Shown here: piece after piece, positions 1-64,000 of the stretch
Layout: each line of letters begins with the position of its first letter
Position numbering within the stretch: the stretch's first letter is position 1
Virus record (IMG/VR): IMGVR_UViG_3300048919_000123
Span: 19,665-83,664 of that record
Length of the DNA stretch: 64,000 nt
Origin: a virus
Direction: 5' to 3' (one strand)
Notes under the pieces: generated by a model
Told to the model about the DNA's origin: nothing
What the model saw: only the letters and a program-made list of their open reading frames with translations
Database searches by the model: none
Made by a program: the position numbers and the translations under genes

Positions 1-3000
1 GTGAATGGGGAACTGGACGCATCACCAACTTGCAGGTTGGCTTCAGGCAGACCGGAAGTGGCCTGATCCAGTTGCTTGGTGCGGATCTGGCTGTAGATCC
101 GGTTGAACTCCTGCAGGCTTACCGTGCCTTCGTTCAGGCCCTTCTGCAGGACAGCCAGATCATTGGCAGCCACGCCGAACGGCGACTGGGCGTAGGAGTC
201 GCGCAGTTTATCCAGTGCAGCTGCCTCCTTGTCCAGCGCTAGTATGGCCTTGTAGTGGGTCAGGTTCAGCTCGCCGAGGGCTTTGTTTTCCTGATCCATG
301 GTGATGGTGCCGGCCGCGCGCAGGCGCTGCATCGCGGCGGTGCCTTTCTGCAGTTCCAGCTGGGCAGCGCTCGCCTCGTCGAACTTCTTGGCCAGCGCCG
401 TGTAGGTGCGCAGATCCTCTGCAGCCTGTCGATCATCCGTGCGGGTGGCTTTCGCGCCGGCCTTGTCAGACTTGGTCTCCAAGCCCTTGATCTGACCCAG
501 TACCTTCGCCTGTTCCTTGTACAGCTCGGTCACGGTTTTGACGTCCATGGCCTTGCCGTCGCCCGGGTTCTCGGCGGCTTTGATCTTCGCAGCGATGTCC
601 GCAGCCTGCTTCTGGTATGCGGCCATGTTCTCGGTGTCGCTGCGGGTTACCGCGGCGGCTGCCTGGCGTGCTTCGACGAGTTTGTTCTCCTCGTCGGTGA
701 CCTTCTCCTGAATCTTGGCGCGCTCGGCCTCCAGCTTGGCGATCCGGTTCACCGAGACTTCTGCCAGCTGCAGGCCCGGGCGCATGTCGGTGTTGCCCGC
801 CGCGATTGCTGCCTCATCCTGCTTGATGAGTTTGGCCTGCGCAGCTTTGGCTTCGGTGATCTGGTTCTCGATGTCCAGCAATTGCTGGGCGTTCGAGGTC
901 ACGTCCTTGTAGACCTTGGCGTCCGCCTCTTTCTTGGCGTCAGCTTCCAGGCTACTGATCGTCTCGGAGAACGGACGGACATTGCTCTGGGTGCGCAGGA
1001 GCTGGCCAGTGCCGAGTTCGACCTGCCGCTGGGCAAGCGCCTTCTCCTGCTCCAGGCGGCCGACGTCCTGCGCCAGCTTCAGGTTGCTGAAGCCGATGCC
1101 GCTGCGGCTCTGGCTCTGTTCCAGTTTGGCCTGGGCCAGGGTCAGGTCGTTGGTCAACCCGATCAGCTTCTGGATTCGGCGAGCCTGGTAATCGGCCTCG
1201 GTCGAGTAATCGTTGGTGGTGGTGCCGAGCTTGGCCAGCGACTCCTCGGAATCCTTGACCTTCTGGTCATAGGTGCCGACCAGCGAGCGCAAGCTCTCCA
1301 GCCGCTTGGTCAGCGGCGCGAGGTTCTCTTCCGATACCCCGGCGCCGCGCGCGTTGTTGATCAGCGTGACCTGGCTGGCGATCTGCGAGGACAGATCGGT
1401 CGAGCCCTGCTTATCGGCCTTGATCTGCTCTTTCAGGGCAGCCCGCTGACGCGCCAGCCCGGTCTCCTCGATGGACTGCTTGAGCTGGTCGTAACTGCTC
1501 TTGACGTCGTCCACCGAGTCCCGGTGCTTGATCACTTCCTCATCGGTGTTGGTGCTGAAGACCTCCCAGATCGCCGAGCCGATGCCGTAGATCAGACCCA
1601 CCCAGCCGAGCGCGCGCATCACCAGCCCGGCAGCGGCGGCGAACCGCGCCAGCCCTGCGGCGGCGGTGGCCGAGGCAGCGGTCATCGAACCCATGACGCC
1701 CACCGACCGGCCGAGGGTGGCGTTGAACATTTCGGTGTTGGTGCGCGCCACACTGGTGGCCATGCCCATGATCTGGTAGTTCGCCGAGGCACCCTTCAAC
1801 CGGTCAGCGACCAGGGTCAGCCTCTCGGCCGCGCCCTTCGCATCGGCGGAGAACGCCGCGAACACCGTGCCGCTGGCGAACTTGTAGGCGACGATACCGG
1901 CGACCACACGGGCAAAGGCTTCTGCCGTGGTCTGCGCCTGCACCAGCAACCGATCAAGGCCGGTGATGTCGGTGCCTTCCTTGTACGGCTCCATCATGTC
2001 GAGGACGTATTTGGACATGCGCGCGGTGGCTTCACGCAGCTTGCCGTCTAGCGAGCTGAACGCCTGCAGCTGGACTTCCTCAAGGCTCGACAGGAATTCC
2101 TTCCAGTCGAACTTCAGGTTGTCGGAGATGATCTTCTCCATCCGGTCACCGGCACCGGCGACATTCTGGTTCTGCTCAGCGAACTGGTTGTACTGGCTGG
2201 CGTTGTCGACCAGACCGGTTACCGCAGACGAAGCGTAGACGCCCACCAGGTTGGTGATTGCCGCCAGACGCTCAGGGCCTGGCAGGTCTTTGAAGGCGTT
2301 GCTCATCTGGTTGATGATGTTGGTCAGCGAGCGGGTATTGCCTTCCGCGTCGAGGATATCCAGGCCGTACTTGCTGATGACCTCCGAACCCTTTTTGGTT
2401 GGGTTCAGCAGGCTGGTGAACATCCGGCGCAGCGCCGAGCCCGAGCGGGAGCCCTTGATGCCGGAGTTGGCCATGGTCTCAATGGCCGCGGTGGTGTCCT
2501 GAATCGAGAAGCCGGCGGTCTTCGCCGCCGGGCCGGCGTAACTCAGCGAGTTGGCCAGCTGCTCAATGTCGGCGTTGGAGTTGTTGACCGCAGTCGCCAT
2601 CAGGTCGACGACACTCTGCAGCTCCTTGGCCTGCATGCCGAACGTCATGAGCACGTTGGTCGAGATGTCCGCCGAGCGCGCCATCGACACGTTCGCGAGG
2701 TTGGCCAGCTGCAGGGACGGCTTCAGCGCCACCAGCGCCTGGTTGGCAGACAGGCCAGCCATACCCAGTTGCTGCAGGCCTTCGCCAACTTCCGACGCGG
2801 TGAACACCGTGGTCTGACCCAGCGCCCTGACCTGCATCTCCAGCGCGCGCGACTGCATCTCGGCGTTGGTCAGCCAGTTGGCGCTGCTGTCGCCGGTGGA
2901 CATCACGGCGCGGGTGCGGGCCATGGTCGCGTAGAACTCGGCGCCGGTCACCACGGAGTCGCGCATCGCAGCCGCGATCCCGTAGGTTGCCGTGGCAGCC

Positions 3001-4226
3001 AGTACCGTGGCACTGGTGTACATGCCGACGCTGGCGTGCAGCCCGGTCAGGCCAGCGCGCAACATGGCGGCCGATTGACTGCCCAGCTCCTGCGAGATGT
3101 TGACCTTGGACTGCGCGGCGCCGAAGCCCAGCAGGCTGGTGGTGGACATCGCCAGCAGCTTGTTGTGGCGCTCCTGCTCCGCGATCTGCGTCTTCAGCGC
3201 GGTGACGCGCTGGCCGTGAGCAGTTGACGACAGTTGAGCCTGCGCCTGCAGCCTGACGAGCTGAGCTTCTTCACGCTTGAGCGCAGCGGTCATCTCGTCG
3301 ACGACTTTTTTCTCGACGGTGGCTTCGGTGATCGCCCGCTTGCGCGCGGAGATCTGCGCCTGAACCTTGGCGATTTCTTCCTGGCGTCCGCCGCTCAGGC
3401 TGGTCAGGGTCTGCCGCAGCTTCTGCAGCTGTAGATCCTCCCGGCTGGCCTCAGTAATCTCGGCCTTGCGCGCGGCGATCAGTTGCTGAACCTTGGTGAT
3501 CTCTTCCTGCTGTCCGCCGGTGAGACCAGCCAGCGTCTTCTGCAGGGTGCGCAGCTGCGTGTCGAGCCGGAACTCTTCGGTGATCTGGCTGCGACGGTGG
3601 GCGATGTACGCCTCCGTCATCACGTTGGCCTTGCCCTGCTCGTTGGACATGCTGGCCAGGGTCAGCACCAGCTTGTCACCGGTGATGCGCAAGCGCTGGT
3701 CTACCGTGGCCAGGTTCTGTTTGTGAGCGAGGTTGGCTTTGAGGTTGGCGTTGGTCTTGCCGACCTCAGTGTCGGTGGCAGCGATCGCAGCGCGCAGGTA
3801 GCCGTTCTCGGCCGTCAGCTTATTGGTCAGCTGCAGGGTCTTCTGCTGCCAGGCGTTGTAGGTGTTCTTGCTGGCGGTGTCGTTCAGCAGACGCCCCAGC
3901 TCGGCCAGCTCACCGTTGTACGCTTTGGCTTGCACGGTGGCTTTGAGGTTATTGGCTGCAAGCCCGGACATCATCAGGTTGACGTTGTCCCGCACGGTCT
4001 GCATGGTTTTGCCGAGCTTCTCGGCATCGGCACCCGCATCGACCAGAATTTTTTCCAGCTTGTCGTACTCGGCATTCATCGAGGACAACAACTTGGTGGA
4101 AGCCGAAGTGGATTTTCCGGACTTGGCTTCAAGGGCGTCGAGCGACTTACCCATGTTCGCCAGGCGGATCTGGAACTGCGCCAGCTGGCTCAGTGATTCG
4201 GAGAAATCCACTTCAAACTGAGCCAT
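1..4226 (-). CDS. Phage tail tape measure protein (TP901 type), 3' end outside window
   Basis: Sets tail length and is ejected with the DNA during infection. The minus-strand frame is open from an ATG at 4226 to the left edge (over 1,400 codons). The N-terminal third is Lys/Glu/Gln-rich and predicted coiled coil (residues about 1-330), with repeated segments resembling ARKAEITEA. Next comes the conserved TP901 tape-measure region (about 440-640), containing GLSANQALVALKPSLQLANL and ANSLSYAGPAAKTAGFSIQD, then Ala/Gly-rich hydrophobic segments (about 780-880) and further coiled coil. The start follows the chaperone stop codon with no gap and has AAGGAAG upstream. Its place directly after the G/GT chaperones is classical. 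The family call is secure; full length is unknown. Confidence 0.96.
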   Translation of the reverse strand, partial: MAQFEVDFSESLSQLAQFQIRLANMGKSLDALEAKSGKSTSASTKLLSSMNAEYDKLEKILVDAGADAEKLGKTMQTVRDNVNLMMSGLAANNLKATVQAKAYNGELAELGRLLNDTASKNTYNAWQQKTLQLTNKLTAENGYLRAAIAATDTEVGKTNANLKANLAHKQNLATVDQRLRITGDKLVLTLASMSNEQGKANVMTEAYIAHRRSQITEEFRLDTQLRTLQKTLAGLTGGQQEEITKVQQLIAARKAEITEASREDLQLQKLRQTLTSLSGGRQEEIAKVQAQISARKRAITEATVEKKVVDEMTAALKREEAQLVRLQAQAQLSSTAHGQRVTALKTQIAEQERHNKLLAMSTTSLLGFGAAQSKVNISQELGSQSAAMLRAGLTGLHASVGMYTSATVLAATATYGIAAAMRDSVVTGAEFYATMARTRAVMSTGDSSANWLTNAEMQSRALEMQVRALGQTTVFTASEVGEGLQQLGMAGLSANQALVALKPSLQLANLANVSMARSADISTNVLMTFGMQAKELQSVVDLMATAVNNSNADIEQLANSLSYAGPAAKTAGFSIQDTTAAIETMANSGIKGSRSGSALRRMFTSLLNPTKKGSEVISKYGLDILDAEGNTRSLTNIINQMSNAFKDLPGPERLAAITNLVGVYASSAVTGLVDNASQYNQFAEQNQNVAGAGDRMEKIISDNLKFDWKEFLSSLEEVQLQAFSSLDGKLREATARMSKYVLDMMEPYKEGTDITGLDRLLVQAQTTAEAFARVVAGIVAYKFASGTVFAAFSADAKGAAERLTLVADRLKGASANYQIMGMATSVARTNTEMFNATLGRSVGVMGSMTAASATAAAGLARFAAAAGLVMRALGWVGLIYGIGSAIWEVFSTNTDEEVIKHRDSVDDVKSSYDQLKQSIEETGLARQRAALKEQIKADKQGSTDLSSQIASQVTLINNARGAGVSEENLAPLTKRLESLRSLVGTYDQKVKDSEESLAKLGTTTNDYSTEADYQARRIQKLIGLTNDLTLAQAKLEQSQSRSGIGFSNLKLAQDVGRLEQEKALAQRQVELGTGQLLRTQSNVRPFSETISSLEADAKKEADAKVYKDVTSNAQQLLDIENQITEAKAAQAKLIKQDEAAIAAGNTDMRPGLQLAEVSVNRIAKLEAERAKIQEKVTDEENKLVEARQAAAAVTRSDTENMAAYQKQAADIAAKIKAAENPGDGKAMDVKTVTELYKEQAKVLGQIKGLETKSDKAGAKATRTDDRQAAEDLRTYTALAKKFDEASAAQLELQKGTAAMQRLRAAGTITMDQENKALGELNLTHYKAILALDKEAAALDKLRDSYAQSPFGVAANDLAVLQKGLNEGTVSLQEFNRIYSQIRTKQLDQATSGLPEANLQVGDASSSPF

Positions 4227-5029
4227 TTATTTCTTCCTTGGGCGGGGCTTCCGTTTCGTATCTTCCAGGGCTTTACGATCAGCCTCGGACTTCGTGAACT
4301 GATCATACAGGATGGCGTTGTCTGTTTCCTCCATTGTCAAGTAAAACAAGTCCAGCTGGGAGGGATGAAGGCGCAGCACCCTTTCGGCGAAGTCGGCCAT
4401 TTCCTGATAATTCAGCGGCTGCATTCCATGCTCGCCGAACTGCCGCCTGCGGTGCAGACGGAAGAAGGACTCTGGCAGCCACCGGTGTATGGGGAGAGGT
4501 TCTTTGTACTCGGCAAGCTTGGGGTGAGCCTTGCCGAATCGCTTCTCCAGCGCCTTGAAGGCGCGGATACCCTTCTCCCCGTACTGAATCAGGAAACGGC
4601 AGAATCCTTTACCGTCGTGGCCACTTCGTGGTCAGCCGAAGCCAGGTAGTAATAGTGGTTGTTGCTGTAGTTTTCCAGCCAGGCAGCAAGTTCGGCATAC
4701 AGCGGATTGAGCAGCAGCTTGGTGCCGATCTCAGGGGTGTAGGCGATCTCCCCTTGGCCTTTCTCACCGACGTTGCGCCAGTTCAGCAGAATGTGCTCGC
4801 AGAACGCGATGGTGTGGATTTCCTGCATCTTGGCCACGCCTTCCACGGTGATCAGACCGTGGTCGTCCTTGGCATCGATTACTTCTTTGTTCTGGGTGTA
4901 GAGCTCGCCCAGGCGGGCTTGGAACGCAGGGCCTTTACGGGCCAGCAGAAATTCGCCGCCCATGTAGTTCGCCCAGACGCCGCCTTGAGCAAGTTTTGGG
5001 TCGACTGCGATAGAAGAGAGAATGAGCAT
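4227..5029 (-). CDS. Tail assembly chaperone G-T fusion made by -1 frameshift
   Basis: The frame that ends at 4227, just before the tape-measure ATG, is open upstream of its first ATG (4424) as far as a stop near 4632. It therefore overlaps the end of the 146-aa chaperone frame. It is the -1 frame relative to that gene. The segment ahead of the ATG reads like real protein (KGFCRFLIQYGEKGIRAFKA, then PLPIHRWLPESFFRLHRRR). A slip at the heptamer GGTAAAG (4613-4607) would join 141 codons of G to 126 codons of T, giving about 267 aa. In lambda-like phages the G-T fusion recruits tail tube subunits to the tape measure. The exact slip codon is inferred. Confidence 0.75.
4589..5029 (-). CDS. Tail assembly chaperone (gpG-like)
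   Basis: A 146-aa protein immediately downstream of the tail tube gene and upstream of the tape measure, the invariant position of the lambda G-type chaperone that coats the tape measure during tail assembly. It has no enzyme motif. The N-terminus contains MLILSSIAVDPKLAQGGVWA and the C-terminus ends ATTVKDSAVS. The ATG at 5029 has AAGGA upstream. Near the 3' end the -1 frame becomes open, so this is probably the unshifted product of a frameshifting gene. Sequence identity to a named family is not obvious to me; the call rests on order, size and the overlapping second frame. Confidence 0.8.
   Translation of the reverse strand: MLILSSIAVDPKLAQGGVWANYMGGEFLLARKGPAFQARLGELYTQNKEVIDAKDDHGLITVEGVAKMQEIHTIAFCEHILLNWRNVGEKGQGEIAYTPEIGTKLLLNPLYAELAAWLENYSNNHYYYLASADHEVATTVKDSAVS
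4607..4613 (-). promoter_or_regulatory. Candidate -1 ribosomal slippery site
   Basis: Minus-strand GGTAAAG, read as GTA-AAG in the G frame and GGT-AAA after slipping. It lies inside the window where both frames are open (about 4631-4592). The A-site re-pairing AAG to AAA is good; the P-site re-pairing GTA to GGT is poor, so this is a non-canonical slippery heptamer. It differs from lambda's GGGAAAG at one position. Confidence 0.5.
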
Positions 5030-5063
5030 TTGGGTCGTCCTTGGGTGGAATGTTCGGTAACTA

Positions 5064-5093
5064 GCGGCGTTACTCTAGCAAGAGCAACGCCGC
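5064..5093 (-). other. Strong hairpin between tail tube and chaperone genes
   Basis: GCGGCGTT-A-CTCT, a four-base loop AGCA, then AGAG-C-AACGCCGC: thirteen positions pair with one A-C mismatch. No U-run follows on the minus strand, so it is not a typical intrinsic terminator. It could protect the abundant tube mRNA from decay or lower read-through into the chaperone and tape-measure genes. Confidence 0.7.
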
Positions 5094-5111
5094 AAGTCAC
5101 GACCCAAGGTC

Positions 5112-6161
5112 TTACGGGGTTGGGAGGTAGGTGATCGCCAGAACGCAAGGAACGTCGACGTTGGTGCCGATAGTGACCTTGCCAGCTTCCGCCACCAGAG
5201 TCATGGCCGACTTGTAGTCAGCGTTCTCGCCTTCGGCGTTGTTGGTCGGGGCCTGCGCCATCAGGTTCGGCATCTGGATGGTGAAGGTGCCTTCAACCGT
5301 CGAGATGGTGGCCTTCAGGCTCACACGCTTGTTGGTCATGTGAGTGTCGAGCACGGTCTGGTCGTAGTAGTAGATCTCGCCAGAGAACTGCACAGCGACC
5401 TTGCCCACGCCGATACCGGCCGCGAACTCGTGACCCAGACCGGACTGCTCACGGACGTTGTTCTGGATCTGCAGCGAGGCATCGCTCCAGGTAACTTCCA
5501 GCAGGTCGTCGTCAGCGTTGCGGATCTCGATGTTGGCCAGGTTGTTCGAGCTGTCAGCGATCTCGTAGTTGGCCGGAACCGCTTTCGAGATGGCCACCGA
5601 GCCACCCAGGCCATCAACACCGGCAATCGCGTTGCCGTAGTCGGCGTTGGCCGACATGGTGTTCGATTCCATGGTGATCAGCTCGCCGTCACCGAACTGG
5701 ATGGTGGCGTCGTTGATCAGGGTGCCGAAGTACCACTCATGGTCGAGGCGATCGGTAGACGCGGTGCCCTGGCGGACAGTCTTCTCGATCACCATGTACT
5801 GCTTCAGCTCACCGTCGGTGATGAACTTGCCGAGCAGTGGATCGGTGTTGTCGACGTCCTTCCAGGTGTTCATCATCGCGACCTGCAGCAGGTCGAGGAT
5901 CCAGTTGGTCGCGCCGAACTCGACAGTGATCGCACCGTTGGCGCTGCCCTTGGTGTTCTTCGAGCCGGAAGTGCGACGGTCACCGCGAATCGCAGTCGAG
6001 CTTTTCGGCTCTTTCTGCATCGCGAAACCTTCGGTTGTGAACGGGAGCAACTTCATCGGCACCCGGGAGGCGCCAACGAAATCAGATTTGCTGTCCAGGT
6101 TGCTGAGGGCATATGCCACCGACACCGAGGAACTATCGTTAAAACTCCGAACTTGTGGCAT
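5112..6161 (-). CDS. Major tail tube protein
   Basis: A 349-aa structural protein that should polymerise into the tail tube. The ATG at 6161 (MPQVRSFNDSSSVSVAYA) is chosen because AAAGGAG sits nine bases upstream. An in-frame TTG at 6170 abuts that Shine-Dalgarno and cannot be used. The protein is beta-rich with Thr/Ser/Gly/Asp repeats and no enzyme motifs. It sits between the tail terminator and the tail chaperones and precedes a strong hairpin, as expected for the most abundant tail protein. Family assignment rests on order and composition rather than a signature motif. Confidence 0.82.
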   Translation of the reverse strand: MPQVRSFNDSSSVSVAYALSNLDSKSDFVGASRVPMKLLPFTTEGFAMQKEPKSSTAIRGDRRTSGSKNTKGSANGAITVEFGATNWILDLLQVAMMNTWKDVDNTDPLLGKFITDGELKQYMVIEKTVRQGTASTDRLDHEWYFGTLINDATIQFGDGELITMESNTMSANADYGNAIAGVDGLGGSVAISKAVPANYEIADSSNNLANIEIRNADDDLLEVTWSDASLQIQNNVREQSGLGHEFAAGIGVGKVAVQFSGEIYYYDQTVLDTHMTNKRVSLKATISTVEGTFTIQMPNLMAQAPTNNAEGENADYKSAMTLVAEAGKVTIGTNVDVPCVLAITYLPTP

Positions 6162-6166
6162 AGCCG

Positions 6167-6619
6167 TCAACTCCTTTGGACGTAAATTTCGAACTCAATG
6201 TTGATCACCCCACCATAGGCGGTGAATCCATGCAACGGCACCGGATCGGTAGGGGTGAACGTTCGGAATCGGATTCCGTTGACCGTCGCGTCCTGAAACC
6301 AATCGGCTACAGCCTCCACCTTGCGCCCGTACTTTACCTTGTCCCGCGGGGATTTGGTAAACAGCGAGATGTCCAGACTGCCTGTGACCCTACGCGGCGC
6401 CACCTGTGTCGGGCCGGCGCGGCGCGTGCGGTCAATGTCCAGCTCGAACAGCCAGAAGTCTTCGTTCTGTTCCAGCAGCACACCTGCGTCGTTAACGCTG
6501 ACGTCCAGCCCTTCGACAAAGTCGTAACCGAACAGCATGTCCGGAGTGACCTTGGTCAGCAGGTAGTCCCTCACCCGGACATCAAGATCGGTCAGCGATG
6601 ACAGCATAAAGTCGCTCAT
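6167..6619 (-). CDS. Probable tail terminator protein
   Basis: A 150-aa protein that would cap the tail tube and join it to the head. The N-terminal stretch MSDFMLSSLTDLDVRVRDYL followed by a beta-rich middle and C-terminus (GGVINIEFEIYVQRS) is typical of gpU/tail-terminator-like proteins. Its ATG overlaps the stop of the upstream gene (ATGA), showing translational coupling, and its own stop overlaps the ribosome-binding region of the tail tube gene. The position between tail-completion and tail tube genes supports the role; sequence alone is weaker. Confidence 0.65.
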   Translation of the reverse strand: MSDFMLSSLTDLDVRVRDYLLTKVTPDMLFGYDFVEGLDVSVNDAGVLLEQNEDFWLFELDIDRTRRAGPTQVAPRRVTGSLDISLFTKSPRDKVKYGRKVEAVADWFQDATVNGIRFRTFTPTDPVPLHGFTAYGGVINIEFEIYVQRS

Positions 6620-7122
6620 CGGTAGCTCTTCCTTACCTGGCCTGCGGTAATCCTGTTTTGAAAGATTCGCCGAACCTCTTCCACCGCGGCTTTACCTGCC
6701 TCCTCGATGTTGGCGTTCTCGCCGTACTCGCTACCCGGGTCGATGGCGTTGAAGAAGTAGAAGACCGTCTCTGGAGTTCGGCCAGCCACCAACTTTTCCA
6801 CCACCTCTCGCAATTCCTTGTCCCGCACAAACCGCTCGGTCAGCCTGGCATTCTTGCCCGCGTCACGGCGCCGACCTACCGGCGGCACACCCGGCCGGGT
6901 CGAGGTTTCCCTCAGATCCCGCAGTGTGCCGTAGCGCCGTGACGCCGGCCGGCTTCTGCCCTTTGCCGCCACCTGCCAGTGCACCGCGGCGTTGGAGGAG
7001 TCATGCTTGGTCACCTGCAGCGCCATCACCAGACCCGCCATAACCGCCTGGCGTATGGCCCGGCTGAACAGCGCACCCAGATCAACACTGAGTTCGTCCG
7101 CCTGCTTGGCGAACTTGCCCAT
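6616..7122 (-). CDS. Head-tail joining or tail completion protein (HK97 gp10-like)
   Basis: A 168-aa basic protein in the slot usually filled by HK97 gp10/lambda gpZ-type proteins. It has an Arg/Lys-rich centre (PASRRYGTLRDLRETSTR, VGRRRDAGKNARLTERF) and a helical C-terminus (EEAGKAAVEEVRRIFQNR). GTG (7125) and ATG (7122) are adjacent possible starts. ATG is preferred because GAGGG lies seven bases upstream, and it gives a TGATG overlap with the previous gene. Confidence 0.6.
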   Translation of the reverse strand: MGKFAKQADELSVDLGALFSRAIRQAVMAGLVMALQVTKHDSSNAAVHWQVAAKGRSRPASRRYGTLRDLRETSTRPGVPPVGRRRDAGKNARLTERFVRDKELREVVEKLVAGRTPETVFYFFNAIDPGSEYGENANIEEAGKAAVEEVRRIFQNRITAGQVRKSYR

Positions 7123-8033
7123 CACGCCACCCTCAGGGTGTACTGCCGTGTGCCTGATTGCGTGGCCACCGATTTCACCTGACGCTTCAACCCGTTCAGC
7201 TCCAGCCAGACGTCCTTACCGGTGATGTCAATGCCGAAGGGCAGGTGCTCTGCCTCGAAATACACAGTCCGGTACGACTGAGTGTCCGTGGCCCAGAGGG
7301 CAGCGTCGGTCGACTTCTCCATGACCCCTGTGACGTTGTAGCTGACCTCACCGCCTTCCCATTGGTGCGTGGTGTTGTTCATCGTCCGCTTGCTGCCGAC
7401 GTGCAACACGAAGTCGCTGCGATAGTCGCCCTCGTGGTCAATACGCAGGGCAAAGAATCCGGAGTCGGCGAACGTATCCAGCACGCGGTACTTCACGTTG
7501 TGCAGGGTGATGAAGTCCCATTCTTGCGGCTGCACATTCAACGGCAGGTAGGCGTTGTAGCGCTCGATCCGCAGATCCGTGGTCTCGACTTCGTCGGTGC
7601 TGCTGAGGAACTCAGTGTCGATGTAGCTTTTGGCAAAGACCGTGTCGACCAGCCAGCCAGGATTCTCCGGCGGGCCCTGCACGACCTTGCGAGTAATTGT
7701 GGCCAGCCCAGAGCTTCCACCGGGCAGATCCGTTACCAGTTGCAGGATGGTCAGGCCAAGGTATTCCTTGCCGTGCCTAGCGTCCTTTCGGGTGGTGCCG
7801 AGGATGTAGACGTCGTGCGTGCCCGGGTGCCGAAACGTCAGGCTCTCCGGGAACACCACGTTGCTGTCGGTGAACAACATCCGACGGCGAGTTGGTTTGT
7901 TGAAGTTGCTGAGGAAGCGATCGGTCAAATCGATACGGCCAACGAACGAATCCGGCACCCAGGTCTCCGTCAGCGGATCCCAGGCTTCCATTTTCTCGTC
8001 GGCGTATTTCAGCGCGATCTTCTTCAGCTTCAT
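7122..8033 (-). CDS. Head-tail connector region structural protein, unknown family
   Basis: A 303-aa protein without a recognised motif, starting MKLKKIALKYADEKMEAWD. It is rich in beta-type segments and aromatic residues (RYNAYLPLNVQPQEWDFITL) and lies between two connector-type genes, overlapping both by four bases. The order suggests a virion protein of the neck, perhaps a stopper with an added domain, but this is inferred from context only. Confidence 0.6.
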   Translation of the reverse strand: MKLKKIALKYADEKMEAWDPLTETWVPDSFVGRIDLTDRFLSNFNKPTRRRMLFTDSNVVFPESLTFRHPGTHDVYILGTTRKDARHGKEYLGLTILQLVTDLPGGSSGLATITRKVVQGPPENPGWLVDTVFAKSYIDTEFLSSTDEVETTDLRIERYNAYLPLNVQPQEWDFITLHNVKYRVLDTFADSGFFALRIDHEGDYRSDFVLHVGSKRTMNNTTHQWEGGEVSYNVTGVMEKSTDAALWATDTQSYRTVYFEAEHLPFGIDITGKDVWLELNGLKRQVKSVATQSGTRQYTLRVA

Positions 8034-8518
8034 TGCGTGGCCGCCGCTCTTGGTGTGGTGATCGGATCACGGTCAGGGATCACACGCGCGATAACGGTGA
8101 ACGGCATGACGGTTTCCGGCACCAGCTTCAGGTCTTCCAGCAGGTCTGAGAGGTGGCCGTCTGCCGTTTCCAGCAGACGGTCTGACATCCACAGCCAGCC
8201 ATCCTTGTCGCTGCGCTGCCCCTCGTTGGAGCCGTCGGTGTCCTTCTTGAGGATGAACACCTGAGCCATCCTGGCCACGACCCCAGCACAGAAATACTTC
8301 GCCATAAGCTTGAGCTTGCGCTTACGGGCCGCCGTGAAATCCGTCCCTGTTTCATCGGCGATACCTGCCCACACATCCGGCAGAGCCTTGTCCAGCGCAG
8401 CGCCGAGGTCGTCATCCAACCCCTGCGCTTCGAGCTTTTCAGCGTCGATGTCCGTGTCATCCACGGTCAGCACCGCAAGGATCTGCGCGGTGGTGGTCAG
8501 GCCGAAGTAGTCAGGCAT
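8030..8518 (-). CDS. Probable head-tail adaptor protein
   Basis: A 162-aa acidic, mainly helical protein (MPDYFGLTTTAQILAVLTVD) encoded two genes after the capsid protein, where gp6/gp7-like adaptors that bind the portal are found. The central stretch KRKLKLMAKYFCAGVVARMA is amphipathic. The ATG at 8518 lies just after the stop of the coiled-coil gene. No catalytic residues are apparent. The function is inferred from gene order. Confidence 0.55.
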   Translation of the reverse strand: MPDYFGLTTTAQILAVLTVDDTDIDAEKLEAQGLDDDLGAALDKALPDVWAGIADETGTDFTAARKRKLKLMAKYFCAGVVARMAQVFILKKDTDGSNEGQRSDKDGWLWMSDRLLETADGHLSDLLEDLKLVPETVMPFTVIARVIPDRDPITTPRAAATQ

Positions 8519-8519
8519 G

Positions 8520-9020
8520 TCAGTCTTCCTTCACTTCACGCAGCAAACGGGCCTTGATCTGATTCTGCAGCCAGCCGTCGTCCTGCAGGTGCTCGGTCTG
8601 GCCGGCGTAGATCCACTTACCCGACGAGGCTTGACGCATGTCGGAGTGGGTAAGGTTTTCCACCAGAACCAGTTCCAGACGGCGAGGTTTCTTGCCTTCG
8701 GCAGTAGCCACAGCATTTTCCTGCGCCACACGCTCAAGATCGGAAGCAGCACGCTTGTCGGCCTCTTCCTTCTCGGCAGCCAGGCGCAACGCTTCCTTCT
8801 CGTCGCGCTCTTTCTGGGCCTGGTCGGCTTCCGCTTTGGCATCCGCCTCGGCTTTTGCTACACGTTCGGACTCAGCTTTGGCAGCTTCTTCCTCGCGGGC
8901 TTTCTGATCGCGAGCTTCCTGCTCTTTACGATCTTCTTCAGCCTTGGCATCGGCAACGCGCTGAGCTTCCAGCTCTTCAGCGGTAGGTTCTTTTTCGGTA
9001 TCGGCTTTTTTCAGTGCCAT
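8520..9020 (-). CDS. Coiled-coil, Ala/Glu/Lys-rich protein of the head operon
   Basis: 166 aa. Residues about 5-110 are a continuous charged helix of A, E, K, D and R (for example EEDRKEQEARDQKAREEEAA), almost certainly coiled coil. The C-terminal 50 residues are a small globular domain ending QNQIKARLLREVKED. It lies directly after the capsid gene terminator and before the adaptor gene. It could be an assembly or internal head protein. I do not recognise a family. Confidence 0.6.
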   Translation of the reverse strand: MALKKADTEKEPTAEELEAQRVADAKAEEDRKEQEARDQKAREEEAAKAESERVAKAEADAKAEADQAQKERDEKEALRLAAEKEEADKRAASDLERVAQENAVATAEGKKPRRLELVLVENLTHSDMRQASSGKWIYAGQTEHLQDDGWLQNQIKARLLREVKED

Positions 9021-9052
9021 GATCCATGATCTCCAGCTATGTCCAAATGGAT

Positions 9053-9076
9053 GAAAGGCCGCCGAAGCGGCCTTTC
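9053..9076 (-). terminator. Hairpin after the capsid gene
   Basis: GAAAGGCCGC, loop CGAA, GCGGCCTTTC: a ten-pair perfect stem ten bases past the capsid stop codon. On the minus strand it is followed by only a weak T-rich tract (ATCCATTTGG), so it is probably a partial terminator that gives the capsid gene higher expression than the connector genes. Confidence 0.75.
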
Positions 9077-9085
9077 AGTTGATGC

Positions 9086-10261
9086 TTAGGCCTCGAGGCT
9101 CAGCACCGACCAGGCTTCGTCGTACAGACGGGTAGCCATTTCGCCATAGTCCACGCGGAAACCGGTGGCTTTGCGCATCACGAACTCTTCGATGGCGTCA
9201 TACGCCGCCGAGATGTTCACGAAACGCTGGATGGCGTAGCGCGGGTCGAAGCCAACCAGCAGACCGGCGCCGAACATGTCTGGTTCGAACGGGGTGATGC
9301 GTGGTTGGGTCAGGCCCAGGTTCATGCCAGCCCACGGAGTGGCGATCTTCGAGTTGTCGGTGCCGGTGTTCTTCGGCGCCAGACCTTCGTCGACGTCCAG
9401 CGCGGTGTCGATGTCGGTCAACACCTGGCTGATGTTGGCGGTTTTGCGCATGCTGAACAGCCACTTGATGTAGGCACGCTTGGTGATCACGCCATCAGCA
9501 ACGATGGACGAGTCAAACTGGCTGGCCTTCAGGATCGGCAGCGGATCCATGTCCAGGTCAGTATCGCCCAGAACCATGGATTTCAGTTGCTCACCTACGC
9601 GACGGATCTTGTCACCGCGCGACTGTGCTTCCATGACGATACGCACCAGGTCGATGGTGGTAGCAGCCATGGCTTCGTTCGCGATCATCAGACCAATCGA
9701 ATTGGTTGGGATCTTGAACGATTTTTGGCCGGTGCTGATGGAAACCATGGTTTCCGGCAGCGCCATCTGCACGATACGACCGCTGCGGCTGCCTTCAGGC
9801 GCCGAAGTGTCGATGATTGGCTGCTCAGCCTTCATGCCGTTGATGTTGCGACTGGTGGCAATGAAGGATTCCCAGATCGACAGGATGTCAGAACCGTCAT
9901 CACGCAAGGTGTTGGCGTTCATGGTTTCCAGGATCAGCTGCGGGTACAGCAGGCGCGCGCCGAGGGAGCTGTCGTTGCCGTCCGGGCGACGGAAGCCGTC
10001 AGCCTGGGTCAGGCCGGCGATCTGTGCCATGGTCAGCGCTGGGCCAACACGCGAGTCCGCATCCATCATGCCGGCGTTGGTCATCATCTGGTCGATCGGG
10101 TCGCCCATGGTGACATCAAAGTCGGAAGCCAGGGTACGGATGTACTGGCGAAGATCCATGCCAGCGGCAGCGGCCTGGGCGTAAAGCTCGACGTTCGCGT
10201 CGAGGCTCTTTTCAACCTGTTTGCCATTGTCGTTGGCGACGTATTTCAGGGTGCATTGCAT
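9086..10261 (-). CDS. Major capsid protein (HK97-type fold expected)
   Basis: 391 aa from the ATG at 10261 (MQCTLKYVANDNGKQVEKS), chosen over an upstream in-frame codon because CAAGGAA lies in the right place and the upstream start would run deep into the previous gene. Alternating beta and helical segments are compatible with an HK97-type capsid subunit. The C-terminus ends in a helical domain with RVDYGEMATRLYDEAWSVLS. It follows the protease-scaffold and decoration genes and is itself followed by a terminator, as usual for capsid genes. Assignment is by order, size and composition. Confidence 0.85.
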   Translation of the reverse strand: MQCTLKYVANDNGKQVEKSLDANVELYAQAAAAGMDLRQYIRTLASDFDVTMGDPIDQMMTNAGMMDADSRVGPALTMAQIAGLTQADGFRRPDGNDSSLGARLLYPQLILETMNANTLRDDGSDILSIWESFIATSRNINGMKAEQPIIDTSAPEGSRSGRIVQMALPETMVSISTGQKSFKIPTNSIGLMIANEAMAATTIDLVRIVMEAQSRGDKIRRVGEQLKSMVLGDTDLDMDPLPILKASQFDSSIVADGVITKRAYIKWLFSMRKTANISQVLTDIDTALDVDEGLAPKNTGTDNSKIATPWAGMNLGLTQPRITPFEPDMFGAGLLVGFDPRYAIQRFVNISAAYDAIEEFVMRKATGFRVDYGEMATRLYDEAWSVLSLEA

Positions 10262-10298
10262 GATTTCGATTCCTTGAAAAATTGGTCGGATTCGGCGA

Positions 10299-10757
10299 TT
10301 AACCGACACGTTCCAGGAGGACAGTGGTGCCCGCGGCGCCGGTGGTGTACACGCGGATCACCTTGTATTTCCAGATTGCCGGGGTGCCTTTCTTCACCTG
10401 CGGCAGGCCCTTGGTGCCCAGAGCCAGCTGAGCGCCAGCAACCACCAGGTCGCCGAACACCAGCGGGGTAGCTACGCCAGCGGCAACCTGCGCTTCAACG
10501 CGGAAGCCGGTATCCGGACGCTGCACACCGCCGACAACAAAACCATTGGCGGTAGGGCCCTGGTCGATGTTGTCGAGGAACCCTTCCAGCTCGTCACCGT
10601 CGGAGGCCAGCACGTAGTTGGACAGTGCGCCCATCTTCATTGCCTTGCCCACGTCCTTGTCGGTGTAGTTCTGGCCAGCGGCCGAACCCAACTTGGCGGT
10701 GACGACGTTCAGGCGCTCAGGAAGAACCACGAGCACGTTGAATTTAAAGTCAGCCAT
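10299..10757 (-). CDS. Putative capsid decoration protein
   Basis: 152 aa, beta-rich and Gly/Ala/Val-rich (VEAQVAAGVATPLVFGDLVV), with no enzyme motif. It lies between the protease-scaffold gene and the capsid gene, the position of lambda gpD. ATG at 10757 with GGAGAA upstream. It does not closely resemble gpD in sequence as far as I can tell, so the decoration role is inferred from position and composition. Confidence 0.6.
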   Translation of the reverse strand: MADFKFNVLVVLPERLNVVTAKLGSAAGQNYTDKDVGKAMKMGALSNYVLASDGDELEGFLDNIDQGPTANGFVVGGVQRPDTGFRVEAQVAAGVATPLVFGDLVVAGAQLALGTKGLPQVKKGTPAIWKYKVIRVYTTGAAGTTVLLERVG

Positions 10758-10769
10758 GACTGATTCTCC

Positions 10770-12239
10770 TTACTTTTTCGCAGCGTTGAGTTGAGTAACT
10801 TTTTGGCGCAGGCCGGATGCGAGGGGCTGGGAGGCTTCCTCGATCGGGGTGTCTTTCGACTTCTGCTCGGTTGGGAACAGCTTGGCCATCTTGTTCTGCA
10901 GGTCGTTGAACTGCGTGATGATTTCAGAGGCCGAGTTTTTCTCAACCTGCGGGCTACCGGTGGCAACCTGCAGTTTTTTGACCGCTTGCTGAGCGACCAC
11001 AATCAGGGTGTCAGTCTGACCTTTGGCCTCGGTGAGCGCGCTTTCGGCTTTGGCCAGTCGTTCGGTCAGATCTTCGACCTTGGCTTCCAGCTTGCCGTTT
11101 TCCTTGAGTGCGTTGGTCAAGGTTTTGGCGTCGAAACCGGTGCCGGTGACTTCAGGGTCATCGCCGTTTTCTTTGTCCGCGGCTTCCTTGGCCAGGCGCT
11201 CAGCTTCAGCGTCGTCCTTTTCTTTCTGAGCAGCAGCTTCCTTATCGGCAGCTTCCTGCAGGGCAGCAACGTCTTTCTCGTACTGCGCCAGCTCAGCTTT
11301 GGTGAGCACGTCTTTTGGAGCCGCGCCCGCTTCGATCTGAGCGAGTTTTGCTTCGGAGATCTTCATCTCGAATTTCCTTTTATCGCCAGTAGTGTTTGCG
11401 GACGCGCCGCTGTTAATGAGGTCATCCAGAGATGCAATCCGGTCGACCAGCCCATTTTTCACGGCCTTCGCTGCGAAAAAGGTTTTACCGTCAGCCCAAT
11501 CTTTGTAGTCGTCGAGACTCACCTTGCGCTGCGCGGAAATGTGGTTGAGGAAGAAGGCGTTGGTCTCCTTCAGATTTTCCTGAAGGTACTTCTTGTCCGA
11601 CTCGCTCAGTTCCTCGTAGGGGTTGCCCACCGCCTTGAACTCACCTTCCTTGAGGACGGTGAATTTCATGCCGAAATTTTCTTCGGTGTTGGCCAGGGTG
11701 CGCACCACGGCGATCACGCCAATGGAGCCGACTTCGGCCATCTTGCTGGCTGTCACCCGGTCAGCGCTGGACATGATCCAGTAGCTGGCAGAGAACGACG
11801 CGCTGTCAGTGTGGGCGCGGATCTGCATGCCATTCTGTTGCATGCGGGCCATCTGCTCAGTCACGGTGTTCAGGCCGCTGACCGCGCCACCGCCACTGTT
11901 GTGGTCGAAGATCACGTCGGTGTGGCCCGACTCAGCCAGGATCGCCAGCGCGTCGTTGATCGCCTCGTAGCTGGTGATCTCACCGGGGAACCACTGGTGG
12001 TAGCGGCGGTACGACGGGGTCAGAGATCCGTGGATCTTCAGCACCGCAGTTTCACCTACTTTTTCCAGCAGATACAGGCCCTTACGGCGAGTATTTACAC
12101 CGAAATCTGGGTCGAGTTCTTCGCGGTCTTCGTCATACGGGTAGTTGGAGTACGCCTCTTTGTCGAAGGTGTACTTCATCTCGTAGCTGCACCACGCCTC
12201 GTAGGCCTTCTCGTTGCCCAGCCAAATTTCTACTGCCAT
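10770..12239 (-). CDS. Prohead protease (S49/SppA-like) fused to scaffold domain
   Basis: 489 aa from ATG 12239, which has AAGGAG seven bases upstream. Residues about 60-260 are an S49 peptidase: FDHNSGGGAVSGL, the nucleophile region DSASFSASYW with Ser150, GSIGVI, and FKAVGNPYEELSESDK with Lys202. The 52-residue Ser-Lys spacing equals that of Bacillus SppA. Residues about 290-489 are Ala/Glu/Lys-rich coiled coil, with a gap of low complexity, as in lambda gpC/Nu3-type proteins where protease and scaffold are joined. It would direct capsid assembly and then cleave the scaffold. An internal start giving scaffold alone is possible (Met near 11365) but unproven. Confidence 0.9.
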   Translation of the reverse strand: MAVEIWLGNEKAYEAWCSYEMKYTFDKEAYSNYPYDEDREELDPDFGVNTRRKGLYLLEKVGETAVLKIHGSLTPSYRRYHQWFPGEITSYEAINDALAILAESGHTDVIFDHNSGGGAVSGLNTVTEQMARMQQNGMQIRAHTDSASFSASYWIMSSADRVTASKMAEVGSIGVIAVVRTLANTEENFGMKFTVLKEGEFKAVGNPYEELSESDKKYLQENLKETNAFFLNHISAQRKVSLDDYKDWADGKTFFAAKAVKNGLVDRIASLDDLINSGASANTTGDKRKFEMKISEAKLAQIEAGAAPKDVLTKAELAQYEKDVAALQEAADKEAAAQKEKDDAEAERLAKEAADKENGDDPEVTGTGFDAKTLTNALKENGKLEAKVEDLTERLAKAESALTEAKGQTDTLIVVAQQAVKKLQVATGSPQVEKNSASEIITQFNDLQNKMAKLFPTEQKSKDTPIEEASQPLASGLRQKVTQLNAAKK

Positions 12240-12249
12240 GCCAGGCTCC

Positions 12250-13713
12250 TTATTGGTCTGCACCACCGGTCTGTGCCGGGGTGTCTGGCGCCAGTGCCGC
12301 GCCGGTCGATGATGTGCGATCGGTTGCCGTCGCGTCGGAGGCAGCCTTGGCGTAGAAGTGGGTTCCCGCCAGCAAAGCCTGCAATCCTTGAGGCCGGATG
12401 CCGAGTTCCCAGCAAGCGTGCGCGTCGTTGATCACACCAAAGCTGAGCAGCTCCAGCACGCGCTTCTGGCGAGTGCCGAGGTAGGCTTCCAGCTCGATCT
12501 CCGGACGCAGGTTGATCGGTAAAAATTCGAAGGCGACATAGCCGTCTACGCCATACAGCCGGCAGGCCAGGGTCAGCGCGCGGGACATCACCTCTTCCAC
12601 CGGCGGGCGAGTGCCTTGCACCACCTGCAGGTAGATCAGCGTCTCGGCATTGGACAGACCCTGGCCGCCCGATGCGCGCAGCCCGGACACAGAGGCCGGG
12701 GTCTTCAGCGAAGCACCGAGCATGTTGCCCAGCGTGGTCAGCATCGAGCTGTAGTCGGCCTTGTTGCCGCCGGTGTCCTTGACGTCGTAGACCACGCTGT
12801 CGTAGGTCACCACCGCATCTTCCGGCTCCAGGCCCGCCAGTGCTTCCTGCACTTCCTGCAGCACCTGGTTGAACAGCTCGCCCATTTTCTTCGGGTCGTT
12901 GCGGGTCTTCTCGTCGGCAGCCTTGCTGATCTTCTCGCTGACAATGGTCGCGATCAGACGGCTATGCCCGGTGCGGTTCAGCGCCCGGTGCATGTCTTCG
13001 ATGAACCCGTTGAAGTTCATGACCTGTGACAGACCCGGGCGCAGCAAGCTGACCGAGTAGGCTTCGTCTGGGTTGCGGTTATGTTCGGAGATGAACACCG
13101 TGGGGATGTTCAGAACAATGTCACCGCCGTCCTGAGTGGGGTAGCGCCCTCCTTGGCCATCAGCTTCCCATTCCACTGTCGAGTAACCGATCGGCACCAG
13201 CCGCTCGGGCCCGAACTCTGCATCCAGCACAAGCTCAAGACCACAACCCCCTGTCGTGATCACATCCGTTTGAGTGCTCGACAACAGCGACTGCATCCCT
13301 GGCTTATCGTTGTATCCCTTGCTGTAATCATGCAGCGTCGAGAATCGATCCATGATGCTGTAAGCCAGTGCCATGACCTCGGTGCTCATCATGCCCGTGG
13401 AGTCATAGCCGGCGAGTCTGAAGCCTGCACCTACCGAGATGGCCGCCATCGAGTTCGCCGCCGAGCTGAACATCCCGTCTTCACGGGTCAGCAGGCGGAT
13501 GATTTCGTTGACGTCGGTGCGGGAGCTGATGTTGTTGATCGCGTTCTGGTTGAACGTTTTCAACGTGTTGGTGATTGCAGACCCTTTTTTCTGGTCTGAG
13601 CCTGGGCGCTTGGCACGCGCTTTACCTGCGAGATTTCGGGTCGGCAAGATCACGTCGGCACCCGTCGCGGCGTACCTCGATCCTTTCGTGCCCGGTGTCT
13701 GCTTGGTAGCCAT
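12250..13713 (-). CDS. Portal protein
   Basis: 487 aa. It forms the dodecameric ring through which DNA enters the head. The N-terminus is basic and disordered. The core contains helical stem-type segments and portal-like stretches such as SLLRPGLSQVMNFNGFIEDM and GNMLGASLKTPASVSGLRAS, followed by an acidic barrel region and a Ser/Thr/Ala-rich tail. It lies between the large terminase and the prohead protease, the canonical portal position. ATG at 13713; the stop lies eleven bases before the protease start. Confidence 0.88.
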   Translation of the reverse strand: MATKQTPGTKGSRYAATGADVILPTRNLAGKARAKRPGSDQKKGSAITNTLKTFNQNAINNISSRTDVNEIIRLLTREDGMFSSAANSMAAISVGAGFRLAGYDSTGMMSTEVMALAYSIMDRFSTLHDYSKGYNDKPGMQSLLSSTQTDVITTGGCGLELVLDAEFGPERLVPIGYSTVEWEADGQGGRYPTQDGGDIVLNIPTVFISEHNRNPDEAYSVSLLRPGLSQVMNFNGFIEDMHRALNRTGHSRLIATIVSEKISKAADEKTRNDPKKMGELFNQVLQEVQEALAGLEPEDAVVTYDSVVYDVKDTGGNKADYSSMLTTLGNMLGASLKTPASVSGLRASGGQGLSNAETLIYLQVVQGTRPPVEEVMSRALTLACRLYGVDGYVAFEFLPINLRPEIELEAYLGTRQKRVLELLSFGVINDAHACWELGIRPQGLQALLAGTHFYAKAASDATATDRTSSTGAALAPDTPAQTGGADQ

Positions 13714-13814
13714 GCCGTATCGTCTTCCCTAGAGATGGCGCGAGTTTAGTTGGCCAACGGCCTGAAATACAAGGGTTCTTTTCTCGCTACTTAACGCGAT
13801 ACTTGAAGTACATA

Positions 13815-13844
13815 GGGATAACTCGCTGCTTAGCGAGTTATCCC
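13815..13844 (-). repeat. Palindromic element overlapping the terminase stop
   Basis: GGGATAACTCGCT, loop GCTT, AGCGAGTTATCCC: thirteen perfect pairs. The terminase TAA stop lies in the loop. It is a member of a family of CTCGCTA/TAGCGAG elements found at gene-block borders in this window. A partial second copy (TCTCGCTACTTAACGCGATA) follows at about 13782-13801, within the 116-nt gap before the portal gene. Confidence 0.8.
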
Positions 13845-15623
13845 CTTGCGTTTAGCAAACCCGAACATTCCCTGCAGGACGTGCTGGATCTCACCCTCTT
13901 CCGGCTTTTCCACCACAGCGCTGCCGAGTTTCACCTTCGACGTGCCTGGCATCACGCCGACCACGCTGTGGTCTTCGAACTGGTCGCAGGCGATGGCCGC
14001 GATGTTGGCGTAGTTCAGCGCGTGCACCCAGTGATCCTGCTTGTTGGTCTTGATGAACTTCTCGGTGATCTGCCCATCGTTGCCGCGCTCGCGCACCTTC
14101 TTGGTGGTCTCCAGATGCTTGAACAGCTCGATGCGCAAATCATCCCTGTGCGGGTAGTGGCACTCGCCCGCGTTGTGCTGGTTCAGCAGCAGGGTCAGGG
14201 TCTTCGTCCGGTCAGCGTTGATCACCTCGCCCTCGGTCTTCTCCACGATCGGCAGGAAGCCTGGCAGGTTGCTGACGTAGACCACCGCCTGGATGCCGTG
14301 GCGCGCGTTCACCAGCATGTTCACCAGTGTGATGTCGGGGCCGGCGTCGATGCACAGCTTGCGCATGTTGAAGAAGTCGTAGCGCTCCAGCACCTTCTCG
14401 TAGGCGGGGTCGCTTTTGGTGTTGGCGATCTTCTCCATCCACACGACGTGCCAGCCACCCGGCACCTTCACCTTCACCACGAAGTGCAGGATCTTGCCGA
14501 TGTCCATGCCGCCGACGGTGCCGCACGGGATGATGCACTGGTTGAAGATCCACAGGTCGACGTCACAGGTCTTGGTGCGGTGCTCGGCGGTGACGATGAA
14601 GCTGTTTTCCGAGTCGGAGAAGGGCAGCCCGAGCACGAAGTTGAAGAAGTCGGACTTCAGCGGGTAGGCCTCGAACTGGGCGAAGATGTTCGGCGGCGTG
14701 TTGTACTTCGGCACGTCCCACGGGTTCACCTGGTAGCTGTGGTTCCAGTTGTCCGGCTTCTTCGCCACCCACTGGCGCCGCGCCGGGTTGACCAGCGATG
14801 GCCACAGATCCTTGTGGCAGGACGGGCAGCGCATCCACGCTGTCTGCACGTCGATGCGTTCGTCATCGAGGTTGTCCCGGCCGAACTCCAGCAGCGACTT
14901 GTCCCAGCCTGGCAGGATCATATCTTCGAGGAAACTCGGGTTCACCCAGGTCTCGCAGCGCTCGCACTTGCACATGTAGTAACGCTGGTCGCCGGCCTGA
15001 AAGCCGACGTCGATGCCGAAGCCATCCACCGTCGGCGTGGAGAATCGATAGCGGTAGCCACGGTTGCCTTGGGCATCGACGGTCTTGGCGTGTCGGATAC
15101 GGGAGTTCAGCTTGCCGAGCACGACCTCGTTGGAGAAGTCGGTTTCGTCGGAGATGATCATCTCGGCCGGTACGGAAATCGCCGCGTTGGCGCCGTAGGT
15201 GCCGATGATGTACAGGAAGTTGCGGCCGATCTTCTTCATGCCCGCCGCGTCGGAGCCGGCCTTGACCAGCGCCGAGTAGAACTCGCTCTGCTCCACGGCG
15301 CCGTCGATCCGGTCTTTGGAAAACTTGGTGGCCATCTCCTTGGTCGGCTGGCTGAACATCACCCGGATGTTCTTCATCACCGCAAGGATCGCCAGGGTCT
15401 TCTGCACCATCATCTCGGTCAGGCCGACCTGCGAGCACTTGCGCACGTCGATCCGCTGCGAGGTGTCCTTCACGATATCGATCTGAAATTCGTGGTCGTC
15501 GAAGGAGAACTTCTCCCCCTCGACCATCCCGTATTTCAAGATGGTCTGATCCAGTTCCTTCATGCCCTCTTCGCGGCTGAGGGCCATTCTGAACCGTTCT
15601 GCTACCGATCCCTGGTCGCTCAA
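13830..15623 (-). CDS. Terminase large subunit (GpA-like)
   Basis: 597-aa packaging motor and nuclease. The ATPase domain has a deviant Walker A region RKCSQVGLTEMMVQK (about 61-75), then FSQPTKEMATKFSKDRI, and Walker B MIISDETDF (about 155-163). A zinc-binding pair CKCERC and CPSC (about 225-270) is typical of GpA-type terminases. The nuclease part shows GGMDIGK, CIDAGPD and a late QDHWVHALNY. The likely start is a TTG at 15623 preceded by AAAGGA; the next ATG lies twelve codons inside. The gene follows a 142-aa gene by five bases. Confidence 0.93.
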   Translation of the reverse strand: MSDQGSVAERFRMALSREEGMKELDQTILKYGMVEGEKFSFDDHEFQIDIVKDTSQRIDVRKCSQVGLTEMMVQKTLAILAVMKNIRVMFSQPTKEMATKFSKDRIDGAVEQSEFYSALVKAGSDAAGMKKIGRNFLYIIGTYGANAAISVPAEMIISDETDFSNEVVLGKLNSRIRHAKTVDAQGNRGYRYRFSTPTVDGFGIDVGFQAGDQRYYMCKCERCETWVNPSFLEDMILPGWDKSLLEFGRDNLDDERIDVQTAWMRCPSCHKDLWPSLVNPARRQWVAKKPDNWNHSYQVNPWDVPKYNTPPNIFAQFEAYPLKSDFFNFVLGLPFSDSENSFIVTAEHRTKTCDVDLWIFNQCIIPCGTVGGMDIGKILHFVVKVKVPGGWHVVWMEKIANTKSDPAYEKVLERYDFFNMRKLCIDAGPDITLVNMLVNARHGIQAVVYVSNLPGFLPIVEKTEGEVINADRTKTLTLLLNQHNAGECHYPHRDDLRIELFKHLETTKKVRERGNDGQITEKFIKTNKQDHWVHALNYANIAAIACDQFEDHSVVGVMPGTSKVKLGSAVVEKPEEGEIQHVLQGMFGFAKRKGITR

Positions 15624-15628
15624 AGTCG

Positions 15629-16057
15629 TTATTCCTTTGGAGGTCTTGGCTGAGGCTCTCGGTGGAGAATGCCGGTGGGTTCACCCATCAGGGCGAAGGG
15701 TGCTTTACTCAAGAATCCGCCGCAGGCGTACCCTTCCTTTAGCTTTTGCGAGATGAAGTCGATGTCGAGCTGCGACACACTTGACCGGTGTCTGCTCAGG
15801 ATCTCGGTCACTTCGGCGACGTCGTCCTGCATCTTGCGCTGTTTGATCTCGTTCAGCTCGTAGGACGCCACCTTGGCTTTGAGCATCGCCATCTGCTCGG
15901 ACATCGCCTGAAGGATCTCCGGGGTGATCTCCTGGTACTGGGTGCCCGCGTCGATGGTGTCGCTGTAGCGCCGCCCCGGGTAGATAATTGGCCCGACCTC
16001 GACGAACAGCTTGCGACCGAACAGCCCGCCGGTCTTGAATCGCCCTGTCCATTTCAT
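15629..16057 (-). CDS. Hypothetical protein of the packaging operon
   Basis: 142 aa from an ATG at 16057 that overlaps the stop of the upstream gene (ATGA). A longer in-frame reading upstream is only the shadow of that gene. It has a short basic N-terminus (MKWTGRFKTGGLFGRKLFVE), a helical middle (ITPEILQAMSEQMAMLKAKV) and a Pro-rich tail. It lies directly upstream of the large terminase. Not recognised; an accessory packaging role is inferred from coupling only. Confidence 0.75.
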   Translation of the reverse strand: MKWTGRFKTGGLFGRKLFVEVGPIIYPGRRYSDTIDAGTQYQEITPEILQAMSEQMAMLKAKVASYELNEIKQRKMQDDVAEVTEILSRHRSSVSQLDIDFISQKLKEGYACGGFLSKAPFALMGEPTGILHREPQPRPPKE

Positions 16058-16692
16058 TTGAGTTCCCTCGCGGCTTTGCGCTCTTCTTCCTCGAGGAGCA
16101 GCAGCACCTCGTCCTGTTTGTCCCGGGGCAGCGACTCCACCACCTTCATCAGGCTCATCTCCAGGCGCTGCACGCGAGCCAGGGTGATGACCTTCGGCAG
16201 ATCCTTGACCAGCATGCCGATCACTTTCATGGACATATTCAGCGCGTCCTTCACGCCGATGTCCAGACCGTGGTTGTGTTTGGCAGTGCCGTCCGGGTTC
16301 ACCACTCGTTGGCACACCGCGTCGATCAGCGCCAGCTGCTGCTTGAACGTGACCAGCACCGACGCATCCAGCCCGGCCATCTGCGCCACCAGCGCGCGCT
16401 TGCTGCTGGCCGGCATGGCTTCGATCAGGTGCAGCAGCACCGGCTCGGGCAGCATGTCGTTCTTCATCTGCATGCAGATCAGTTCGATGGCGTCGAACGC
16501 TTCCCGGTCGCCCCATTTGAGCGTGGCCATGTTCGTGACTTCCACCGGCCGCGCCATCGGCTTATACGTCTTCGGGTGCACGCTGTCTGGCGCCAAGGCT
16601 TCAGGGGTCGGATCCCAGCCAGGGTCTCCCTCACCGAGGGTGATGCCTGGCGTGGCTGGATCAGATGTCGTGGCAATGCGTCGGCTGGCCAT
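16054..16692 (-). CDS. Candidate small terminase subunit or packaging-associated protein
   Basis: 212 aa, disordered for the first 45 residues, then mostly helical, with a charged coiled-coil C-terminus (SLPRDKQDEVLLLLEEEERK). It lies two genes upstream of the large terminase and overlaps its neighbours on both sides (TGATG and ATGA). Small terminase subunits are commonly found here and are helical, but I see no convincing helix-turn-helix, so the assignment is tentative. Confidence 0.45.
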   Translation of the reverse strand: MASRRIATTSDPATPGITLGEGDPGWDPTPEALAPDSVHPKTYKPMARPVEVTNMATLKWGDREAFDAIELICMQMKNDMLPEPVLLHLIEAMPASSKRALVAQMAGLDASVLVTFKQQLALIDAVCQRVVNPDGTAKHNHGLDIGVKDALNMSMKVIGMLVKDLPKVITLARVQRLEMSLMKVVESLPRDKQDEVLLLLEEEERKAARELK

Positions 16693-16982
16693 CAGTAATC
16701 AACCTCCACCACCAGCAGTTTGGAGGGGGTGAAGTGCAGCAGCTCTCGGCTCGGGATCACCACTGGGCTGCCCTGGATTGGCTTGGTGTTGACCCGGGCC
16801 TTGTGGTGGCGCATCTCGAACTTGCCGAACTCGCGCAGGGTGAGTTTGTCGCGGTCGGTGGCCAGCTGAACGATTCCCTGCAGGACGGTTTCGACGTAGA
16901 CCTTCGCTTCCTTCTTGGTGATCTGGCAGTTTTCGGCCACCAGCGCGATCAGGTCTTGGATGTTGGCAGTTGGGCTTGGCAT
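16692..16982 (-). CDS. HU/IHF-family DNA-binding protein
   Basis: 96 aa. It begins with the HU-type helical dimerisation region (NIQDLIALVAENCQITKKEA), followed by the family signature LREFGKFEMRHHKAR and the DNA-clasping arm with the intercalating-proline context GSPVVIPSRELLHFTPSK. The protein should bend DNA as a dimer. It heads the packaging operon, and IHF assists cos cleavage in lambda, so a phage-encoded bender for packaging or genome compaction is plausible. It is translationally coupled to the next gene (TGATG). Confidence 0.9.
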   Translation of the reverse strand: MPSPTANIQDLIALVAENCQITKKEAKVYVETVLQGIVQLATDRDKLTLREFGKFEMRHHKARVNTKPIQGSPVVIPSRELLHFTPSKLLVVEVDY

Positions 16983-17371
16983 GGTCTGGAATCCGTTCGT
17001 TGAAAGAGGCGTCGGCGAGGGCTTCTTGCCCCGTTACAGCACACGTTGGCCGTTATCCGTGGGTCTATCGAGGATGAGGTAACTCTGGGTCACGGGCCGA
17101 CTTAACTCGGAGATTAGCGGGGTTTTGAGGCAAAAGAAAGCCCCGCTTTACGGGCGGGGCTTTCAGTGTGTCAGTGACCAGGTGCCTCGCAGCGCTGTCG
17201 GGTGTGGTCGGGTAGCTACTCCTCCCATACTGTGCCGAAGCTTACTGTGCCCGCGGCTTACTGCGCGCTTTCCTGATCTACCGCACTTCAGTCCAGGTCG
17301 CCGGTGCCATTTCATCTCCGGCTTTGGGGCATACACCCTGCGCAATGGCTGACGCTTTCAACCTGGAACTC
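16983..17371. other. Gene-free control interval between tRNA-Gln and HU gene
   Basis: 389 nt without a credible gene. It holds a bidirectional terminator (17136-17164) and, on the minus strand, the sequence CCCCGCTAATCTCCGAG at about 17106-17122, which resembles a copy at 17516-17532. The rest (17165-17371) has no feature I can support. Confidence 0.6.
17136..17164. terminator. Bidirectional intrinsic terminator
   Basis: GAAAGCCCCGC, seven-base loop, GCGGGGCTTTC: eleven perfect pairs, followed on the minus strand by TTTTGCC. It would end transcripts coming leftward through the tRNA before the HU/packaging operon begins. Confidence 0.85.
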
Positions 17372-17450
17372 TGGAAGAGGGTCAAGGATTCGAACCTTGG
17401 ATAGCCGGTGTCAAAGACCGGTGCCTTAAGCCAGACTTGGCGAACCCTCT
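17372..17450 (-). tRNA. tRNA-Gln (anticodon UUG)
   Basis: A complete cloverleaf on the minus strand: acceptor stem AGAGGGT/ACCCTCT, D arm, anticodon stem CCGGT/ACCGG with loop CTTTGAC giving anticodon TTG, and T arm CAAGG-TTCGAAT-CCTTG. The 3' CCA is encoded (TCCA). The tRNA reads CAA (and CAG by wobble). It stands between a 220-aa gene and a terminator. Confidence 0.95.
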
Positions 17451-17533
17451 GAAATTTGTTGAGACATCCTTGTCTCACGAAACCGTCCTGCCCACTCGCA
17501 ACTCGCCTTGGAGTAGCCCGGAGATTAGCGAGA

Positions 17534-18196
17534 TTACTTGCAGTCGTCAATATCTCGTTCGGCTTGCGAGCGCTCATCAATGACTGCCCCGGCCAGCACT
17601 TGTGCCTGGCTGCGCGAGTCGATCTCACCGTCAGTGATCTTCGCTTGGCTGATCGTGCAGTTCTGCCGGCCGTACTCGCTCAGCGAGCCGTCGGCATTGA
17701 AGGCCTTTCCTATTTCGAACTCGAAGGGCTTCACGATCACCTGGTGCGCCAGCGAGGATTCTTCCACCGGACGCTCGGACACCGACCCACTGAACGCCGA
17801 TCGCAGGATATGCAGCCCTCCAATGATCGAGTTCCGCGCCAGCCAGGCAGCGGACTGATCCACACCGTCGTACTTGTCGAGCATCTCGATATCGGTGTAC
17901 AGCGTCCGGAACTTTTCCTCGAGCTCGTCCACCCGCTGGCGGCGTACTTCGTGGAAGCGCGCACGGTCGCTCAGATCCGCTTCGCCGATCAGATGGTCTG
18001 GCAGCCGGCCCGACTCACGGAGTTCTTCACCCAGTGGCGTGTCGCGGATCGCCGTGGCGATCTCGTTCAGCCCGGTCTTCACATCTTCCAGGCTGATACC
18101 CACCTCAAACCCCGAGGCGTAGGTTTGCCCGCTTTCGCTGGTGCCGAGCACGATTCGGCCCACGATCTGGTCAGGTCGGTCATTGGATTGGCTCAT
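17534..18196 (-). CDS. Hypothetical protein, 220 aa
   Basis: Starts at ATG 18196 with AAGGAG upstream (MSQSNDRPDQIVGRIVLGTS). Mixed helical protein with an Arg-rich middle (LSDRARFHEVRRQRVDELEE) and an acidic C-terminus; no motif recognised. It overlaps the end of the small membrane protein gene by 17 bases, so it is co-translated with it and with acb2. Its stop (TAA) is fused to a copy of the border element (TCTCGCTAATCTCCGGG). Confidence 0.75.
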   Translation of the reverse strand: MSQSNDRPDQIVGRIVLGTSESGQTYASGFEVGISLEDVKTGLNEIATAIRDTPLGEELRESGRLPDHLIGEADLSDRARFHEVRRQRVDELEEKFRTLYTDIEMLDKYDGVDQSAAWLARNSIIGGLHILRSAFSGSVSERPVEESSLAHQVIVKPFEFEIGKAFNADGSLSEYGRQNCTISQAKITDGEIDSRSQAQVLAGAVIDERSQAERDIDDCK

Positions 18197-18350
18197 TGGT
18201 CTTCTCCTTTTTGCTCCCGCCACGCAGCCAGTAACCGGCAAAGAAGCACACGGTGAAGGCAATGAAGTGGGTGTAGTTGAGGGTCGGCAGCCAGGCCGCG
18301 ATGGCGTAGACCACGGCGATCAGGGTGTCTTGAACGGGTACGTCTTCCAT
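18180..18350 (-). CDS. Small two-helix membrane protein
   Basis: 56 aa, ATG at 18350 one base after the acb2 stop. It has two hydrophobic segments (about 8-26, TLIAVVYAIAAWLPTL, and about 30-45, HFIAFTVCFFAGYWL) and a positively charged tail RGGSKKEKTNEPIQ. A holin-like or membrane-defence role is possible. No endolysin is adjacent, so I do not call it a holin. Confidence 0.7.
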   Translation of the reverse strand: MEDVPVQDTLIAVVYAIAAWLPTLNYTHFIAFTVCFFAGYWLRGGSKKEKTNEPIQ

Positions 18351-18351
18351 G

Positions 18352-18585
18352 TCACTTCTCGAAGGGGTCAGCTGGGCGAGCAACCCCGCGGACGAACCAC
18401 ATGAACCCTTGTTGCAGCTGACTTCTGGCGATAGCCAGCGCACGTTGGTCTACGTTGGGGATTTCACTGATCTGCTTGAACAGCGCACCGGTGTCGGCTT
18501 CCAGAGCCTTGATCGAATTCATGCCGTCGATCTCACTCTGGGTCAGATCTCGGTAACCTGTGATCTTTTTATGCTGGTTGTCCAT
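18352..18585 (-). CDS. acb2: Acb2-like anti-CBASS cyclic nucleotide sponge
   Basis: 77 aa. The N-terminus MDNQHKKITGYRDLTQSEID and the C-terminal helix ALAIARSQLQQGFMWFVRGV with ARPADPF match the Acb2/Tad1 hairpin family (T4 Vs.4 relatives). Known members form hexamers that bind cyclic di- and trinucleotides, keeping CBASS effectors inactive. Two helices joined by a short turn account for the whole protein. It has its own promoter and begins a small operon (acb2, membrane protein, 220-aa protein), consistent with early expression. Family call from remembered consensus; ligand specificity cannot be read from the sequence. Confidence 0.88.
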   Translation of the reverse strand: MDNQHKKITGYRDLTQSEIDGMNSIKALEADTGALFKQISEIPNVDQRALAIARSQLQQGFMWFVRGVARPADPFEK

Positions 18586-18595
18586 GTTGAGATTC

Positions 18596-18611
18596 CTCGC
18601 TGATTGGCGAG
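18596..18611 (-). repeat. Palindromic border element ahead of acb2
   Basis: Minus strand CTCGCCAATCAGCGAG, a member of the dispersed CTCGC-N6-GCGAG family. It begins four bases after the -10 hexamer of the acb2 promoter and ends ten bases before the start codon, so it would form a hairpin at the very 5' end of the mRNA or act as an operator. Confidence 0.75.
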
Positions 18612-18614
18612 CGG

Positions 18615-18643
18615 AGGATAGTCCGAAAAGAAAAAGACCTCAA
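18615..18643 (-). promoter_or_regulatory. Probable sigma70 promoter of the acb2 operon
   Basis: Minus strand TTGAGG (18643-18638), 17-bp spacer, TATCCT (18620-18615). The -35 hexamer lies inside the stem of the upstream terminator. Four of six bases match in each box; spacing is ideal. Confidence 0.6.
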
Positions 18644-18665
18644 GGAGGACTAGGCCTTGAGGTCT
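18635..18665 (-). terminator. Intrinsic terminator after the 164-aa gene
   Basis: AGACCTCAAGG, nine-base loop, CCTTGAGGTCT, followed on the minus strand by TTTTCTTTT. Eleven perfect pairs plus a T-run make this a clear terminator for the leftward transcript of the gene at 18723-19217. Confidence 0.9.
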
Positions 18666-18722
18666 GGGGTCGAGCTTTTCTGTCTGTGGCATTGCCTGCG
18701 TGCGTTGCTCACGTCCCGAAGA

Positions 18723-19217
18723 TTAGAGGTCAGCCTCGGTGATGTCAACGTAGTAGGCCTTTCCCTGCTCCAGGTGGGCGGCGATGTCGCTGCGCACGTT
18801 GTAGCTCAGGGAGCCATACGGGGTGTACTTGCCGAACACGCCGTCTTCCTCGGTCGGGTTGGGGCTGTACACGGCGCCGAAGGTGCACCGGGTCAACGGA
18901 TCGTCCGCGCTGCCCACGTTCGGGGTGAGACTGTGCAGGGTCATCTTCAGGCGGGTTGTGCGGCGTGGGGTGGCAGGTTCGATGTGAAGGCCCATGCCGC
19001 AGAGCGACTCGCCGACCTTGAAGGGCACGCTGTTCTCGTCGAAGCGTTTGGCGCAGTCACTGACGCTCCCGGTGTCGATGGTCGAGCGCTTCACGGCGTC
19101 ATGCTCTGCAAGTTGGCGAGCCAGGTTCTCAACGGCTGGCGGGGTGGTGATTGAGGCGACACTGGCGTCCAGAGCCTTGTGGGCTTCCTCGAGGTAGTTC
19201 TGGGTCTTGATGGTCAT
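18723..19217 (-). CDS. Hypothetical protein, first leftward gene
   Basis: 164 aa from ATG 19217 (MTIKTQNYLEEAHKALDASV), with AGGA upstream. Helical first half, beta-rich second half (GSLSYNVRSDIAAHLEQGKA) ending YYVDITEADL. No family recognised. It is the first gene leftward of the divergent control region and is isolated by a terminator, so it is probably expressed early and separately. Confidence 0.75.
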   Translation of the reverse strand: MTIKTQNYLEEAHKALDASVASITTPPAVENLARQLAEHDAVKRSTIDTGSVSDCAKRFDENSVPFKVGESLCGMGLHIEPATPRRTTRLKMTLHSLTPNVGSADDPLTRCTFGAVYSPNPTEEDGVFGKYTPYGSLSYNVRSDIAAHLEQGKAYYVDITEADL

Positions 19218-19548
19218 GGTGGGTGATCCTGTCGTGGAGGGTGTGGGTGTGGGTGTGGTGGAACGGCAGGATGGGGCTTGCGGATCTGGCGCCTGCGAGG
19301 GTGAAGCATAGGGTGGAAATTGAAAAAAGTAAAAAATCCTGACGCTGACCAAGGCAATGAAGCACGCCTCTGCCGTGCTAGAAAATAGGGGGCGGGGTGG
19401 GTCAAATTATTTTCACTTTTTCTACATTCTTCGCTTGCGCTTATAGTCTTATACCTCTAGTATTTGAACTGTAGACAGCAACACCGCCTCACCGCTTCAC
19501 CCGGCTGGCCCTTGGCCCGCCACTGGCTAGGCCTTTGCCTTGCCGCCC

Positions 19549-19560
19549 GCTCTTTAACAA
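19549..19560 (+). promoter_or_regulatory. rrn-type boxA antitermination site
   Basis: GCTCTTTAACAA followed by TTTGG, identical in its core to the boxA of gammaproteobacterial rRNA leaders, which binds NusB/NusE (S10). It lies about 640 nt upstream of the first rightward gene. Confidence 0.75.
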
Positions 19561-19700
19561 TTTGGTTCACCGCTATGCGGACTAAGCGACAACACCTGTC
19601 AGGCTCACTCGGGCCGGGCACGGGGAAGTCTTGCCAACGAGAATGATTATCAGTGTTATCTGCACTTCACCTGATAACCAGTACAAGCAAGACGTTCCAT

Positions 19701-19830
19701 TAACTCTATGCTGCTACCTGCACCACGAACGGGGTAACAGTAAAAAGACTAGACGATAGGACTACCCGTTTCCACTGGGGTACGTCATGCCACCCTGACA
19801 CGTACAGGGATATCTGAGGACATAGAGTTA
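19701..19830 (+). ncRNA. Candidate structured leader RNA (three-way junction)
   Basis: TAACTCTATG (19701-19710) pairs perfectly with CATAGAGTTA (19821-19830) over ten bases. Inside lie two further helices: CGGGGTA (19730-19736) with TACCCG (19763-19768, one bulge), and GTACGT (19780-19785) with ACGTAC (19800-19805). Together they form a closed three-way junction in non-coding DNA. It could be a put/nut-like RNA or a processed small RNA. Confidence 0.5.
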
Positions 19831-19919
19831 TTTACCGGTATCAACTAGTCAGGCCGACTCACTCGCCCACTGGGCAGTTAGATGTTAGCCAAACGCCACG
19901 CACCGAACCGAACTGTTAT

Positions 19920-19931
19920 CACTCTTTAACA
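19920..19931 (+). promoter_or_regulatory. Second boxA-like site
   Basis: CACTCTTTAACA, sharing CTCTTTAACA with the upstream boxA at 19549. Ten bases identical; followed by TTACT. Confidence 0.5.
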
Positions 19932-20059
19932 TTACTAACCGAACTATGCTAACCGAGACGCACGGGATACTAGCGCATTACCCAAGCATTACCCCAAACA
20001 TGATTCACCTATGCAGTATCACCGACATACACACAACGGTTAGACACACCTGAATAACA

Positions 20060-20088
20060 AGGGTTGTTATTCCCAAGATAACAACCCT
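20060..20088 (+). other. Hairpin in the rightward leader
   Basis: AGGGTTGTTAT, loop TCCCAAG, ATAACAACCCT: eleven perfect pairs. It is followed by CGCGATG rather than a U-run, so it is either a structural leader element or a terminator that antitermination must overcome. Confidence 0.75.
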
Positions 20089-20142
20089 CGCGATGAACTA
20101 AGCATTTAGAATTTGAACTCCCCTAACCCCAGTGGTTTAGAT

Positions 20143-20165
20143 CAAGTAGCTGTATCGGCTACTTG
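20143..20165 (+). other. Hairpin just upstream of the first rightward gene
   Basis: CAAGTAGC, loop TGTATCG, GCTACTTG: eight perfect pairs ending 32 bases before the start codon at 20198. A possible translational control or leader stem. Confidence 0.65.
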
Positions 20166-20197
20166 CCATAACTCACTAGCAATAAGGAATTAGAACC

Positions 20198-20983
20198 ATG
20201 GCCAAGAAACCACAACTGACCCTCACTGTGCAGGGCAAACAAGTTAACAACACCATCATTGCTGCCTACGCCAAGCGCGTTGGTTCGCTGGATGAAGTCC
20301 TGTCTGTCTGGGCTAACGCTGCAACCCTGCAAGTTGCCATCCACGGCAACCGTAACTGGATGGATGCCTTGTTTGATGTTCCAGTGATGCGCCTTGCTTC
20401 TGGCGCCCTGAGCAAAACCGGCAAGGAAGTGTTTAACTACATTTCCGCCCACTGCCCACGGGTAGTATGGAACAAGGAAAACAACACGGTCGGCATGACT
20501 AAGTTGCAGAAGGACAGCATTCTGGCAACTCACTTTATCGCGGTCGGTGCGACCGAAGAAAGCGAAGTGGTCAGCCTGCACCGTAACAAGTTCTACATGG
20601 CTCACGGTGACTTCGCCCTGACGCTGACCGCTTTCAAGAATCTGGTTAAACCAGAAGTCGAGAAAGAAGAGCAAGAGGAGAAAATGACCGCCGCCGCGTT
20701 CATCAAACAGGCGGACAAGGCGCTCAATTGCTTCAATGCGCAACGGTTTGTCGGCACCGAAGACGAACTGCTGACCGCCATGACCAAAGCAAAAGCGCTG
20801 TTTCTGGCGCTGGACGCCCAACTGGTCGAAGCCGAAAAAGCGAAACTGGCGAAACTGGCAGAAAGCGGTATTGCCGCGACCGCCGCCGACGTGGTCGACG
20901 TCGCCAAGGCCGACGAACTGCACAAGTCGGGTCAAGCCGGCAAGGCCCTGCGCGCTGGCGGCAAAGTCGCAAAAGCCGCCTAA
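20198..20983 (+). CDS. Hypothetical protein, first rightward gene
   Basis: 261 aa from ATG 20198 with TAAGGAATTAG upstream. Residues 1-155 form a mixed globular domain (GNRNWMDALFDVPVMRLASG); 155-261 are an Ala/Lys/Glu-rich helix with low complexity (KAKALFLALDAQLVEAEKAK). No family recognised. Being the first product of the long boxA leader, it is probably abundant and early. The final Lys/Ala-rich tail (KALRAGGKVAKAA) could bind nucleic acid, which is inference. Confidence 0.8.
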   Translation: MAKKPQLTLTVQGKQVNNTIIAAYAKRVGSLDEVLSVWANAATLQVAIHGNRNWMDALFDVPVMRLASGALSKTGKEVFNYISAHCPRVVWNKENNTVGMTKLQKDSILATHFIAVGATEESEVVSLHRNKFYMAHGDFALTLTAFKNLVKPEVEKEEQEEKMTAAAFIKQADKALNCFNAQRFVGTEDELLTAMTKAKALFLALDAQLVEAEKAKLAKLAESGIAATAADVVDVAKADELHKSGQAGKALRAGGKVAKAA

Positions 20984-21046
20984 CCTTACCTTTCGATCCA
21001 CGGCGGGCCAGAAGGCCCGCCGACGCTCACACACGGAGTAACGACC

Positions 21047-21460
21047 ATGCTTGCAGCCGCCCTGATTACCCTTGCCTGTTCCCTTGCCCCGGCCCAACCG
21101 GGAATCGCCCCACACGACCAGTGCGACCGTCTGGTGATGCAGCGGTGGGAAGGCCCGACCACTGAAGAGCTGGACGATTGTGTGAACATGGCCGAGTCCC
21201 TGACCCTGATGGGCCAGCGTTCCACCTGCGAATTGCAGCGCGCCGAGGAGGAACCCGCCGTCGCCCTGTACCCCGCGCCGCCGGTCAAAGGCCCAAGCCG
21301 CGCGCTGAATGGCAAAACCCTGGCCAGCCGCAACAGCGCCCCGGCCGAATTGTCGAACCGCGACCTGTACAACCAGCGCGGCACCGGGGTTGAGCCGCCG
21401 AAAGCGCGGTTCATCATGCCCAACCCGATCGTGCCGATGCCGGTCAAGTTCATGTACTGA
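21047..21460 (+). CDS. Hypothetical secreted protein, 137 aa
   Basis: Starts MLAAALITLACSLAPAQPGI, a short hydrophobic stretch with Ala/Cys that looks like a signal peptide, although a basic n-region is missing. The rest is Pro/Ala-rich with a run of charged residues and no recognised domain. ATG at 21047 with GGAGTAA upstream. A terminator follows directly, so it ends the first rightward unit. Confidence 0.65.
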   Translation: MLAAALITLACSLAPAQPGIAPHDQCDRLVMQRWEGPTTEELDDCVNMAESLTLMGQRSTCELQRAEEEPAVALYPAPPVKGPSRALNGKTLASRNSAPAELSNRDLYNQRGTGVEPPKARFIMPNPIVPMPVKFMY

Positions 21461-21903
21461 TTCACCCGAACTCCGCAGACTGGAGTCCCTTCGGCCAGGC
21501 GCGCTAACCCGTGCCTGGCCTTTTTATTCCGCGCGCGCCCGTGGGCGCGGGCCATGGTGATCGGCTGACAAGGTCAGTTTGACACTGAAAAGCAGTTGAA
21601 ATTTTCCCAGTAAGTCATTGATTAGCTGGGATTTTTAGGCAAAAACTTCAGAAGACTGGCGGCCGTCATCCAGACCGTCGAGCCGAGGAGATTTTCAGCC
21701 ATGATCTAACCGACCAGCCCCGGCAGGTGCCGCCTCACGCGGCGCCGAGCCATTTTCTTATCGGTAAAGTTACAAGCAACTCTTTGTTTCTAAAGCAATT
21801 TCTATTCGAATTTCTCGGTCGCCAGACCATCGAGAATGGCGCCGCTGTGGGTGACTTTCGCCCCGGCGGCGCCACCCTACCCCTGAGCATTAAGGAATTA
21901 GCC
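21461..21903. other. Gene-free interval with two terminator-like hairpins
   Basis: 443 nt. It holds a strong terminator (21493-21525) and a second terminator-like hairpin CCCAG/CTGGG followed by ATTTTT (21608-21632). After these come a GC-rich stretch and an AT-rich stretch (21765-21810). The tandem TTGACA/TTGAAA motifs near 21583-21600 lack a matching -10. No gene is supported before 21904. Confidence 0.6.
21493..21525 (+). terminator. Intrinsic terminator
   Basis: GGCCAGGC, twelve-base loop, GCCTGGCC, then TTTTTATT. Eight perfect pairs and a T-run, 33 bases after the 137-aa gene. Confidence 0.9.
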
Positions 21904-22371
21904 ATGTCGATCATGTCCCAACTCGCCGTCGCCATTCAGGATCGCGGCATCGACCTCAGCGCCGACCTCGACCTGCCCCAGCACCTGACCAACATCTACG
22001 CCTGTTCGGTCTACCGCTTCGACGGCTCCAACCCGCTGCACGTCAACATCGCCGCCGCCCATACCGCGGTGGCCGTGGCCAAGCTGGGCAACTGGTGCGT
22101 GACCAATCACGGCTTCCGGCCGTACCGCGCCAGTGCCAAGACCCCCGTACGCCGGCTGAAGATGGCCGACCTGATCCAGTGCCCCGGTGTGTACGACGCC
22201 GCGCTTCAGCTCGCCAAGGAGAATCAGGAGAGCGACGTGGTCACCGCCCTGCGCAAGATTCCGGCGTGGATCAGCCAGCAGACCGGCGTGCCGCTGCCGG
22301 TGCTCAACGTCGCCGACACTGACCGGCTGTTTCAGTCGCTGACCAACGAGATCGCCGCGCTGTCGGCGTAA
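21904..22371 (+). CDS. Hypothetical protein, 155 aa
   Basis: ATG 21904 (MSIMSQLAVAIQDRGIDLSA) with TAAGGAATTAG upstream, nearly the same ribosome-binding sequence as the gene at 20198; a longer in-frame reading upstream lacks one. Mostly helical with a small beta region; the segment LQLAKENQESDVVTALRKIP is amphipathic. No family recognised. Confidence 0.75.
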   Translation: MSIMSQLAVAIQDRGIDLSADLDLPQHLTNIYACSVYRFDGSNPLHVNIAAAHTAVAVAKLGNWCVTNHGFRPYRASAKTPVRRLKMADLIQCPGVYDAALQLAKENQESDVVTALRKIPAWISQQTGVPLPVLNVADTDRLFQSLTNEIAALSA

Positions 22372-22433
22372 CCCCCACTGCCGAGGCCACTTGCAAAGGT
22401 GGCCGTGAGCCCAGACACAAAGGTGCCCGTACC

Positions 22434-22829
22434 ATGGAACGCAACCGCTCTTACGTGACCACCCTCGATCACTGCAAAGACGCCGCCCTCAAGGTCTACC
22501 AGATGACCGTGCTGCTGCGCCTGAACGAGCAGCAGTTCGACGATGCCTTCACCACCGACGTCTACAGCAAGATGGTCGGCGGAATGCCGGGCGAACTCAG
22601 CCGCCTTGAGACTTACACCAACGGTCTGCAGGAGGCCTACCGGGCAGCCATCAAGGAATCGCTGTGCGAATTCGTCTTCATCCTGCGCGACGGGGCAAAA
22701 GTCCTTCAAGCCGATGCCCGCAAGTACGATCCGGTCACCCTGTTCGAGTCGACCTGCTGCTATTCGTGGAAGGACAGCTACTACAACTTCACCGAGCCCG
22801 TCGACACCGTGCAGGAGACCCAACCGTGA
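22434..22829 (+). CDS. Hypothetical protein, 131 aa
   Basis: Predicted helical protein (MERNRSYVTTLDHCKDAALK) with several aromatic residues near the C-terminus (CCYSWKDSYYNFTEPVDTV). No recognised family. Its TGA overlaps the GTG start of the next small membrane-protein gene, so the two are coupled. Confidence 0.7.
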   Translation: MERNRSYVTTLDHCKDAALKVYQMTVLLRLNEQQFDDAFTTDVYSKMVGGMPGELSRLETYTNGLQEAYRAAIKESLCEFVFILRDGAKVLQADARKYDPVTLFESTCCYSWKDSYYNFTEPVDTVQETQP

Positions 22830-23020
22830 ACTTCGCCGCCTGGCTGGCCACTCTCGGCCTTGAGCGCCACACAGCCGGCCTGATCGCCACCTTGGGCGTG
22901 TGCTGCGCTCTCACACTGCTCGGCGTGGCCTGTGTCGCCTGGTGCGAAGGCTGGCGACCGCCCCGCCAGCGCCCCAGCCCGCCGCGAGGCGCCACCCGTC
23001 ACAAGCCTGGGCAGCCATGA
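22826..23020 (+). CDS. Small single-pass membrane protein
   Basis: 64 aa from a GTG at 22826 overlapping the upstream stop (GTGA). One hydrophobic helix (about 17-40, TAGLIATLGVCCALTLLGVA) followed by a strongly basic, Pro/Arg-rich tail, giving an inside-positive orientation. Unknown role; small membrane proteins like this in early regions are sometimes superinfection-exclusion or host-takeover factors. Confidence 0.6.
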   Translation: MNFAAWLATLGLERHTAGLIATLGVCCALTLLGVACVAWCEGWRPPRQRPSPPRGATRHKPGQP

Positions 23021-23118
23021 AGGTGTGGCTGTTGATCTTGTTTACCGAAGGGAAACAGAAAGATAAGGGCATTTACATGCAAGGCCTGTGCCAAAATCCC
23101 CTCTATACCTATACCTAA
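23017..23118 (+). CDS. Possible 33-aa peptide
   Basis: An ATG at 23017 overlaps the upstream stop (ATGA) and reads MKVWLLILFTEGKQKDKGIY and further to a TAA at 23118. The overlap matches the coupling style of real genes here, but the length and odd C-terminus make it doubtful. Confidence 0.3.
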   Translation: MKVWLLILFTEGKQKDKGIYMQGLCQNPLYTYT

Positions 23119-23554
23119 TAAGTTATTAGTAGGGGGTATATAGGGGGGTATGGGGGGGGGGGAGAGAGGGAGGTAGGGTAGATAAATATTAAGGTGAGAT
23201 TCTCGTTTTTGGATTTAAATGCGGAGGCCTATTTGCAAATCTAATACTCGCTGTTGATTTCTAAGGGGCGCGAATTTGAAAAACGTGTTTTGCGTTTTTA
23301 TCTAGGGCGATAACGTCACCCTCGCCTACACCCAAACCCTCACCTTCCCTTCAACCCTACCTAAACCGGCACTCTCAGCCTCACCTTCCCCTTCCACCTT
23401 TCTTTCAGCGTACCGCCTCAACCCCGCATAATCTGCCGCCGTCACCTTCACTCACGCCTTATACTTTCAAGGTCGGCCTTACCGTTCGTCGACCCTGACC
23501 CTGAGGTCAGCTTTGCAAACCGTAATTTAAATAGTGAAGTAACCAGTTGGTACA

Positions 23555-23566
23555 TTATCGTTTTAT
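23555..23566 (+). repeat. 12-bp direct repeat, copy 1
   Basis: TTATCGTTTTAT, followed by ACAGGG. A second identical copy is at 23610-23621. The pair sits upstream of the 427-aa gene and may be a regulator or initiator site. Confidence 0.6.
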
Positions 23567-23609
23567 ACAGGGCAAAACTTGAACCTTTCTAAGAAACTGT
23601 CCTGATTTT

Positions 23610-23639
23610 TTATCGTTTTATGCTAATCTATAAGCATAA
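23610..23639 (+). promoter_or_regulatory. 12-bp repeat copy 2 overlapping a dyad
   Basis: TTATCGTTTTAT (23610-23621) overlaps the dyad TTATGCT-N8-AGCATAA (23618-23639), which ends 23 bases before the next start codon. Operator-like; possibly overlapping the promoter of the following gene. Confidence 0.5.
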
Positions 23640-23662
23640 CCCTCCTTAGAGCCCTATATACC

Positions 23663-24946
23663 ATGAACTTTCAGCTACTTTCCGCCCGAGCTGTAGAGGA
23701 GCGTCTCCAGCCTAAGCCCCGTCGCCCCTCAAAGCCCCGTCTACCAAGGCTTGCGAGCCTCGGCTGCTACCTGCCCGCCGGTGACATCAAGGCCCATTTC
23801 CGCGCCCTCGGTGCCCACCTCGACCCCGACAGCCCTGAAATGGAGGCTGCCGCCGCGGTGTTCGCCAGCTCCCTGCTCGACGCACTCGGCGAGGCCAGCA
23901 AACCCGAACGCAGCCTCATTGGCCCGGCCCGCTACAGCGACCGCATCCTCGCCAAATACTGCCGCTGGTTGCAGAAGTCGGCGTTCGGGCTGCCTGGCGT
24001 GGATCTGGTCAGCCCCGCGCTTGTGCCGTACCTGCTCGGCGGCATCCCGATCAAGGCTGTCGAGGATCTGGCGCACCGGGCGCTGGAGGTCATGGACTTC
24101 TTCCCCGACCCCCTCAGCGACTACACGCTGGGCAAGTTCGCTGCGGTCGGCTTCGGCGCGCGGCCGCACATTCACCACGACGTGGAGGTCATCAAGCGCT
24201 TCTCCAACTTCAGTTTCCGTCAGGAGTTCATCCTCGACCTGCCGCGCACCGGTTCCTACAGCCGGCTGCTGATCGACAGCGGCGCTTATGGCGCGTCCGC
24301 CCGGCGCAAGATCGCCATGATCCAGCCCCAGATCATCGCCGAGGTCGAACAGCTGCTCGACCCTGAAAGCGGTGAGATGGGAGAGGTGGCAGCCCACGGC
24401 CGGGAGCCGCTGAAGGTCACGGCGTTGATGTTCAATCGCGCTGTGCGGCGGGTGTTCGAAAGACCCTGGGCTGAGCTGGACTTGTCCGGTGACCCGGCCG
24501 ACTTCCATGCCGATGCCGAGGTGCTGCTCGCCCGCCGACTGATCGTTCATTTGACGTCAAAGGAACGGCAGCGCGAGAAGGACACGGTCAGCGCTCAGAC
24601 GTTGGTCGGAATGTCGCTACTTACCGGCATTTCGCTGGCCAACTGGACGGAATTTGCCGTCTATGATCTACGCAGGCGCGGGGAGACTTTCCTCACTGCC
24701 GAGGCCATCGAGGCGGCGATCCGCATCGCCGAGGTGTCGCCGTATTTCCGCTGCGCCGAGGCGATGACCGAAGCGGCGACGGAAATCAAGTTCGCCTCCA
24801 TGGAGAAGGCGGCGTGGGCACGGAGATTGCGTTCTGGACGCCAGCCACTGTGGAGCACCAGCGGTCGTTTCTACCAGAACGGCCTTGACGGTGACGGGTT
24901 GCCGACGTTCAAGCACAAGCCGTACCGCCTCTCGGATGATGGCTAG
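23663..24946 (+). CDS. Hypothetical protein, 427 aa, with its own control region
   Basis: ATG 23663 (MNFQLLSARAVEERLQPKPR); the first 30 residues are Arg/Pro-rich. The rest is mostly helical with stretches such as PYLLGGIPIKAVEDLAHRAL and HADAEVLLARRLIVHLTSKE. No Walker, nuclease or helix-turn-helix motif is obvious. It stands alone behind the asymmetric interval at 23.1-23.7 kb and is followed by a border element, so an origin- or regulation-linked role can be imagined but is not shown. Confidence 0.8.
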   Translation: MNFQLLSARAVEERLQPKPRRPSKPRLPRLASLGCYLPAGDIKAHFRALGAHLDPDSPEMEAAAAVFASSLLDALGEASKPERSLIGPARYSDRILAKYCRWLQKSAFGLPGVDLVSPALVPYLLGGIPIKAVEDLAHRALEVMDFFPDPLSDYTLGKFAAVGFGARPHIHHDVEVIKRFSNFSFRQEFILDLPRTGSYSRLLIDSGAYGASARRKIAMIQPQIIAEVEQLLDPESGEMGEVAAHGREPLKVTALMFNRAVRRVFERPWAELDLSGDPADFHADAEVLLARRLIVHLTSKERQREKDTVSAQTLVGMSLLTGISLANWTEFAVYDLRRRGETFLTAEAIEAAIRIAEVSPYFRCAEAMTEAATEIKFASMEKAAWARRLRSGRQPLWSTSGRFYQNGLDGDGLPTFKHKPYRLSDDG

Positions 24947-24949
24947 ATT

Positions 24950-24967
24950 CCTCGCTATTGAGCGAGG
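24950..24967 (+). repeat. Palindromic border element
   Basis: CCTCGCT, loop ATTG, AGCGAGG, preceded by GATT and followed by TTCCCCG. Seven perfect pairs, three bases after the stop of the 427-aa gene. Confidence 0.8.
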
Positions 24968-25042
24968 TTCCCCGAAGGTGGGGACGGAAACCCCCTCTTA
25001 ACCCTATCCTGCCGCATGAGGCGGGTTCCCAAGGTCGTAGTC

Positions 25043-25483
25043 ATGCACACACAGCCAATTATCCAAGCCCACTGGGGGATGGTGGACTGTCTGTTCGATG
25101 AGGTGTTCCTCGGAAAGCACGAGGACACCCTGCATTCGCACGAAATGCTGGAAGAGCTGTTCCGTTACTTCGCCTCGCACGATCCACGCTTTCACCGGGT
25201 CGGCCTGCACTGGAACCACCGCGGGTTCATTGAGTACGGCGGGTTCAAGGCCGAGGGCGCCATCGCGGCGTTCCTCGGCCTGCCGCTGACCGCGCGCGGG
25301 GATGCCAGCTTCCAGGCCCTGTGCAAGATCTACCGGCCCTTCCGGGACAAGGAGGAGGCGCGGACGTGGATCCGCTGGGAGGCGCAGAAGCAGTACGGGT
25401 ACACCCGAAAGGATCAGGATCTGTGGAAGGATTATCCGCGGAATTTCCCTGAGATTCCTAATGCAATCAATGAGTTGAACTGA
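25043..25483 (+). CDS. Hypothetical protein, 146 aa
   Basis: ATG 25043 (MHTQPIIQAHWGMVDCLFDE) preferred over 25016 because AAGG precedes it. Rich in His, Arg and aromatic residues (HEMLEELFRYFASHDPRFHR). No recognised domain. It is the first gene of a long run of small rightward genes. Confidence 0.65.
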   Translation: MHTQPIIQAHWGMVDCLFDEVFLGKHEDTLHSHEMLEELFRYFASHDPRFHRVGLHWNHRGFIEYGGFKAEGAIAAFLGLPLTARGDASFQALCKIYRPFRDKEEARTWIRWEAQKQYGYTRKDQDLWKDYPRNFPEIPNAINELN

Positions 25484-25500
25484 AAATAGGACTAAGAATT

Positions 25501-26907
25501 ATGAGCGAGCATACGTTTTCAGAGGCCAACGTTCTGGCCTTGTGGCAGAACCGGGCGATCACCTCCCAGCACGCGATGCCGAATCGGGGAGAGCTGGACG
25601 CCTTTCTGGAGAAGCGCGAGCACCCGAAGTTTCCAGCGGTGCCGGAGCATATGGCGATGCTCGACGTGCAAGGCTATGTCTTTGTGCTCGAGCGGCCGGA
25701 GGCTGACGCCATGGAAGTAACCCAGTGGGGCTGGGATCATGGGGGCCGTGGGCCGAGCGCTTTCCCGACGCTAGAAGCCGCGGTGAAGAACGCCTACTGG
25801 GTTCACATCGGCCTGTACGGCCGCATCCGCGAAGTGCAGAAGGCCGGCATCAAGGTCGAGCCAGCCTCCCTCGGCGAGGGGGTGCATTACTGGCGCTTTG
25901 AGCGTGGCAACCGGGTCAGCGCCCTGTTCCCAACCGAGGAAGCCGCCTGGCTTGACGCGATCCGCGTGCATGAAAACGCCGTGGAGAGGGTGAAGGCTGA
26001 CCCGGGCATCCACCGGGTGCGGAGCCGCAGCGCCGAGGAGTCCCGTGAACTCAGCATCCTCAAACGCCTGACCAACCAGGCGGGCTATGAGTACAGCTGT
26101 GACGGAGTATCCAATGAGTGGAGGCGAGGCGGCCAGACAGTGAAAGGCTTCAAGAGCCGCGCCGACGCCATCCGCGCTGCAATCAGGAACTGGGCCAGCG
26201 TCAACCCGGACGATTTCGCCGTGAAGATGAACAGCCTGGGCTTGGGTGAAACTGTGCTCCAGAGCCCCGAGGATTCCGAAGCCATCTCGCACATGATCCA
26301 CAAAAGCAGCGGGCTGACCTTCGCGCAATTGCAGAAGGCGCAAGGGTTTCCGGCCGACTGGATGACCGAGCCAGACGAGGCTCACCTCTTCGGCATGCAA
26401 AAGGCGCTGGAGCATGACGGGTACGGGTTCGACTTCACCGCCTCGCGCGGCTGGATCTGGTCGTGTGACGGTGAGCAAGGTCAGGGCAGCGGCGCCAAGG
26501 CCACGGCAGTCAAAGATGCGTGGAAACACGCCATAGCCAATGGGACTGTCGAGAAGGATCTGGCTTCCGTGGCCCTCGGGTATGCCCGTGACTACATCAA
26601 TCCGGATGTCTACGCCGATTCGGAAAGCGAAACTGCACCTGACGTGGTCTACGTCAGCCCGCCCTGCCAGCACCACGCAGGCTTCCCTGACATCGCCGAG
26701 CCTGAGCGCTGGCCGAAGCCAGGCACCCGCGTCATGGTCAGACCGCATAACGCGGTGTGGGGATTCCCCAACGTTGACCCGGTGCTGTGCGACATCCGCG
26801 GCTACTGGGGCGACTGGGTCTGGTTTCAGCGCGTCGGCACCTTCTGCAGCAACGACGCTTTCGTCACCACCCGCATCGACAAGTGCGAAATCGAACTGGC
26901 GGAGTAG
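25501..26907 (+). CDS. Large repeat-containing hypothetical protein
   Basis: 468 aa. Four imperfect modules with an aromatic/Gly start, a Phe and an AA..DA helix recur at about 75-105 (GPSAFPTLEAAVKNAYWVHI), 130-160 (NRVSALFPTEEAAWLDAIRV), 196-232 (GQTVKGFKSRADAIRAAIRN) and 305-345 (SGAKATAVKDAWKHAIANG). A C-terminal domain (about 385-468) with Pro/Trp-rich sequence follows (TRVMVRPHNAVWGFPNVDPV). No family known to me. The modules look like a protein- or ligand-binding repeat that arose by duplication. Confidence 0.75.
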   Translation: MSEHTFSEANVLALWQNRAITSQHAMPNRGELDAFLEKREHPKFPAVPEHMAMLDVQGYVFVLERPEADAMEVTQWGWDHGGRGPSAFPTLEAAVKNAYWVHIGLYGRIREVQKAGIKVEPASLGEGVHYWRFERGNRVSALFPTEEAAWLDAIRVHENAVERVKADPGIHRVRSRSAEESRELSILKRLTNQAGYEYSCDGVSNEWRRGGQTVKGFKSRADAIRAAIRNWASVNPDDFAVKMNSLGLGETVLQSPEDSEAISHMIHKSSGLTFAQLQKAQGFPADWMTEPDEAHLFGMQKALEHDGYGFDFTASRGWIWSCDGEQGQGSGAKATAVKDAWKHAIANGTVEKDLASVALGYARDYINPDVYADSESETAPDVVYVSPPCQHHAGFPDIAEPERWPKPGTRVMVRPHNAVWGFPNVDPVLCDIRGYWGDWVWFQRVGTFCSNDAFVTTRIDKCEIELAE

Positions 26908-26909
26908 CC

Positions 26910-27113
26910 ATGGAACATTACCGCGTCGAAAAGAACCGCAACCGGCAGGAATCCATGGACGGCGCCAAGCCGCTGGATTCCTGCACCACCAACAGCCTGC
27001 GCGAGGCCAAGAAGACCATGAAAGAGTACGCAGACAACGGCGCCTATTACGGCGCCGTGTTCATCAACCGTGACGGTGAATGCATCGACGAATGCGGGCT
27101 GGGTGCGCCATGA
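26910..27113 (+). CDS. Hypothetical protein, 67 aa
   Basis: ATG 26910 two bases after the preceding stop. The product (MEHYRVEKNRNRQESMDGAK) has an Asn/Lys-rich start and ends INRDGECIDECGLGAP. A small alpha/beta fold is likely. Its stop overlaps the next start (ATGA). Confidence 0.6.
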   Translation: MEHYRVEKNRNRQESMDGAKPLDSCTTNSLREAKKTMKEYADNGAYYGAVFINRDGECIDECGLGAP

Positions 27114-27469
27114 ACCAGTATCTCGTAAAGTGGGAAGTCAACGTCGAAGCCGAAACCGCGGTAGATGCCGCGATTAATGTCGCCGCCGACTACTTCCAGA
27201 CTCGCATCCAGCGAGGCCAGACTGACACGGCCTGTGTGTTTCAGGTCGAGAAGGATGGCGAGCCCTCCTGGGAATCGGACGACGGTGAGGTGATCGACCT
27301 GTCCAAGATCGCCTCAGCGCTCACGCCGACGCAGCTGCGCAAAATGTTTGTCACCGAGCACCCTGATTACGAGCAGTACCGCTGGCGCTCGGCGATTGAC
27401 CGCGAAGAGACACTGCTGGGTTACTGGGAGTGGGTCATGCACCAGCTGGAAGAGGACGCACGGGTATGA
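27110..27469 (+). CDS. Hypothetical protein, 119 aa
   Basis: ATG 27110 overlapping the upstream stop. Beta-alpha N-terminus (MNQYLVKWEVNVEAETAVDA) typical of small phage proteins that begin with a strand and a duplicated-helix motif. Acidic C-terminus (GYWEWVMHQLEEDARV). Not recognised. Confidence 0.65.
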   Translation: MNQYLVKWEVNVEAETAVDAAINVAADYFQTRIQRGQTDTACVFQVEKDGEPSWESDDGEVIDLSKIASALTPTQLRKMFVTEHPDYEQYRWRSAIDREETLLGYWEWVMHQLEEDARV

Positions 27470-27645
27470 ACATCGCCCACCTCACCCCGGAGCAGTTGGT
27501 GGCCATCGTCAACGGCCACCTGAACTGCGATTTCATCTACAAGGACTGCCTTGAGATCGTCGAGAACATGAAGGCTCGCGAGGCTCAAGGCATCCTCACC
27601 GACAACAACCGCGCGCTGATCGCCAAACTGGAGGCCCAGCCATGA
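27466..27645 (+). CDS. Hypothetical protein, 59 aa
   Basis: All-helical small protein (MNIAHLTPEQLVAIVNGHLN, then IVENMKAREAQGILTDNNRA). Start and stop both overlap neighbours by four bases. No family recognised. Confidence 0.6.
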   Translation: MNIAHLTPEQLVAIVNGHLNCDFIYKDCLEIVENMKAREAQGILTDNNRALIAKLEAQP

Positions 27646-28178
27646 ACACCATCACCCCTGCCCGCTCCCTCCAGTTGGCAGCGGCAGCGTGGCGCCCCGG
27701 CACCAAGATGAAGACCATCATCGTCGATGGCTGGGCGCGCGGCTTTGCCAAGGAGCAAACGTTGCACGAATGTATTCAAGCCGGGTACAGCGCCTGCATC
27801 GCTCAGCCAGCCATCGACAAACGCTGGTCGACGATGGATGCCGAATACGCCAAGCATGCGGAGGAAAGCCGGGCCTGTGGCCTTCGAAACTACCAAGGCT
27901 TTTCGCTTCAGGATCTGCCTCAGGACAAACGCAGCCCGGAAGACAAGGCCGCGGCGATCGAGCGCTACGAAACCTTCTGGAACAAGCGCCCAGACCGTGC
28001 CCACCACGAAATCGACTGCCCCAACCCAGCGTGTGATTGCCGACTGAAGATCAACCGGCCGGCGCGGGGCAGCGGTGAAATGTGGGACAGCCTGGCGACG
28101 TGCCCGTATTGCAACGGCACGTTCTTCTACGAATCGCGGCCACTTCGCATCGACGTGGCGTTCAAGGGGTTCATCTAG
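27642..28178 (+). CDS. Hypothetical protein with C-terminal zinc ribbon
   Basis: 178 aa. Helical N-terminal two thirds; the C-terminus has CPNPACDC and, about 25 residues later, CPYC, a four-cysteine treble-clef/zinc-ribbon pattern. It might bind nucleic acid or protein. Coupled to the upstream gene (ATGA). Confidence 0.7.
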   Translation: MNTITPARSLQLAAAAWRPGTKMKTIIVDGWARGFAKEQTLHECIQAGYSACIAQPAIDKRWSTMDAEYAKHAEESRACGLRNYQGFSLQDLPQDKRSPEDKAAAIERYETFWNKRPDRAHHEIDCPNPACDCRLKINRPARGSGEMWDSLATCPYCNGTFFYESRPLRIDVAFKGFI

Positions 28179-28180
28179 CC

Positions 28181-28471
28181 ATGGCCCACTACGCAGTCTA
28201 CTGGCAGAAGGGCAACGAAGGACGCCCGCTTGCCTCTCACTGGTACGAGCTGAATGGTGTGATTACCTACGCCAGTCCGGTACTGGAAGACTGGGTGGGC
28301 AAATCACACAAGGAGCTGGTCGGCGAGTTGTGGGAAGGCCGGGCCAGCCCATGGTGGGACGATAACTGCGTCCCGCCGACCATGAAGTACCACCTCCAAC
28401 TACTGCGGTGCGTGAACGCGCTGCTCATAGGACTTCCATATGACCCGCCAACCCGACGCCGTCACCCCTGA
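28181..28471 (+). CDS. Hypothetical protein, 96 aa
   Basis: ATG 28181 two bases after the previous stop (MAHYAVYWQKGNEGRPLASH). Trp-rich (ELWEGRASPWWDDNCVPP). The last ten codons overlap the start of the LytTR gene by 32 bases in another frame. Unknown function. Confidence 0.6.
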   Translation: MAHYAVYWQKGNEGRPLASHWYELNGVITYASPVLEDWVGKSHKELVGELWEGRASPWWDDNCVPPTMKYHLQLLRCVNALLIGLPYDPPTRRRHP

Positions 28472-28841
28472 GTACATCGAGGCTCGCCGCCTGGGCGTGC
28501 TGGTGCGCACGCCGATCGAGAACATCGCGTTCTTTCAGGCCGAGCACAAGGCGGTGGTGGCGCACACCAAAACCAACGGCTCGTTCGTCCTCGATGTACC
28601 TCTGTGCGAGATCGCCGAGACCTTGAAGGACAAGGCGACCACGGTGCACCGCGCGTATCTAGTGCCCAACGATGTTTTGCCCGGCCTGAAGAGCTGGCGA
28701 AAAGGCGAGCACTGGGTCTTCGAAATCATCACCAGCGTGCGCCGCGCGGACGGGATGGTCGGCTTGATTGACCACGTCATCCCGGTCGCGCGGCGCAGCA
28801 CCAACAAGGTCAGGAAGTTGCTGACCAAGGAGAAGTCATGA
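28440..28841 (+). CDS. Stand-alone LytTR-type DNA-binding protein
   Basis: 133 aa. Residues about 26-130 match the LytTR fold: NIAFFQAEHKAVVAHTK, LDVPLCEIAETLKDK, the hallmark TTVHRAYLVPNDVL (HRAYLV at 70-75) and the late IPVARRSTNKVRKLL. LytTR domains bind DNA in response regulators of the AlgR/AgrA type. No receiver domain is present, so it would act as a constitutive or competing regulator. It is the only clear transcription factor in this accessory block. Likely targets are unknown; host AlgR-type sites are one possibility. Confidence 0.75.
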   Translation: MTRQPDAVTPEYIEARRLGVLVRTPIENIAFFQAEHKAVVAHTKTNGSFVLDVPLCEIAETLKDKATTVHRAYLVPNDVLPGLKSWRKGEHWVFEIITSVRRADGMVGLIDHVIPVARRSTNKVRKLLTKEKS

Positions 28842-29149
28842 TCGAAATGCACCACAAAGACGAGAGCTGGCAGCTCCACTACGGCGCGCCCGGCCGAGGT
28901 CAGCAGTACCGCTGCATCATCTGCGGGATCGGTGGTGCATCGGGCTCTGGCAGCCCGCCACCGCTAACCTACAACTGCCACAACAAGACCTGCAACGGTC
29001 AGAACACCATGTGGCCGACCCCGCAGTACAGCCTGTATCGCCAGCAGGTGCTGGCGCTGGAGCGCTTCCGCGCCGCCCTGCAGGAGATCGCCGACGGCTG
29101 TAATGAGCCGGACACTTACGCAACCTTGATACTGGAAGGCATCCTGTAG
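28838..29149 (+). CDS. Cysteine-rich hypothetical protein, 103 aa
   Basis: Contains CIICG and, after a Gly/Ser/Pro loop, CHNKTCNG, a likely zinc site at about residues 25-55, then a helical C-terminus (RQQVLALERFRAALQEIADG). Coupled to the LytTR gene by ATGA, suggesting the two work together or share expression. Confidence 0.65.
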   Translation: MIEMHHKDESWQLHYGAPGRGQQYRCIICGIGGASGSGSPPPLTYNCHNKTCNGQNTMWPTPQYSLYRQQVLALERFRAALQEIADGCNEPDTYATLILEGIL

Positions 29150-29157
29150 GAGAGAAG

Positions 29158-29412
29158 ATGAAGTACATCGTCACCAAAAACGAGGAAGGCACCGAAGAGA
29201 TCTTCATCTTCCCCAAGCGCTACCACCATGACGACATGGCTGACATGGTCAGCAGCCTGAAGTCGTTCAAGAATCACAACCCTCGCGACTGGGAGCGGCA
29301 CTACAAAGAGCCGATCGCCGCCGGCTTCACCGACGGCAAGGCCTGCCACGGTCGCAGTGAAACCCTCAACCTCGAATCACGCGGTCGGCTCGACGAGATG
29401 CTGATCGAATAG
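29158..29412 (+). CDS. Hypothetical protein, 84 aa
   Basis: MKYIVTKNEEGTEEIFIFPK begins a small alpha/beta protein; the middle RYHHDDMADMVSSLKS and KACHGRSETLNLESRG look like those of small conserved phage proteins I have seen without function. Preceded by AGGAGAGAAG. Confidence 0.65.
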   Translation: MKYIVTKNEEGTEEIFIFPKRYHHDDMADMVSSLKSFKNHNPRDWERHYKEPIAAGFTDGKACHGRSETLNLESRGRLDEMLIE

Positions 29413-29421
29413 GAGCCTGAC

Positions 29422-29964
29422 ATGGCCGAATACACCCCCTACTTCCTGAAGTCAGGAATGAAACCCGTACCCCACACCCTGCTCGGCATCGAAGGCGTGC
29501 TGGTACAGGTCGAAGGCGAGAACGGGCTTTGGAAGGATCAGCTCTTTGTCGCCTACCGCGACTTCAAAGGGCAAGGTGGCCGCTTCGAGATTTGCATCTC
29601 GTATGACAAAGGCGCGGCGGCGAACACCTCCAACTATTTCGCGATCACCCGAGACTTTGACGGTGTGACCGGCCCCCTGGGCGAAGAGCAAGCTCGGGAG
29701 TTCTGGCCCGAGATCGCCCACCTGGTGAAGTGGCACCTGTGCGAAGACGGGGTGCCTCTCCACTATATCGCCAACACGCTGTACCACGCAGGTGAGGGTA
29801 ACTTCGCCTTGGCCCGCAGCTCCGCGAATTGGGATGACGCCCCAGAGGAACTCCTGAAGGGCGAGGGCTGCTATCTGGAAGTCGCCCTGCGTGAACGCCT
29901 GCCAGCCCTCCAAACGCAATTTCGTGAAGAGCTGGCCGCGACCGGCCTGAAACTCAAACCGTAA
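29422..29964 (+). CDS. Hypothetical protein, paralogue of the next gene
   Basis: 180 aa. Contains WPEIAHLVKWHLCEDGVPLH and YIANTLYHAG followed by a WDDAPEELLKGEG segment. The same block order (PELKHLIKWHL, YVANTVYHAS, WPDATDEQLSLPKDEL) occurs in the 268-aa neighbour, so the two arose by duplication. The family is common in phage genomes but has no assigned function that I know. The His/Trp-rich core (KWHL...LHYIANT.YHA) could be a metal or ligand site. Confidence 0.7.
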   Translation: MAEYTPYFLKSGMKPVPHTLLGIEGVLVQVEGENGLWKDQLFVAYRDFKGQGGRFEICISYDKGAAANTSNYFAITRDFDGVTGPLGEEQAREFWPEIAHLVKWHLCEDGVPLHYIANTLYHAGEGNFALARSSANWDDAPEELLKGEGCYLEVALRERLPALQTQFREELAATGLKLKP

Positions 29965-29976
29965 CTCGGAGCAATC

Positions 29977-30783
29977 ATGGAAACCAAAGCCACTCTCTGC
30001 GGCGTGCCTGGCACGCTGACCGTTGTACCGTGGGGCAGCCAAAGTCGTGACGGCAAGCCCGGCCTGTTTATGCACCAGAAGTGGGTGAGCGAACTCCGCA
30101 CCAAGACGGTGAAAGGCCAGAAGATCCTGATGCACGCCGAAGTTCGCTTCGACGACAACTGCAAGAACGGCCACAACAGCTTCGCGGTCACCGGCTACGG
30201 CTGGTATGACAGCTGGAAGTCCCGAGACTCGGACTTCGGCGGGTGCTGCCACGACGAGATCGAGGCGGTGTTCCCGGAGCTGAAGCACCTGATCAAGTGG
30301 CACCTGATGTCCAGCGACAGCCCGATGCACTACGTGGCCAACACGGTGTATCACGCCAGCGACAAAGATTGCTGGGGCTTGGCAAAAGGTGAGAAACGCC
30401 AGCTCGTAAATGGCCGGACGAAGGAACCGGTGTGGAGCCTGCGAGCCGACGCTACCGACTGCAGCCTGAAGACGGCGTTAGGGGACAACGAAGACATCAC
30501 CAATCTCCCCCTCTACCGCCTGGAGGACATGCTGGATTCTGAGCAAGTGCCATCAGCACTGCCACGCCTGTTCTGGGAGCCTTGCTGGAAGGTTGGTGAG
30601 GGCAAAGAGCGCGACTTCGCCGCGGCCCGCTCCACCGGCATCTGGCCGGACGCCACCGACGAGCAGCTGAGTCTGCCGAAGGACGAGCTGACAGCCCTGC
30701 TGCTGGCACGCCTGCCTGGCATGGTGGCGGAGTTCAAGGCCGCCATCGAATCCACCGGATGCTTCGTCTGGGAGGCGCCATGA
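29977..30783 (+). CDS. Hypothetical protein, larger paralogue
   Basis: 268 aa. The core ELKHLIKWHLMSSDSPMHYV plus ANTVYHASDKDCWGLAKGEK matches the preceding gene product and a widespread uncharacterised phage family. The C-terminal part (WPDATDEQLSLPKDELTALL) is also shared. An insertion of about 60 residues in the middle distinguishes it. Preceded by CGGAG; the stop overlaps the next start. Confidence 0.7.
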   Translation: METKATLCGVPGTLTVVPWGSQSRDGKPGLFMHQKWVSELRTKTVKGQKILMHAEVRFDDNCKNGHNSFAVTGYGWYDSWKSRDSDFGGCCHDEIEAVFPELKHLIKWHLMSSDSPMHYVANTVYHASDKDCWGLAKGEKRQLVNGRTKEPVWSLRADATDCSLKTALGDNEDITNLPLYRLEDMLDSEQVPSALPRLFWEPCWKVGEGKERDFAAARSTGIWPDATDEQLSLPKDELTALLLARLPGMVAEFKAAIESTGCFVWEAP

Positions 30784-31190
30784 ACTACTACCTGAACCCC
30801 AACACCCAACAGGTCGAAGCGACCGCCTACGAGCACAGCGATGTGCTCACCCTGTTCAAGACCCGCGAGGAGGCGGAAGCCTCCGGCATGGCCCCGGCGT
30901 ATCTGGCCGAACTGCTAAAGGCCTGGGTCGTGCCCAACGCGGTGCGCAGCCCGAACCGCAACCAGCTCCTGCGCATCGCCGAGCTGCTCGAGTGTCTGGA
31001 CGGCATCCACGAAACGGTCAACGTCCCGGAGTGGGAGGATCACACTCTCGCAGAAGTAGCCGGGTATCTGGACGACCGAGGATTGACGGTGATGCCCTTC
31101 ATGGTCAAGGAAGGGAACTGCCAAGGTTGCAACGAAACCCTGCCGAACCATGACCCGGTATGCGCTCTACGCCCCGGTCAGGAGGACTGA
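30780..31190 (+). CDS. Hypothetical protein, 136 aa
   Basis: ATG 30780 in an ATGA overlap (MNYYLNPNTQQVEATAYEHS). Helical middle (QLLRIAELLECLDGIHETVN). The C-terminus carries three Cys (GNCQGCNETLPNHDPVCALR), a possible metal site. No family recognised. Confidence 0.6.
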   Translation: MNYYLNPNTQQVEATAYEHSDVLTLFKTREEAEASGMAPAYLAELLKAWVVPNAVRSPNRNQLLRIAELLECLDGIHETVNVPEWEDHTLAEVAGYLDDRGLTVMPFMVKEGNCQGCNETLPNHDPVCALRPGQED

Positions 31191-31191
31191 C

Positions 31192-31452
31192 ATGCCAGCA
31201 CCAGAGCAAATCCTGATGCTCGGTCAGCGGTTTGTGGGAAGCCCGCTGATGACCGAGCCAAAGACTGAAGAGGTGCAGCTGACGTTGAAGCAGCGCCTGT
31301 TCAGCTGGCCGTGGCGCCCGCTGCGCAAGACCAAGTACGTCACAACCCAGACCCCTTGCCGGAACATCATCTGTTCCAACGGGATCTACTACGCCCACCC
31401 CGCCATCATCGAAGAGATCAAGGCGCAGATCGCAAAAAGGAACGGGACATGA
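31192..31452 (+). CDS. Hypothetical protein, 86 aa
   Basis: ATG 31192 behind a strong GGAGGA. Basic, Trp/Pro-containing middle (LKQRLFSWPWRPLRKTKYVT) and a short Cys pair (TPCRNIICSNG). No family recognised. Its stop overlaps the next start. Confidence 0.6.
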   Translation: MPAPEQILMLGQRFVGSPLMTEPKTEEVQLTLKQRLFSWPWRPLRKTKYVTTQTPCRNIICSNGIYYAHPAIIEEIKAQIAKRNGT

Positions 31453-31652
31453 AGAAATTCACCGTGACCGTGGTCGCCCGGGCCGACATTTTCACCTACG
31501 TGGAGGTCGAGGCCGAGAACAAAGAACAGGCCGAGGTGTTTGCCCTGGCCAAGGCACCGACCGATCCGCAGGACTGGATGATGGAGTCGGATCATGCCAT
31601 TGACATGCGGGTCAGCGCGGCGGATGAGGAGGAAGTCGATGAGCCAGTTTAA
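31449..31652 (+). CDS. Small strand-helix hypothetical protein, 67 aa
   Basis: Starts MKKFTVTVVARADIFTYVEV with a helix EAENKEQAEVFALAKA, the strand-helix pattern of small DpnD/PcfM-like or Arc-sized domains, but no firm family. Acidic tail. The C-terminus overlaps the next gene by 14 bases. Confidence 0.6.
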   Translation: MKKFTVTVVARADIFTYVEVEAENKEQAEVFALAKAPTDPQDWMMESDHAIDMRVSAADEEEVDEPV

Positions 31653-32004
31653 GCCCGGCGACATCATCCGCTACAACCACGGCTGCACGGCGCTGGCGCA
31701 GCTGAGCACGCCGCACGCCGGTGGCTGGCATGCCGACCAGTGCATGGGCGGCAAGATCTACATCAGCGACAACGGCCAGCTGCGCCATGCCGATGAAGAA
31801 GACCTGCGGATGTGGAACAAGCAGGCGTGGCACCGCGGCTGCGGTATCCCTCCGATGTGGCGACCGAAGATCCTGAAGCAGGGCGGCTTTTACATCGTTA
31901 CGTTCAGCAACCACGTTCCACAGCGCTGGCGCCCCGACTTCAACGGGTTGCTGGAAAAGGCCCTGAACTACGTCGAGCGGCGTAACGCCGAGGAGGCAGG
32001 ATGA
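31639..32004 (+). CDS. Hypothetical protein, 121 aa
   Basis: MSQFKPGDIIRYNHGCTALA begins an SH3-like barrel with KPGDIIRY at the start, followed by His/Trp-rich sequence (DLRMWNKQAWHRGCGIPPMW) and a helical tail. Preceded by GAGGAGGAAG. No exact family. Confidence 0.6.
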   Translation: MSQFKPGDIIRYNHGCTALAQLSTPHAGGWHADQCMGGKIYISDNGQLRHADEEDLRMWNKQAWHRGCGIPPMWRPKILKQGGFYIVTFSNHVPQRWRPDFNGLLEKALNYVERRNAEEAG

Positions 32005-32369
32005 ACCCACCAAAACCTCTCCCCTGCACCCTCTACCTGGCCAGCGGCAAAGAGGTGAAGGTGCCGTACACCGCCGACTTGCTGGCTTTCAGGCACCTCG
32101 ACATGCAGATCCGCAACCCGATGCTGTCCGAGTGCGGCCGCTTCAACGTTGAACCAAAGTATTACGGGTTCGACGAGTTCCACACCGGCGGCGGCTGCAT
32201 GGCCCTGCGCAAGATGCTGCCGTGCGGTGAGTATCTGCTGCTCACCGATGCCGACGGCAGCGACATACCGCAGGCCGAAGAGTGGGAGACCGCGCTTTAC
32301 GGCCGATATTACCGAGACGGAACGCCGGCGATTATCATCGAACTGGGTGACGTTCCAATGGCCGAGTAA
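32001..32369 (+). CDS. Hypothetical protein, 122 aa
   Basis: MNPPKPLPCTLYLASGKEVK, with a TGGGCMALRKMLPCGEYLLL core and DADGSDIPQAEEWETALYGR. Looks like a single compact alpha/beta domain. ATGA overlap with the preceding gene. Unknown. Confidence 0.6.
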   Translation: MNPPKPLPCTLYLASGKEVKVPYTADLLAFRHLDMQIRNPMLSECGRFNVEPKYYGFDEFHTGGGCMALRKMLPCGEYLLLTDADGSDIPQAEEWETALYGRYYRDGTPAIIIELGDVPMAE

Positions 32370-32440
32370 GAGGAGTAATCTCGGCAACCAGCGACAAAAG
32401 TACAACTCAAAGCACAAACCCAACCAGAAGGAAATGTCCC

Positions 32441-33352
32441 ATGAAACGAACGTTGCAGCATGCCGTTGTCCAGATGATTCTGTTCAGCACCCTGATCTTT
32501 TCAGCCCTCGCCCAAGCGGCGCCACCTGAAACCCTGAAGTTCTGCTCCGGTGGTGTCGGCGGCTTCTACGAAGGCCTGGCCACCAGCATTGGCGGAAAGA
32601 TCACCAACGAGATCGGCAACACGCTCAAGGTGATGACCACCGGCGGCAGCGTCGACAACGCCAAAAAGCTCAAGGCCGGTGACTGCGACATCGCGATCAT
32701 CCAGGCCGACGCCGTGATCACCCAACCGATGCCGGCTTCCTTCAAGGCGATCAACGCCCACGAAGAAGTCGTGTACTGGCTCTACCCAAAGGGCGGCGAG
32801 GTGAACGACTTTGGCGACATGGAAAACGACAGCGTGGCGAAGAAATACGCTTTCGCCACCGTCAAAGGCAGCGGCGCAGCCGTGACCCTGAACAACTGGA
32901 TCAAAACCGACAAGGACTACGCCGGCGCCGTGCCGGTCGAGTTCAAGGATTGGTACAGCGCGGCCGAAGCCGTGGCACAGGGGTTCACCATGGACAGCGG
33001 CGTTCGTGTCGACATCGCCGGCATGCTGTATATCGGTCGACTCGGCATGCTGCCGGCTGACATCACGTCCGACTTCGGCAACCAGATCATGGTCGGTGGC
33101 GTGGACGACAGCTCGTTCGAGAACGCCAAGGATGCCAACGGCAATCCGCTGTACACCCACTGCGCCATCGCCAAAGGCAAGACTTCCGGTCTGGAAGGCC
33201 CCGGCACGTTCAGCGACGTGAAAACCTACTGCCTCCGCGCTCAGGTGGTCTTCAACAATGCCTACCTGAACGGGCTGGATGAAGCAGAAACCACCGCGGT
33301 TCGCCGCGCCGTGGACAAGGGCATAAACAGCACGGTCAAGGTCGTGCGCTGA
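32441..33352 (+). CDS. TAXI/TRAP-type periplasmic solute-binding protein
   Basis: 303 aa with a signal peptide (MKRTLQHAVVQMILFSTLIF, likely cleavage after AQA at 26). The mature start LKFCSGGVGGFYEGLA, then KVMTTGGSVDNAKKLKAGDC and DIAIIQADAV, is the signature of the TAXI family of extracytoplasmic solute receptors, which normally feed TRAP transporters. A few Cys residues may form disulfides in the periplasm. No transporter subunits of normal TRAP type are nearby; a 54-aa membrane protein overlaps its stop. In a phage it may alter host uptake or act as an envelope-stage decoy or exclusion factor. Family call strong, role open. Confidence 0.88.
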   Translation: MKRTLQHAVVQMILFSTLIFSALAQAAPPETLKFCSGGVGGFYEGLATSIGGKITNEIGNTLKVMTTGGSVDNAKKLKAGDCDIAIIQADAVITQPMPASFKAINAHEEVVYWLYPKGGEVNDFGDMENDSVAKKYAFATVKGSGAAVTLNNWIKTDKDYAGAVPVEFKDWYSAAEAVAQGFTMDSGVRVDIAGMLYIGRLGMLPADITSDFGNQIMVGGVDDSSFENAKDANGNPLYTHCAIAKGKTSGLEGPGTFSDVKTYCLRAQVVFNNAYLNGLDEAETTAVRRAVDKGINSTVKVVR

Positions 33353-33516
33353 TGGACGGCTGGAAGTTTTTCCAGCGTCTGCTGTGCATGCTGGTGGTCT
33401 TCTGGCTGCTCACCAAACTGGTGGGCTTGCTGGTCGGCCTGCTGCTGTTTGTGATCGCGGTGATCCTTGCAGCCGGCGCCACGATCTGGCACTTCCGAAA
33501 GAAAATCCGCAGTTGA
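33352..33516 (+). CDS. 54-aa hydrophobic membrane protein coupled to the TAXI gene
   Basis: Starts at ATG 33352, overlapping the TAXI stop (TGATG). MDGWKFFQRLLCMLVVFWLL opens a hydrophobic stretch covering residues 9-46, enough for one long or two short membrane helices, followed by the basic tail HFRKKIRS. Tight coupling suggests it partners the periplasmic protein in the inner membrane, but it is far smaller than a TRAP small permease. Confidence 0.7.
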   Translation: MDGWKFFQRLLCMLVVFWLLTKLVGLLVGLLLFVIAVILAAGATIWHFRKKIRS

Positions 33517-33526
33517 TTCAAGGCAG

Positions 33527-33546
33527 GGCACTCGCAAGAGTGCCTT
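33527..33546 (+). terminator. Hairpin after the TAXI operon
   Basis: GGCACTC, loop GCAA, GAGTGCC, then TTGTCACTT. Seven perfect pairs with a stable GNRA loop; a modest terminator or mRNA end. Confidence 0.65.
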
Positions 33547-33584
33547 GTCACTTGAGCCATCTGAAACAGCACAACGGAGTCATC

Positions 33585-34259
33585 ATGGGAACCCCACATC
33601 GCACTATCGAAACACCGGTGTACAAGTTCGACCAGCTCAGCGAGGAGGCCAAGGCCAGCGCTCTGGACAAGAACCGGGATTGGAACGTCCACCACGGCTG
33701 GTGGGAGCACGTCTACGAGGACGCCATCAAGATGGCGGACTGCCTCGGCATCGTGATCGACACCCGAAAGGGTGGCGGCAGGGATCCGTCGATCTACTTC
33801 AGCGGGTTCAGCAGCCAGGGTGACGGCGCATCGTTCGAAGGGTCGTACAGCTACCAAAAAGGCTGCGCGAACCTGCTGAAAATGGAGGCGCCGGAGTATT
33901 ACCGGGACAAGGAACTCGGCGCCTGGGTCAAGGTGGAAAACAACGCCGAGCTGCACCGCATATGCAAGGCGCTGATCGCGGTGCAGAAGAAGCACTTCTA
34001 CCAACTGGAGGCGCAGGTAGCGACCTACGGTCATTACAGCCACAGCGGCTGCACCCGGATCGAGGTGACCCACGCCGAAGACAAGTACCGCGATATCGGT
34101 GATGCCGAGGAAGAAGTGGCGCAGTTGCTGCGGGATTTCATGGACTGGATCTACTCCAGCCTCGAAAAGTCCTACAACTCGCTGACCAGCGACGAGTTGG
34201 TAGGTGAAAGCCTGGAAGCCAACGAGGTCGAGTTCGACGCCGAGGGCAACCGGGTATGA
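33585..34259 (+). CDS. Conserved phage protein of unknown function, 224 aa
   Basis: ATG 33585 (MGTPHRTIETPVYKFDQLSE) with GGAGT upstream. The sequence pattern YKFDQLSEEAKASALDK, IYFSGFSSQGDGASFEGSYS, GHYSHSGCTRIEV and DFMDWIYSSLEKSYN is that of a widespread phage/prophage family, sometimes loosely labelled antitoxin, with no proven role. Start chosen at the conserved N-terminus; a longer upstream reading is a shadow of the preceding gene. Confidence 0.75.
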   Translation: MGTPHRTIETPVYKFDQLSEEAKASALDKNRDWNVHHGWWEHVYEDAIKMADCLGIVIDTRKGGGRDPSIYFSGFSSQGDGASFEGSYSYQKGCANLLKMEAPEYYRDKELGAWVKVENNAELHRICKALIAVQKKHFYQLEAQVATYGHYSHSGCTRIEVTHAEDKYRDIGDAEEEVAQLLRDFMDWIYSSLEKSYNSLTSDELVGESLEANEVEFDAEGNRV

Positions 34260-34339
34260 CCCACCCATTCGAAGGCTGGGGCATTGCATCGATCGGCGTG
34301 GAAGCGGCTATGGCCATTCCCCTACCACAATTCTCAGGT

Positions 34340-34360
34340 GGCCGCGTAAAGCGGCCCTTT
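34340..34360 (+). terminator. Hairpin terminator
   Basis: GGCCGC, loop GTAAA, GCGGCC, then CTTTACACT. Six GC pairs and a short T-run in the 118-nt gap before the next gene. Confidence 0.65.
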
Positions 34361-34377
34361 ACACTGGAGTCACCAGC

Positions 34378-34584
34378 ATGGGCCTTAAAAAATCAGCAGA
34401 ACTGGCAAACGCCGAGCGCGTGGCTGACGAAGCCATCGCGGCGCTCGACGTCCTCGAAGACATGGTGCGCAACGCCTTGCTCGATCAGGGCATAGGCGAA
34501 GACGCCGAGCCCAACCTCTGGCAGCAACTGGAGCGCAGCAAGGCTGACGCAGCCCGCCTGCGCTCCGAGCTGGAGGGAGGCTGA
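34378..34584 (+). CDS. Small helical hypothetical protein, 68 aa
   Basis: MGLKKSAELANAERVADEAI and on, an all-helical acidic protein, probably a coiled-coil dimer (LWQQLERSKADAARLRSELE). Preceded by TGGAGTCACC. Its stop overlaps the next start (TGATG). Confidence 0.65.
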   Translation: MGLKKSAELANAERVADEAIAALDVLEDMVRNALLDQGIGEDAEPNLWQQLERSKADAARLRSELEGG

Positions 34585-34841
34585 TGAAGTACAAGCAGCA
34601 CCGGGTGGTGACCCGGAATCCCGACGGCACATGGGATGAGGCCTACCAAGGCACCAAGGGAGCGTGCCACGTATTCATCGAAGCAATGCGAATGGCCGAC
34701 CGGAAGCGAAAGTCACCGGTGGTCACGCGCCGGAGTCTGCAGGAATGGCGAGAATTGAACACACCCCGTGGGAGCCAGGCTGCATCGTCCTCAGCGACGA
34801 AGACATCCGCGGAAAGAACCCCTATATCGGAAAGTGCCTGA
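34584..34841 (+). CDS. Hypothetical protein, 85 aa
   Basis: MKYKQHRVVTRNPDGTWDEA starts a small basic protein with a strand-helix layout and a Ser/Thr/Ala-rich tail. The last 97 bases overlap the next gene in another frame, an unusually long overlap, so either its tail or the next gene's start may be misjudged. Confidence 0.55.
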   Translation: MKYKQHRVVTRNPDGTWDEAYQGTKGACHVFIEAMRMADRKRKSPVVTRRSLQEWRELNTPRGSQAASSSATKTSAERTPISESA

Positions 34842-34945
34842 ACCCGATAGCGATCCTCAACATGCTCCCCGCGATCGGCAACGTGTGCTGGCAGCTGGAC
34901 TCGAGCATCTCCCAGATACAGCAAGACAGCAAACATTCGGAGTGA
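34745..34945 (+). CDS. Hypothetical protein, 66 aa
   Basis: ATG 34745 (MARIEHTPWEPGCIVLSDED) with GCAGGA upstream. Compact alpha/beta sequence with a helical stretch PIAILNMLPAIGNVCWQLDS. Overlaps the end of the preceding gene. No family. Confidence 0.55.
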   Translation: MARIEHTPWEPGCIVLSDEDIRGKNPYIGKCLNPIAILNMLPAIGNVCWQLDSSISQIQQDSKHSE

Positions 34946-34948
34946 GCC

Positions 34949-35266
34949 ATGCCCAAACCAAAACGCATCCTGCCTGACGGCCAAGCCGTTCGGAGCAACC
35001 TGATTGCCCGCGACACCCTCTGCGGCGCTGACCTGACCGCCCAAGAGCGCAAGGAGTACGACTACCTCGGCGAAGAGCTGGACGGGTCGGTGTTCTTCCG
35101 CTTCAAGGGGCAGGTCTACGGGCTGTGCGAGTTTTCCGCCACCGCGCACGGTGACAACCTGAGCAAGGCAGGCTGGAACGGCTACGCCGCCCAGTCGTTC
35201 TTCCATGCCGTGGTGATCAGCGTGAAAAACGTCAACCGCGTCATCGTCGGGGAGCTCTTTTCATGA
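34949..35266 (+). CDS. Hypothetical protein, 105 aa
   Basis: MPKPKRILPDGQAVRSNLIA, then LTAQERKEYDYLGEELDGSV and a beta-rich end (FFHAVVISVKNVNRVIVGEL). Likely a small beta-barrel. Preceded by GGAGTGAGCC. Unknown role. Confidence 0.65.
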   Translation: MPKPKRILPDGQAVRSNLIARDTLCGADLTAQERKEYDYLGEELDGSVFFRFKGQVYGLCEFSATAHGDNLSKAGWNGYAAQSFFHAVVISVKNVNRVIVGELFS

Positions 35267-35553
35267 GCATCATCGACACCATTGAGTACAGCGTTTGCGA
35301 AGATTGCCTGCTGCTGATCGCCAACGGCGAGGGGGGTGAGAACTGTGACGAAGACCACGTCGACAAGGCCATCAAGCGCGAGCTGAACGGTCGCAAGGGT
35401 CACTTCGCCGCCGGCGTCGAGCCGACCGAGGATGATCCTGAGGGCCAAGGCTACGACGAGTTCAGCTCTCACAACTGCGAGCTGTGCAACACCCACCTGG
35501 CCGGCAGCCGGTACGGTGTCACCATGCTCTTGGAGGGCGCCGAGGATGACTGA
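35263..35553 (+). CDS. Four-cysteine hypothetical phage protein, 96 aa
   Basis: CEDC near residue 13 and NCELCNTHLAGSRYG near residue 75 form a paired CxxC site. The spacing and the LAG-R ending resemble a small conserved phage zinc-binding family. ATGA overlap with the gene before; acidic overall. Confidence 0.65.
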   Translation: MSIIDTIEYSVCEDCLLLIANGEGGENCDEDHVDKAIKRELNGRKGHFAAGVEPTEDDPEGQGYDEFSSHNCELCNTHLAGSRYGVTMLLEGAEDD

Positions 35554-35734
35554 CGATAAAGACTCGTTCCACACCTTCGCCTACAAAGGCGGCTTCGTCC
35601 ACACCTGCTGGAACCGCACCAAACAGTGCGAAGAAGTGACGGTGCAGCGCTACGAAGGTGACAAGGCCCGTCGGGTGCCGAGCGTCAAAGGTGCCAAGAT
35701 GCGCATCAGCAAATATAAACCGAAAGAGGATTAG
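35546..35734 (+). CDS. Small basic hypothetical protein, 62 aa
   Basis: MTDDKDSFHTFAYKGGFVHT, with a strongly basic C-terminus (YEGDKARRVPSVKGAKMRIS). Beta-rich; could bind nucleic acid. Overlaps the preceding stop by eight bases. Confidence 0.6.
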   Translation: MTDDKDSFHTFAYKGGFVHTCWNRTKQCEEVTVQRYEGDKARRVPSVKGAKMRISKYKPKED

Positions 35735-35738
35735 AAAC

Positions 35739-36194
35739 ATGAACTTAGCACCGCACTGCAAGCTTCATAACACGACTCAGCCAGGCATCACTGTGCGGCT
35801 GAAAGTCGATCACTTCGCCGCCATGACCTACTGCAGCAACTTGCGGGTGGGCATCTCGGGCGAAGATCCACACACCGAGATCCGCAATCCGGAAAGCGTG
35901 CTGGTCGAGCCGGAGATGCTGGGTCATAAGCTGTGGCTGAACATGACCCACGGCCGCTCCACGCCGAAGGCAGAGATGGAGGATTTCGGCTACAGCGCCG
36001 ACTCCGTCGAAGGGCATGTCCCGCCGCGCGGTGACGCGCTTTACTTCTGCGAGGAAGGCGTCAAGGTCATCAACTACCACGCCCACGGCGATGGCTGGGA
36101 CGAGTTGCTGGTGCCCTACGTCGAGGACATGCTGTTCTTTGAGGGTCACTACTACGGTGACTGGTCGGCGGATAACGACGGGAAGGTAGCGTGA
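35739..36194 (+). CDS. Hypothetical protein, 151 aa
   Basis: ATG 35739 (MNLAPHCKLHNTTQPGITVR) behind AGAGGA. Beta-rich with many His and Asp residues (INYHAHGDGWDELLVPYVED). No recognised family. GTGA overlap with the next gene. Confidence 0.65.
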   Translation: MNLAPHCKLHNTTQPGITVRLKVDHFAAMTYCSNLRVGISGEDPHTEIRNPESVLVEPEMLGHKLWLNMTHGRSTPKAEMEDFGYSADSVEGHVPPRGDALYFCEEGVKVINYHAHGDGWDELLVPYVEDMLFFEGHYYGDWSADNDGKVA

Positions 36195-36391
36195 GCACCC
36201 TTCGCGAAGCCGCCGAAGCTCTGGCCGCGGAGGTGCAGAACCTGCGCCGCCGCAACGAACCCCTTCAACCCGTAGAACTCGACCACGCCAAAGAGTTGGC
36301 AGATGCGGTGGTCGGGGAAATTTACCCGGAGGAACAACCTGATGAGCAAGTTGATGGACAACCTGCGGCTGGGCCGATCGCCGCTCAGTAA
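36191..36391 (+). CDS. Small acidic hypothetical protein, 66 aa
   Basis: GTG start at 36191 overlapping the previous stop (GTGA). A helical N-terminus (MSTLREAAEALAAEVQNLRR), then an acidic, Pro/Gln-rich tail. The last 50 bases overlap the next gene. Unknown. Confidence 0.55.
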   Translation: MSTLREAAEALAAEVQNLRRRNEPLQPVELDHAKELADAVVGEIYPEEQPDEQVDGQPAAGPIAAQ

Positions 36392-36608
36392 CCGCGTGAT
36401 GATCTACCGCATGGGCAAGACCTCTGATGAGGTCGCGCTGGAGTCGAAAGACTTCACCGCCGATGCGGTAAAGGCGGTGGTCGAGCGCATCGAATCACTG
36501 CCCGGTAAGAAGGACGAGTTCATCGCCACCTTCAAGGGCGTGCGCACCAAATTCACTTTGACGCTGACCATGGAGCCGGTCGAGGAGCAGCCGTGCGTTA
36601 CTTCGTAA
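36342..36608 (+). CDS. Hypothetical protein, 88 aa
   Basis: ATG 36342 with GGAGGAA upstream (MSKLMDNLRLGRSPLSNRVM). A helix followed by an alpha/beta end (FKGVRTKFTLTLTMEPVEEQ). Overlaps both neighbours. No family. Confidence 0.6.
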   Translation: MSKLMDNLRLGRSPLSNRVMIYRMGKTSDEVALESKDFTADAVKAVVERIESLPGKKDEFIATFKGVRTKFTLTLTMEPVEEQPCVTS

Positions 36609-36934
36609 ACGATTACAGCCGACTGGTGCGCACTACTGATGACGTGGCCGGCGTGCCGCCCAAACCTTGGCGGGAGGTCACCAGCTCCGGCTATGACCAG
36701 TTCCGCCTCAACACCCGGACATTGTTGACAGCGAAGGAGTTGAGGGTGATCCAGAGCACAGGCGAAGGCAAGGTCACGACCATGAAAGGCCTGAAGCGTG
36801 CCGCGACTAAACGCAAGAAGGCCGCGCAGGCGGCCGGCGAGAAAATGACCCACACCGAGGCGCTGGAAAAAGAGGCTTGGGCAAGGGGTTATCAGGGCTT
36901 TGAACATGCTCAAAAGGAGCTGGAAAGTGACTGA
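36593..36934 (+). CDS. Hypothetical protein with C-terminal EK-TH-ALE helical motif
   Basis: 113 aa from a GTG at 36593. The C-terminus is basic (GLKRAATKRKKAAQAAGEKM) then THTEALEKEAWARGYQGFEH and AQ. The pattern H/F-x-x-A/S-L-E-x-x-A-x3-G-Y/F-x-x-F/Y is shared with the next gene and with small helical domains seen in other mobile-element proteins. It may be a nucleic-acid-binding helix-hairpin. Confidence 0.6.
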   Translation: MRYFVNDYSRLVRTTDDVAGVPPKPWREVTSSGYDQFRLNTRTLLTAKELRVIQSTGEGKVTTMKGLKRAATKRKKAAQAAGEKMTHTEALEKEAWARGYQGFEHAQKELESD

Positions 36935-37124
36935 ACAAGCGCGCTCCCTCGCCCGGGTCAACAAGATCGCCCAGAACCTGCGCCGCGAGGCGCGGGACAA
37001 GGGCGAGAAGCTGGCCTTCACCGCCTCACTGGAGCAGGCAGCCAAGCGCTGCGGCTTCGCCTCCTACAACCACGCAGTCATCGCGCTGCCCACCAAAGAT
37101 CCATCACCCGTTCCTCGGAGCTGA
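36927..37124 (+). CDS. Hypothetical protein, paralogue of the C-terminus of the preceding gene
   Basis: 65 aa from a GTG at 36927 with AAGGAG seven bases upstream; an ATG at 36900 lies too far back in the previous gene. Basic helix (QNLRREARDKGEKLAFTASL) followed by EQAAKRCGFASYNHA, matching the preceding gene product in the same motif. The pair is a local duplication. Confidence 0.6.
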   Translation: MTEQARSLARVNKIAQNLRREARDKGEKLAFTASLEQAAKRCGFASYNHAVIALPTKDPSPVPRS

Positions 37125-37125
37125 C

Positions 37126-37482
37126 ATGAACGCCATCGCTTCCTGCTACACCAAATCCAAGCAGCCTGAGCCGCTGAGCCAGCTGAACTGCAGCCGCGGC
37201 GCCCCAATGGGCCGGCGCAACATCACGGACGCCGACCGTGAGCACTTCCACGGCACCATGCACCTGACGCTGGTGCCGATGATCGACGGTGACTACGACC
37301 GGGGCGGGGCCTACTGGGGCGCGGCCACGCCGAAGACCGGCTGGTTGTACCGAGCTTGGTATTACGGCCAGGACGAAGACGGTGACCTGGTGCACATCGA
37401 GATGTTTGTCCGGGGCGTAACGCGCCGAGCGGCAAAGCTCAAGGTGCTGGAAGAATTCCCGAAAGCGAGGTTCTACAAATGA
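37126..37482 (+). CDS. Hypothetical protein, 118 aa
   Basis: MNAIASCYTKSKQPEPLSQL, then a beta-rich core (TGWLYRAWYYGQDEDGDLVH) and a basic helical end (GVTRRAAKLKVLEEFPKARF). One base separates it from the preceding stop. Unknown. Confidence 0.65.
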   Translation: MNAIASCYTKSKQPEPLSQLNCSRGAPMGRRNITDADREHFHGTMHLTLVPMIDGDYDRGGAYWGAATPKTGWLYRAWYYGQDEDGDLVHIEMFVRGVTRRAAKLKVLEEFPKARFYK

Positions 37483-37793
37483 CCAGCACCCAAGAACGCC
37501 TGGAGGAGATCCGCGCCGAAGCGGTAGGTCTGCTCCACGAATCTCACGTCGCCCAGCTCAAGGCGCTGAATGAGCTGCTTGCTGAAAATGCCTGCGCCGT
37601 CCTGCAGGAAGACAGCAAGACCAACGGCCCAATGTCCACCCCGAAGAACCTTGTGACGGCGCTGCACATCCGTCAAGCATGGCAGTGGGGCCCTCCGGGT
37701 GCTCGGATCGAACTGACCCTCTCACGTACAGCCGGAACCCTGTCACAGCGTGCCCGCCGAGCAATCGAGTTTTTCCGCCGGAGGCTGACATGA
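37479..37793 (+). CDS. Hypothetical protein, 104 aa
   Basis: Helical first half (QERLEEIRAEAVGLLHESHV) and a basic C-terminus ending RARRAIEFFRRRLT. ATGA overlap upstream. No family recognised. Confidence 0.6.
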   Translation: MTSTQERLEEIRAEAVGLLHESHVAQLKALNELLAENACAVLQEDSKTNGPMSTPKNLVTALHIRQAWQWGPPGARIELTLSRTAGTLSQRARRAIEFFRRRLT

Positions 37794-37999
37794 AGATCGA
37801 AAAGGCACTGACGTTGAAGGTGGGCGACACCGTCTACTGCCCCGCGGATCGCGGCGACCCTCCTTTCAGCGGAAAGGTCACGCACAACTGCAACGGCACC
37901 AAGACCATTTCCAAGAACCTCGACGGCGTCGAATACATCTGGGTCGAAGTGCAGGGGCCTGGCAAGAAATCGATGTGGCCGTCCAACCGACTGGGGTGA
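37790..37999 (+). CDS. Small beta-barrel-like hypothetical protein, 69 aa
   Basis: MKIEKALTLKVGDTVYCPAD followed by FSGKVTHNC and EYIWVEVQGPG suggests an SH3/KOW-like barrel. ATGA overlap with the previous gene. Unknown role. Confidence 0.6.
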   Translation: MKIEKALTLKVGDTVYCPADRGDPPFSGKVTHNCNGTKTISKNLDGVEYIWVEVQGPGKKSMWPSNRLG

Positions 38000-38002
38000 A
38001 GC

Positions 38003-38203
38003 ATGACAGTGCATATCGGCATCAACGTCCACACCAACGGCAACGCTGCCTTTGAAGACGCCCCGGCGACGGAGATGGGTCGAATCCTCCGCGAGGTCGC
38101 CAAGCGCCTGGAGGATGGCGACTTCCCGGACGGTGAAGTCCCGCTGCGCGACGTCAACGGCAATAAGTGCGGATCGTTCTACTTCCACGACGACGGCGAA
38201 TAG
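38003..38203 (+). CDS. Hypothetical protein, 66 aa
   Basis: MTVHIGINVHTNGNAAFEDA, a helical middle (MGRILREVAKRLEDGDFPDG) and a beta end (CGSFYFHDDGE). A small alpha/beta fold. Preceded by GGGGTGAAGC. It ends just before a promoter. Confidence 0.65.
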   Translation: MTVHIGINVHTNGNAAFEDAPATEMGRILREVAKRLEDGDFPDGEVPLRDVNGNKCGSFYFHDDGE

Positions 38204-38214
38204 CCCAAATCTGA

Positions 38215-38245
38215 TTGACAACCCAACCGCTTAGCGTGGGATACT
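38215..38245 (+). promoter_or_regulatory. Probable sigma70 promoter overlapping an operator-like palindrome
   Basis: Perfect -35 TTGACA (38215-38220), 19-bp spacer, -10 GATACT (38240-38245). The -10 hexamer forms the left end of the 26-base palindrome at 38240-38265. It would drive the 116-aa gene and the methyltransferase. Confidence 0.55.
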
Positions 38246-38265
38246 TCGCCAATTGGCGAGGTATC
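38240..38265 (+). repeat. Palindromic border element, most complete copy
   Basis: GATACTTCGCCAATTGGCGA followed by GGTATC: a 26-base dyad with a single T-G mismatch. It overlaps the -10 of the promoter, so it could be a repressor operator or a 5' mRNA hairpin. Same family as elements at 13815, 18596, 24950, 53486 and 62582. Confidence 0.8.
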
Positions 38266-38292
38266 TGCGTGCCTTTAACACAGAGGTGCAGC

Positions 38293-38643
38293 ATGATCAA
38301 CAACCAATTCAAGTCGGACAAGGCGGATCGCGTCGGCCTGATTGCAGCCATGATGATCAGCAACGAACTGGAAGACCGGATGCCGGAAGGCGAGATCAGC
38401 CGGCTCCCTCCGTCCGACCACGGGGAGATCTTCACGGCGGCCTGCAAAGCCCTGAAGTTTGTCGCCAAGATGCACCGCGAACACCCCACTCAGTGGGATG
38501 GTGTGGTCTGGTTCGAGTTGTTCAGCAAACCCGAGAAGGGTTCGCTCGCTGACCGGTTGGTGGAAATGCTGGTTTCAGACATGCCCACCAACGAGAACGT
38601 AAGGCTGGTAGTCATTGATTGGCTCGAGGCTGTTGGACTTTAA
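38293..38643 (+). CDS. Hypothetical protein, 116 aa
   Basis: ATG 38293 (MINNQFKSDKADRVGLIAAM) behind AGAGGTG. Helical, with a Trp-rich stretch (HPTQWDGVVWFELFSKPEKG). First gene of the unit that carries the DNA methyltransferase, so it might serve the same anti-restriction programme. No motif known. Confidence 0.65.
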   Translation: MINNQFKSDKADRVGLIAAMMISNELEDRMPEGEISRLPPSDHGEIFTAACKALKFVAKMHREHPTQWDGVVWFELFSKPEKGSLADRLVEMLVSDMPTNENVRLVVIDWLEAVGL

Positions 38644-38682
38644 CCACGACAAGGACGCCCAGTGGCGTCTCAAGGATATACG

Positions 38683-40794
38683 ATGCGAGACATCAACAGT
38701 TACCCGATCCCCGTCGGGTATCGCTGGATCAATGGCAAAGTCGTCGACAACTTTGCAGGCGGCGGTGGAGCTTCCACCGGCATCGCCCAGGCCAATGGCC
38801 GCTCCCCCGACATCGCCGTGAATCACAACGCCGAAGCGCTGATGATGCACGAGCAGAACCACCCCGAGACCAAGCACTACAACGAGTCGGTCTGGGACAT
38901 CGATATCCTCGCAGCGTTGAATGGCCAGCCAGCCCTGATGGGCTGGTTCTCGCCGGACTGCACCCACTTTTCGGTCGCCAAGGGCGGCAAGCCGGTGAAG
39001 AAAGCCATTCGCGGCCTGGCCTGGATCGTGAAGAAGTGGATCGGCCAGTCGGACATGGCCATGCTCTTCATGGAGAACGTGAAGGAGTTCATGACCTGGG
39101 GCCCACTGATCGCCAAGCGCTGCAAGAGCACCGGCCGCGTGATCAAGCTGGTCGCCGACCCGGTGAAGAAGGACAAGGACGGCAACCCGGTGATGAACGA
39201 AGTCGTCAGCGAGCCTGGCGAACAGGTCGCTTACTGGGATCAGGCGCTGGTGCCGGACAAGAAGCGATCCGGCAGCATCTTCAAGCAGTTCATCAAGCAG
39301 CTGCGCGCCGCCGGCTACACCGTGGAGTGGAAGGAGAAGGGTCTCAACGCCTGCGACTACGGTGACCCGACTACCCGAAACCGCTTCTTCCTGATGGCCC
39401 GCAAGGATGGGCTGCCGATCATCTGGCCGGAGCCGACCCACGCTGACAAGAAGTACCTGCGTGCCAACCCGGGCAAGCTGCAGCCGTGGAAGACCGCAGG
39501 CGAGAACCTCGACTTCAGCCTGCCCTGCCCGTCGATCTTCGGCCGCAAGAAACCGCTGGCCGAGAAGACCCTGGCACGCATCTTCAAAGGCATCGAGAAG
39601 TTCGTGATCGGCGCCGGCGATGAGGCGTTTCTCGTGAAGACGAACCACGCCTACGACCAGTTCCGCGGCCAGTCGCTGGACGAACCGCTGCAGACCCTGA
39701 CCAGCAAGCTGGGCACCGGGCTGACGGCGGTCACGCTTAGCAAGTTCAACCAGAACAGCATCGGCCAGTCGGTGGACATGCCGATCGACACCGTCATGGC
39801 TGGCGCAACCCGCTTTGCCTTGGTGGAAGCCGAGCTGCAGTCAGCCGCCGCTATCATGAAGTTCCGCGGTGACTCCGGCGGCGCCAGCTGCAACATGCCA
39901 CTGCCGGTGATCACCGCCGGTGGCGGCGCGGCGCGGCCGGCAGGCGCACCCCATGCCCTCGGCGTTCTGCAGGCGCAGCTGGAGCCGTTGATGCAGGCAG
40001 GCTGCATCACCACCATCGACCACCAGAGCACCGGCGATACCTCGAAAGGTTACGACGAGCCACTGTCGGTCGTGACCAGTAAGGCCCGGCACATTCAAGT
40101 CGCCGCGCTGCTCAAGCATTACACCGGCGTGGTCGGCCAGCACCTGGACAAGCCGCTGCCAACGATCACATCCAAGGATCACAACTCGGTCATGGAAGCC
40201 ACGCTGGCAGCCGTTGACCCGGTGCACGATCTGGAAGATGCACTCGACGTAGCGCACATCCAGCGCGACTTCGGCAACAGCGTCGGCCACGGCGCCGATG
40301 AACCACTGGGCGCAATCACCGCAGGTGGCGGCGGCAAGTCGGCGCTGGTGGCCAGCAGCCTGGTGAAACTCAAAGGCACCTGCAACCACGGTCAGTCGCT
40401 CGACAGGCCACTGGATGCGATCGCTGCACAGGGCAACCACTTCGCAGCGGTTCAGGCCTTCCTGATCAAGTTCTACGGCACAGGCGGCGCGGTCAGCTGC
40501 GACGAGCCGCTGGACACCATCACCGCCAAGGCGCGCTTCGGCATCGTCACCATCCACGGGCAGGACTACCAGATTGTCGACATCGGCATGCGAATGCTGG
40601 AGCCGCACGAGCTGTATCGCTGCCAGGGTTTCCCGGCCGATTACGAGCATGAAGTGGTGATGGGCAAGAAACTGCCGAAGCATGCGCAGGTGCGCATGGT
40701 TGGCAACTCGGTGCCGCCGGGGCTGGCCCGGGCACTGGTAGCAGCAAACATCCCGCGCTGGGCGCTGGGCAATCAAATGCAGGAGAGTGCGTGA
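38683..40794 (+). CDS. DNA cytosine-C5 methyltransferase with internal repeats
   Basis: 703 aa from ATG 38683 with AAGGAT upstream (an upstream GTG lacks a ribosome site). Motif I VVDNFAGGGGASTGIAQ (about 20-36) binds AdoMet; the catalytic loop is GWFSPDCTHFSVAKGG (about 86-101), a Pro-Asp-Cys variant of the usual Pro-Cys; motif VI is FMENVKEF. Motifs IX-X are at the end (PHELYRCQGFPADYE, VRMVGNSVPPGLARAL). Between them (about 320-625) lie eight degenerate modules such as GQSLDEPLQTLTSK, HLDKPLPTITSK, ADEPLGAITAGG and CDEPLDTITAK. It probably shields phage DNA from host restriction; target sequence unknown. Confidence 0.9.
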   Translation: MRDINSYPIPVGYRWINGKVVDNFAGGGGASTGIAQANGRSPDIAVNHNAEALMMHEQNHPETKHYNESVWDIDILAALNGQPALMGWFSPDCTHFSVAKGGKPVKKAIRGLAWIVKKWIGQSDMAMLFMENVKEFMTWGPLIAKRCKSTGRVIKLVADPVKKDKDGNPVMNEVVSEPGEQVAYWDQALVPDKKRSGSIFKQFIKQLRAAGYTVEWKEKGLNACDYGDPTTRNRFFLMARKDGLPIIWPEPTHADKKYLRANPGKLQPWKTAGENLDFSLPCPSIFGRKKPLAEKTLARIFKGIEKFVIGAGDEAFLVKTNHAYDQFRGQSLDEPLQTLTSKLGTGLTAVTLSKFNQNSIGQSVDMPIDTVMAGATRFALVEAELQSAAAIMKFRGDSGGASCNMPLPVITAGGGAARPAGAPHALGVLQAQLEPLMQAGCITTIDHQSTGDTSKGYDEPLSVVTSKARHIQVAALLKHYTGVVGQHLDKPLPTITSKDHNSVMEATLAAVDPVHDLEDALDVAHIQRDFGNSVGHGADEPLGAITAGGGGKSALVASSLVKLKGTCNHGQSLDRPLDAIAAQGNHFAAVQAFLIKFYGTGGAVSCDEPLDTITAKARFGIVTIHGQDYQIVDIGMRMLEPHELYRCQGFPADYEHEVVMGKKLPKHAQVRMVGNSVPPGLARALVAANIPRWALGNQMQESA

Positions 40795-41273
40795 TGGCTG
40801 ATTTTTGCAGGAAGTGCACGGAAGACTTGTTCGGCGCAGAAGCCGCCGAAAATAACGACATGGCTGGCCTGACCTCGCACGAGAGCTGGGACAAGGGGCT
40901 GGCTGCATCGGTGCTGTGTGAAAGCTGTGGGCCGATTCAGGTCGACCCCCATGGCAACTGCGCCAGCAATTGCAGCCTGGGGGATCTGCCGGGCCACAAC
41001 GTGGCCTGGAAGGCGGTGGCGGAGCCGATCTGCCCGCCGGAAGCGGCGGGCATGCAGCACCTGACCTACAGCCTGACCTTCACCGGCAAGATCAACATCG
41101 AAGGCATGAACCCGGAGGCAGCCAAGGCTGCCCTCGAGGATCACCTGGCTCGCTTCGCCAATCAGCACACGGCGGAAGGCAGCGGCGGGCCGATGGATGC
41201 CGAAGGCGCGGTGTTCGTGGGCTTTGAAATGAGCGTGGTGGTGAAAGGCGGTGACGCATGCGATTCCGTGTAA
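40794..41273 (+). CDS. Zinc-finger hypothetical protein, 159 aa
   Basis: ATG 40794 overlapping the methyltransferase stop (TGATG), with AGGAGAG upstream; GTG 40791 is an alternative. CRKCTEDLFG at residue 5, LCESCG near 40 and CASNC near 55 form a zinc site like that of a small conserved phage family. The C-terminus is a separate alpha/beta domain (AVFVGFEMSVVVKGGD). Confidence 0.7.
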   Translation: MADFCRKCTEDLFGAEAAENNDMAGLTSHESWDKGLAASVLCESCGPIQVDPHGNCASNCSLGDLPGHNVAWKAVAEPICPPEAAGMQHLTYSLTFTGKINIEGMNPEAAKAALEDHLARFANQHTAEGSGGPMDAEGAVFVGFEMSVVVKGGDACDSV

Positions 41274-41695
41274 CCGCCAACAACACCAACGGCAACCTGC
41301 CCCGCCATGAAGAGTGGTTCGACACAGAAGAGCGGGCCAAGCGACACGGGGACTGGTGGCATGGCCAGTCCTCCCTTTGCAACGTCGAAGTCGACGAGCC
41401 GCTGGGCGTGCTGCTGACCTTCTCCAACGGCTCCACGCAGTTCGAGGTGGCGCCGGACATGCCGACCGCCATTGCCGTGCGTGACAGCTGGCAAGGAGTG
41501 GTCAACAACCGAAAGATCAACCGCAGCACGGTGCGCAAGGTCGAGATCTGCGGCGTGCGGCAGAAGACGGCCGTGGCGACCGCCGAAGACCAGCTGGTCG
41601 GCGCCTGGATGGCTGCAGCGCTCGACGACCACATGGTCTGCCCGAGCATGAAGTACGACATCAATCGCTGGATAGACAGTAAGGAATGGGTATGA
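41258..41695 (+). CDS. Hypothetical protein, 145 aa
   Basis: MRFRVTANNTNGNLPRHEEW, then DTEERAKRHGDWWHGQSSLC and a beta-rich middle. No recognised domain. Overlaps both neighbours by a few bases. Confidence 0.65.
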   Translation: MRFRVTANNTNGNLPRHEEWFDTEERAKRHGDWWHGQSSLCNVEVDEPLGVLLTFSNGSTQFEVAPDMPTAIAVRDSWQGVVNNRKINRSTVRKVEICGVRQKTAVATAEDQLVGAWMAAALDDHMVCPSMKYDINRWIDSKEWV

Positions 41696-42366
41696 AATCG
41701 AAAAGCGTTGTGCAGATCCGTGCCATGGGCGGCGGCATGATGGACGTGCCGTGCTACCACCAGTGGTCGCTGGACGTCGGCGGCACCAAGTTCAACTTTG
41801 CCCTGCACCCCAAGGCAGGCACCATCAAAGGCCTGCAGCGACCGCTGGCGATCAGCGAATGTGGCACCGGGTTCGACGTCAAGGCTGTGCTGCTGCACCC
41901 CAACAGCCGCAACCCGCTGACCGAGAACTCGGTGAAGAACATGACCAGCGACCAGGTCAAGCGCCTGGCCCGGGCAGCGCTGCACCGGCTGATCTTCAAA
42001 CAGGTCGGCCCGATGAACTTCCTGCAGGCGATGATCACCGCGCAGATGCGGGTGTCCGGTCTGACGATGGACATCAGCAAGATCGAGAGCCAGCTGGCTG
42101 AGCTGGAAGCGGGAGCAGCTGCCACGCCTGATGAGTATGTACCGACCCCGGAAGAAGTCTCGCAGGCGCTGGCCGACGCTGACGAGATGAACAAGAACAT
42201 GCGCACTTACGGGACGATTGACGCCCCGAAGGTCGTTGAAGGCAGCGCCGAGCCTTGCGCAGCCTGCGGTGGCAGCCGAGTGCTGACGACCACCGACAAG
42301 GATCACGAAGGCCAATCCCTCGAAATCGAATGCACGGAGTGTGAACCATGCTCGACCACGAAATGA
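41692..42366 (+). CDS. Hypothetical protein with C-terminal zinc knuckle
   Basis: 224 aa, ATG 41692 in an ATGA overlap. N-terminal beta domain (YHQWSLDVGGTKFNFALHPK), helical middle, and a C-terminal pair CAACGG and CTECEPC, resembling a DnaJ-type zinc knuckle half. Unknown function. Confidence 0.65.
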   Translation: MKSKSVVQIRAMGGGMMDVPCYHQWSLDVGGTKFNFALHPKAGTIKGLQRPLAISECGTGFDVKAVLLHPNSRNPLTENSVKNMTSDQVKRLARAALHRLIFKQVGPMNFLQAMITAQMRVSGLTMDISKIESQLAELEAGAAATPDEYVPTPEEVSQALADADEMNKNMRTYGTIDAPKVVEGSAEPCAACGGSRVLTTTDKDHEGQSLEIECTECEPCSTTK

Positions 42367-42713
42367 TCTTCAAGGGTCAGGTACTCAGCCAGGCACAGAT
42401 CGACGTGCTGGCCAAGCTGCCGACCGACATCACCAACCTGTCCTCGAAGAACTTCCGCAAGGCCATCGACATCGCGCTGACCAAGGCCGGGATGCCGGTG
42501 CCGGACATCCAGATCGGCCAGGTCGTGAGCTGGCGTGTCGGCACCGGCACCGACAAGGGCAAGGTCATCAGCTACGACGAGCGCGCCGACAAGTACCGCG
42601 TTTTCTCCAAAAACAAGAAGCGCGAGTTCACCGTCCGTGGCAATGACATCCGGGTGAGTCTGGGAAAGGAGACTGCTGATGCTGACTCTGCAGAACCACA
42701 AGAAAATCCATGA
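42348..42713 (+). CDS. Hypothetical protein, 121 aa
   Basis: MLDHEMIFKGQVLSQAQIDV begins a helical domain; the C-terminal half is a KOW/SH3-like barrel (IGQVVSWRVGTGTDKGKVIS, REFTVRGNDIRVSLGK). Possibly nucleic-acid binding. Overlaps its neighbours. Confidence 0.6.
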   Translation: MLDHEMIFKGQVLSQAQIDVLAKLPTDITNLSSKNFRKAIDIALTKAGMPVPDIQIGQVVSWRVGTGTDKGKVISYDERADKYRVFSKNKKREFTVRGNDIRVSLGKETADADSAEPQENP

Positions 42714-42972
42714 CCTGCTCTGCGACTGGGATCAGCTGGCGAAGCTGTACGAAACCATCCAGACCGGAAACAACCTTACCGTGCAGGTGAACGGCTGCTA
42801 CCGGGATGAGTTCCGTGCGGGTGCGGTCAAGGAAGCCAAACGGGTTCTGAAGGAAAAGTCTCAGGTGATGCTTGAGCAGCTGAAGAATCTGGGATTCGAC
42901 ACAAGCACGCTGGAACCTCTGCGAGAGGTAGTCCGGCCGGAGGATATGGCCAATGAACCAGCCAAGAGTTGA
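42679..42972 (+). CDS. Hypothetical helical protein, 97 aa
   Basis: MLTLQNHKKIHDLLCDWDQL, all helical, with YRDEFRAGAVKEAKRVLKEK. ATG preceded by AAAGGAG. Starts inside the previous gene. No family. Confidence 0.65.
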   Translation: MLTLQNHKKIHDLLCDWDQLAKLYETIQTGNNLTVQVNGCYRDEFRAGAVKEAKRVLKEKSQVMLEQLKNLGFDTSTLEPLREVVRPEDMANEPAKS

Positions 42973-43546
42973 CCGCATGACGCTGCACTTTCGCAGCGGG
43001 CCTGACCGGCGCACCCCGAAGGCCGGCGACGAGAAATATGTCGCCGGCGTGCTCAAGGTGCGCCAGCAGAGCAAGGCGTTCGGCTACTCCATGGTCAGCA
43101 ACGGCCGGCCGGTGTGGGAGTGGGTTGACTGGGGCAGCGAGCGTGACCGCTGCCGCAACCAAGGCCGCTACCGCACGATGCGCCACGGCATACCCGTGCC
43201 GCCTCCGCCCGACGGCTGGAAGATCCTCGAAGCAGGTCAGGTGGTGCCCAAAGAACACATGGTGTTCAAGCAGGAGTTCGGAGCCGCTGGCGAAGTCGGC
43301 TGGTTTGGGGCATCAAACTGGGCCGGGCGGGAGGCTGAGGTCGGTAGCGTCCACCGGGCCTACGCCGTTCGCAAGTCAGACATCGAGCTGACTCGTGATC
43401 TGTTTGAAAAACAATGCGCCTGCATCTCCGAAGGACACATGGCCAAGCAGCCAGTGAGTGTTTCGGCAGCGACGGCAGTGAAGAAATATTTGGCACGCTG
43501 TAAGTGCCCTACTCGCCACGAGGTGGAATCACATGCTACAGATTGA
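42953..43546 (+). CDS. Hypothetical protein, 197 aa
   Basis: Basic N-terminal half (MNQPRVDRMTLHFRSGPDRR; RDRCRNQGRYRTMRHGIPVP), then a segment reading DGWKILEAGQVVPKEHMVFK. Two late cysteines in CKCP. No recognised family; the Gly/Trp/Pro-rich part may be a binding module. Confidence 0.65.
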   Translation: MNQPRVDRMTLHFRSGPDRRTPKAGDEKYVAGVLKVRQQSKAFGYSMVSNGRPVWEWVDWGSERDRCRNQGRYRTMRHGIPVPPPPDGWKILEAGQVVPKEHMVFKQEFGAAGEVGWFGASNWAGREAEVGSVHRAYAVRKSDIELTRDLFEKQCACISEGHMAKQPVSVSAATAVKKYLARCKCPTRHEVESHATD

Positions 43547-44012
43547 CCAGATAAAAGCCCTGCTCGCCGAAGGCCTGCGCATCTACCGCGGCACCCCCAA
43601 GGGCCGGGATTACCGAACGGTGTGGATGAACGAGGGCTGCTACTACGTTGATGGCCAGCGGCGCTTGGCTCACGCCCACCCTTCTGACGAAGCAGGCGAG
43701 GACTGGCGCCAGGTTGAGATGCCTGACTTCAACCCGGCGGACTACAAGCTGCACGCCGACAACCACCACTACGGTGGCCACTTCCACAAAATCCTGTGCT
43801 GGGACTTCGAGGAGCCTGTGGTCACCAAGGTGGTGAAGTTCATCAACCCTCGGCCACCCCGCGCTGGCTACCACAGCCTGAACCACTACGTCGTCTTTGA
43901 ATCGGCCGAGCCGCTGACCGATGAAGATGCCTGCGAACGCGCCATCGACCTGGTGCTGGCCCTCGGCGCCGGCTTCGATGAAACGAACGCTCAACCTGCT
44001 CTCGTTATCTGA
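43533..44012 (+). CDS. Hypothetical protein, 159 aa
   Basis: MLQIDQIKALLAEGLRIYRG, then a His/Tyr-rich middle (KLHADNHHYGGHFHKILCWD) and a helical end. The HHYGGHFH stretch could bind metal. Unknown. Confidence 0.65.
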   Translation: MLQIDQIKALLAEGLRIYRGTPKGRDYRTVWMNEGCYYVDGQRRLAHAHPSDEAGEDWRQVEMPDFNPADYKLHADNHHYGGHFHKILCWDFEEPVVTKVVKFINPRPPRAGYHSLNHYVVFESAEPLTDEDACERAIDLVLALGAGFDETNAQPALVI

Positions 44013-44021
44013 GGTGAAACC

Positions 44022-44423
44022 ATGCCAAGCATTGCCAACTATCTGATGGGCCAGAATCAGGAAGACATCCGCTTCCAGTCTCTGGAGCAATCGTTCAAAG
44101 GTTTCCAGGCCCGCAAGGGTTACAGCGAGATCACCTTCACCACTGACCAGAAGGTCAACCCGGGCGCCTCGCTGGGAATGGGCGGCCACCTGTTCGAACG
44201 GCTGCCTCTGGTTCTGTGGCTTGACCGTGCCAAGTGCAAGGAAGTCGACGCGCTTCTCCAGCCGGCCGACATGAAAGACGACCACTACATGGATCTGCGC
44301 CTTGCCCTGCAGGGTCTGGCGCAGGTGCGTGACGGCGGAGCGATGGCCACACTCACCGAGCAACAGCAGGCTGCGCTTACGGCAGCGCGCGATACCCTGG
44401 CTTCACTCTTCGGCGAGGTGTAA
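44022..44423 (+). CDS. Hypothetical protein, 133 aa
   Basis: MPSIANYLMGQNQEDIRFQS, basic and helical with a beta core (SEITFTTDQKVNPGASLGMG) and a helical C-terminus (QQQAALTAARDTLASLFGEV). Separate start behind GAGGTGAAACC. Confidence 0.65.
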   Translation: MPSIANYLMGQNQEDIRFQSLEQSFKGFQARKGYSEITFTTDQKVNPGASLGMGGHLFERLPLVLWLDRAKCKEVDALLQPADMKDDHYMDLRLALQGLAQVRDGGAMATLTEQQQAALTAARDTLASLFGEV

Positions 44424-45008
44424 ATGGCTTTCACACACGTAATCCAGTGGCGCCGTAAGGGCTACTGGTCGCCGGGCGCCAAGTTCAGCTCCGAGGAAGA
44501 GGCGCAGGAATACGGGGAGATGCGGGTCAACTCCGACAAGGAGGCGGGCTTTCGCGTCGTCCCGTTGACCAAGCACGGCGAGCTGTCCGTGGAGCAGTGC
44601 CTGGTGCTGCTCAAGTGCATGCACCTGTCGCCGAAATACTGGCGGGCGGAGCTGGTGCGCTTTCTGGAGAAGGGCGCCAAGCCTACCGCTGGCCTGACTC
44701 CGGAGGACGTCGAACTGCTGCTCGTGATCGGCCAGCAGTACCCGATGCGCAAGCTGGTGAAGACCAACCCCGAAGTCATGCGCAACCGGCTGAAGATGGC
44801 CGATGCGCGGGAACGTGCACGGGAAATCGCCAAGGCTGCCTCTCACATCGTGGCGCTGGACACCAACCCGGAAGTCATGCCCATCGCCCAAGGCTGCTTC
44901 GTGCAGGCATGGGTGTTTGTCCCGAATCGGACTGAGGATCAAGAACGTGGACGTCAACACGATATTGCAGCCTACCTGGCCGGCACGGCCGGGGCAGACG
45001 CTGCTTGA
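44424..45008 (+). CDS. Hypothetical protein, 194 aa
   Basis: MAFTHVIQWRRKGYWSPGAK opens a strand-rich part, followed by long helices (ELVRFLEKGAKPTAGLTPED; RLKMADARERAREIAKAASH). No motif. The final 62 bases overlap the next gene, which starts in another frame. Confidence 0.65.
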   Translation: MAFTHVIQWRRKGYWSPGAKFSSEEEAQEYGEMRVNSDKEAGFRVVPLTKHGELSVEQCLVLLKCMHLSPKYWRAELVRFLEKGAKPTAGLTPEDVELLLVIGQQYPMRKLVKTNPEVMRNRLKMADARERAREIAKAASHIVALDTNPEVMPIAQGCFVQAWVFVPNRTEDQERGRQHDIAAYLAGTAGADAA

Positions 45009-45369
45009 AACAGCAACAAGAGATACACGCAAGGCTTTGGAAGCATTCGTAAAACGCTGGGAAAAATCGAAGTTCATCCCCTATGACCAGGTGCTGGACT
45101 TCGCCAAGGATCCACGCTTCTGCTCGGTGATGCTCACACCGGTGGCGCAGCGCGGAATCTTCGATTTGTTTGCGGCCGGCACCGGGGATGACACTCGCCT
45201 CGCTCTGGCAAAGCGGGCAGATCAATCGCTCAGCCTGGCGGGTGCCTACACCTACAGCTGGACGGAACAGATCCACTTCTTGGAAGACGGCTCGGCCAGG
45301 CTGTACGCCTGGAAGGGTCTCAGCCATGCAACCTCGCTTCGGCGAATCCGAAAGGAGTATCTCAAGTGA
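44947..45369 (+). CDS. Hypothetical protein, 140 aa, GTG start
   Basis: GTG 44947 with GAGGAT upstream reads MDVNTILQPTWPARPGQTLL. Helical with SKFIPYDQVLDFAKDPRFCS and a beta tail ending SLRRIRKEYLK. Longer upstream readings are shadows of the previous gene. Unknown. Confidence 0.65.
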   Translation: MDVNTILQPTWPARPGQTLLETATRDTRKALEAFVKRWEKSKFIPYDQVLDFAKDPRFCSVMLTPVAQRGIFDLFAAGTGDDTRLALAKRADQSLSLAGAYTYSWTEQIHFLEDGSARLYAWKGLSHATSLRRIRKEYLK

Positions 45370-45800
45370 CTGAATTAACACCAGAAAAGTTGTTCCTCGC
45401 CATGCTGATGATGGGCGTGGTCATGGCCGTGCTATTCATCCTCCTCTCCGCGGCAACGGAGGCCGTGAAGTCCGCCCTGCTCTGGGTGGATGACCGCAAG
45501 TCATCAGGCCCATGGCCAATGGCGCAGCTGATCGCCAAGGCCATGGGTTACAAGGAAAGCAGCCACAGCTACAAGTTCGAGAAGGAAGGAAAGGAAGATC
45601 AGAGCAGCTCAGACATCCTAGGCAAGGCCGCGGTTGTGGTGGGCTGCATCCCGATGGTGGTCTGCCTGACGATCAAGTTCTACCCCATCGTGCTGTCGCT
45701 GGCCCTGCTCTACGCCATTGCCCACACGGCGCGGTTCGCCCGCCGCCACAAAAAACTTTTCGATCAACACGTCAAAGATCCAGGAGCACACGAAAAATGA
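45366..45800 (+). CDS. Membrane protein, 144 aa
   Basis: GTG start (45366) overlapping the previous stop. TM1 at about 9-32 (LFLAMLMMGVVMAVLFILLS), a cytoplasmic or periplasmic loop of about 50 residues, then TM2-TM3 at about 86-120 (AAVVVGCIPMVVCLTIKFYP; IVLSLALLYAIAHTARF) and a basic tail. Function unknown; ATGA coupling to the next gene. Confidence 0.7.
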   Translation: MTELTPEKLFLAMLMMGVVMAVLFILLSAATEAVKSALLWVDDRKSSGPWPMAQLIAKAMGYKESSHSYKFEKEGKEDQSSSDILGKAAVVVGCIPMVVCLTIKFYPIVLSLALLYAIAHTARFARRHKKLFDQHVKDPGAHEK

Positions 45801-46609
45801 ACATCACCAACGACGTAAAGCACACCCTGATTCACTCGATGCTGCGCCAAGCATCGAAACGCCAGGCGGCCTCGACCACCAAGGCCGCCCGCGCGCTGGA
45901 CAAATTGTGGCGCCAGCTGTTCGCCAAGCAGATCGCATTGAAGATCCCGGAAGTGCCTGAGGCTCGCTGGGCACCGTTGATTCAGGACGGCATCTTCAAC
46001 AGCCTCAAAGGCAAGGTGCACCTGGTCACCGTAAAGTTGAACGACAAGTTCAATGCCACGCAGAGCGAGGTCATCGGAAAGGTTGGCTACACCTATGAGA
46101 CCCTAAACGGCAACATCCAGGTTCGCGAGAAGGACAAGGAAAAGTGGCAGACAATCCGCCAAGCAGTCGAGGAGGAATGGGGAGCCTTCCTGAACTTCAC
46201 CGAAAAATACACTGGCAGCTACGACTTTCATTACAGCTGGAAGACCAGCCACGCTGACCTGCCGAGCATCCCTGGCCTGGACAAGGTCTTTCACCCTGAT
46301 GTGACGGTCGGCAAGGCCGACGAGTACCGCATCCCCTACTCCACCGCAGCGTACCGGCTGGTGCAGGAATCTGAGCGCCTGCTGCAGGCGTACATGGCAG
46401 TGATCATCGCGGCCGGCGCGCTGTACGAGGATCTGGTCAAGATCCTGGCGCCGATCCGCACCCTCAAGCACCTCGAAGCCCAGTTCCCGGACGCGGTGCA
46501 ATACCTGCCGGAAGGCTTCACAGAAAAGGTGAAGAACGTGAAGCAACTTGCTGATCCTAAACTGGTAAGCCGCGCCAGCGCACTGTTGTTGACCGGCATC
46601 CCTGATTAA
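45797..46609 (+). CDS. Hypothetical protein, 270 aa
   Basis: ATG 45797 (MNITNDVKHTLIHSMLRQAS), ATGA overlap. Lys/Arg-rich helical N-terminus, aromatic middle (YTGSYDFHYSWKTSHADLPS), then a hydrophobic helix (RLLQAYMAVIIAAGALYEDL) and an amphipathic C-terminus. I do not recognise the family with confidence. Confidence 0.7.
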   Translation: MNITNDVKHTLIHSMLRQASKRQAASTTKAARALDKLWRQLFAKQIALKIPEVPEARWAPLIQDGIFNSLKGKVHLVTVKLNDKFNATQSEVIGKVGYTYETLNGNIQVREKDKEKWQTIRQAVEEEWGAFLNFTEKYTGSYDFHYSWKTSHADLPSIPGLDKVFHPDVTVGKADEYRIPYSTAAYRLVQESERLLQAYMAVIIAAGALYEDLVKILAPIRTLKHLEAQFPDAVQYLPEGFTEKVKNVKQLADPKLVSRASALLLTGIPD

Positions 46610-46645
46610 CCGAAACACTTGGCCGCGGGCCCAGAAGGAGTATGC

Positions 46646-46972
46646 GTGGAACGACTGAAGACTGAACTGCTGATGATCGGCAAAGACGTGGGTGACATCG
46701 GAACGACGGAGCAGCAGCAGCGCTGGATTGGACATTTCTTCGAGGGACTGCGTTACAGCCTCACCGAAGAAGGCCTGCAGACCTTCAGCGCCGAGCAGCT
46801 GCGTCCGGCATACGTGGCGTTTGTCCAAGGTTACGGTGAGAGCCGGAGCCTGGCGGACGCCATCGAGAAGGTGATCTACCTGTTCCACCCCAGCGACAAG
46901 CACCGGCCGATCGTTCAGCTGAAACTACCGGACGCTCCGAATGTGGTGAGCATCTTCCAAAAGAACTCTTGA
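46646..46972 (+). CDS. Hypothetical protein, 108 aa
   Basis: GTG 46646 with AAGGAG five bases upstream (MERLKTELLMIGKDVGDIGT). Helical, with YLFHPSDKHRPIVQLKLPDA near the end. Last gene of the accessory block, followed by a terminator. Unknown. Confidence 0.65.
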   Translation: MERLKTELLMIGKDVGDIGTTEQQQRWIGHFFEGLRYSLTEEGLQTFSAEQLRPAYVAFVQGYGESRSLADAIEKVIYLFHPSDKHRPIVQLKLPDAPNVVSIFQKNS

Positions 46973-46978
46973 CCGGGA

Positions 46979-47001
46979 GGGCACGACTGACTATCGTGCC
47001 C
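46979..47001 (+). terminator. Hairpin ending the accessory block
   Basis: GGGCACGA, loop CTGACTA, TCGTGCCC: eight perfect pairs. No U-run follows; the next bases lead into an AT-rich promoter-like stretch. Confidence 0.7.
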
Positions 47002-47013
47002 AACCTATAAGCG

Positions 47014-47025
47014 TATAAATTTATA
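47014..47025 (+). promoter_or_regulatory. AT-rich palindrome ahead of the helicase gene
   Basis: TATAAATTTATA, a perfect 12-base palindrome, twelve bases before the helicase start and overlapping likely -10 sequence (CTATAAGCGTATAAAT). Candidate promoter or operator of the replication block. Confidence 0.45.
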
Positions 47026-47037
47026 AGGGGATAACCC

Positions 47038-48366
47038 ATGGGACTGAACAGTGGCCAGGCCGAAGCCGTAAACAAAGCACTCGACGCTTATGAGAATGGC
47101 GCGCAGGGCTACACCATCATCGGCGAAGGCGGTACAGGCAAGACCTACTCCTGCATGGAGATCGCGGTGATCCTGCTCGACGCCGGGCTCAAGATCATCT
47201 TCGTGGCACCGACCAACAAGGCGGTGAAACAGCTGGAGAAGGCAGCGCGCAAGTACGGGCTGCCAATGGACAAGATCGGCTTCAAGACCGCCCACAGCGC
47301 GTTGGGCTTGGCTCTGATGCCAACGGATGAACGCAAGTACGCTGCCCGGGTTCGTGACAGCGTGCTGGGCGACTACAACATGGTGGTCTGCGACGAAGCT
47401 TCGATGCTCGGCGAGATCTTCCTGATGGACTACCTGCTACCGGATCTGCAGAACAACGAGGTGTTCTGCCTGTTGATGGGCGACCAGATGCAGCTGCCCC
47501 CGGTGAAGGAGAAGGAATCCAAAGCCTTCGGCCTGTTCCCCACCAGCGAGCTGACCCAGGTAGAACGGCAGAAGAACAACCCGGACGGCACCCCGAACGG
47601 CATCCTGCAGCTGACTCATCCGCTGCGCGCCGCCATAGAAGAGAACCGCTCGTTCAAGTTCGACACGATCCCTGCCCACAACGTTACCGTGCTCAAGGCC
47701 GCTGACTTCCTACAGGCAGTGGTGGCCGAGTTCGATCTGACCACGGATCTGGAAGATGTGCGGGTGCTGGCGTGGCGAAACTACCGCGTCGACGACATCA
47801 ACAAGGCAATCCGTGCCAAAATCTACGGCCCGAAAGCCGCACGTTTTGAAGTCGGCGAGCGCCTGGTAACCGGCAGCCCAATTACCCGGGCTGGCGAGGT
47901 CGAGCTGTCCACCGACGAAGAGTCGCTGGTCGCTTCGGTGCGCGAAAGCACCATGTTCGATGAGGAGACCGGCGAGAAGTGGAAGACGTGGCTGGTCACC
48001 CTCAATCCTGTGTATGCTGATACACGGCAGGTGTTCGCTCACGTCCTGCACGAGGATGAGTTCGAACGCTACAACCGTTACACCAACGAACTCAGCGAAA
48101 AGGCTATCAAGGCCAAGAAAAGTGGAGGCAACCCCGGCTACCACTGGAAGACGCTTCACCAGTTCAAAGACCTGTTTGCGGATCTGAAATACTGCTACTG
48201 CATCACCGTCCACCGCAGCCAGGGCAGCACCTTCAAGCGAGTCATGGTCGATGTCAAAGATCTGCTGGAAAACCCAATCCGCAGTGAAAGGCAGCGGCTT
48301 TTGTACGTGGCGTTCAGTCGGCCACAAGAGGAATTGATCATCAACAAGTTCGGGTTTACCGCTTAG
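47038..48366 (+). CDS. SF1B DNA helicase (Dda/RecD-like)
   Basis: 442 aa. Walker A GEGGTGKT (29-36), motif Ia VAPTNKAVKQLEKAA, Walker B VVCDEAS (about 117-123), motif III MGDQMQLPPV (about 146-155), motif V ITVHRSQGSTF and motif VI RLLYVAFSRPQEEL (about 418-431). The short length and motif order match T4 Dda/RecD-type 5'-3' helicases that remodel forks or displace proteins. It opens the replication block, behind an AT-rich promoter-like stretch with AAGGGGAT as ribosome site. Confidence 0.92.
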   Translation: MGLNSGQAEAVNKALDAYENGAQGYTIIGEGGTGKTYSCMEIAVILLDAGLKIIFVAPTNKAVKQLEKAARKYGLPMDKIGFKTAHSALGLALMPTDERKYAARVRDSVLGDYNMVVCDEASMLGEIFLMDYLLPDLQNNEVFCLLMGDQMQLPPVKEKESKAFGLFPTSELTQVERQKNNPDGTPNGILQLTHPLRAAIEENRSFKFDTIPAHNVTVLKAADFLQAVVAEFDLTTDLEDVRVLAWRNYRVDDINKAIRAKIYGPKAARFEVGERLVTGSPITRAGEVELSTDEESLVASVRESTMFDEETGEKWKTWLVTLNPVYADTRQVFAHVLHEDEFERYNRYTNELSEKAIKAKKSGGNPGYHWKTLHQFKDLFADLKYCYCITVHRSQGSTFKRVMVDVKDLLENPIRSERQRLLYVAFSRPQEELIINKFGFTA

Positions 48367-48391
48367 GCACCCCGGGCTACAGGAGCCGCAC

Positions 48392-48634
48392 ATGAAAGTC
48401 GTGGAACACGAAGAGCGTACCCCCAACACGCCTATCGACTACAGCAAACTGGCTGATTTCTACAACCGTTTGGAGATCGGTGGCGCGGTCGAAATGGATC
48501 AGGTCTACAACATCACCCTGTTCAAGCAGGCCATTGAGCGCCGCGGCCTGGGTCTGGGAGATTTCCAGGCCTTCAACAAAGGCGGAAAAACCCTTGTTAA
48601 GCGACTGACCCAGGCCCTCATGAGCAAGGATTAA
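48392..48634 (+). CDS. Hypothetical protein, 80 aa
   Basis: MKVVEHEERTPNTPIDYSKL, then a helical body (NITLFKQAIERRGLGLGDFQ; GKTLVKRLTQALMSKD). Sits between helicase and primase, so may be a small replication accessory factor. No family recognised. RBS AGGAG. Confidence 0.65.
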   Translation: MKVVEHEERTPNTPIDYSKLADFYNRLEIGGAVEMDQVYNITLFKQAIERRGLGLGDFQAFNKGGKTLVKRLTQALMSKD

Positions 48635-48638
48635 CGCC

Positions 48639-51527
48639 ATGTATTATTTCCTTCAGTTCCGTGCGGACAAGAAGGAACCATGGCGGCTCTACACAGAGGA
48701 GCAGCTGCAATCAGCTGAGCTTCCAGGCCCGCCTGCGTTCAAAACTGTCCTGATGGTTGATCAGAACCCCGAAGAAGTTACCGAGAACGGTCTCAATGCT
48801 GTTGAGACCGTTCTGTATATGGGCCCGATGTACCTGGACTTTGATGACGCTGACGATATTGACCAGGTGCTGGCCGACGTCAACGCGGTCATCGACTACC
48901 TGATGAACAAGCTGGATATCCCGGCTGAGTTCATCCACTGCTGGTTGTCCGGCGGCAAGGGCGTGCACATTACGATCCCGGCTCAGGTCTTTGGCGTCAA
49001 GAAACCTACAAAGTTCCTGCCGATGATCTACCGCGAGATCATGCTGACCATCATGAAGGGCGCCGGCCTTGAATCGCCGTGCAGCCTGGATGAGTCGGTT
49101 TACTCCTGTGGCCGTGGCCGGATGTGGCGCTGTGAAGGCGTTCCACGCCCCGGCAGCGGCACCTACAAAGTCGGCACCACGCCGAACGAACTGGCTGACA
49201 TGAACAGCGAGGAATACCACGCCATCGTGGCCTCGCCGCGGCCGGCACTGGCCCAGCCTCAGCCCGGAAAGAACGTCACCTACGCCAAGGCTGAGCAGCT
49301 GCTCAAAGCTGCCCGTGTCGCGGCGTCCCGTAAGGTCAAGGCAATGAGCGCTGCCTGCGTTGTGCCGAAAGAGGCAATGCGGGAGTGGGAAGGCATCCCT
49401 GGCTGCATCGAGAAGCTGATCACCGAGGGTGACTCAGGCAACTCGAACTGGAACCAAGCGGCCATGCAGCTGGCGGCTTACATCGCTGCCCGCTACGAGA
49501 AGTCCGAAGAGAAGGAGTACATGGAGCTGCTGGTGCGGCCGTTCGTGAAGAACGTCGAGTCGAGCAGCCGGCCTTCTGAAACAGAACGACTCAAGCATGT
49601 GAAAGGGCAGCTGCAGCGCACCTTCGGCGGATCCATCAAGTTCGCCCCCGGCGCGCTGATCGCCACCATCGGCACCCCCTGCCGCCAGTGCCCGATCTGC
49701 CGCGCCGACGTGGCGAGCGGCGAGACCTCGCAGGAGCAGGTGGGCAACTACAACTCCGACGTGCGTATCCGCTACGACGACAACGGCTACCACCTGGTCG
49801 GTGAGGAAAACAGTCGGCAGCTGACCAACTTCACCTTCTGGCCCACGCTGGAGGTATTCGAGCTGGAGCCCTACACCAGCGCCACCGGCCAGACCAGCTG
49901 GCGCAACAGCGAGCGCAAGGAACTGATTGGAACCCTGCGCGTGGCCGGCAGTGAGGTGGTCAGCGAGATCTCCTTGTCGGAGCGGTCGTGGAGCTCCAAG
50001 CGCGACCTTATCGCGGCGGTGAAAGGCCGGGACGCTGCGGTATACGCCGGTGACGGCGAGATCCAGAAGATGCTGGTTGCCTTACTGAAATTTTCTCGGG
50101 ACAAGGCTGAAGATAAGGAGTTGGACAAGATGATTCGTGCGAACGTCTGCGGGATCGTTTTAGATCGCAGCGATCGGGGCACGGTCGCGCACTATGTGGA
50201 AGCTGGGGCAGCAATCACCGGTCTCGGCGGCCGTAGCCCTTACCGTTTTGACGGTAACGCGCGGCAATCTCCCGCCCTGATCGCTGGCAGCAACCCGCTG
50301 GAAGACGACGACCAACTGGCCACGGCCATGCGGGCGTTGTGCAAGGTCAATGAACCAGTGCAGGTGGCCCAGATGCTGGGCTGGTTTGCCTCGTGCCACT
50401 TCCGTGAACACATCCAGTTCGAGGAACCGCAGTTCCCCCTGTTGAACATCTATGGCAACGCCGGGGCCGGTAAGTCCTGCCTGGCTACCCTGATGGCTTT
50501 GATAAACGGGATCGACTACAACAAGGCCGAGCTGCAGAACGTGGAGGTGGGCACATTGTTCCCACTGGTTCGCTATGTCAGCAGCAGCACCACAGTGCCT
50601 CGCCTGATCGAAGAAGTGAACCCGGTGCAGCTGGGCAACACTCGCTACGGTCAGATCGTCGGCATTCTCAAGGCGGCCTGGAGCCACGCGCCAATTCAGC
50701 GAGGCAACATCAACAGCCAGCGTGAGCTGACCGTCACCGAGGATCGGGTATCCGCCCCTTTGGTGTACACCAGCGAGCAATCGGCGTCGGTGCCAGCGCT
50801 GCGCAGCCGGTCGGTGGAAGTCCGCCTGCAGGCCAAGGCGCTGCAGAATCAGGAGTACCGCGACAACTACCGCACCGCCGTGCAGAACCGCTCAGCGTTC
50901 GCCAGGCTCGCCCGAGCTATGGTGACGGTGGCCCTGCAGACTTCGCCTAACGCGCTGCTGAAGATCCTGCACAGCAAGTCGGAGCTGATCCACAAGCGCG
51001 TTGAAGAACGCCCTCGCTGGGGAATGATGTGCTGCCTGACCGGGCTGCACATGCTCATCCACACCATGAAGGAGTTCAAGGTCGATGGCGTGGAAAGCGT
51101 TGAGATGCTCGAGCGTGAGCTGATCACCTACTACGGCGGCAAGGTCACCGAAGCCGAGCGCGGCAAGTCGTCCTCGGAAGTTGACCGGGTGCTGAGCACA
51201 ATGAATATTCAGGCAGATGCGACCTTCGATGAACGTCTCCGTCTGATCCCGGGCAAGCACTACTGGCGTCAGGGCGACTCGCTGTACCTGGTGCTGCAGT
51301 CCTGTCTGCCGCGCTACCACGCCCATACCAAAAACGTTGGTGAAATGGCGGTGATCCGAAGCTACAACCAGCTCGCGGAGCTGATTGAAGGCGAGGTTTA
51401 CTTCCTGCGCACCGAGCCCCATCCACTCAACAACGAAATCGATGTCTTCGTGATCAGCGTGAAAGCTCTCGCCGAAAAAGGGACGCTGCTGAACAACTTC
51501 GAAAATGGAACGGAGCCCGACCAATGA
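48639..51527 (+). CDS. Primase-helicase fusion (AEP-type primase plus P-loop helicase)
   Basis: 962 aa. The N-terminal archaeo-eukaryotic primase domain has YLDFDDADDI (about 65-74, catalytic Asp) and WLSGGKGVHITIP (about 101-113, SGGKGVH). A cysteine cluster CGRGRMWRC (about 160) and CRQCPIC (about 347) suggest zinc sites. The C-terminal helicase starts near 560 with Walker A YGNAGAGKS (about 604) and a long helical tail. It would prime and unwind at the phage fork. Multi-domain layout clear; exact helicase superfamily (SF3-like or DUF927-like) not certain. Confidence 0.88.
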   Translation: MYYFLQFRADKKEPWRLYTEEQLQSAELPGPPAFKTVLMVDQNPEEVTENGLNAVETVLYMGPMYLDFDDADDIDQVLADVNAVIDYLMNKLDIPAEFIHCWLSGGKGVHITIPAQVFGVKKPTKFLPMIYREIMLTIMKGAGLESPCSLDESVYSCGRGRMWRCEGVPRPGSGTYKVGTTPNELADMNSEEYHAIVASPRPALAQPQPGKNVTYAKAEQLLKAARVAASRKVKAMSAACVVPKEAMREWEGIPGCIEKLITEGDSGNSNWNQAAMQLAAYIAARYEKSEEKEYMELLVRPFVKNVESSSRPSETERLKHVKGQLQRTFGGSIKFAPGALIATIGTPCRQCPICRADVASGETSQEQVGNYNSDVRIRYDDNGYHLVGEENSRQLTNFTFWPTLEVFELEPYTSATGQTSWRNSERKELIGTLRVAGSEVVSEISLSERSWSSKRDLIAAVKGRDAAVYAGDGEIQKMLVALLKFSRDKAEDKELDKMIRANVCGIVLDRSDRGTVAHYVEAGAAITGLGGRSPYRFDGNARQSPALIAGSNPLEDDDQLATAMRALCKVNEPVQVAQMLGWFASCHFREHIQFEEPQFPLLNIYGNAGAGKSCLATLMALINGIDYNKAELQNVEVGTLFPLVRYVSSSTTVPRLIEEVNPVQLGNTRYGQIVGILKAAWSHAPIQRGNINSQRELTVTEDRVSAPLVYTSEQSASVPALRSRSVEVRLQAKALQNQEYRDNYRTAVQNRSAFARLARAMVTVALQTSPNALLKILHSKSELIHKRVEERPRWGMMCCLTGLHMLIHTMKEFKVDGVESVEMLERELITYYGGKVTEAERGKSSSEVDRVLSTMNIQADATFDERLRLIPGKHYWRQGDSLYLVLQSCLPRYHAHTKNVGEMAVIRSYNQLAELIEGEVYFLRTEPHPLNNEIDVFVISVKALAEKGTLLNNFENGTEPDQ

Positions 51528-51748
51528 TGGAAAATTACGCCGACCCCCTCGATCGTTCAGTAGCTGAGCAGGACATGATCCTGCAGGAGCAGCTACGCCT
51601 GGCCCGCAAGCCTGTCCACACCTTGGCCTACATCGGCAAGTGCCACAACTGCGGTGAACCGTTAGCGGATCCTCAGCGATTCTGTGACGCGGATTGCCGC
51701 GACGACCACGCCAAGATCCTTCGCAGCAGGTCTCAGAGGGTGTACTGA
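51524..51748 (+). CDS. Small zinc-ribbon protein, 74 aa
   Basis: Helical N-terminus (MMENYADPLDRSVAEQDMIL), then CHNCGEPLADPQRFCDADC, four Cys in a zinc-finger arrangement resembling small DksA/TraR-like or DUF2116 phage proteins, and a basic tail. Start overlaps the primase stop and its stop overlaps the next start, so all three are coupled. Confidence 0.75.
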   Translation: MMENYADPLDRSVAEQDMILQEQLRLARKPVHTLAYIGKCHNCGEPLADPQRFCDADCRDDHAKILRSRSQRVY

Positions 51749-53439
51749 TGAGCAGAAGTCTTCACGACTTGATGCTCGAAGTCGGGGTGGGCAACCACCC
51801 CGGCTGGTTCGACCAGATCAAACTCCCCCACTGGCCGATGAAGCATCAACTGGACATGATCAAGATCTACCCCTGGAACGACCGTTACGGGGATTTCTCC
51901 GAGCCAGGCGCAGGCAAGACGTACCCGGCTCAGGTTCATGCAATCATGATGGCGGCGATGGGTAACCGCGTCGTCTTCACCACACTGCCCACGCTGATCC
52001 CGCAGTTCATGGCGGAGTTCGAGCTGTTTTTCCCGGGCATCCATCAACACCTGCGCATCGAAGACCTCGACTGCAGCGCGGACAAGAAGAAGAAAAAAGA
52101 GGCGCGGTGGGACGTCGAAGGCTGGCCAGATATTCTGGTCATGTCCTACGACATCTACCGCATGTACAACGCCAAGCATGCACGGAAAAAGATCGGAAAT
52201 AATCTGTGGAAAATAAGGAATATCAACAAGATAGGGACAAAAGAAGAGTTCTCTACCAGCTATTTCATTGAGCAAGGCGACGACAAGGGTGAACCCCGAT
52301 TCCCCAAAGCTCAGCCGTACACGAAGGATGGTCGCATGATCAATCCGAAAAACGGCACGGCGCCGAACCCCAAGCAGATGCTCCTCTACCACCAGAATTA
52401 CCACGTCCAGTTTTTCGACGAGGGTGACGCGCTGTGCGGCATGGACTCGATTCTGTCGGAATCGGTGTACGAGATGAGCATGCGGCTGAAGGACGAGGTG
52501 GCGATCTACGTGCTGACCGGCACGCCGATACCGACCCACCTGCACAACGCCTACGGCCTGATCCGGCTGATCAACCCAAGCGCCTACCTGAACAAGGCAG
52601 CGTTCATCCGCCAGCACTGTGAGCAGGAGGAGTTCAAGGTTCCGCTGCCCAACGGCAAGAGCAAGACGATCAAGCAGATCGTCGGCTACAAGGACGTCGA
52701 GAAGATCGAGGCTTCCCTGTGGAAGAACGCTCACCGGGTGCAGAAGCGCGACGTGATCCAGATGCCGGAGCCGATCATCAGCGAGGTGCCGGTCAGGCTG
52801 TCCGGACGCCACCTGAAGCTGTACCAGACGGTGATCCGGGATCGGTTCGCTGTGTTGGGTGATCGGGTTCTGGCGCCGGACAGCGCCAGTGCCCTGCGCC
52901 ACATGGCCCTGCAGCTGATCAGCTGCCCCACCAAGTTCGACCCGACCCTGGTGGAGTGCGATGAGCTGGCCAAGGCCACCGGCGAGCTGGTGGAGACGAT
53001 CAACCCCGGCCCCGGCCGCAAGCTGATCATCTTCGCCTTCTACCGCCAGGCCATTGAAGGCCTCGCCATGCAGTTCGCTCACCGCAAGGTGGCGATCGTC
53101 TACGGCGAGATACCGGACAGGCAGGCGCAGCTGGACAAATTCCAGAACGATGATGAGTGCGACACGATCATCATCCAATGGGTGGCCGGAGGCGCCGGGC
53201 TGAACTTGCAGGTGGCTGGGTACATCATCTTTTACGAATGCCCAACGTCGCCCAAAGCGGCGAAGCAAGCGATTGCACGGGCTGACCGTAAAGGGCAGGT
53301 AAACATCGTCAACGTGTACTTCATGCGGGTCTTGAGGACGCTGTCCGACAAGAACTTCAGGGCGCTGTTGGCGAACGAAGAAAGCAACAACCGGGCGATC
53401 AAGGACAAGCATGACTTGCTCCATGAATTACTCGGTTGA
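51748..53439 (+). CDS. SNF2/SF2-type DNA helicase
   Basis: 563 aa from ATG 51748. Motif I EPGAGKTYPAQ (about 51-61), Ia FTTLPTLIPQF, motif II FFDEGDAL (about 222-229, DEGD instead of DEAH), motif III LTGTPIPT (about 256), and C-terminal motifs KLIIFAFYRQAIEGL, IIQWVAGGAGLNLQ and QAIARADRKGQVN (about 504-516). SF2 helicases of this SNF2-like type remodel or resolve DNA in phage replication and recombination. An inserted Lys/Asn-rich segment (120-210) is unusual. Confidence 0.88.
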   Translation: MSRSLHDLMLEVGVGNHPGWFDQIKLPHWPMKHQLDMIKIYPWNDRYGDFSEPGAGKTYPAQVHAIMMAAMGNRVVFTTLPTLIPQFMAEFELFFPGIHQHLRIEDLDCSADKKKKKEARWDVEGWPDILVMSYDIYRMYNAKHARKKIGNNLWKIRNINKIGTKEEFSTSYFIEQGDDKGEPRFPKAQPYTKDGRMINPKNGTAPNPKQMLLYHQNYHVQFFDEGDALCGMDSILSESVYEMSMRLKDEVAIYVLTGTPIPTHLHNAYGLIRLINPSAYLNKAAFIRQHCEQEEFKVPLPNGKSKTIKQIVGYKDVEKIEASLWKNAHRVQKRDVIQMPEPIISEVPVRLSGRHLKLYQTVIRDRFAVLGDRVLAPDSASALRHMALQLISCPTKFDPTLVECDELAKATGELVETINPGPGRKLIIFAFYRQAIEGLAMQFAHRKVAIVYGEIPDRQAQLDKFQNDDECDTIIIQWVAGGAGLNLQVAGYIIFYECPTSPKAAKQAIARADRKGQVNIVNVYFMRVLRTLSDKNFRALLANEESNNRAIKDKHDLLHELLG

Positions 53440-53465
53440 CAGAGGGTTGGGCGTCTCTGTATAAA
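53436..53465 (+). promoter_or_regulatory. Consensus sigma70 promoter
   Basis: TTGACA (53436-53441), 18-bp spacer, TATAAA (53460-53465). The -35 overlaps the helicase stop codon. It would start transcription near 53472 for the 302-aa gene and the nucleotide block. Confidence 0.8.
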
Positions 53466-53485
53466 ACAGCCTGCGCTGGCGGATT

Positions 53486-53503
53486 CCTCGCTAGTTGCCG
53501 ATG
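53486..53503 (+). repeat. Degenerate border element
   Basis: CCTCGCTAGTTGCCGATG, preceded by GATT as in the copy at 24950. The left half matches the family; the right half is degraded. It lies about 15 bases downstream of the expected transcription start. Confidence 0.5.
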
Positions 53504-53550
53504 AAAATGACGATGAAACGAAATTAAATTAACTCAGAGAGATAATGATC

Positions 53551-54459
53551 ATGGCTCTTAAACGCGCAGTTCCAGCAGAAGAAACCACCAACACCAACAC
53601 CACCGCAGAGAAAGCGGTTGAAACGGTAAAGGAAACCGTCTCCACCGTGGAAACGGCGGCAGCGGATACTGCGAAGGAATCGCAGGCCAAGGAAGGCGAG
53701 CTGGTGGACGGTGATGCACAGCTGGCCGATGAAGGCGCTCTCAAGGATGCGGCGCCGGAAGCCGAGCCAGAAGCAGAAGCAGCAGCTTCCGCCGAAGCGG
53801 CCATCGAGCCTGAGCAGATCCGCGACAAAGCGGTGGCAGTTCAGACCGAAAGCCCTGTAGCACTCAGCAACACCGAGCGCCAAGCCGGTGCAGCCCGTCA
53901 GTTCAGCGAAAGCATGGCTGAGCAGGGCTTCGAAGGCCTGAACCTGACCGGCATGTCCTTCGACCGCGTCAAGCTGGACGAAGGCAAGTTCCTGCTCGGC
54001 AGCGAGGAAACCGAGATCGGTGAGCAGATCGATGTCAACATCCTCAGCACCCGCAACATTTACATCGTGCGCCAGGGTTCTTTCAAGGATGCCGAGCTGT
54101 TCTACAGCTACGACAAGAAAGGCCTGACTCACAGCGACGGCACCAGCGCTCAGGCTACTCTGGACGAGTGGGCTGAAGAAGGCTACGGCGTGGAAGGCCA
54201 GCCGCTGGACATCAAGGAATACATCGAAGCAATGGCTCAGCTCAAAAATCGCGACGACGAGTACGACGAGCACATGGTTTCGCTGTCCATTCCACCTGCT
54301 TCGAAGGATCGCGTGGCAGGGGCGTTTGCCGTCGGCACCCGCAAATACAACTGCGCGCCAGGTCAACTGATCATCCAATGCTCTGTGGGCAAGAAGATCG
54401 GCACCGGCGATAAAGCGTTCCGTCCGTGGAACTTCAAAGCCATTGGCGTGAACGAGTAA
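53551..54459 (+). CDS. Abundant-type hypothetical protein, replication block
   Basis: 302 aa from ATG 53551 (MALKRAVPAEETTNTNTTAE); an in-frame ATG at 53545 is too close to the GAGAGA ribosome site. Residues about 10-110 are a disordered Ala/Glu/Thr-rich region; 115-300 form a beta-rich domain (RNIYIVRQGSFKDAELFYSY; CAPGQLIIQCSVGKKIGTGD). The strong promoter and terminator on either side argue for high, separate expression, as for a single-stranded-DNA-binding or recombination accessory protein, but no OB motif is evident. Confidence 0.7.
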   Translation: MALKRAVPAEETTNTNTTAEKAVETVKETVSTVETAAADTAKESQAKEGELVDGDAQLADEGALKDAAPEAEPEAEAAASAEAAIEPEQIRDKAVAVQTESPVALSNTERQAGAARQFSESMAEQGFEGLNLTGMSFDRVKLDEGKFLLGSEETEIGEQIDVNILSTRNIYIVRQGSFKDAELFYSYDKKGLTHSDGTSAQATLDEWAEEGYGVEGQPLDIKEYIEAMAQLKNRDDEYDEHMVSLSIPPASKDRVAGAFAVGTRKYNCAPGQLIIQCSVGKKIGTGDKAFRPWNFKAIGVNE

Positions 54460-54477
54460 CACCTCGCTCTGACCTGA

Positions 54478-54510
54478 AGCCCGGCCGGTGATCCTGCCGG
54501 GCTTTTTATT
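54478..54510 (+). terminator. Intrinsic terminator
   Basis: AGCCCGGC, ten-base loop, GCCGGGCT, then TTTTATT. Eight perfect pairs and a T-run directly after the 302-aa gene. Confidence 0.92.
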
Positions 54511-54532
54511 CACAAAATTTCGAGACAAGACC

Positions 54533-55195
54533 ATGACCGAAGCGAACAAAGACCACGGCTTTACCGGCGGCTTCCACGAGGCAATCCTCAACCAGCTCGA
54601 AGAGACTCGGGTGACGGCTGTTCTCGCTGATATCCCAGCTGAGAATCACGAAAAAATTCTCCAGACCCCGTTCGCGCTGATGGTCAGCGACCTGGCCAAG
54701 CCCGGCCAAGCGATGCTGGACACCCTGAAGTTCACCGGGTTCCTGCAGCTCCTGGCTCTGTGCGCCGCGATCATCAACAAGGGCAACCAGCTCGACGCAG
54801 CCAAGAAGGTCATCGTCTACAACAAACCTCCGGTCGACGGCATCGACCCGAACGCATTCAAGCTGCCAAGCAGCCAGCCGCTCGGCGAAGCGTTCGAAGC
54901 GCTGACCCCTGAAAAAATGCACATGCTGCACATGGCCGTAGGCCTGGCCGGCGAAGCAGCCGAGATGCTGGAAGCGGTGGTCAATCACGTACTGGGCGGG
55001 CAGCTGGATGGTGTGAACGTCCGCGAGGAAGCGGGCGATGCAACCTTCTACATCGTGGGCCTGCTGAACAGCATTCAGACCTGCCTGGACGAGGCGCTGC
55101 TGGCCAACAAGGTCAAACTCCTGGGCAAGCGCTACAAGAACGGGTACAGCGATCAGGCCGCCCAGGCGCGCGCTGACAAGGCTGAGGGCCAGTGA
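54533..55195 (+). CDS. MazG-like nucleotide pyrophosphohydrolase
   Basis: 220 aa. The C-terminal half has the MazG all-alpha signature: [13 protein letters not shown] (about 146-158) and [19 protein letters not shown] (about 174-192), with the metal-binding Glu/Asp set EE..D. The N-terminal 120 residues are helical and less typical. Such enzymes hydrolyse NTPs/dNTPs or alarmones and often accompany phage thymidylate and dNTP genes, as here (ThyX, dNMP kinase). Start ATG 54533; an upstream reading lacks a ribosome site. Confidence 0.82.
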
Positions 55196-55197
55196 TC

Positions 55198-55485
55198 ATG
55201 CCCATTCAGCCACTGAACGACCGTGTAGTTGTACGCCGCAAAGCGGCGGCGAAAGAAACCGCCAGCGGCATCATCCTGCCTGGCGAACCGGAGAAACTGA
55301 ACCAGGGTACGGTGGTTGCCGTTGGCCCTGGCCGCCGTGAGAGTGGTGAGGTGGTTCCACTCTCGGTGAAGGTGGGCGACACCGTGGTGTTCGGCCCCTA
55401 CTCCGGCAGCAACGTCGTCAAAGTCGACGGCGAAGACCTGCTGGTGATGGCTGAGGCGGAGCTGCTCGGCATTATCACGCAGTAA
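55198..55485 (+). CDS. groES: GroES-like co-chaperonin
   Basis: 95 aa. [60 protein letters not shown] and [15 protein letters not shown] follow GroES along its full length, including the mobile loop around residues 17-30. It would cap host GroEL, as T4 gp31 does, to help fold phage proteins such as the capsid. No GroEL gene is present. ATG 55198 has GAGGG upstream and follows the MazG stop closely. Confidence 0.95.
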
Positions 55486-55491
55486 CCACTC

Positions 55492-55514
55492 GCCCCCGCT
55501 TCGGCGGGGGCTTT
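55492..55514 (+). terminator. Terminator-like hairpin after groES
   Basis: GCCCCCGC, loop TTCG, GCGGGGGC, then TTTAAG. Eight GC-rich pairs with a UUCG tetraloop and a short T-run. Confidence 0.85.
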
Positions 55515-55529
55515 AAGCAGGAGTAGGAC

Positions 55530-55853
55530 ATGACAGTTATTTTCGCGGCACCTGCCGGGACAGGTAAGACCATGTTTGGGAAAGCCCTGGCTGAACATTT
55601 TGGCTGCAAGAGCGTAATCGAAGCGGAACAGCTGAGCCCCATGTCGGAGACAGTAAAGAAACATTCGCTGAGCAATGCGCTGATTCTCTGCCAGACCCCG
55701 GAACAAGTCCCGTACAGCCCGCACATTCGCCTTCGTCTCACCCTGGATCGTGACCAGATGAACCGCGCGATGGTCGAGGTGGGAGGCATCCCGATCTGGA
55801 ACGACGACGGTTCGGTCAATCAATTCGGCAAGCGCAAGGGGCTCGGGCAATGA
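55530..55853 (+). CDS. Small P-loop protein, 107 aa
   Basis: MTVIFAAPAGTGKTMFGKAL carries a Walker A motif (APAGTGKT, residues 7-14). The remaining 90 residues are too short for a full AAA+ or kinase domain; LCQTPEQVPYSPHIRLRLTL is a possible Walker B region without clear DE. It may be a reduced nucleotide-binding protein, coupled to thyX by ATGA. Confidence 0.7.
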   Translation: MTVIFAAPAGTGKTMFGKALAEHFGCKSVIEAEQLSPMSETVKKHSLSNALILCQTPEQVPYSPHIRLRLTLDRDQMNRAMVEVGGIPIWNDDGSVNQFGKRKGLGQ

Positions 55854-56539
55854 AAGCAGAATACATCGATCACATGGGCAGCGACCTCTCGGTTGTCCGA
55901 GCGGCTAAGGTCAGCTTCGCCAACGACGAGACGGTGCAGCAGTTCATCACAGCCGAGATGGCTGAGCGTATGTCCGCTGATCAGGGCGTAACAGTCCGCT
56001 CCCACGAAGGCCTGATCAACTACCTGGCCCGGCATCACCACTGGACTCCGTTCGCCCACACCTCGATCACCTTGAAGATGGCTGCACCGGTGCCGATCCG
56101 CACCCAGTGCTTCAAGCACAAGGTGGGCTTCGTCGAGAACGAAGAGAGCCGGCGCTACATCAGCGATCGGCCGGTGCTGTTCGTGCCGGAGGTGTTCCGC
56201 CAGGCGCCGGACGGTGACAAGGTCAAGCAGGGCAGCGCCGGCCCGCACCCTAACAACGACATCATCTGCCAAGCCTATGTCCAGCGCTGCGAGGACATGA
56301 TCAATTTCTACGAGGAGCTGGTGAAGCAGGGCGTGGCGCCAGAGCAGGCCCGCTTTGTGCTCCCGCAGGGCTGCGAAGTGAACTGGTACTGGACAGGCAG
56401 CCTGTATGCCTATGCTTGTGCCTACCTGAAGCGCGTCGACTCCCATGCACAGGGGGAAGTGCGCGACTTGTTCACCGAAATCGGGCCGATCATGCAGAAG
56501 CTGTTCCCGTACAGCTGGAACGCCCTGACAGGAGAGTGA
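55850..56539 (+). CDS. thyX: Flavin-dependent thymidylate synthase
   Basis: 229 aa. It makes dTMP from dUMP using FAD and methylenetetrahydrofolate. Conserved parts are FANDETVQQF, NYLARHHHWTPFAHTSITLK and the ThyX motif region RTQCFKHKVGFVENEESRRY (84-103), in which the usual RHR is KHK followed eight residues later by Ser100. The later GCEVNWYWTGSLYAYACAYL also fits phage ThyX enzymes. With the MazG and dNMP kinase genes it forms a dTMP/dNTP supply set. ATGA overlap upstream. Confidence 0.92.
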   Translation: MKAEYIDHMGSDLSVVRAAKVSFANDETVQQFITAEMAERMSADQGVTVRSHEGLINYLARHHHWTPFAHTSITLKMAAPVPIRTQCFKHKVGFVENEESRRYISDRPVLFVPEVFRQAPDGDKVKQGSAGPHPNNDIICQAYVQRCEDMINFYEELVKQGVAPEQARFVLPQGCEVNWYWTGSLYAYACAYLKRVDSHAQGEVRDLFTEIGPIMQKLFPYSWNALTGE

Positions 56540-56541
56540 CC

Positions 56542-56817
56542 ATGAAAATGCTCAAGTTCGGCCTCAATACGGGCACCAACCTGCTTCAGGTTCCCGGTGG
56601 TCTTTCGGTGGACTCGACGGTGCAGCATCAGCCCGCACAACCCCATTCGCTGCAGTTGTGGACGCTGGTCGACGACAAGCTTCCCCCGGTGCAGGCCGAG
56701 ATTTACGTCGCGAGAACCGGCGAAGACCTCGACCCGAACAAGAACTACATCAACCTGGGCACCTGCCAGCTACACGGAGGGGGCACTGTGTTGCACGCTC
56801 TCTTCATTCAGGAGTAA
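56542..56817 (+). CDS. Hypothetical protein, 91 aa
   Basis: ATG 56542 with AGGAGAG upstream (MKMLKFGLNTGTNLLQVPGG). Beta-rich and compact, with LQLWTLVDDKLPPVQAEIYV and LGTCQLHGGGTVLHALFIQE. Resembles small phage proteins of unknown function placed next to polymerases; not assigned. Confidence 0.65.
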   Translation: MKMLKFGLNTGTNLLQVPGGLSVDSTVQHQPAQPHSLQLWTLVDDKLPPVQAEIYVARTGEDLDPNKNYINLGTCQLHGGGTVLHALFIQE

Positions 56818-56820
56818 CCC

Positions 56821-59800
56821 ATGACCGAACATCCATTACAAATCATCGACTTCCGAGCGACAGTTAAACACGCTTATTACGGGGTGAGTGACAAGACCCT
56901 GCACTGCGTGAAGCTGGATCGGAAGTTCGCGGAATGGGAAGCCGCCGCCGGCGACTTCCTGACCCGCTACCTGCGGCCGATGCTGGAGCAGGGTTCCTCA
57001 CCGCGTGAAATGGTCATCGCTCACGACGCCGGCCGCGCTTACCGCACCGGCATCTACCCGGCCTACAAGGGCCAGAAGGAAAAGAAGGACGAGAACAAAA
57101 GCCCTGTCGAGATCGAGCAGTACAAGCTGCTGATGAACTGGGCCAAACGGTTCTTCGCAGCACTCGGCGCCACCCAGCTGTTCGTGGAAGGCGTCGAAGC
57201 GGATGACCTGATCGCCTGGATTTGCCAGATGGTTAAAGGGCCGAAGGACATCCGCACGGTCGACGAAGACATGCTGCAGCTGGTCGACGCCGACACCATC
57301 GTGACCCTGAAGAACGTCGCCCACTACGGCGCCGACGGGGTGTACCCCGAGGGCCACGCTCTGGAAGGGCTGCCCTACCGCCTGACCAGCTTCGCCAAGT
57401 CGATCATGGGCGACAGCTCCGACAACTACAAAGGCGTCACGGGGATGGGCCCGGCAAAGGTCTTGACGCTGCTGAAGAACTACGGCGCCGACGGCCTGGA
57501 CGAGCTGGCCCACATCGTCGACACCGGCAACACCGATCTCCTCGATGAAACCATTGAGGCCTCCAACGACAAGATCCTGATCAAGCTCAAGGAGAACTTT
57601 GGCGACTGGAAGATGGGCTGGCGCCTGGCGTCTTTGAAGCCGGAGCTGTGCTGGAAGCCGCGGCAGCGCAAGCTGACCAAGCTGAAGATCCACAAGCGCG
57701 TGCCAGATCCGACCGCGCTGTACAACTGCCTGAAGGAAGTCGGCTGCGAGGACATGTGGGAGGCGGAGTATTGCCACCTGATGCCGTCGCCGATGATCGT
57801 CGACGCCAACAACTGGCCGGAGATGCGTGAAGCGATCTTCGCAGAGATCAAGGCCGGGAACCTGACCGCGTTCGACTATGAGTCGTCGGACAAGAACCCG
57901 ATCATGGACTTCCGCCGCGCTTCGCAGGCCGGTAGCAACTTCGTCGACATGCTCAGCCAGGAGCTGGCCGGCGCCTCGTTCCAGTTCGGCCGGCACCTGG
58001 AGAACGTGATCTACATCCCGGTCGATCACAAGGACAGCGCCAACCTGAACAAAGAGGTGATCCTGGAGATCCTTGAGTTCGCCGGCGAGCACACCCAGCG
58101 AGTGGCCCACAACGCCTTGTTCGAAGGCGTGGTCAGCTTCACCAACCTCGGCGCCTGGCTGACCAACATCCAAGACACCCGGATGATGCAGCGCTTCTAC
58201 GACGAGAACATGGAAGCGGGTCTGAAGGCGATCTCGCTGAACTACCTGTCCTACGAGCAGACCTCGTTCCAAGACACCCTGGCGGCCGGTAACGGCGGCG
58301 AGGGCGTCAACATGATGTGCGAGCTGACCGCTGACGAAGTCTTCAGCTACGGCACCGACGACAGCTTGGTGACTGGCCACCTGCATGACCTGCTGAAGCT
58401 TCTGCTGCAGCTGGATGGGCAGTGGGACTTCTACCGGCAGTGGGCTGTGCGTCCGACCGAGGTGCTGCAGCGTGCCTACGTGGCTGGTTCAAACATGAAC
58501 TGGGCGCTGCAGAAGCGCATCCACTCCAAGGATCTGGAAACCATCCGCACCGGCATGATCGAACTTCGCGAGATCCTCGAGAAGAACGTCACCGGCAACA
58601 TCACCCCCGGCGCCAAATCGCTGATCGACGCGGAGAAGGATTACATCTTCCGCGCGGCGAAGAAGAAAGCCGATGGCAACGTGGAGGCAGCCAACCTCAA
58701 GGTGTCTGAGTGGCGCAAGAAGATCGAAGCGTCCTGCCAATACACGCCGTACCGCGAAGAGTCGGTAATGCCGACTTTTGCCTTTACGCCGACTCAGCTG
58801 AACCCGGCGTTCGAGAAGGTCGGCCTGCCAAAAATCGAGAAGGTCACCCTCAAGGCGATCACCGAGTGGTTTGAAGCAGCGGGCGCTGCGGGTTTCCGCG
58901 ATGAATGGAAGCTGACCGAGCAGCAAGTTGAAGTCGTCGACATGATCGCCGCCGCCGTCAACGCCGGCTGCCTGAAAATGGGTGATCTACGTCGCAAAGC
59001 TGAAGAAATGGATTCGGCAGAAGACGTCTGCGATGCCAAGCTGGCGACCGCCGAGAAGGTGTTCGACCAACTGGGTGAGCTGATCCAGCGGCTGGCCGGC
59101 GTGGAGCCACGGATCGTGCAGTTTGGCGACCCGTTGAACGTGGGCAGCCCGGCCCAGATGCAGCAACTGCTGTATTGCAAGATCGGGATGCCAGTGCGGC
59201 TGCGCGGCAAGACCCCGGGCAAAGGTCGGTTGTCCATCGGCATCAAGGAAGCAGGCCCGTCTACCGACGAGCAAGCGATCCTCACCGCCCTGGCGAACGA
59301 CGTGCCGGAAGACTGCTGGCAGCGTGAGGCTCTGCAGGTACTGCGCGTGGTCAAATCGGCCAGCACCCGCTGCAGCCTGTTCCACGACAAGTACCCGATG
59401 TGGCGTCACCGTGACGGTCACGTTCACCCGATCGTTACCGACGCAGGCACCGACACCACCCGGCCAACGGCGAGCGCGCCGAACAGCCTGCAGGTGCCGA
59501 AGAAGGGCGAAGGCAAGGTCATGCGGTCGATCTACATCCCGCCGAACAAGGACTACTTGTGCGTGGCGATCGACTTCAACGGCCAGGAGATCCGTCTCAT
59601 GGCCAACCTCGCCAACGACCCGGTGATGCTGTCGGTGTACGAGCCGGGCAACGAGAAAGACCTGCACAGCATGACCGGTGCCGGTATCGCGAAGATGGAC
59701 TACATGGAGTTCTGCCTGGCCAAGGACAACAGGGAGCACAAGCTGCACAAGCTGGCCGTGGCGATTCGCGGCAAGGCCAAGACCATCAACTTCGGTATGG

Positions 59801-60477
59801 CCTACGGCGCAGGCGCTGGCACCCTGTCCCGCAACCTCATTGCACCACTGGAGGAAGCGAAACAGCTGCTGGAGCAGACCATGGCGCTGTACTGGCGCAT
59901 CCGCCCATGGCAGGAAGAAACCGCAGCGTTCATGGAGAAAAACGGCTTTACGCTCACCGCGTTCGGCACCAAGCGGCACGCCACGCCGGACATCTTCAGC
60001 AACGACGGCGGCAAGGTGGCGCGGCAGCACCGTCAGGGCACCAACGCAACGATTCAGGGCAGCGCGGCGCAGATGCTTCGCATCGTGCTCACCCGGATCG
60101 CCGAAAGCGGCCTGATGGATCGCCTGCGCATGTCCTTCTTCGCGCCGATCTACGACGAAGTGGTGTCGTGGGTGCACAAGGACGACGTCCTGGCTTACTG
60201 CCAAGAGGTCGGCCGGTTCATGGAAGAATCGACACCGCCGGGGCACAAAGTTCGACAAGTACCGGAGTTCTCTATCGGCTGTGACTGGGGTAGAGTGCAG
60301 GAGCTGGGCCGGGACATCAGCCCGGACAACGTGGCCAAGTTCGTCGCCGAGGCGCTGGAAGAAGGCCGCGACATCTGGGAGAAAGACGTGCTGGAACCTT
60401 TCGATCCGATCCGCAAGGCGACCTACATCGAGGCGGATGAGGACGAGGAGGTGGCGGTTGAAAACATCGCCGACTAA
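56821..60477 (+). CDS. Family A DNA polymerase with 5'-3' and 3'-5' exonuclease domains
   Basis: 1218 aa. The N-terminal FEN/PIN domain has EADDL (126-130), RTVDEDMLQLV (145-155) and GDSSDNYKGVTGMGPAK (197-213). The DEDD proofreading domain has FDYESSD (about 349) and HNALFEG (about 430). A helical insert (about 580-830) follows. The polymerase domain has motif A VAIDFNGQEIRLMANL (about 913-928), motif B RGKAKTINFGMAYGAG (about 982-997) and motif C IYDEVVSW (about 1109-1116). Motif C has Tyr where bacterial Pol I has His. It is larger than Escherichia coli Pol I (928 aa). The main replicative polymerase of the phage. Confidence 0.95.
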   Translation: MTEHPLQIIDFRATVKHAYYGVSDKTLHCVKLDRKFAEWEAAAGDFLTRYLRPMLEQGSSPREMVIAHDAGRAYRTGIYPAYKGQKEKKDENKSPVEIEQYKLLMNWAKRFFAALGATQLFVEGVEADDLIAWICQMVKGPKDIRTVDEDMLQLVDADTIVTLKNVAHYGADGVYPEGHALEGLPYRLTSFAKSIMGDSSDNYKGVTGMGPAKVLTLLKNYGADGLDELAHIVDTGNTDLLDETIEASNDKILIKLKENFGDWKMGWRLASLKPELCWKPRQRKLTKLKIHKRVPDPTALYNCLKEVGCEDMWEAEYCHLMPSPMIVDANNWPEMREAIFAEIKAGNLTAFDYESSDKNPIMDFRRASQAGSNFVDMLSQELAGASFQFGRHLENVIYIPVDHKDSANLNKEVILEILEFAGEHTQRVAHNALFEGVVSFTNLGAWLTNIQDTRMMQRFYDENMEAGLKAISLNYLSYEQTSFQDTLAAGNGGEGVNMMCELTADEVFSYGTDDSLVTGHLHDLLKLLLQLDGQWDFYRQWAVRPTEVLQRAYVAGSNMNWALQKRIHSKDLETIRTGMIELREILEKNVTGNITPGAKSLIDAEKDYIFRAAKKKADGNVEAANLKVSEWRKKIEASCQYTPYREESVMPTFAFTPTQLNPAFEKVGLPKIEKVTLKAITEWFEAAGAAGFRDEWKLTEQQVEVVDMIAAAVNAGCLKMGDLRRKAEEMDSAEDVCDAKLATAEKVFDQLGELIQRLAGVEPRIVQFGDPLNVGSPAQMQQLLYCKIGMPVRLRGKTPGKGRLSIGIKEAGPSTDEQAILTALANDVPEDCWQREALQVLRVVKSASTRCSLFHDKYPMWRHRDGHVHPIVTDAGTDTTRPTASAPNSLQVPKKGEGKVMRSIYIPPNKDYLCVAIDFNGQEIRLMANLANDPVMLSVYEPGNEKDLHSMTGAGIAKMDYMEFCLAKDNREHKLHKLAVAIRGKAKTINFGMAYGAGAGTLSRNLIAPLEEAKQLLEQTMALYWRIRPWQEETAAFMEKNGFTLTAFGTKRHATPDIFSNDGGKVARQHRQGTNATIQGSAAQMLRIVLTRIAESGLMDRLRMSFFAPIYDEVVSWVHKDDVLAYCQEVGRFMEESTPPGHKVRQVPEFSIGCDWGRVQELGRDISPDNVAKFVAEALEEGRDIWEKDVLEPFDPIRKATYIEADEDEEVAVENIAD

Positions 60478-60757
60478 AGGCGGCTGGTGGGATAAGTTCC
60501 GGGAGGCTGTTCTCAGCCTCCCTGAGCCATCCCCGGCGAGGTCAATTGACGTTGACCAGATGCTCGCCGACAACACCCGCCTGCTGGAGGAGAACCAGCG
60601 CCTGCGGGAAACCGCTGCAACTGTCCGTGAGCTGCGCAAGCAGCTCGCTGACTCCAAGCATAACGAGTCACTCATGGCCAGGAGGATTGAGGCTTTCCGC
60701 CGTAAATGGCCAGCCATCCACAAAGATTTCTTCACAGCCGAAAGGAAAACCCAATGA
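60458..60757 (+). CDS. Coiled-coil hypothetical protein with TTG start
   Basis: 99 aa from a TTG at 60458 preceded by GAGGAGG, overlapping the end of the polymerase gene by 20 bases. Residues about 35-85 are a Leu/Arg/Glu coiled coil (DNTRLLEENQRLRETAATVR; ELRKQLADSKHNESLMARRI). An internal ATG (60558) is a poorer alternative. Possibly a small replication accessory protein. Unknown. Confidence 0.6.
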   Translation: MKTSPTKGGWWDKFREAVLSLPEPSPARSIDVDQMLADNTRLLEENQRLRETAATVRELRKQLADSKHNESLMARRIEAFRRKWPAIHKDFFTAERKTQ

Positions 60758-61500
60758 GCTTCAATGGACAGAGTATCAAGGCTTTAGCCCACGACTACGA
60801 GACCACGGGGGTGGATGCAGCAACTTGCGGCGTCCTGCAGTCAGCCCTGTGCATCGTGACCGTTCACCAGACCGGTGAGTTTGAAATCCACGACAAGGAC
60901 GTGACCTTGTTGAACCCCGGGCAGGAGATTCACCCGGAAGCCTCGAAGGTACACGGCTACTACGCCCACGACCTGATCGACGAGAAGCCATGGGAAGCCT
61001 ACCTGGCTGAACAGATGCAGACCGTCAACGAGATGAAGTTGGACGCCGTGATCGGCTACAACAGCGCAACCTTCGACAACCGTATTGCCGCCCGTGTCGG
61101 TCTGCGCGCGCCGAAGTCCATCGACCTGATGAAGGCCGCCCGCAAGCTGAAGTCCGAACACAAGTGGCCGAGCGCCAAACTGGTTCACTTCTACGAGCAC
61201 CTGGTGGGCTCGCCGCTGGGCAAGGCGCACGATGCCTTCGCCGACGTGGAAGGCACGCTGATCTGCATTAAGCCGTTGTTCAGCTGGGCCAAAGTACAGT
61301 GCCTGGACGAGCTGATGGTCTGGATGCAGGGCGACGATGGCACGCTGGACATGAAGATCGGCTTCGGCAAACACAAGGGCAGCAAGGTCAAGAACCTCGA
61401 CCGCGATTACTGCAAGTGGCTGCTCAGCGACAAGTGCGACATGTTGTTCAGCGATGAGCTGACCCAGTCGCTGAAGCTGCGTCTGGAGCAGCAGTTGTGA
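60754..61500 (+). CDS. DnaQ-type 3'-5' exonuclease with extra C-terminal domain
   Basis: 248 aa from ATG 60754. Exonuclease motifs: HDYETTG with Asp14 and Glu16, a second at GYNSATFDNRI, and a third at KAHDAFADVEGTL with the His-Asp pair of DEDDh enzymes. The C-terminal 50 residues (KIGFGKHKGSKVKNLDRDYC, then KWLLSD) match a small domain often appended to such nucleases. It could proofread, trim recombination intermediates, or degrade host DNA. ATGA overlap upstream. Confidence 0.88.
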   Translation: MSFNGQSIKALAHDYETTGVDAATCGVLQSALCIVTVHQTGEFEIHDKDVTLLNPGQEIHPEASKVHGYYAHDLIDEKPWEAYLAEQMQTVNEMKLDAVIGYNSATFDNRIAARVGLRAPKSIDLMKAARKLKSEHKWPSAKLVHFYEHLVGSPLGKAHDAFADVEGTLICIKPLFSWAKVQCLDELMVWMQGDDGTLDMKIGFGKHKGSKVKNLDRDYCKWLLSDKCDMLFSDELTQSLKLRLEQQL

Positions 61501-62069
61501 TCCTGTTGGGCGTGACCGGCTTGGCCAGGGCCGGGAAAGATCACGCATCTGCCTACCTCGGCCGGCACATGGCGCTGCATCAGTACGCCTTCGCGGAGTC
61601 GCTGAAGACCATGCTCAAATCGGTCTTCGGCGACCATTTCCACAAAGGCGATCGCTCCGAAATCTGCCCGGAAACCTGCAAGTCGTACCGGGTAATGATG
61701 CAGACGCTGGGCACCGAGTGGGGCCGGGAGATGATGAACCCCCAGATCTGGGTCAACCTTGTGGCGCGGCGCTGGAAAGAAATCAACGCGGTGCCGGTCA
61801 TCAGCGGCATGGTGCTCAGCGACGTGCGTTTCGATTCCGAGGCCGAGTGGATCAAGCTCAACGGTGGGGTGATCATCGAGATCGTCCGCCCTGATCTGGA
61901 GACGCCAGGCTTGGTGGAGAAGGCGCTCAGCGCGGTGGGGATCCCCGGCCATGTAAGCGAGAAGGGCATCAACCGCGACTACATCAGCCACACCGTGGTC
62001 AACGACGGCTCGCTGGCCGACTTCGACATCAAGCTGATGGGGTTGATCGACCAACTCAAGGAAGGCTGA
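61497..62069 (+). CDS. Deoxynucleoside monophosphate kinase
   Basis: 190 aa from a GTG at 61497 that overlaps the exonuclease stop. P-loop GVTGLARAGKDHAS (6-19), then AFAESLKTMLKSVFG and QTLGTEWGREMMNPQIWVNL, which resemble T4 gene 1-type dNMP kinases. The enzyme would phosphorylate dTMP, dGMP or modified dNMPs, working after ThyX. The LID region is not obvious by eye. Family call good, substrate open. Confidence 0.85.
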   Translation: MILLGVTGLARAGKDHASAYLGRHMALHQYAFAESLKTMLKSVFGDHFHKGDRSEICPETCKSYRVMMQTLGTEWGREMMNPQIWVNLVARRWKEINAVPVISGMVLSDVRFDSEAEWIKLNGGVIIEIVRPDLETPGLVEKALSAVGIPGHVSEKGINRDYISHTVVNDGSLADFDIKLMGLIDQLKEG

Positions 62070-62071
62070 CC

Positions 62072-62593
62072 ATGGCTGCCAGCATCGGGAAAGTGTTCGA
62101 GAAGGAGATGATTCAGGTGTTCAAGATGCTGTTCGAGCAGCGCCTTGTCAGCTACCACCGCCTTTCGGACTCCGGAGCCGCCGGCTCCATCGTCGCTGAG
62201 CAGCCAAGCGATTACCTCCTCGGCCTTCCTGCGGGGTGTCAGAACCTGCAGGACGGCCAGAGGCTGTGTTTCCTCGAGGTGAAAGCCAGTGAGGAGCACA
62301 GCACGATGCCAAAAGCCGCGGTGCGGCCGGCGCAGCGTGGGGCGATAGCCCGGTTCAGGTTCCTGCTCGGCCTGCCCTACTACATCATGTTCTGGGATGC
62401 GCAGAATGGTGTGATCCAGCTGTGGGACGGCATCGCCGTGCACGACACAGCGCGGATCGACAAACACCACCTGCTGGCCACCTGGCCGAACGTTGGGGTG
62501 ATCAACAAGCTGCAGCGACAGCGCGTGGTGGATCTGATTGCCGACTACTTCCGCATACCGACGTATGCGGATACACTGAACAAATCCCGCTAA
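62072..62593 (+). CDS. PD-(D/E)XK nuclease, possible Holliday junction resolvase
   Basis: 173 aa. Helical start with Glu10 (GKVFEKEMIQVF), then Asp47 in QPSDYLLGLP and FLEVKAS with Glu69 and Lys71, the PD-(D/E)XK pattern. RPAQRGAIARFRFLLGLPYY and IMFWDAQNGVIQLWDG follow as in RecU/VRR-type resolvases or phage endonucleases. It would resolve branched DNA before packaging. The last codons fall in a border element. Confidence 0.75.
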   Translation: MAASIGKVFEKEMIQVFKMLFEQRLVSYHRLSDSGAAGSIVAEQPSDYLLGLPAGCQNLQDGQRLCFLEVKASEEHSTMPKAAVRPAQRGAIARFRFLLGLPYYIMFWDAQNGVIQLWDGIAVHDTARIDKHHLLATWPNVGVINKLQRQRVVDLIADYFRIPTYADTLNKSR

Positions 62594-62605
62594 GTAGCGG
62601 GGTTT
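62582..62605 (+). terminator. Border-element hairpin at the nuclease stop
   Basis: AAATCCCGCT, loop AAGT, AGCGGGGTTT (ten pairs with one T-G), then CTAATTTTGG. The TAA stop of the nuclease gene lies in the stem and loop. Terminator-like and a member of the dispersed element family. Confidence 0.75.
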
Positions 62606-62625
62606 CTAATTTTGGGGTGTGGACT

Positions 62626-63774
62626 ATGAAAGTATTGTCAGAGAAGACGCTGTACAAGAATCACGGGAAAGCGATCGGCTGGTGGAAGGTGGAAGCGTGT
62701 GACCTGGGGGACGGTAAGGCAGGCCTGCGCATCACGTTCGCCAAAACCATGGACGGCGCCGTCGTCGAGAAGAGCTCGGCGGTCAAGGGCGTAAACATCG
62801 GCAAGGCCAACGAGACCACCCCTTCGCAGCAAGCGATCGCTGAAGCAGAGTCGCGCTGGAAGAAGCAGCTCGACAAGGGTTACGTCGAGACCGAGGAAGC
62901 CGCCACCGCTCCGGCTACCAACGCCAGCGGCAACGAGATGCCGATGCTGGCGCAGCCAATCGAAAAGGTGAAGCCAGAGAAGGTCGACTGGGCCAACGCC
63001 TTCGTGCAGCCGAAACTCGATGGTCACCGCTGCCTGTCGAAGAATGGTCTGATGTACAGCCGCAACGGCAAGCCGATCAACCTGCCCCACATCGCTGAAG
63101 CCCTGGCGCTGCTGGGCGACGTTCACCTGGACGGCGAGCTGTACTGCCACGGGATCTCGCTGCAGGAGATTGGCAGCCTGATTAAAGATCCCCGCGAAGA
63201 ATCGAAGGTCATCGAATACCACATCTACGACATGGTCGCCGGTGACCAGTTCTCTGACCGGTATGCCCGGGCTGCAGCGATCCTCGGCCAAACGCCTTAT
63301 CAGGTGACTCACTCCACAGCGCAGTCGCCGCTGAAGCTGGTGTCGACGGTGCGCGTTGACAGCCTGGCCGGCGCCAAGCATCTGCACCAGCAGTACCTGG
63401 AGCAAGGCTACGAGGGCAGCATCGTCCGCCACGGCAGCAGCGGCTACCTCGACGGCAAGCGTAACCCCGGTCTGCTGAAGATCAAGGACATGGAAGACCA
63501 CGAGTACGAGGTCACCGGCTACGAGGAAGGAACCCCGCTCATCTCCGGCGGCGTCACTTACCGTGTGCCGGTCTGGATTATGAAGGTCGACCAGGAAACT
63601 GACAGAACCTTCAAAGCCACCGCGGCCGGCACCAAAGAAGAGAAGAACGAGCAGTGGGAAGCGCGCGACAGCTACGTCGGTCAGCGCAACGTCGTGCGCC
63701 ATTTCGGGTTCACTCCGGACGGCATCCCGAACCTGCCGGTCTCCAAGTGCTGGGAATCGGACAAAAACGTATGA
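62626..63774 (+). CDS. ATP-dependent DNA ligase
   Basis: 382 aa from ATG 62626. The catalytic motif I is FVQPKLDGHRC with Lys130; motif III is DVHLDGELYCHG; motif IV is QGYEGSIVRHG; motif V is PGLLKIKDM. Residues 1-90 form an extra N-terminal domain (HGKAIGWWKVEACDLGDGKA), resembling a WGR-like or small DNA-binding module. It seals nicks in phage DNA and could complete Okazaki fragments after Pol I. Start chosen after the border element; an upstream reading is the shadow of the nuclease gene. Confidence 0.93.
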   Translation: MKVLSEKTLYKNHGKAIGWWKVEACDLGDGKAGLRITFAKTMDGAVVEKSSAVKGVNIGKANETTPSQQAIAEAESRWKKQLDKGYVETEEAATAPATNASGNEMPMLAQPIEKVKPEKVDWANAFVQPKLDGHRCLSKNGLMYSRNGKPINLPHIAEALALLGDVHLDGELYCHGISLQEIGSLIKDPREESKVIEYHIYDMVAGDQFSDRYARAAAILGQTPYQVTHSTAQSPLKLVSTVRVDSLAGAKHLHQQYLEQGYEGSIVRHGSSGYLDGKRNPGLLKIKDMEDHEYEVTGYEEGTPLISGGVTYRVPVWIMKVDQETDRTFKATAAGTKEEKNEQWEARDSYVGQRNVVRHFGFTPDGIPNLPVSKCWESDKNV

Positions 63775-63902
63775 AAGCCGATATCGCGATGATCCGAGCG
63801 GGAGGCATGCTGGGTTTCGGCCTGTTTATAGGGGTTATGACGGCCTTTTCGGCGTTTGACCTGGCCCACTCAGCTATTGCCTTTGTTGTAGCGATGTTTT
63901 GA
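63771..63902 (+). CDS. Small membrane protein, 43 aa
   Basis: ATG 63771 overlapping the ligase stop (ATGA). Reads MKADIAMIRAGGMLGFGLFI, then GVMTAFSAFDLAHSAIAFVV, with two short hydrophobic helices. Unknown. Confidence 0.6.
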   Translation: MKADIAMIRAGGMLGFGLFIGVMTAFSAFDLAHSAIAFVVAMF

Positions 63903-63909
63903 GTCACCC

Positions 63910-63927
63910 GGGGCAGCATGCTGCCCC
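63910..63927 (+). terminator. Palindromic hairpin
   Basis: GGGGCAGCATGCTGCCCC, a perfect 18-base palindrome followed by ACCCTTG. Separates the ligase unit from the next gene; weak T-run, so terminator activity is uncertain. Confidence 0.65.
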
Positions 63928-63948
63928 ACCCTTGAAATGGATGGAACC

Positions 63949-64000
63949 ATGACAAAAGACGTCAAGAAGAAACTCGCGCTGTTCATTTTGGAAGGGATCA
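63949..64000 (+). CDS. Start of a further gene, cut by the window edge
   Basis: ATG 63949 with GGATGGAACC upstream; reads MTKDVKKKLALFILEGI to the edge. Too short to identify. The basic helix at the start is all that can be seen. Confidence 0.6.
   Translation, partial: MTKDVKKKLALFILEGI

Follow-up and report, generated by a model that had tools for sequence, protein, structure and literature searches.

Acb2 is represented in the PDB by p26 of phages PaP2 and PaMx33 (8h2j, 8h2x, 8ixz) and by Vs.4 of phage T4 (7uq2), and the solved proteins have a short N-terminal helix and two long antiparallel helices. Acb2 assembles as a homo-hexamer, sequesters cyclic oligonucleotides without cleavage, and protects phages from CBASS. 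Tyr8 of the T4 protein is needed for dinucleotide binding (PMC12657218), and its mutation disrupts both dinucleotide binding and Panoptes activation (PMC12657218; PMC12657230). The hairpin domain defined in Pfam as Acb2_Tad1_hairpin (PF24729) is common to Acb2 and Thoeris anti-defence 1 (Tad1), but Tad1 has an added N-terminal antiparallel beta-sheet, which contributes to its ligand pockets (review PMC12043709). Short forms of Acb2 are encoded by the P. aeruginosa phages vB_Pae_U2, 5400, and vB_PaeS-D14B and by many IMG/VR contigs.

We analyzed a stretch of 64,000 nucleotides (the window) from an IMG/VR virus record of 83,664 bases, in which a preliminary description had assigned one small gene to an Acb2-type anti-CBASS protein fitting the hairpin consensus across its length:

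18352..18585, minus strand: acb2, encoding a 77-aa short-loop Acb2, a predicted cyclic-oligonucleotide sponge

A minus-strand ORF with an ATG start and encoding 77 aa was confirmed at exactly this position. PF24729 was the only Pfam-A family matched by the protein (E 5.4e-18, 65.4 bits; curated cut-off, 27 bits). Residues 10-70 covered profile positions 1-58 of 58, indicating that the fit indeed extends over the full consensus. The gene was the only PF24729 match in the whole virus record. A phmmer search of the PDB with the 77-aa protein retrieved p26 (8h2j; E 1.2e-12) and T4 Vs.4 (E 0.0028), and a search with a 63-member profile detected the same two proteins with E values of 6.6e-30 and 9.6e-8, respectively.

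The AlphaFold2 model of the 77-aa protein, calculated as a monomer, had a mean pLDDT of 86. It contained a short helix at residues 4-7 and long helices at 16-40 and 47-68, matching the pattern of solved Acb2. Each of the best eight Foldseek matches of the model, among them 8h2x, 8h2j, and 7uq2, was a structure of Acb2 or Vs.4 (probability 1.00, TM 0.60-0.72). Because PF24729 is shared with Tad1, the protein might instead be a Tad1-type sponge acting mainly on Thoeris signals; however, the N-terminal antiparallel beta-sheet of Tad1 is absent from the model, and Foldseek returned Acb2, not Tad1. We give this reading hardly any credence.

We then compared the protein with its homologues. It is 47% identical to PaP2/PaMx33 Acb2 in a 14-sequence alignment, and the N-terminal MDNQHKKI.GYRDL is nearly identical in the two; however, the PaP2/PaMx33 protein is 93 aa long with a longer hairpin tip. 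T4 Vs.4 has the same fold and shares G-Y, N, and K of the dinucleotide pocket, but is only 34% identical, has a long tip, and lacks an equivalent of R48 in the alignment. Its ligand-stacking Phe82 corresponds to A69 in the 77-aa protein, and PaMx33 also has alanine there. The short Acb2 proteins of vB_Pae_U2 and the other phages and contigs named above are about 79-83% identical and of the same length class. Hairpin-tip length is exactly that of the window protein in 127 of 187 homologues; judged from these sequences, the short loop is the common form and the long PaMx33 tip the minority form.

G10, Y11, N23, and K26 are invariant in the 14-sequence alignment, from PaMx33 to T4, and 97-98% conserved among the 187 homologues. 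The dinucleotide-pocket residues Y11, which lies opposite T4 Tyr8, and K26 are thus both present in the 77-aa protein, as are R48 and R66, which are 96-97% conserved among the same homologues. We take K26 and R67 of PaMx33 to be ligand contacts, with R67 presumably belonging to the trinucleotide site in the hexamer channel; R48 is the equivalent of this R67 and is kept in 96% of the 187 homologues. Neither of two contrary signs named in the preliminary description, a missing structural match to Acb2 and missing pocket residues, was found. Because sequence, predicted fold, and conserved pocket residues agree, the 77-aa protein is, with near certainty, an Acb2 that serves as a sponge for cyclic oligonucleotides; within this known family, it is a well-supported addition of the ordinary kind.

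The sequence departs from the family at positions 54-56, where R-S-Q replaces K-T-D/N (K-T-D in PaP2/PaMx33). The window residues at these positions are shared by only 2-6% of the 187 homologues, and T55, found in 171 of them, is S55 here. In T4, T68M, a change of the pocket threonine that aligns with position 55, has been reported to reduce binding (PMC12657230). These features could point to an Acb2 whose ligand preference has shifted away from ordinary CBASS dinucleotides. However, the T-to-S change, which keeps the hydroxyl, and the K-to-R change are conservative, Y11, N23, K26, R48, and R66 are all kept, and dN is low. We therefore consider altered specificity unlikely and retain canonical Acb2 as the preferred reading.

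Homologues of the protein were detected in 239 phage records by tblastn, and viral contigs contributed 310 stretches that code for relatives, the best of which are about 80% identical. Homologues at about this level of identity are present in many Pseudomonas phages and prophages, and the named phages among the closest relatives are Pseudomonas phages. Against the nearest homologues, dN was 0.12-0.17 and dS about 1.8-3.2 (near-saturated). Low dN against near-saturated dS shows, at the level of sequence comparison, purifying selection on acb2; the ORF is thus no chance reading frame but encodes a protein kept by selection. The closest acb2 DNA was only 70-76% identical, and consequently no recent donor was identified.

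The gene lies in a block of small genes and leader elements, all on the minus strand:

18723..19217, minus strand: 164-aa upstream gene, phrog_6978-like (PHROG E 3e-27), syntenic in relatives; left boundary of the putative insertion slot
18638..18662, minus strand: terminator-like stem CCTCAAGG/CCTTGAGG with a T-rich tail, from strand folding, between the 164-aa gene and acb2
18615..18643, minus strand: sigma70-like promoter TTGAGG-17-TATCCT, from a comparative pattern
18596..18611, minus strand: leader hairpin CTCGCCAATCAGCGAG, followed by a GAGGA ribosome-binding site, conserved in relatives
18180..18350, minus strand: 56-aa small membrane protein (hydropathy), a gene of the lineage and not an Acb2 partner
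17534..18196, minus strand: 220-aa protein, of a family remotely related to the Acb2/Tad1 hairpin by sequence; hairpin at about residues 75-136
17372..17450, minus strand: tRNA-Gln (TTG), from ARAGORN; right boundary of the small-gene block

The terminase gene region of the window is 76-81% identical at the DNA level to the Pseudomonas phages Lana, PMBT3, and UAntarctica. Gene order in the window is 164-aa gene, acb2, 56-aa membrane protein, 220-aa protein, tRNA-Gln, HU/IHF-like gene, 212-aa gene, and terminase. The same order without acb2 was found in at least seven related lineages (Lana, the L094-L096 group, L097, L099, L100, L102, and PMBT3). No membrane gene was found at the locus in L100, and for the two genes in position in PMBT3 no similarity to the membrane protein or the 220-aa protein could be detected. 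The tRNA-Gln is also present in PMBT3 and UAntarctica. A PF24729 search of the full records of Lana, PMBT3, and UAntarctica yielded no match; its controls were silent, and the same search detects the window copy.

The gene had also been described as lying in its own operon with two neighbors. This arrangement is supported by the terminator-like stem, promoter-like element, hairpin, and ribosome-binding site upstream and by the two genes downstream. The stem at 18662-18638 has a folding energy of -12.1 kcal/mol (z -1.63), and an element of a similar kind is visible in the leaders of relatives. A strict sigma70 scan found no promoter. A comparative pattern, TTGnnn-17-TAYnnT, chosen after the sequences had been seen, precedes this position with small variations in the window and its relatives, with like spacing and -10 type at the same place in seven syntenic relatives. 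The leader hairpin CTCGCCnnnnAGCGAG likewise precedes the same position in the window and relatives. It is kept in six of the seven relatives (the exact hairpin is missing from PMBT3), and the gene that follows it there encodes a membrane protein or a protein of the 220-aa type rather than Acb2. The hairpin occurs as a single copy in the window, and no repeat of the leader motif was found elsewhere in it. Across Lana-type phages, the whole set of terminator-like stem, promoter-like element, and hairpin (18596-18662, minus strand) is kept ahead of a variable first gene.

Alignment with L094, which has an empty site, showed that the leader is unbroken up to the start codon, with the ATG of acb2 at the position of the ATG of the L094 membrane gene. 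Most likely, acb2 is a cargo gene inserted behind a resident terminator, promoter, and leader hairpin. Because the promoter-like element and hairpin precede the same position in relatives, acb2 most likely uses the resident promoter. Absence from the relatives could in principle reflect repeated loss, but a single gain, as deduced from the comparison, would, by parsimony, be preferred to seven or more losses. An ancestral acb2, lost repeatedly in relatives and leaving its neighbors as persisting functional partners, would fit the tight packing, in which only one base separates the stop of acb2 from the ATG of the membrane gene, and the promoter shared with these neighbors. However, acb2 is missing from all seven syntenic lineages found, and neither a membrane gene nor a 220-aa gene of this kind lies near any of 90 other acb2 loci. 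We regard ancestral presence as very improbable and favor insertion of acb2 as cargo.

The same survey bears on the proposal that the small membrane protein and the 220-aa protein are candidate partners of Acb2. Homologues of the 56-aa protein are present in Lana, L094-L097, and L102, all without acb2, and both neighbors co-occur at the same place in relatives lacking acb2. The inspected short Acb2 genes of vB_Pae_U2 and similar phages and contigs lie in lysis or packaging neighborhoods without these two genes. Neither neighbor was found in the 90 other acb2 loci either; the two are therefore not partners of Acb2 in general, and the proposal is not supported. For the membrane protein, partnership was ruled out by its synteny without acb2 and its absence near other acb2 genes.

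We also examined the 220-aa protein. PF24729 did not match the window copy; its homologue in L094 scored one bit below the cut-off of 27 (E 9.7e-6, 26.1 bits). Profile-profile comparison (hhalign) of the 220-aa family with the 63-member Acb2 alignment gave P 6.7e-7, and comparisons with a reduced set gave P 2.9e-6 and 9.4e-8. When the Acb2 profile was run on 9,643 ORFs, the 243 true Acb2s were followed next by members of the 220-aa family, in the order L100, Lana, L094, L101 (a partial contig at the same locus), L102, and L097. The family scored up to 20 bits, compared with 8-9 bits for the best of 9,000 shuffles, and the window copy reached only 4.7 bits. The matched region corresponds to Acb2 columns 24-69 only. 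The family lacks the pocket residues G10-Y11 and K26, with a residue other than lysine opposite K26, and the window copy has S where most of its relatives, like Acb2 at R48, have arginine. These alignments relate the 220-aa family remotely to the Acb2/Tad1 hairpin; this relationship is new here and is the only part of this analysis that goes beyond the known.

In the AlphaFold2 model of the 220-aa protein, only the helical hairpin at residues 75-136 was confident (pLDDT about 80). Elsewhere the model is poor, and with it Foldseek retrieved neither Acb2 nor Tad1 and nothing significant. A profile of the family, searched against the PDB, found no meaningful match either. Searches with the 220-aa protein itself found nothing in viral contigs and only Lana among phages, and a search with a conserved relative recovered its own contig only. 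Members of the family are encoded at L094:4003-4563, L087:2171-2599, L100:2546-3085, and L102:3964-4497. Their flanking segments are very variable and contain 'ATIxDGxI'-like repeats. Of all members, the copy in the window has diverged furthest.

The idea that the 220-aa protein is a further anti-defence gene thus gains some support from the remote hairpin kinship of its family, but the Acb2 dinucleotide pocket is absent. The family may be another sponge or simply a module for oligomerisation. A bolder reading, in which it is an undescribed, highly variable Acb2/Tad1-hairpin sponge of Lana-type phages with extra segments and another pocket, and in which the window copy is an older sponge now decaying because the acb2 inserted into its operon has superseded it, appears rather doubtful.

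Beyond this locus, Pfam searches with 20 plus-strand ORFs of the window revealed no other anti-defence family. A 710-aa ORF (38662-40794, plus strand) matches the C-5 cytosine DNA methylase family PF00145 in three stretches (E 1.7e-23), and a 133-aa ORF (28440-28841, plus strand) matches the LytTR DNA-binding domain PF04397 (E 3.1e-8), which seems unusual for a phage. The match of a 303-aa ORF (32441-33352, plus strand) to NMT1-like PF16868 is borderline, at the cut-off.

Taken together, these findings very probably describe a canonical short-loop Acb2 that holds CBASS cyclic nucleotides and whose gene is a cargo insertion behind a pre-existing promoter. The 77-aa protein would form a multimer of helical hairpins, presumably a hexamer, that binds and holds the cyclic di- and perhaps trinucleotides of CBASS; the CBASS effector would then stay inactive, and the infected cell would not be killed. 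In this Pseudomonas phage lineage, acb2 would have become the first gene of a small operon whose promoter and leader were already in place. The Acb2 of the window adds one sequence to a well-studied family. If the 220-aa hairpin relative is shown to bind, the locus would be worth searching for additional sponges. An anti-CBASS gene that neatly follows the leader and promoter already present in a phage operon, with homologous empty sites at hand, helps to read how phages collect anti-defence genes.

Follow-up and report, generated by a model that had tools for sequence, protein, structure and literature searches.

A phage Pol I-type family A DNA polymerase with flap nuclease, 3'-5' exonuclease and polymerase domains and a helical thumb insert as a probable replicase

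Does a phage DNA polymerase that carries a flap nuclease (FEN; 5'-3' exonuclease) domain in addition to its 3'-5' exonuclease and polymerase domains replicate the phage, or is it an accessory enzyme? This question is raised by a gene for a 1,218-aa family A DNA polymerase (56821-60477, + strand) in a 64,000-nucleotide stretch of Pseudomonas phage DNA (hereafter, the window), which covers positions 19,665 to 83,664 of IMG/VR record IMGVR_UViG_3300048919_000123. We consider it probable that this full-length, Pol I-type family A enzyme is the phage's replicative polymerase, and that it removes primers and proofreads by itself. Its domain set, catalytic residues and conservation, the Klenow fold of its model, the place of its thumb insert and its co-occurrence with an upstream protein were all established by computation.

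The open reading frame starts with an ATG that has AGGAG just 5' of it. Pfam models DNA_pol_A (1.8e-51) and 5_3_exonuc_N (1.8e-15) matched above their cut-offs, the FEN C-terminal model 5_3_exonuc matched below its own (7e-7; 30.1 bits, cut-off 40 bits), and DNA_pol_A_exo1 reached 23.5 bits against a cut-off of 23.6 (5.6e-5). The AlphaFold model (pLDDT 90.6, pTM 0.83) has a Klenow fold; Foldseek aligned it with 6vde, 1taq, 1tau and 1bgx over 1176-1189 columns, and the 50 VIA-align matches listed were Pol I-type large fragments (Z 31.7-34.4) aligned with residues ~320-1167. The first-pass annotation had proposed a Pol I with three domains, and all three parts were indeed recognized by Pfam, alignment and model. 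Comparison with two full-length relatives gave dN/dS values of 0.05-0.23 in the FEN, exonuclease, insert and polymerase parts, indicative of purifying selection. Given these values and full-length relatives at 69-90% identity, the gene is not a chance reading frame. One specialized identity, the 2-aminoadenine polymerase DpoZ, is not supported (NCBIfam NF038380, 31 bits against a cut-off of 500).

By sequence, the polymerase is no lone oddity; it belongs to a lineage whose members are already listed as DNA polymerases. Pseudomonas phages Lana, PMBT3 and UAntarctica carry full-length DNA polymerase (I) orthologues (79%, 74% and 69% identity, respectively), and SHOU24-like Vibrio phages carry homologues with 32-35% identity over 96-97% of the polymerase length; all of these share the motifs, the insert position and the upstream gene with the window. 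In the five Vibrio members examined, the inserts are longer (218-220 residues versus ~170 in the window). For the wider comparison, 113 loci had a BLAST match; after exclusion of frames shorter than 900 aa and of opposite-strand matches, 65 long frames collapsed to 48 when identical core sequences were merged, and the tree excludes L042, L055 and L081. Our literature search found no study of this lineage, of which an earlier description is possible, and no reported activity for any member.

The polymerase gene sits in a replication module on the + strand. More specifically, the module includes a Dda/RecD-like helicase (47038-48366), a SNF2-type helicase/translocase (51694-53439), a Holliday junction resolvase (62072-62593) and the ligase described below; PHROG identified a 962-aa primase (PHROG 16345; 48639-51527), in which DxD-type and Walker A-like motifs are visible by eye and for which Pfam gave no match. 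Near the polymerase, the SNF2-type gene was found in 38/38 and the primase in 37/38 large-insert loci, so that the covariation with the primase-helicase suggested by the first-pass annotation was seen as shared gene content.

This context bears on whether the enzyme could instead be an accessory Pol I for repair or Okazaki processing, while the phage genome is copied by polymerase III of the host or by a different phage polymerase. Such a role would fit the bacterial Pol I domain order and the matches to Pfam FEN models, and yet we regard it as quite unlikely: the enzyme is the sole family A polymerase of the 83,664-bp phage record (PF00476 and PF02739 each matched once, both inside this gene), and its module is kept over large divergence. 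Likewise, the NCBIfam models for bacterial full-length Pol I scored far under their equivalog cut-offs (TIGR00593, 209 of 600 bits; NF004397, 264 of 720 bits), and a pattern-based scan of 84,980 bacterial and archaeal species genomes, sensitive to close relatives only, yielded no close relative among 44 pattern matches.

The FEN domain (~residues 1-315; 56821-57765, + strand; Pfam, alignment and Foldseek) retains nine acidic residues, D10, D69, E126, D128, D129, D148, D150, D198 and D201. These align with E. coli D13, D63, E113, D115, D116, D138, D140, D185 and D188, which we take to be the catalytic set. One alignment placed H68 against E. coli D63, which is a one-residue shift, D69 being the matching residue; of the 46 phage rows with a residue in its column, 41 have D and 5 have E. 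A missing catalytic Asp, named in advance as the observation that would refute the three-domain reading, was thus not observed. The domain is a candidate for flap cleavage, in which it is presumably active. Phage family A polymerases commonly lack the 5'-3' domain, according to PMC9069017, and our sampling agrees with this earlier premise: none of 13 other phage PolAs has a FEN part (10 judged by Pfam; 3 with just 40-51 residues before Exo I), as opposed to the lineage studied here, in which it is present and conserved. The frequency of FEN among the relatives is biased by search patterns placed in the FEN part, a choice that does not touch the counts for exonuclease motif II and motif C. A separate FEN was detected by Pfam in 2 of the 13 records with FEN-less PolAs. 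Phage PE3 has a gene annotated as a 5'-3' exonuclease that the Pfam model missed.

An ATP-dependent DNA ligase (Pfam; 62422-63774 as listed, + strand, its true start probably further in) bears out the suggestion that the phage has its own ligase; in the Vibrio members, the ligase gene lies elsewhere in the record. The ligase comparison covered 16 lineage records: by model, a ligase was present in 11 of them as well as in the window, versus 4/13 FEN-less PolA phages (p = 0.063, for lineages that are not independent), and none was found in the other 5. Counting the annotated ligase of Kaylissa raised the latter group to 5/13 (p = 0.14). Coupling of a ligase to the FEN-bearing polymerase is a weak trend, and the phage could plausibly finish its lagging strands alone.

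The 3'-5' exonuclease domain (~residues 322-545; 57784-58455, + strand) was placed by alignment; searched alone against PDB sequences, it gave nothing up to E 10. The DEDDy set comprises D355, E357, D424, Y497 and D501 in E. coli numbering, as given in PMC9324360. Four of the five are matched in the phage enzyme (D352, E354, Y510 and D514, each in 49/49 phage rows, window included), and the fifth, in motif II, is Glu435 in place of D424, a Glu found in 47 of these 49 rows. The first-pass annotation overlooked this residue when it called all three domains intact; the description stands for the FEN and polymerase catalytic residues, and is too strong overall because exonuclease motif II carries Glu. 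As far as sequence can tell, Glu435 lowers the standing of the label "canonical DEDDy" and leaves that of "works as a proofreader" unaffected; the exonuclease is presumably active, and its proofreading could be weakened by the Glu. In the Tt72 polymerase, an Ala mutant at the same position retains 4% exonuclease activity, and Glu is not among the substitutions described there (PMC9324360).

Just 3' of the polymerase lies a gene for a separate DnaQ-like 3'-5' exonuclease (PHROG 192, also supported by Pfam; 60706-61500, + strand, start possibly later), with three readable motifs (DYE, NSATFD and HDAFAD). This protein could proofread in trans. Its adjacency and the frequency of Glu435 would suit an arrangement in which the built-in exonuclease is weak and the neighbor takes over proofreading, much as epsilon serves Pol III alpha. 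We think this rather unlikely, as the invariance of the other four exonuclease residues suggests kept activity, Glu is also found at motif II in the PolAs of phikmvvirus PE3 and Acinetobacter phage MD-2021b, and the flanks examined in the Vibrio members and in L039, L041, L042, L050-L052, L054, L055, L058, L066 and L084, which also carry Glu, contained no DnaQ-like match near the polymerase, although Vibrio PS14A.1 has a gene annotated as an oligoribonuclease in this neighborhood. A lineage-wide rule coupling Glu435 to the DnaQ-like gene was rejected, given several Glu-bearing loci with no such match nearby.

The remaining polymerase domain (~residues 770-1160; 59128-60300, + strand; Pfam, alignment and structure matches) has the features of family A: the motif A Asp, R/K/F/Y of motif B and the motif C Asp-Glu, along with the DNA_pol_A match. 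Alignment with E. coli identified D918 (motif A), E923, R925, R983, K987, F991 and Y995 (the last three in motif B) and Y1111-D1112-E1113 (motif C). It also bore out the early remark that motif C reads IYDEVV instead of VHDELV, with Tyr1111 at the position of E. coli H881. The Tyr accompanies the large insert in 38/39 sequences, the 39th being incomplete, and occurs in 0/13 other phage PolAs.

A large helical insert had been placed at residues ~580-830. It is real, helical in the AlphaFold model and located in the thumb, but smaller, spanning residues ~593-762 (58597-59106, + strand); the phage enzyme has 176 residues between two alignment columns that in E. coli are separated by 23 (2 in another alignment). 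Against two relatives, its dN/dS is 0.14 and 0.17 (dS 0.80 and 1.49, respectively). By alignment alone, T7 residues 264-331 occupy the same gap, the site of the T7 thioredoxin-binding segment; PMC5984650 treats T7 K268, the 272-290 loop, R318, E319 and E330 as parts of the thioredoxin-binding domain. Comparison of the insert with known structures gave nothing convincing (Foldseek best E 1.2; VIA-align best Z 6.1; PDB sequence profile likewise), which does not make its fold new. No T7 entry appeared among the Foldseek and VIA-align matches listed or by PDB sequence profile, and BLASTP of the insert against the T7 segment gave no match. From its position, we tentatively entertain the insert as a processivity or docking site of some kind.

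Alternatively, the insert could have arisen as a duplicated and degenerate thumb tip. This origin is suggested by eye, in that FxPTxKQL...LGLP of the insert resembles the following PLNVGSPAQMQQLL...GMP, and by the model, in which both have a like order of secondary structure. However, the profile comparison of insert and thumb tip was not significant (prob 0.3, no better than other windows of the protein), and the insert folded alone retrieved no PolA thumb among the Foldseek and VIA-align matches listed. Duplication is hence unsupported by either approach, and we deem it highly unlikely.

If the insert is a docking site, a candidate ligand is the 304-aa protein of unknown family encoded at 53545-54459 (+ strand), a putative SSB or processivity partner singled out by its co-conservation with the polymerase. 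Of 50,697 phage records, 29 contain homologues of it, and each of these belongs to the 31 with the long polymerase; a profile found it in 38/38 other large-insert loci; the gene is also present in 5/10 loci outside the large-insert group. The protein had no Pfam match up to E 5, the window copy had no PHROG match up to E 0.01 (1 of 24 members matched weakly, E 0.0056), and the best PDB match (E 0.2) was among none that convinced. Its association with the polymerase may reflect shared module inheritance instead of contact, and specific docking of this protein would be less likely than docking or processivity of any kind. More doubtful is a processivity system of the lineage's own, in which the insert docks the upstream protein as a phage counterpart of T7's thioredoxin, with the motif C Tyr and motif II Glu co-adapted; if true, a single FEN-exonuclease-polymerase polypeptide would become a processive replicase that clears its own primers.

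Taken as the phage's replicative enzyme, for which we infer the role of main replicase, the polymerase would work as follows. The FEN part would remove RNA primers, the 3'-5' exonuclease with its motif II Glu would proofread, the Klenow-type hand with its motif C Tyr would polymerize, and the ~170-residue helical thumb domain may raise processivity or dock a partner, possibly the 53545-54459 protein. Phage PolAs commonly leave primer removal to a different enzyme; a three-activity replicase with a thumb domain and a partner of its own, if true, would be a compact replisome for reconstitution. It would also be a natural test of what changes when Tyr replaces His in motif C and Glu replaces Asp in exonuclease motif II, and could inform the making of polymerases with built-in nick translation.

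Among known systems, E. coli PolA shares with the phage enzyme the order of FEN, exonuclease and polymerase domains, the FEN and polymerase catalytic residues and, in the model, the Klenow fold. In the phage enzyme, however, Asp is replaced by Glu in exonuclease motif II and His by Tyr in motif C, the motif A Asp is followed by Gly-Gln where E. coli has Gln-Ile, and the thumb carries the ~170-residue insert. T7 gp5, a 704-aa protein without a FEN part, has by alignment an extra thumb segment in the same place; the T7 segment is 68 residues long and basic (14 K/R, 7 D/E), whereas the phage insert is slightly acidic (24 K/R, 29 D/E). Mobile-element PolA-SSB pairs, as described in PMC10061031, likewise pair a family A polymerase with the gene of a small, dedicated partner, one partner being predicted to bind the thumb tip; those polymerases, truncated in their N-terminal parts, are putative primases, and, in contrast to their SSB, the 53545-54459 protein has no recognized OB fold. 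Finally, plant organellar and human mitochondrial polymerases also carry thumb insertions; according to PMC7699545, those of T7 and of the human enzyme take up processivity factors, and the plant organellar ones are linked to lesion bypass and repair.

The polymerase is encoded on the plus strand at 56821-60477, in an ORF of 1,218 codons plus stop whose ATG start is preceded by AGGAG. Across the entire 83,664-bp virus record, of which the window comprises bases 19665-83664, this ORF was the sole match to PF00476 and also the sole match to PF02739. Pfam analysis of the protein placed the N-terminal part of FEN above cut-off, its C-terminal part below cut-off, and DNA_pol_A_exo1 marginally below; DNA_pol_A was also found. 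Judged by the polymerase gene, related phages are PMBT3 (Maxrubnervirus) and Lana, two siphoviruses of Pseudomonas, and UAntarctica. As the gene is already annotated in several genomes, it is not new as such; the main text of the PMBT3 paper does not contain the word "polymerase," nor do those of the Lana paper and of a paper on a SHOU24-like phage contain "DNA polymerase." Our literature searches, which were of incomplete coverage, returned no dedicated study of this lineage, and no close relatives turned up when 84,980 species genomes were screened by pattern.

To assess the catalytic residues, we aligned the polymerase with 48 relatives and E. coli PolI, and counted over the 49 phage rows. 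In the FEN domain, E126, D128, D129, D148, and D150 were present in 47/49 rows (the remaining two being gapped there), as was D198 in 47/49; D10 was found in all 45 rows having a residue at that position, position 69 was Asp in 41 and Glu in 5 of 46 such rows, and D201 occurred in 45/49 (exceptions: two Glu, one His, one gap). All 49 rows retained exonuclease residues D352, E354, Y510, and D514, and exonuclease motif II carried Glu in 47, with Asp solely in loci L079 and L081. Polymerase residues D918, E923, R983, K987, F991, and D1112-E1113 were conserved in 47 to 48 rows, L081 being deviant and L055 truncated; 43 rows retained R925 and 46 retained Y995. In Pol I, FEN cuts the displaced RNA-DNA flap, the polymerase domain fills, ligase seals, and the exonuclease corrects. 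The residues for each Pol I step, with Glu in exonuclease motif II, are present and are kept by selection; flap cutting, filling, and correction would most likely be performed by the FEN, polymerase, and exonuclease domains, respectively.

Motif C carried Tyr in 39 of the 49 rows, His in 8, and no residue in 2. A thumb insert of at least 140 residues (range, 144 to 220) was present in 39 rows, including the window, and 38 of these had Tyr, the exception being the truncated L055. Among the ten other rows, eight had His, one had Tyr (L078; insert of 108), and one was unaligned (L081). In a FastTree tree built from the exonuclease and polymerase core of 47 sequences, with E. coli as the root, 37 large-insert Tyr sequences formed one clade (support, 0.88), with L078 placed elsewhere. 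Motif C was His in all 13 other phage PolAs, eleven taken from a spread list and two from the polymerase homologue search. Glu in exonuclease motif II is broader than Tyr in motif C, occurring in 7/8 His rows and, among those 13, in PE3 and Acinetobacter phage MD-2021b (SSP002 is doubtful).

Two further polymerases showed peculiarities of their own. In the relative L016 (IMGVR_UViG_2546826722_000003), an intein-like insertion of 319 residues (12953-13909; ends assigned by eye) lies at polymerase motif B, with no match in Pfam or NCBIfam; inside it, an HNH endonuclease ORF (13125-13898; PHROG 374, E 5.7e-32) occupies a different reading frame, which may reflect frameshift history or sequencing error. 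In L121 (Pseudomonas phage Pa BHU-17, 1432-4338), a PolA annotated as a putative phosphoesterase begins with a domain matching uracil-DNA glycosylase (PF03167, E 4.6e-8) at its N terminus.

Upstream of the polymerase lie Dda-like helicase, primase, SNF2-type helicase, MazG-like, GroES-like, and ThyX genes, and downstream lie DnaQ-like exonuclease, dNMP kinase, HJ resolvase, and ligase genes. This order is conserved in PMBT3, with an additional TerB gene, and in part in SHOU24. Of the 38 large-insert loci whose flanks were examined, all have the SNF2 gene and 37 the primase; viral PolA with SNF2 neighbors was reported earlier (PMC9069017). Because of this gene position, and as the only family A polymerase, the enzyme is probably the phage replicase. 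The DnaQ-like exonuclease gene (60706-61500) adjoins a polymerase having its own exonuclease domain, and the GroES-like co-chaperonin (55192-55485; Cpn10, E 3.5e-27) sits within the replication module, GroES genes being annotated in the corresponding region of Vibrio relatives. A gene at 45512-46609 matches a PHROG named DNA polymerase, and its PMBT3 counterpart (54% identity) is annotated likewise; since Pfam detected no polymerase domain in the product, this label looks wrong.

The ATP ligase model PF01068 matched 11 of 16 lineage records tested, and none of the other five had NAD ligase. Among the 13 FEN-less PolA phages, ATP ligase was found in two, NAD ligase in two others, and a separate FEN (Pfam) in two. 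With the window added, ligase occurred in 12/17 lineage versus 4/13 FEN-less records (Fisher p = 0.063, or 0.14 if Kaylissa, whose short gene annotated DNA ligase is missed by the ligase models, is counted), in lineages that are non-independent and with IMG/VR records that are possibly fragments.

Upstream of the polymerase, a gene at 53545-54459 (+) encodes a 304-aa candidate partner protein to which no library searched gives a family name. Iterated profiles located homologues upstream of the polymerase in 38/38 large-insert and 5/10 other loci. By tblastn, this protein was found in 29 of 50,697 phage records, all within the 31 having the long polymerase; of the two without a tblastn match, PV625063 and PP701474, the profile search covered PV625063 and recovered it as L035. 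As many of the records are near-identical Vibrio phages, the independent count is small.

An AlphaFold2 model of polymerase residues 1 to 1196, built from 38 sequences (pLDDT 90.6, pTM 0.83), aligned by VIA-align with Pol I-type large fragments from near residue 322 to near 1160 (Z 31.7 to 34.4, best 50 rows); full-length polymerases, M. smegmatis Pol1 and Taq, are among the Foldseek matches. The insert (593-762), helical with one short strand, lies between a long helix (561-589) and a strand (764-768), and has a counterpart in the other large-insert rows. Folded by itself (pLDDT 87.6, pTM 0.61), it gave no convincing match in structure searches, and a single-sequence search retrieved it in 5/50,697 phage records, all Pseudomonas phages carrying this polymerase. 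In an alignment with T7, residues 264 to 331 of the T7 enzyme fill the same gap as the insert; published work assigns residues of this T7 segment to the thioredoxin-binding domain (PMC5984650). By analogy with the T7 and human mitochondrial polymerases, which take up processivity factors via thumb insertions (PMC7699545), and with one mobile-element PolA for which SSB binding is predicted at the thumb tip (PMC10061031), the insert is a candidate site for processivity-factor uptake or partner docking.
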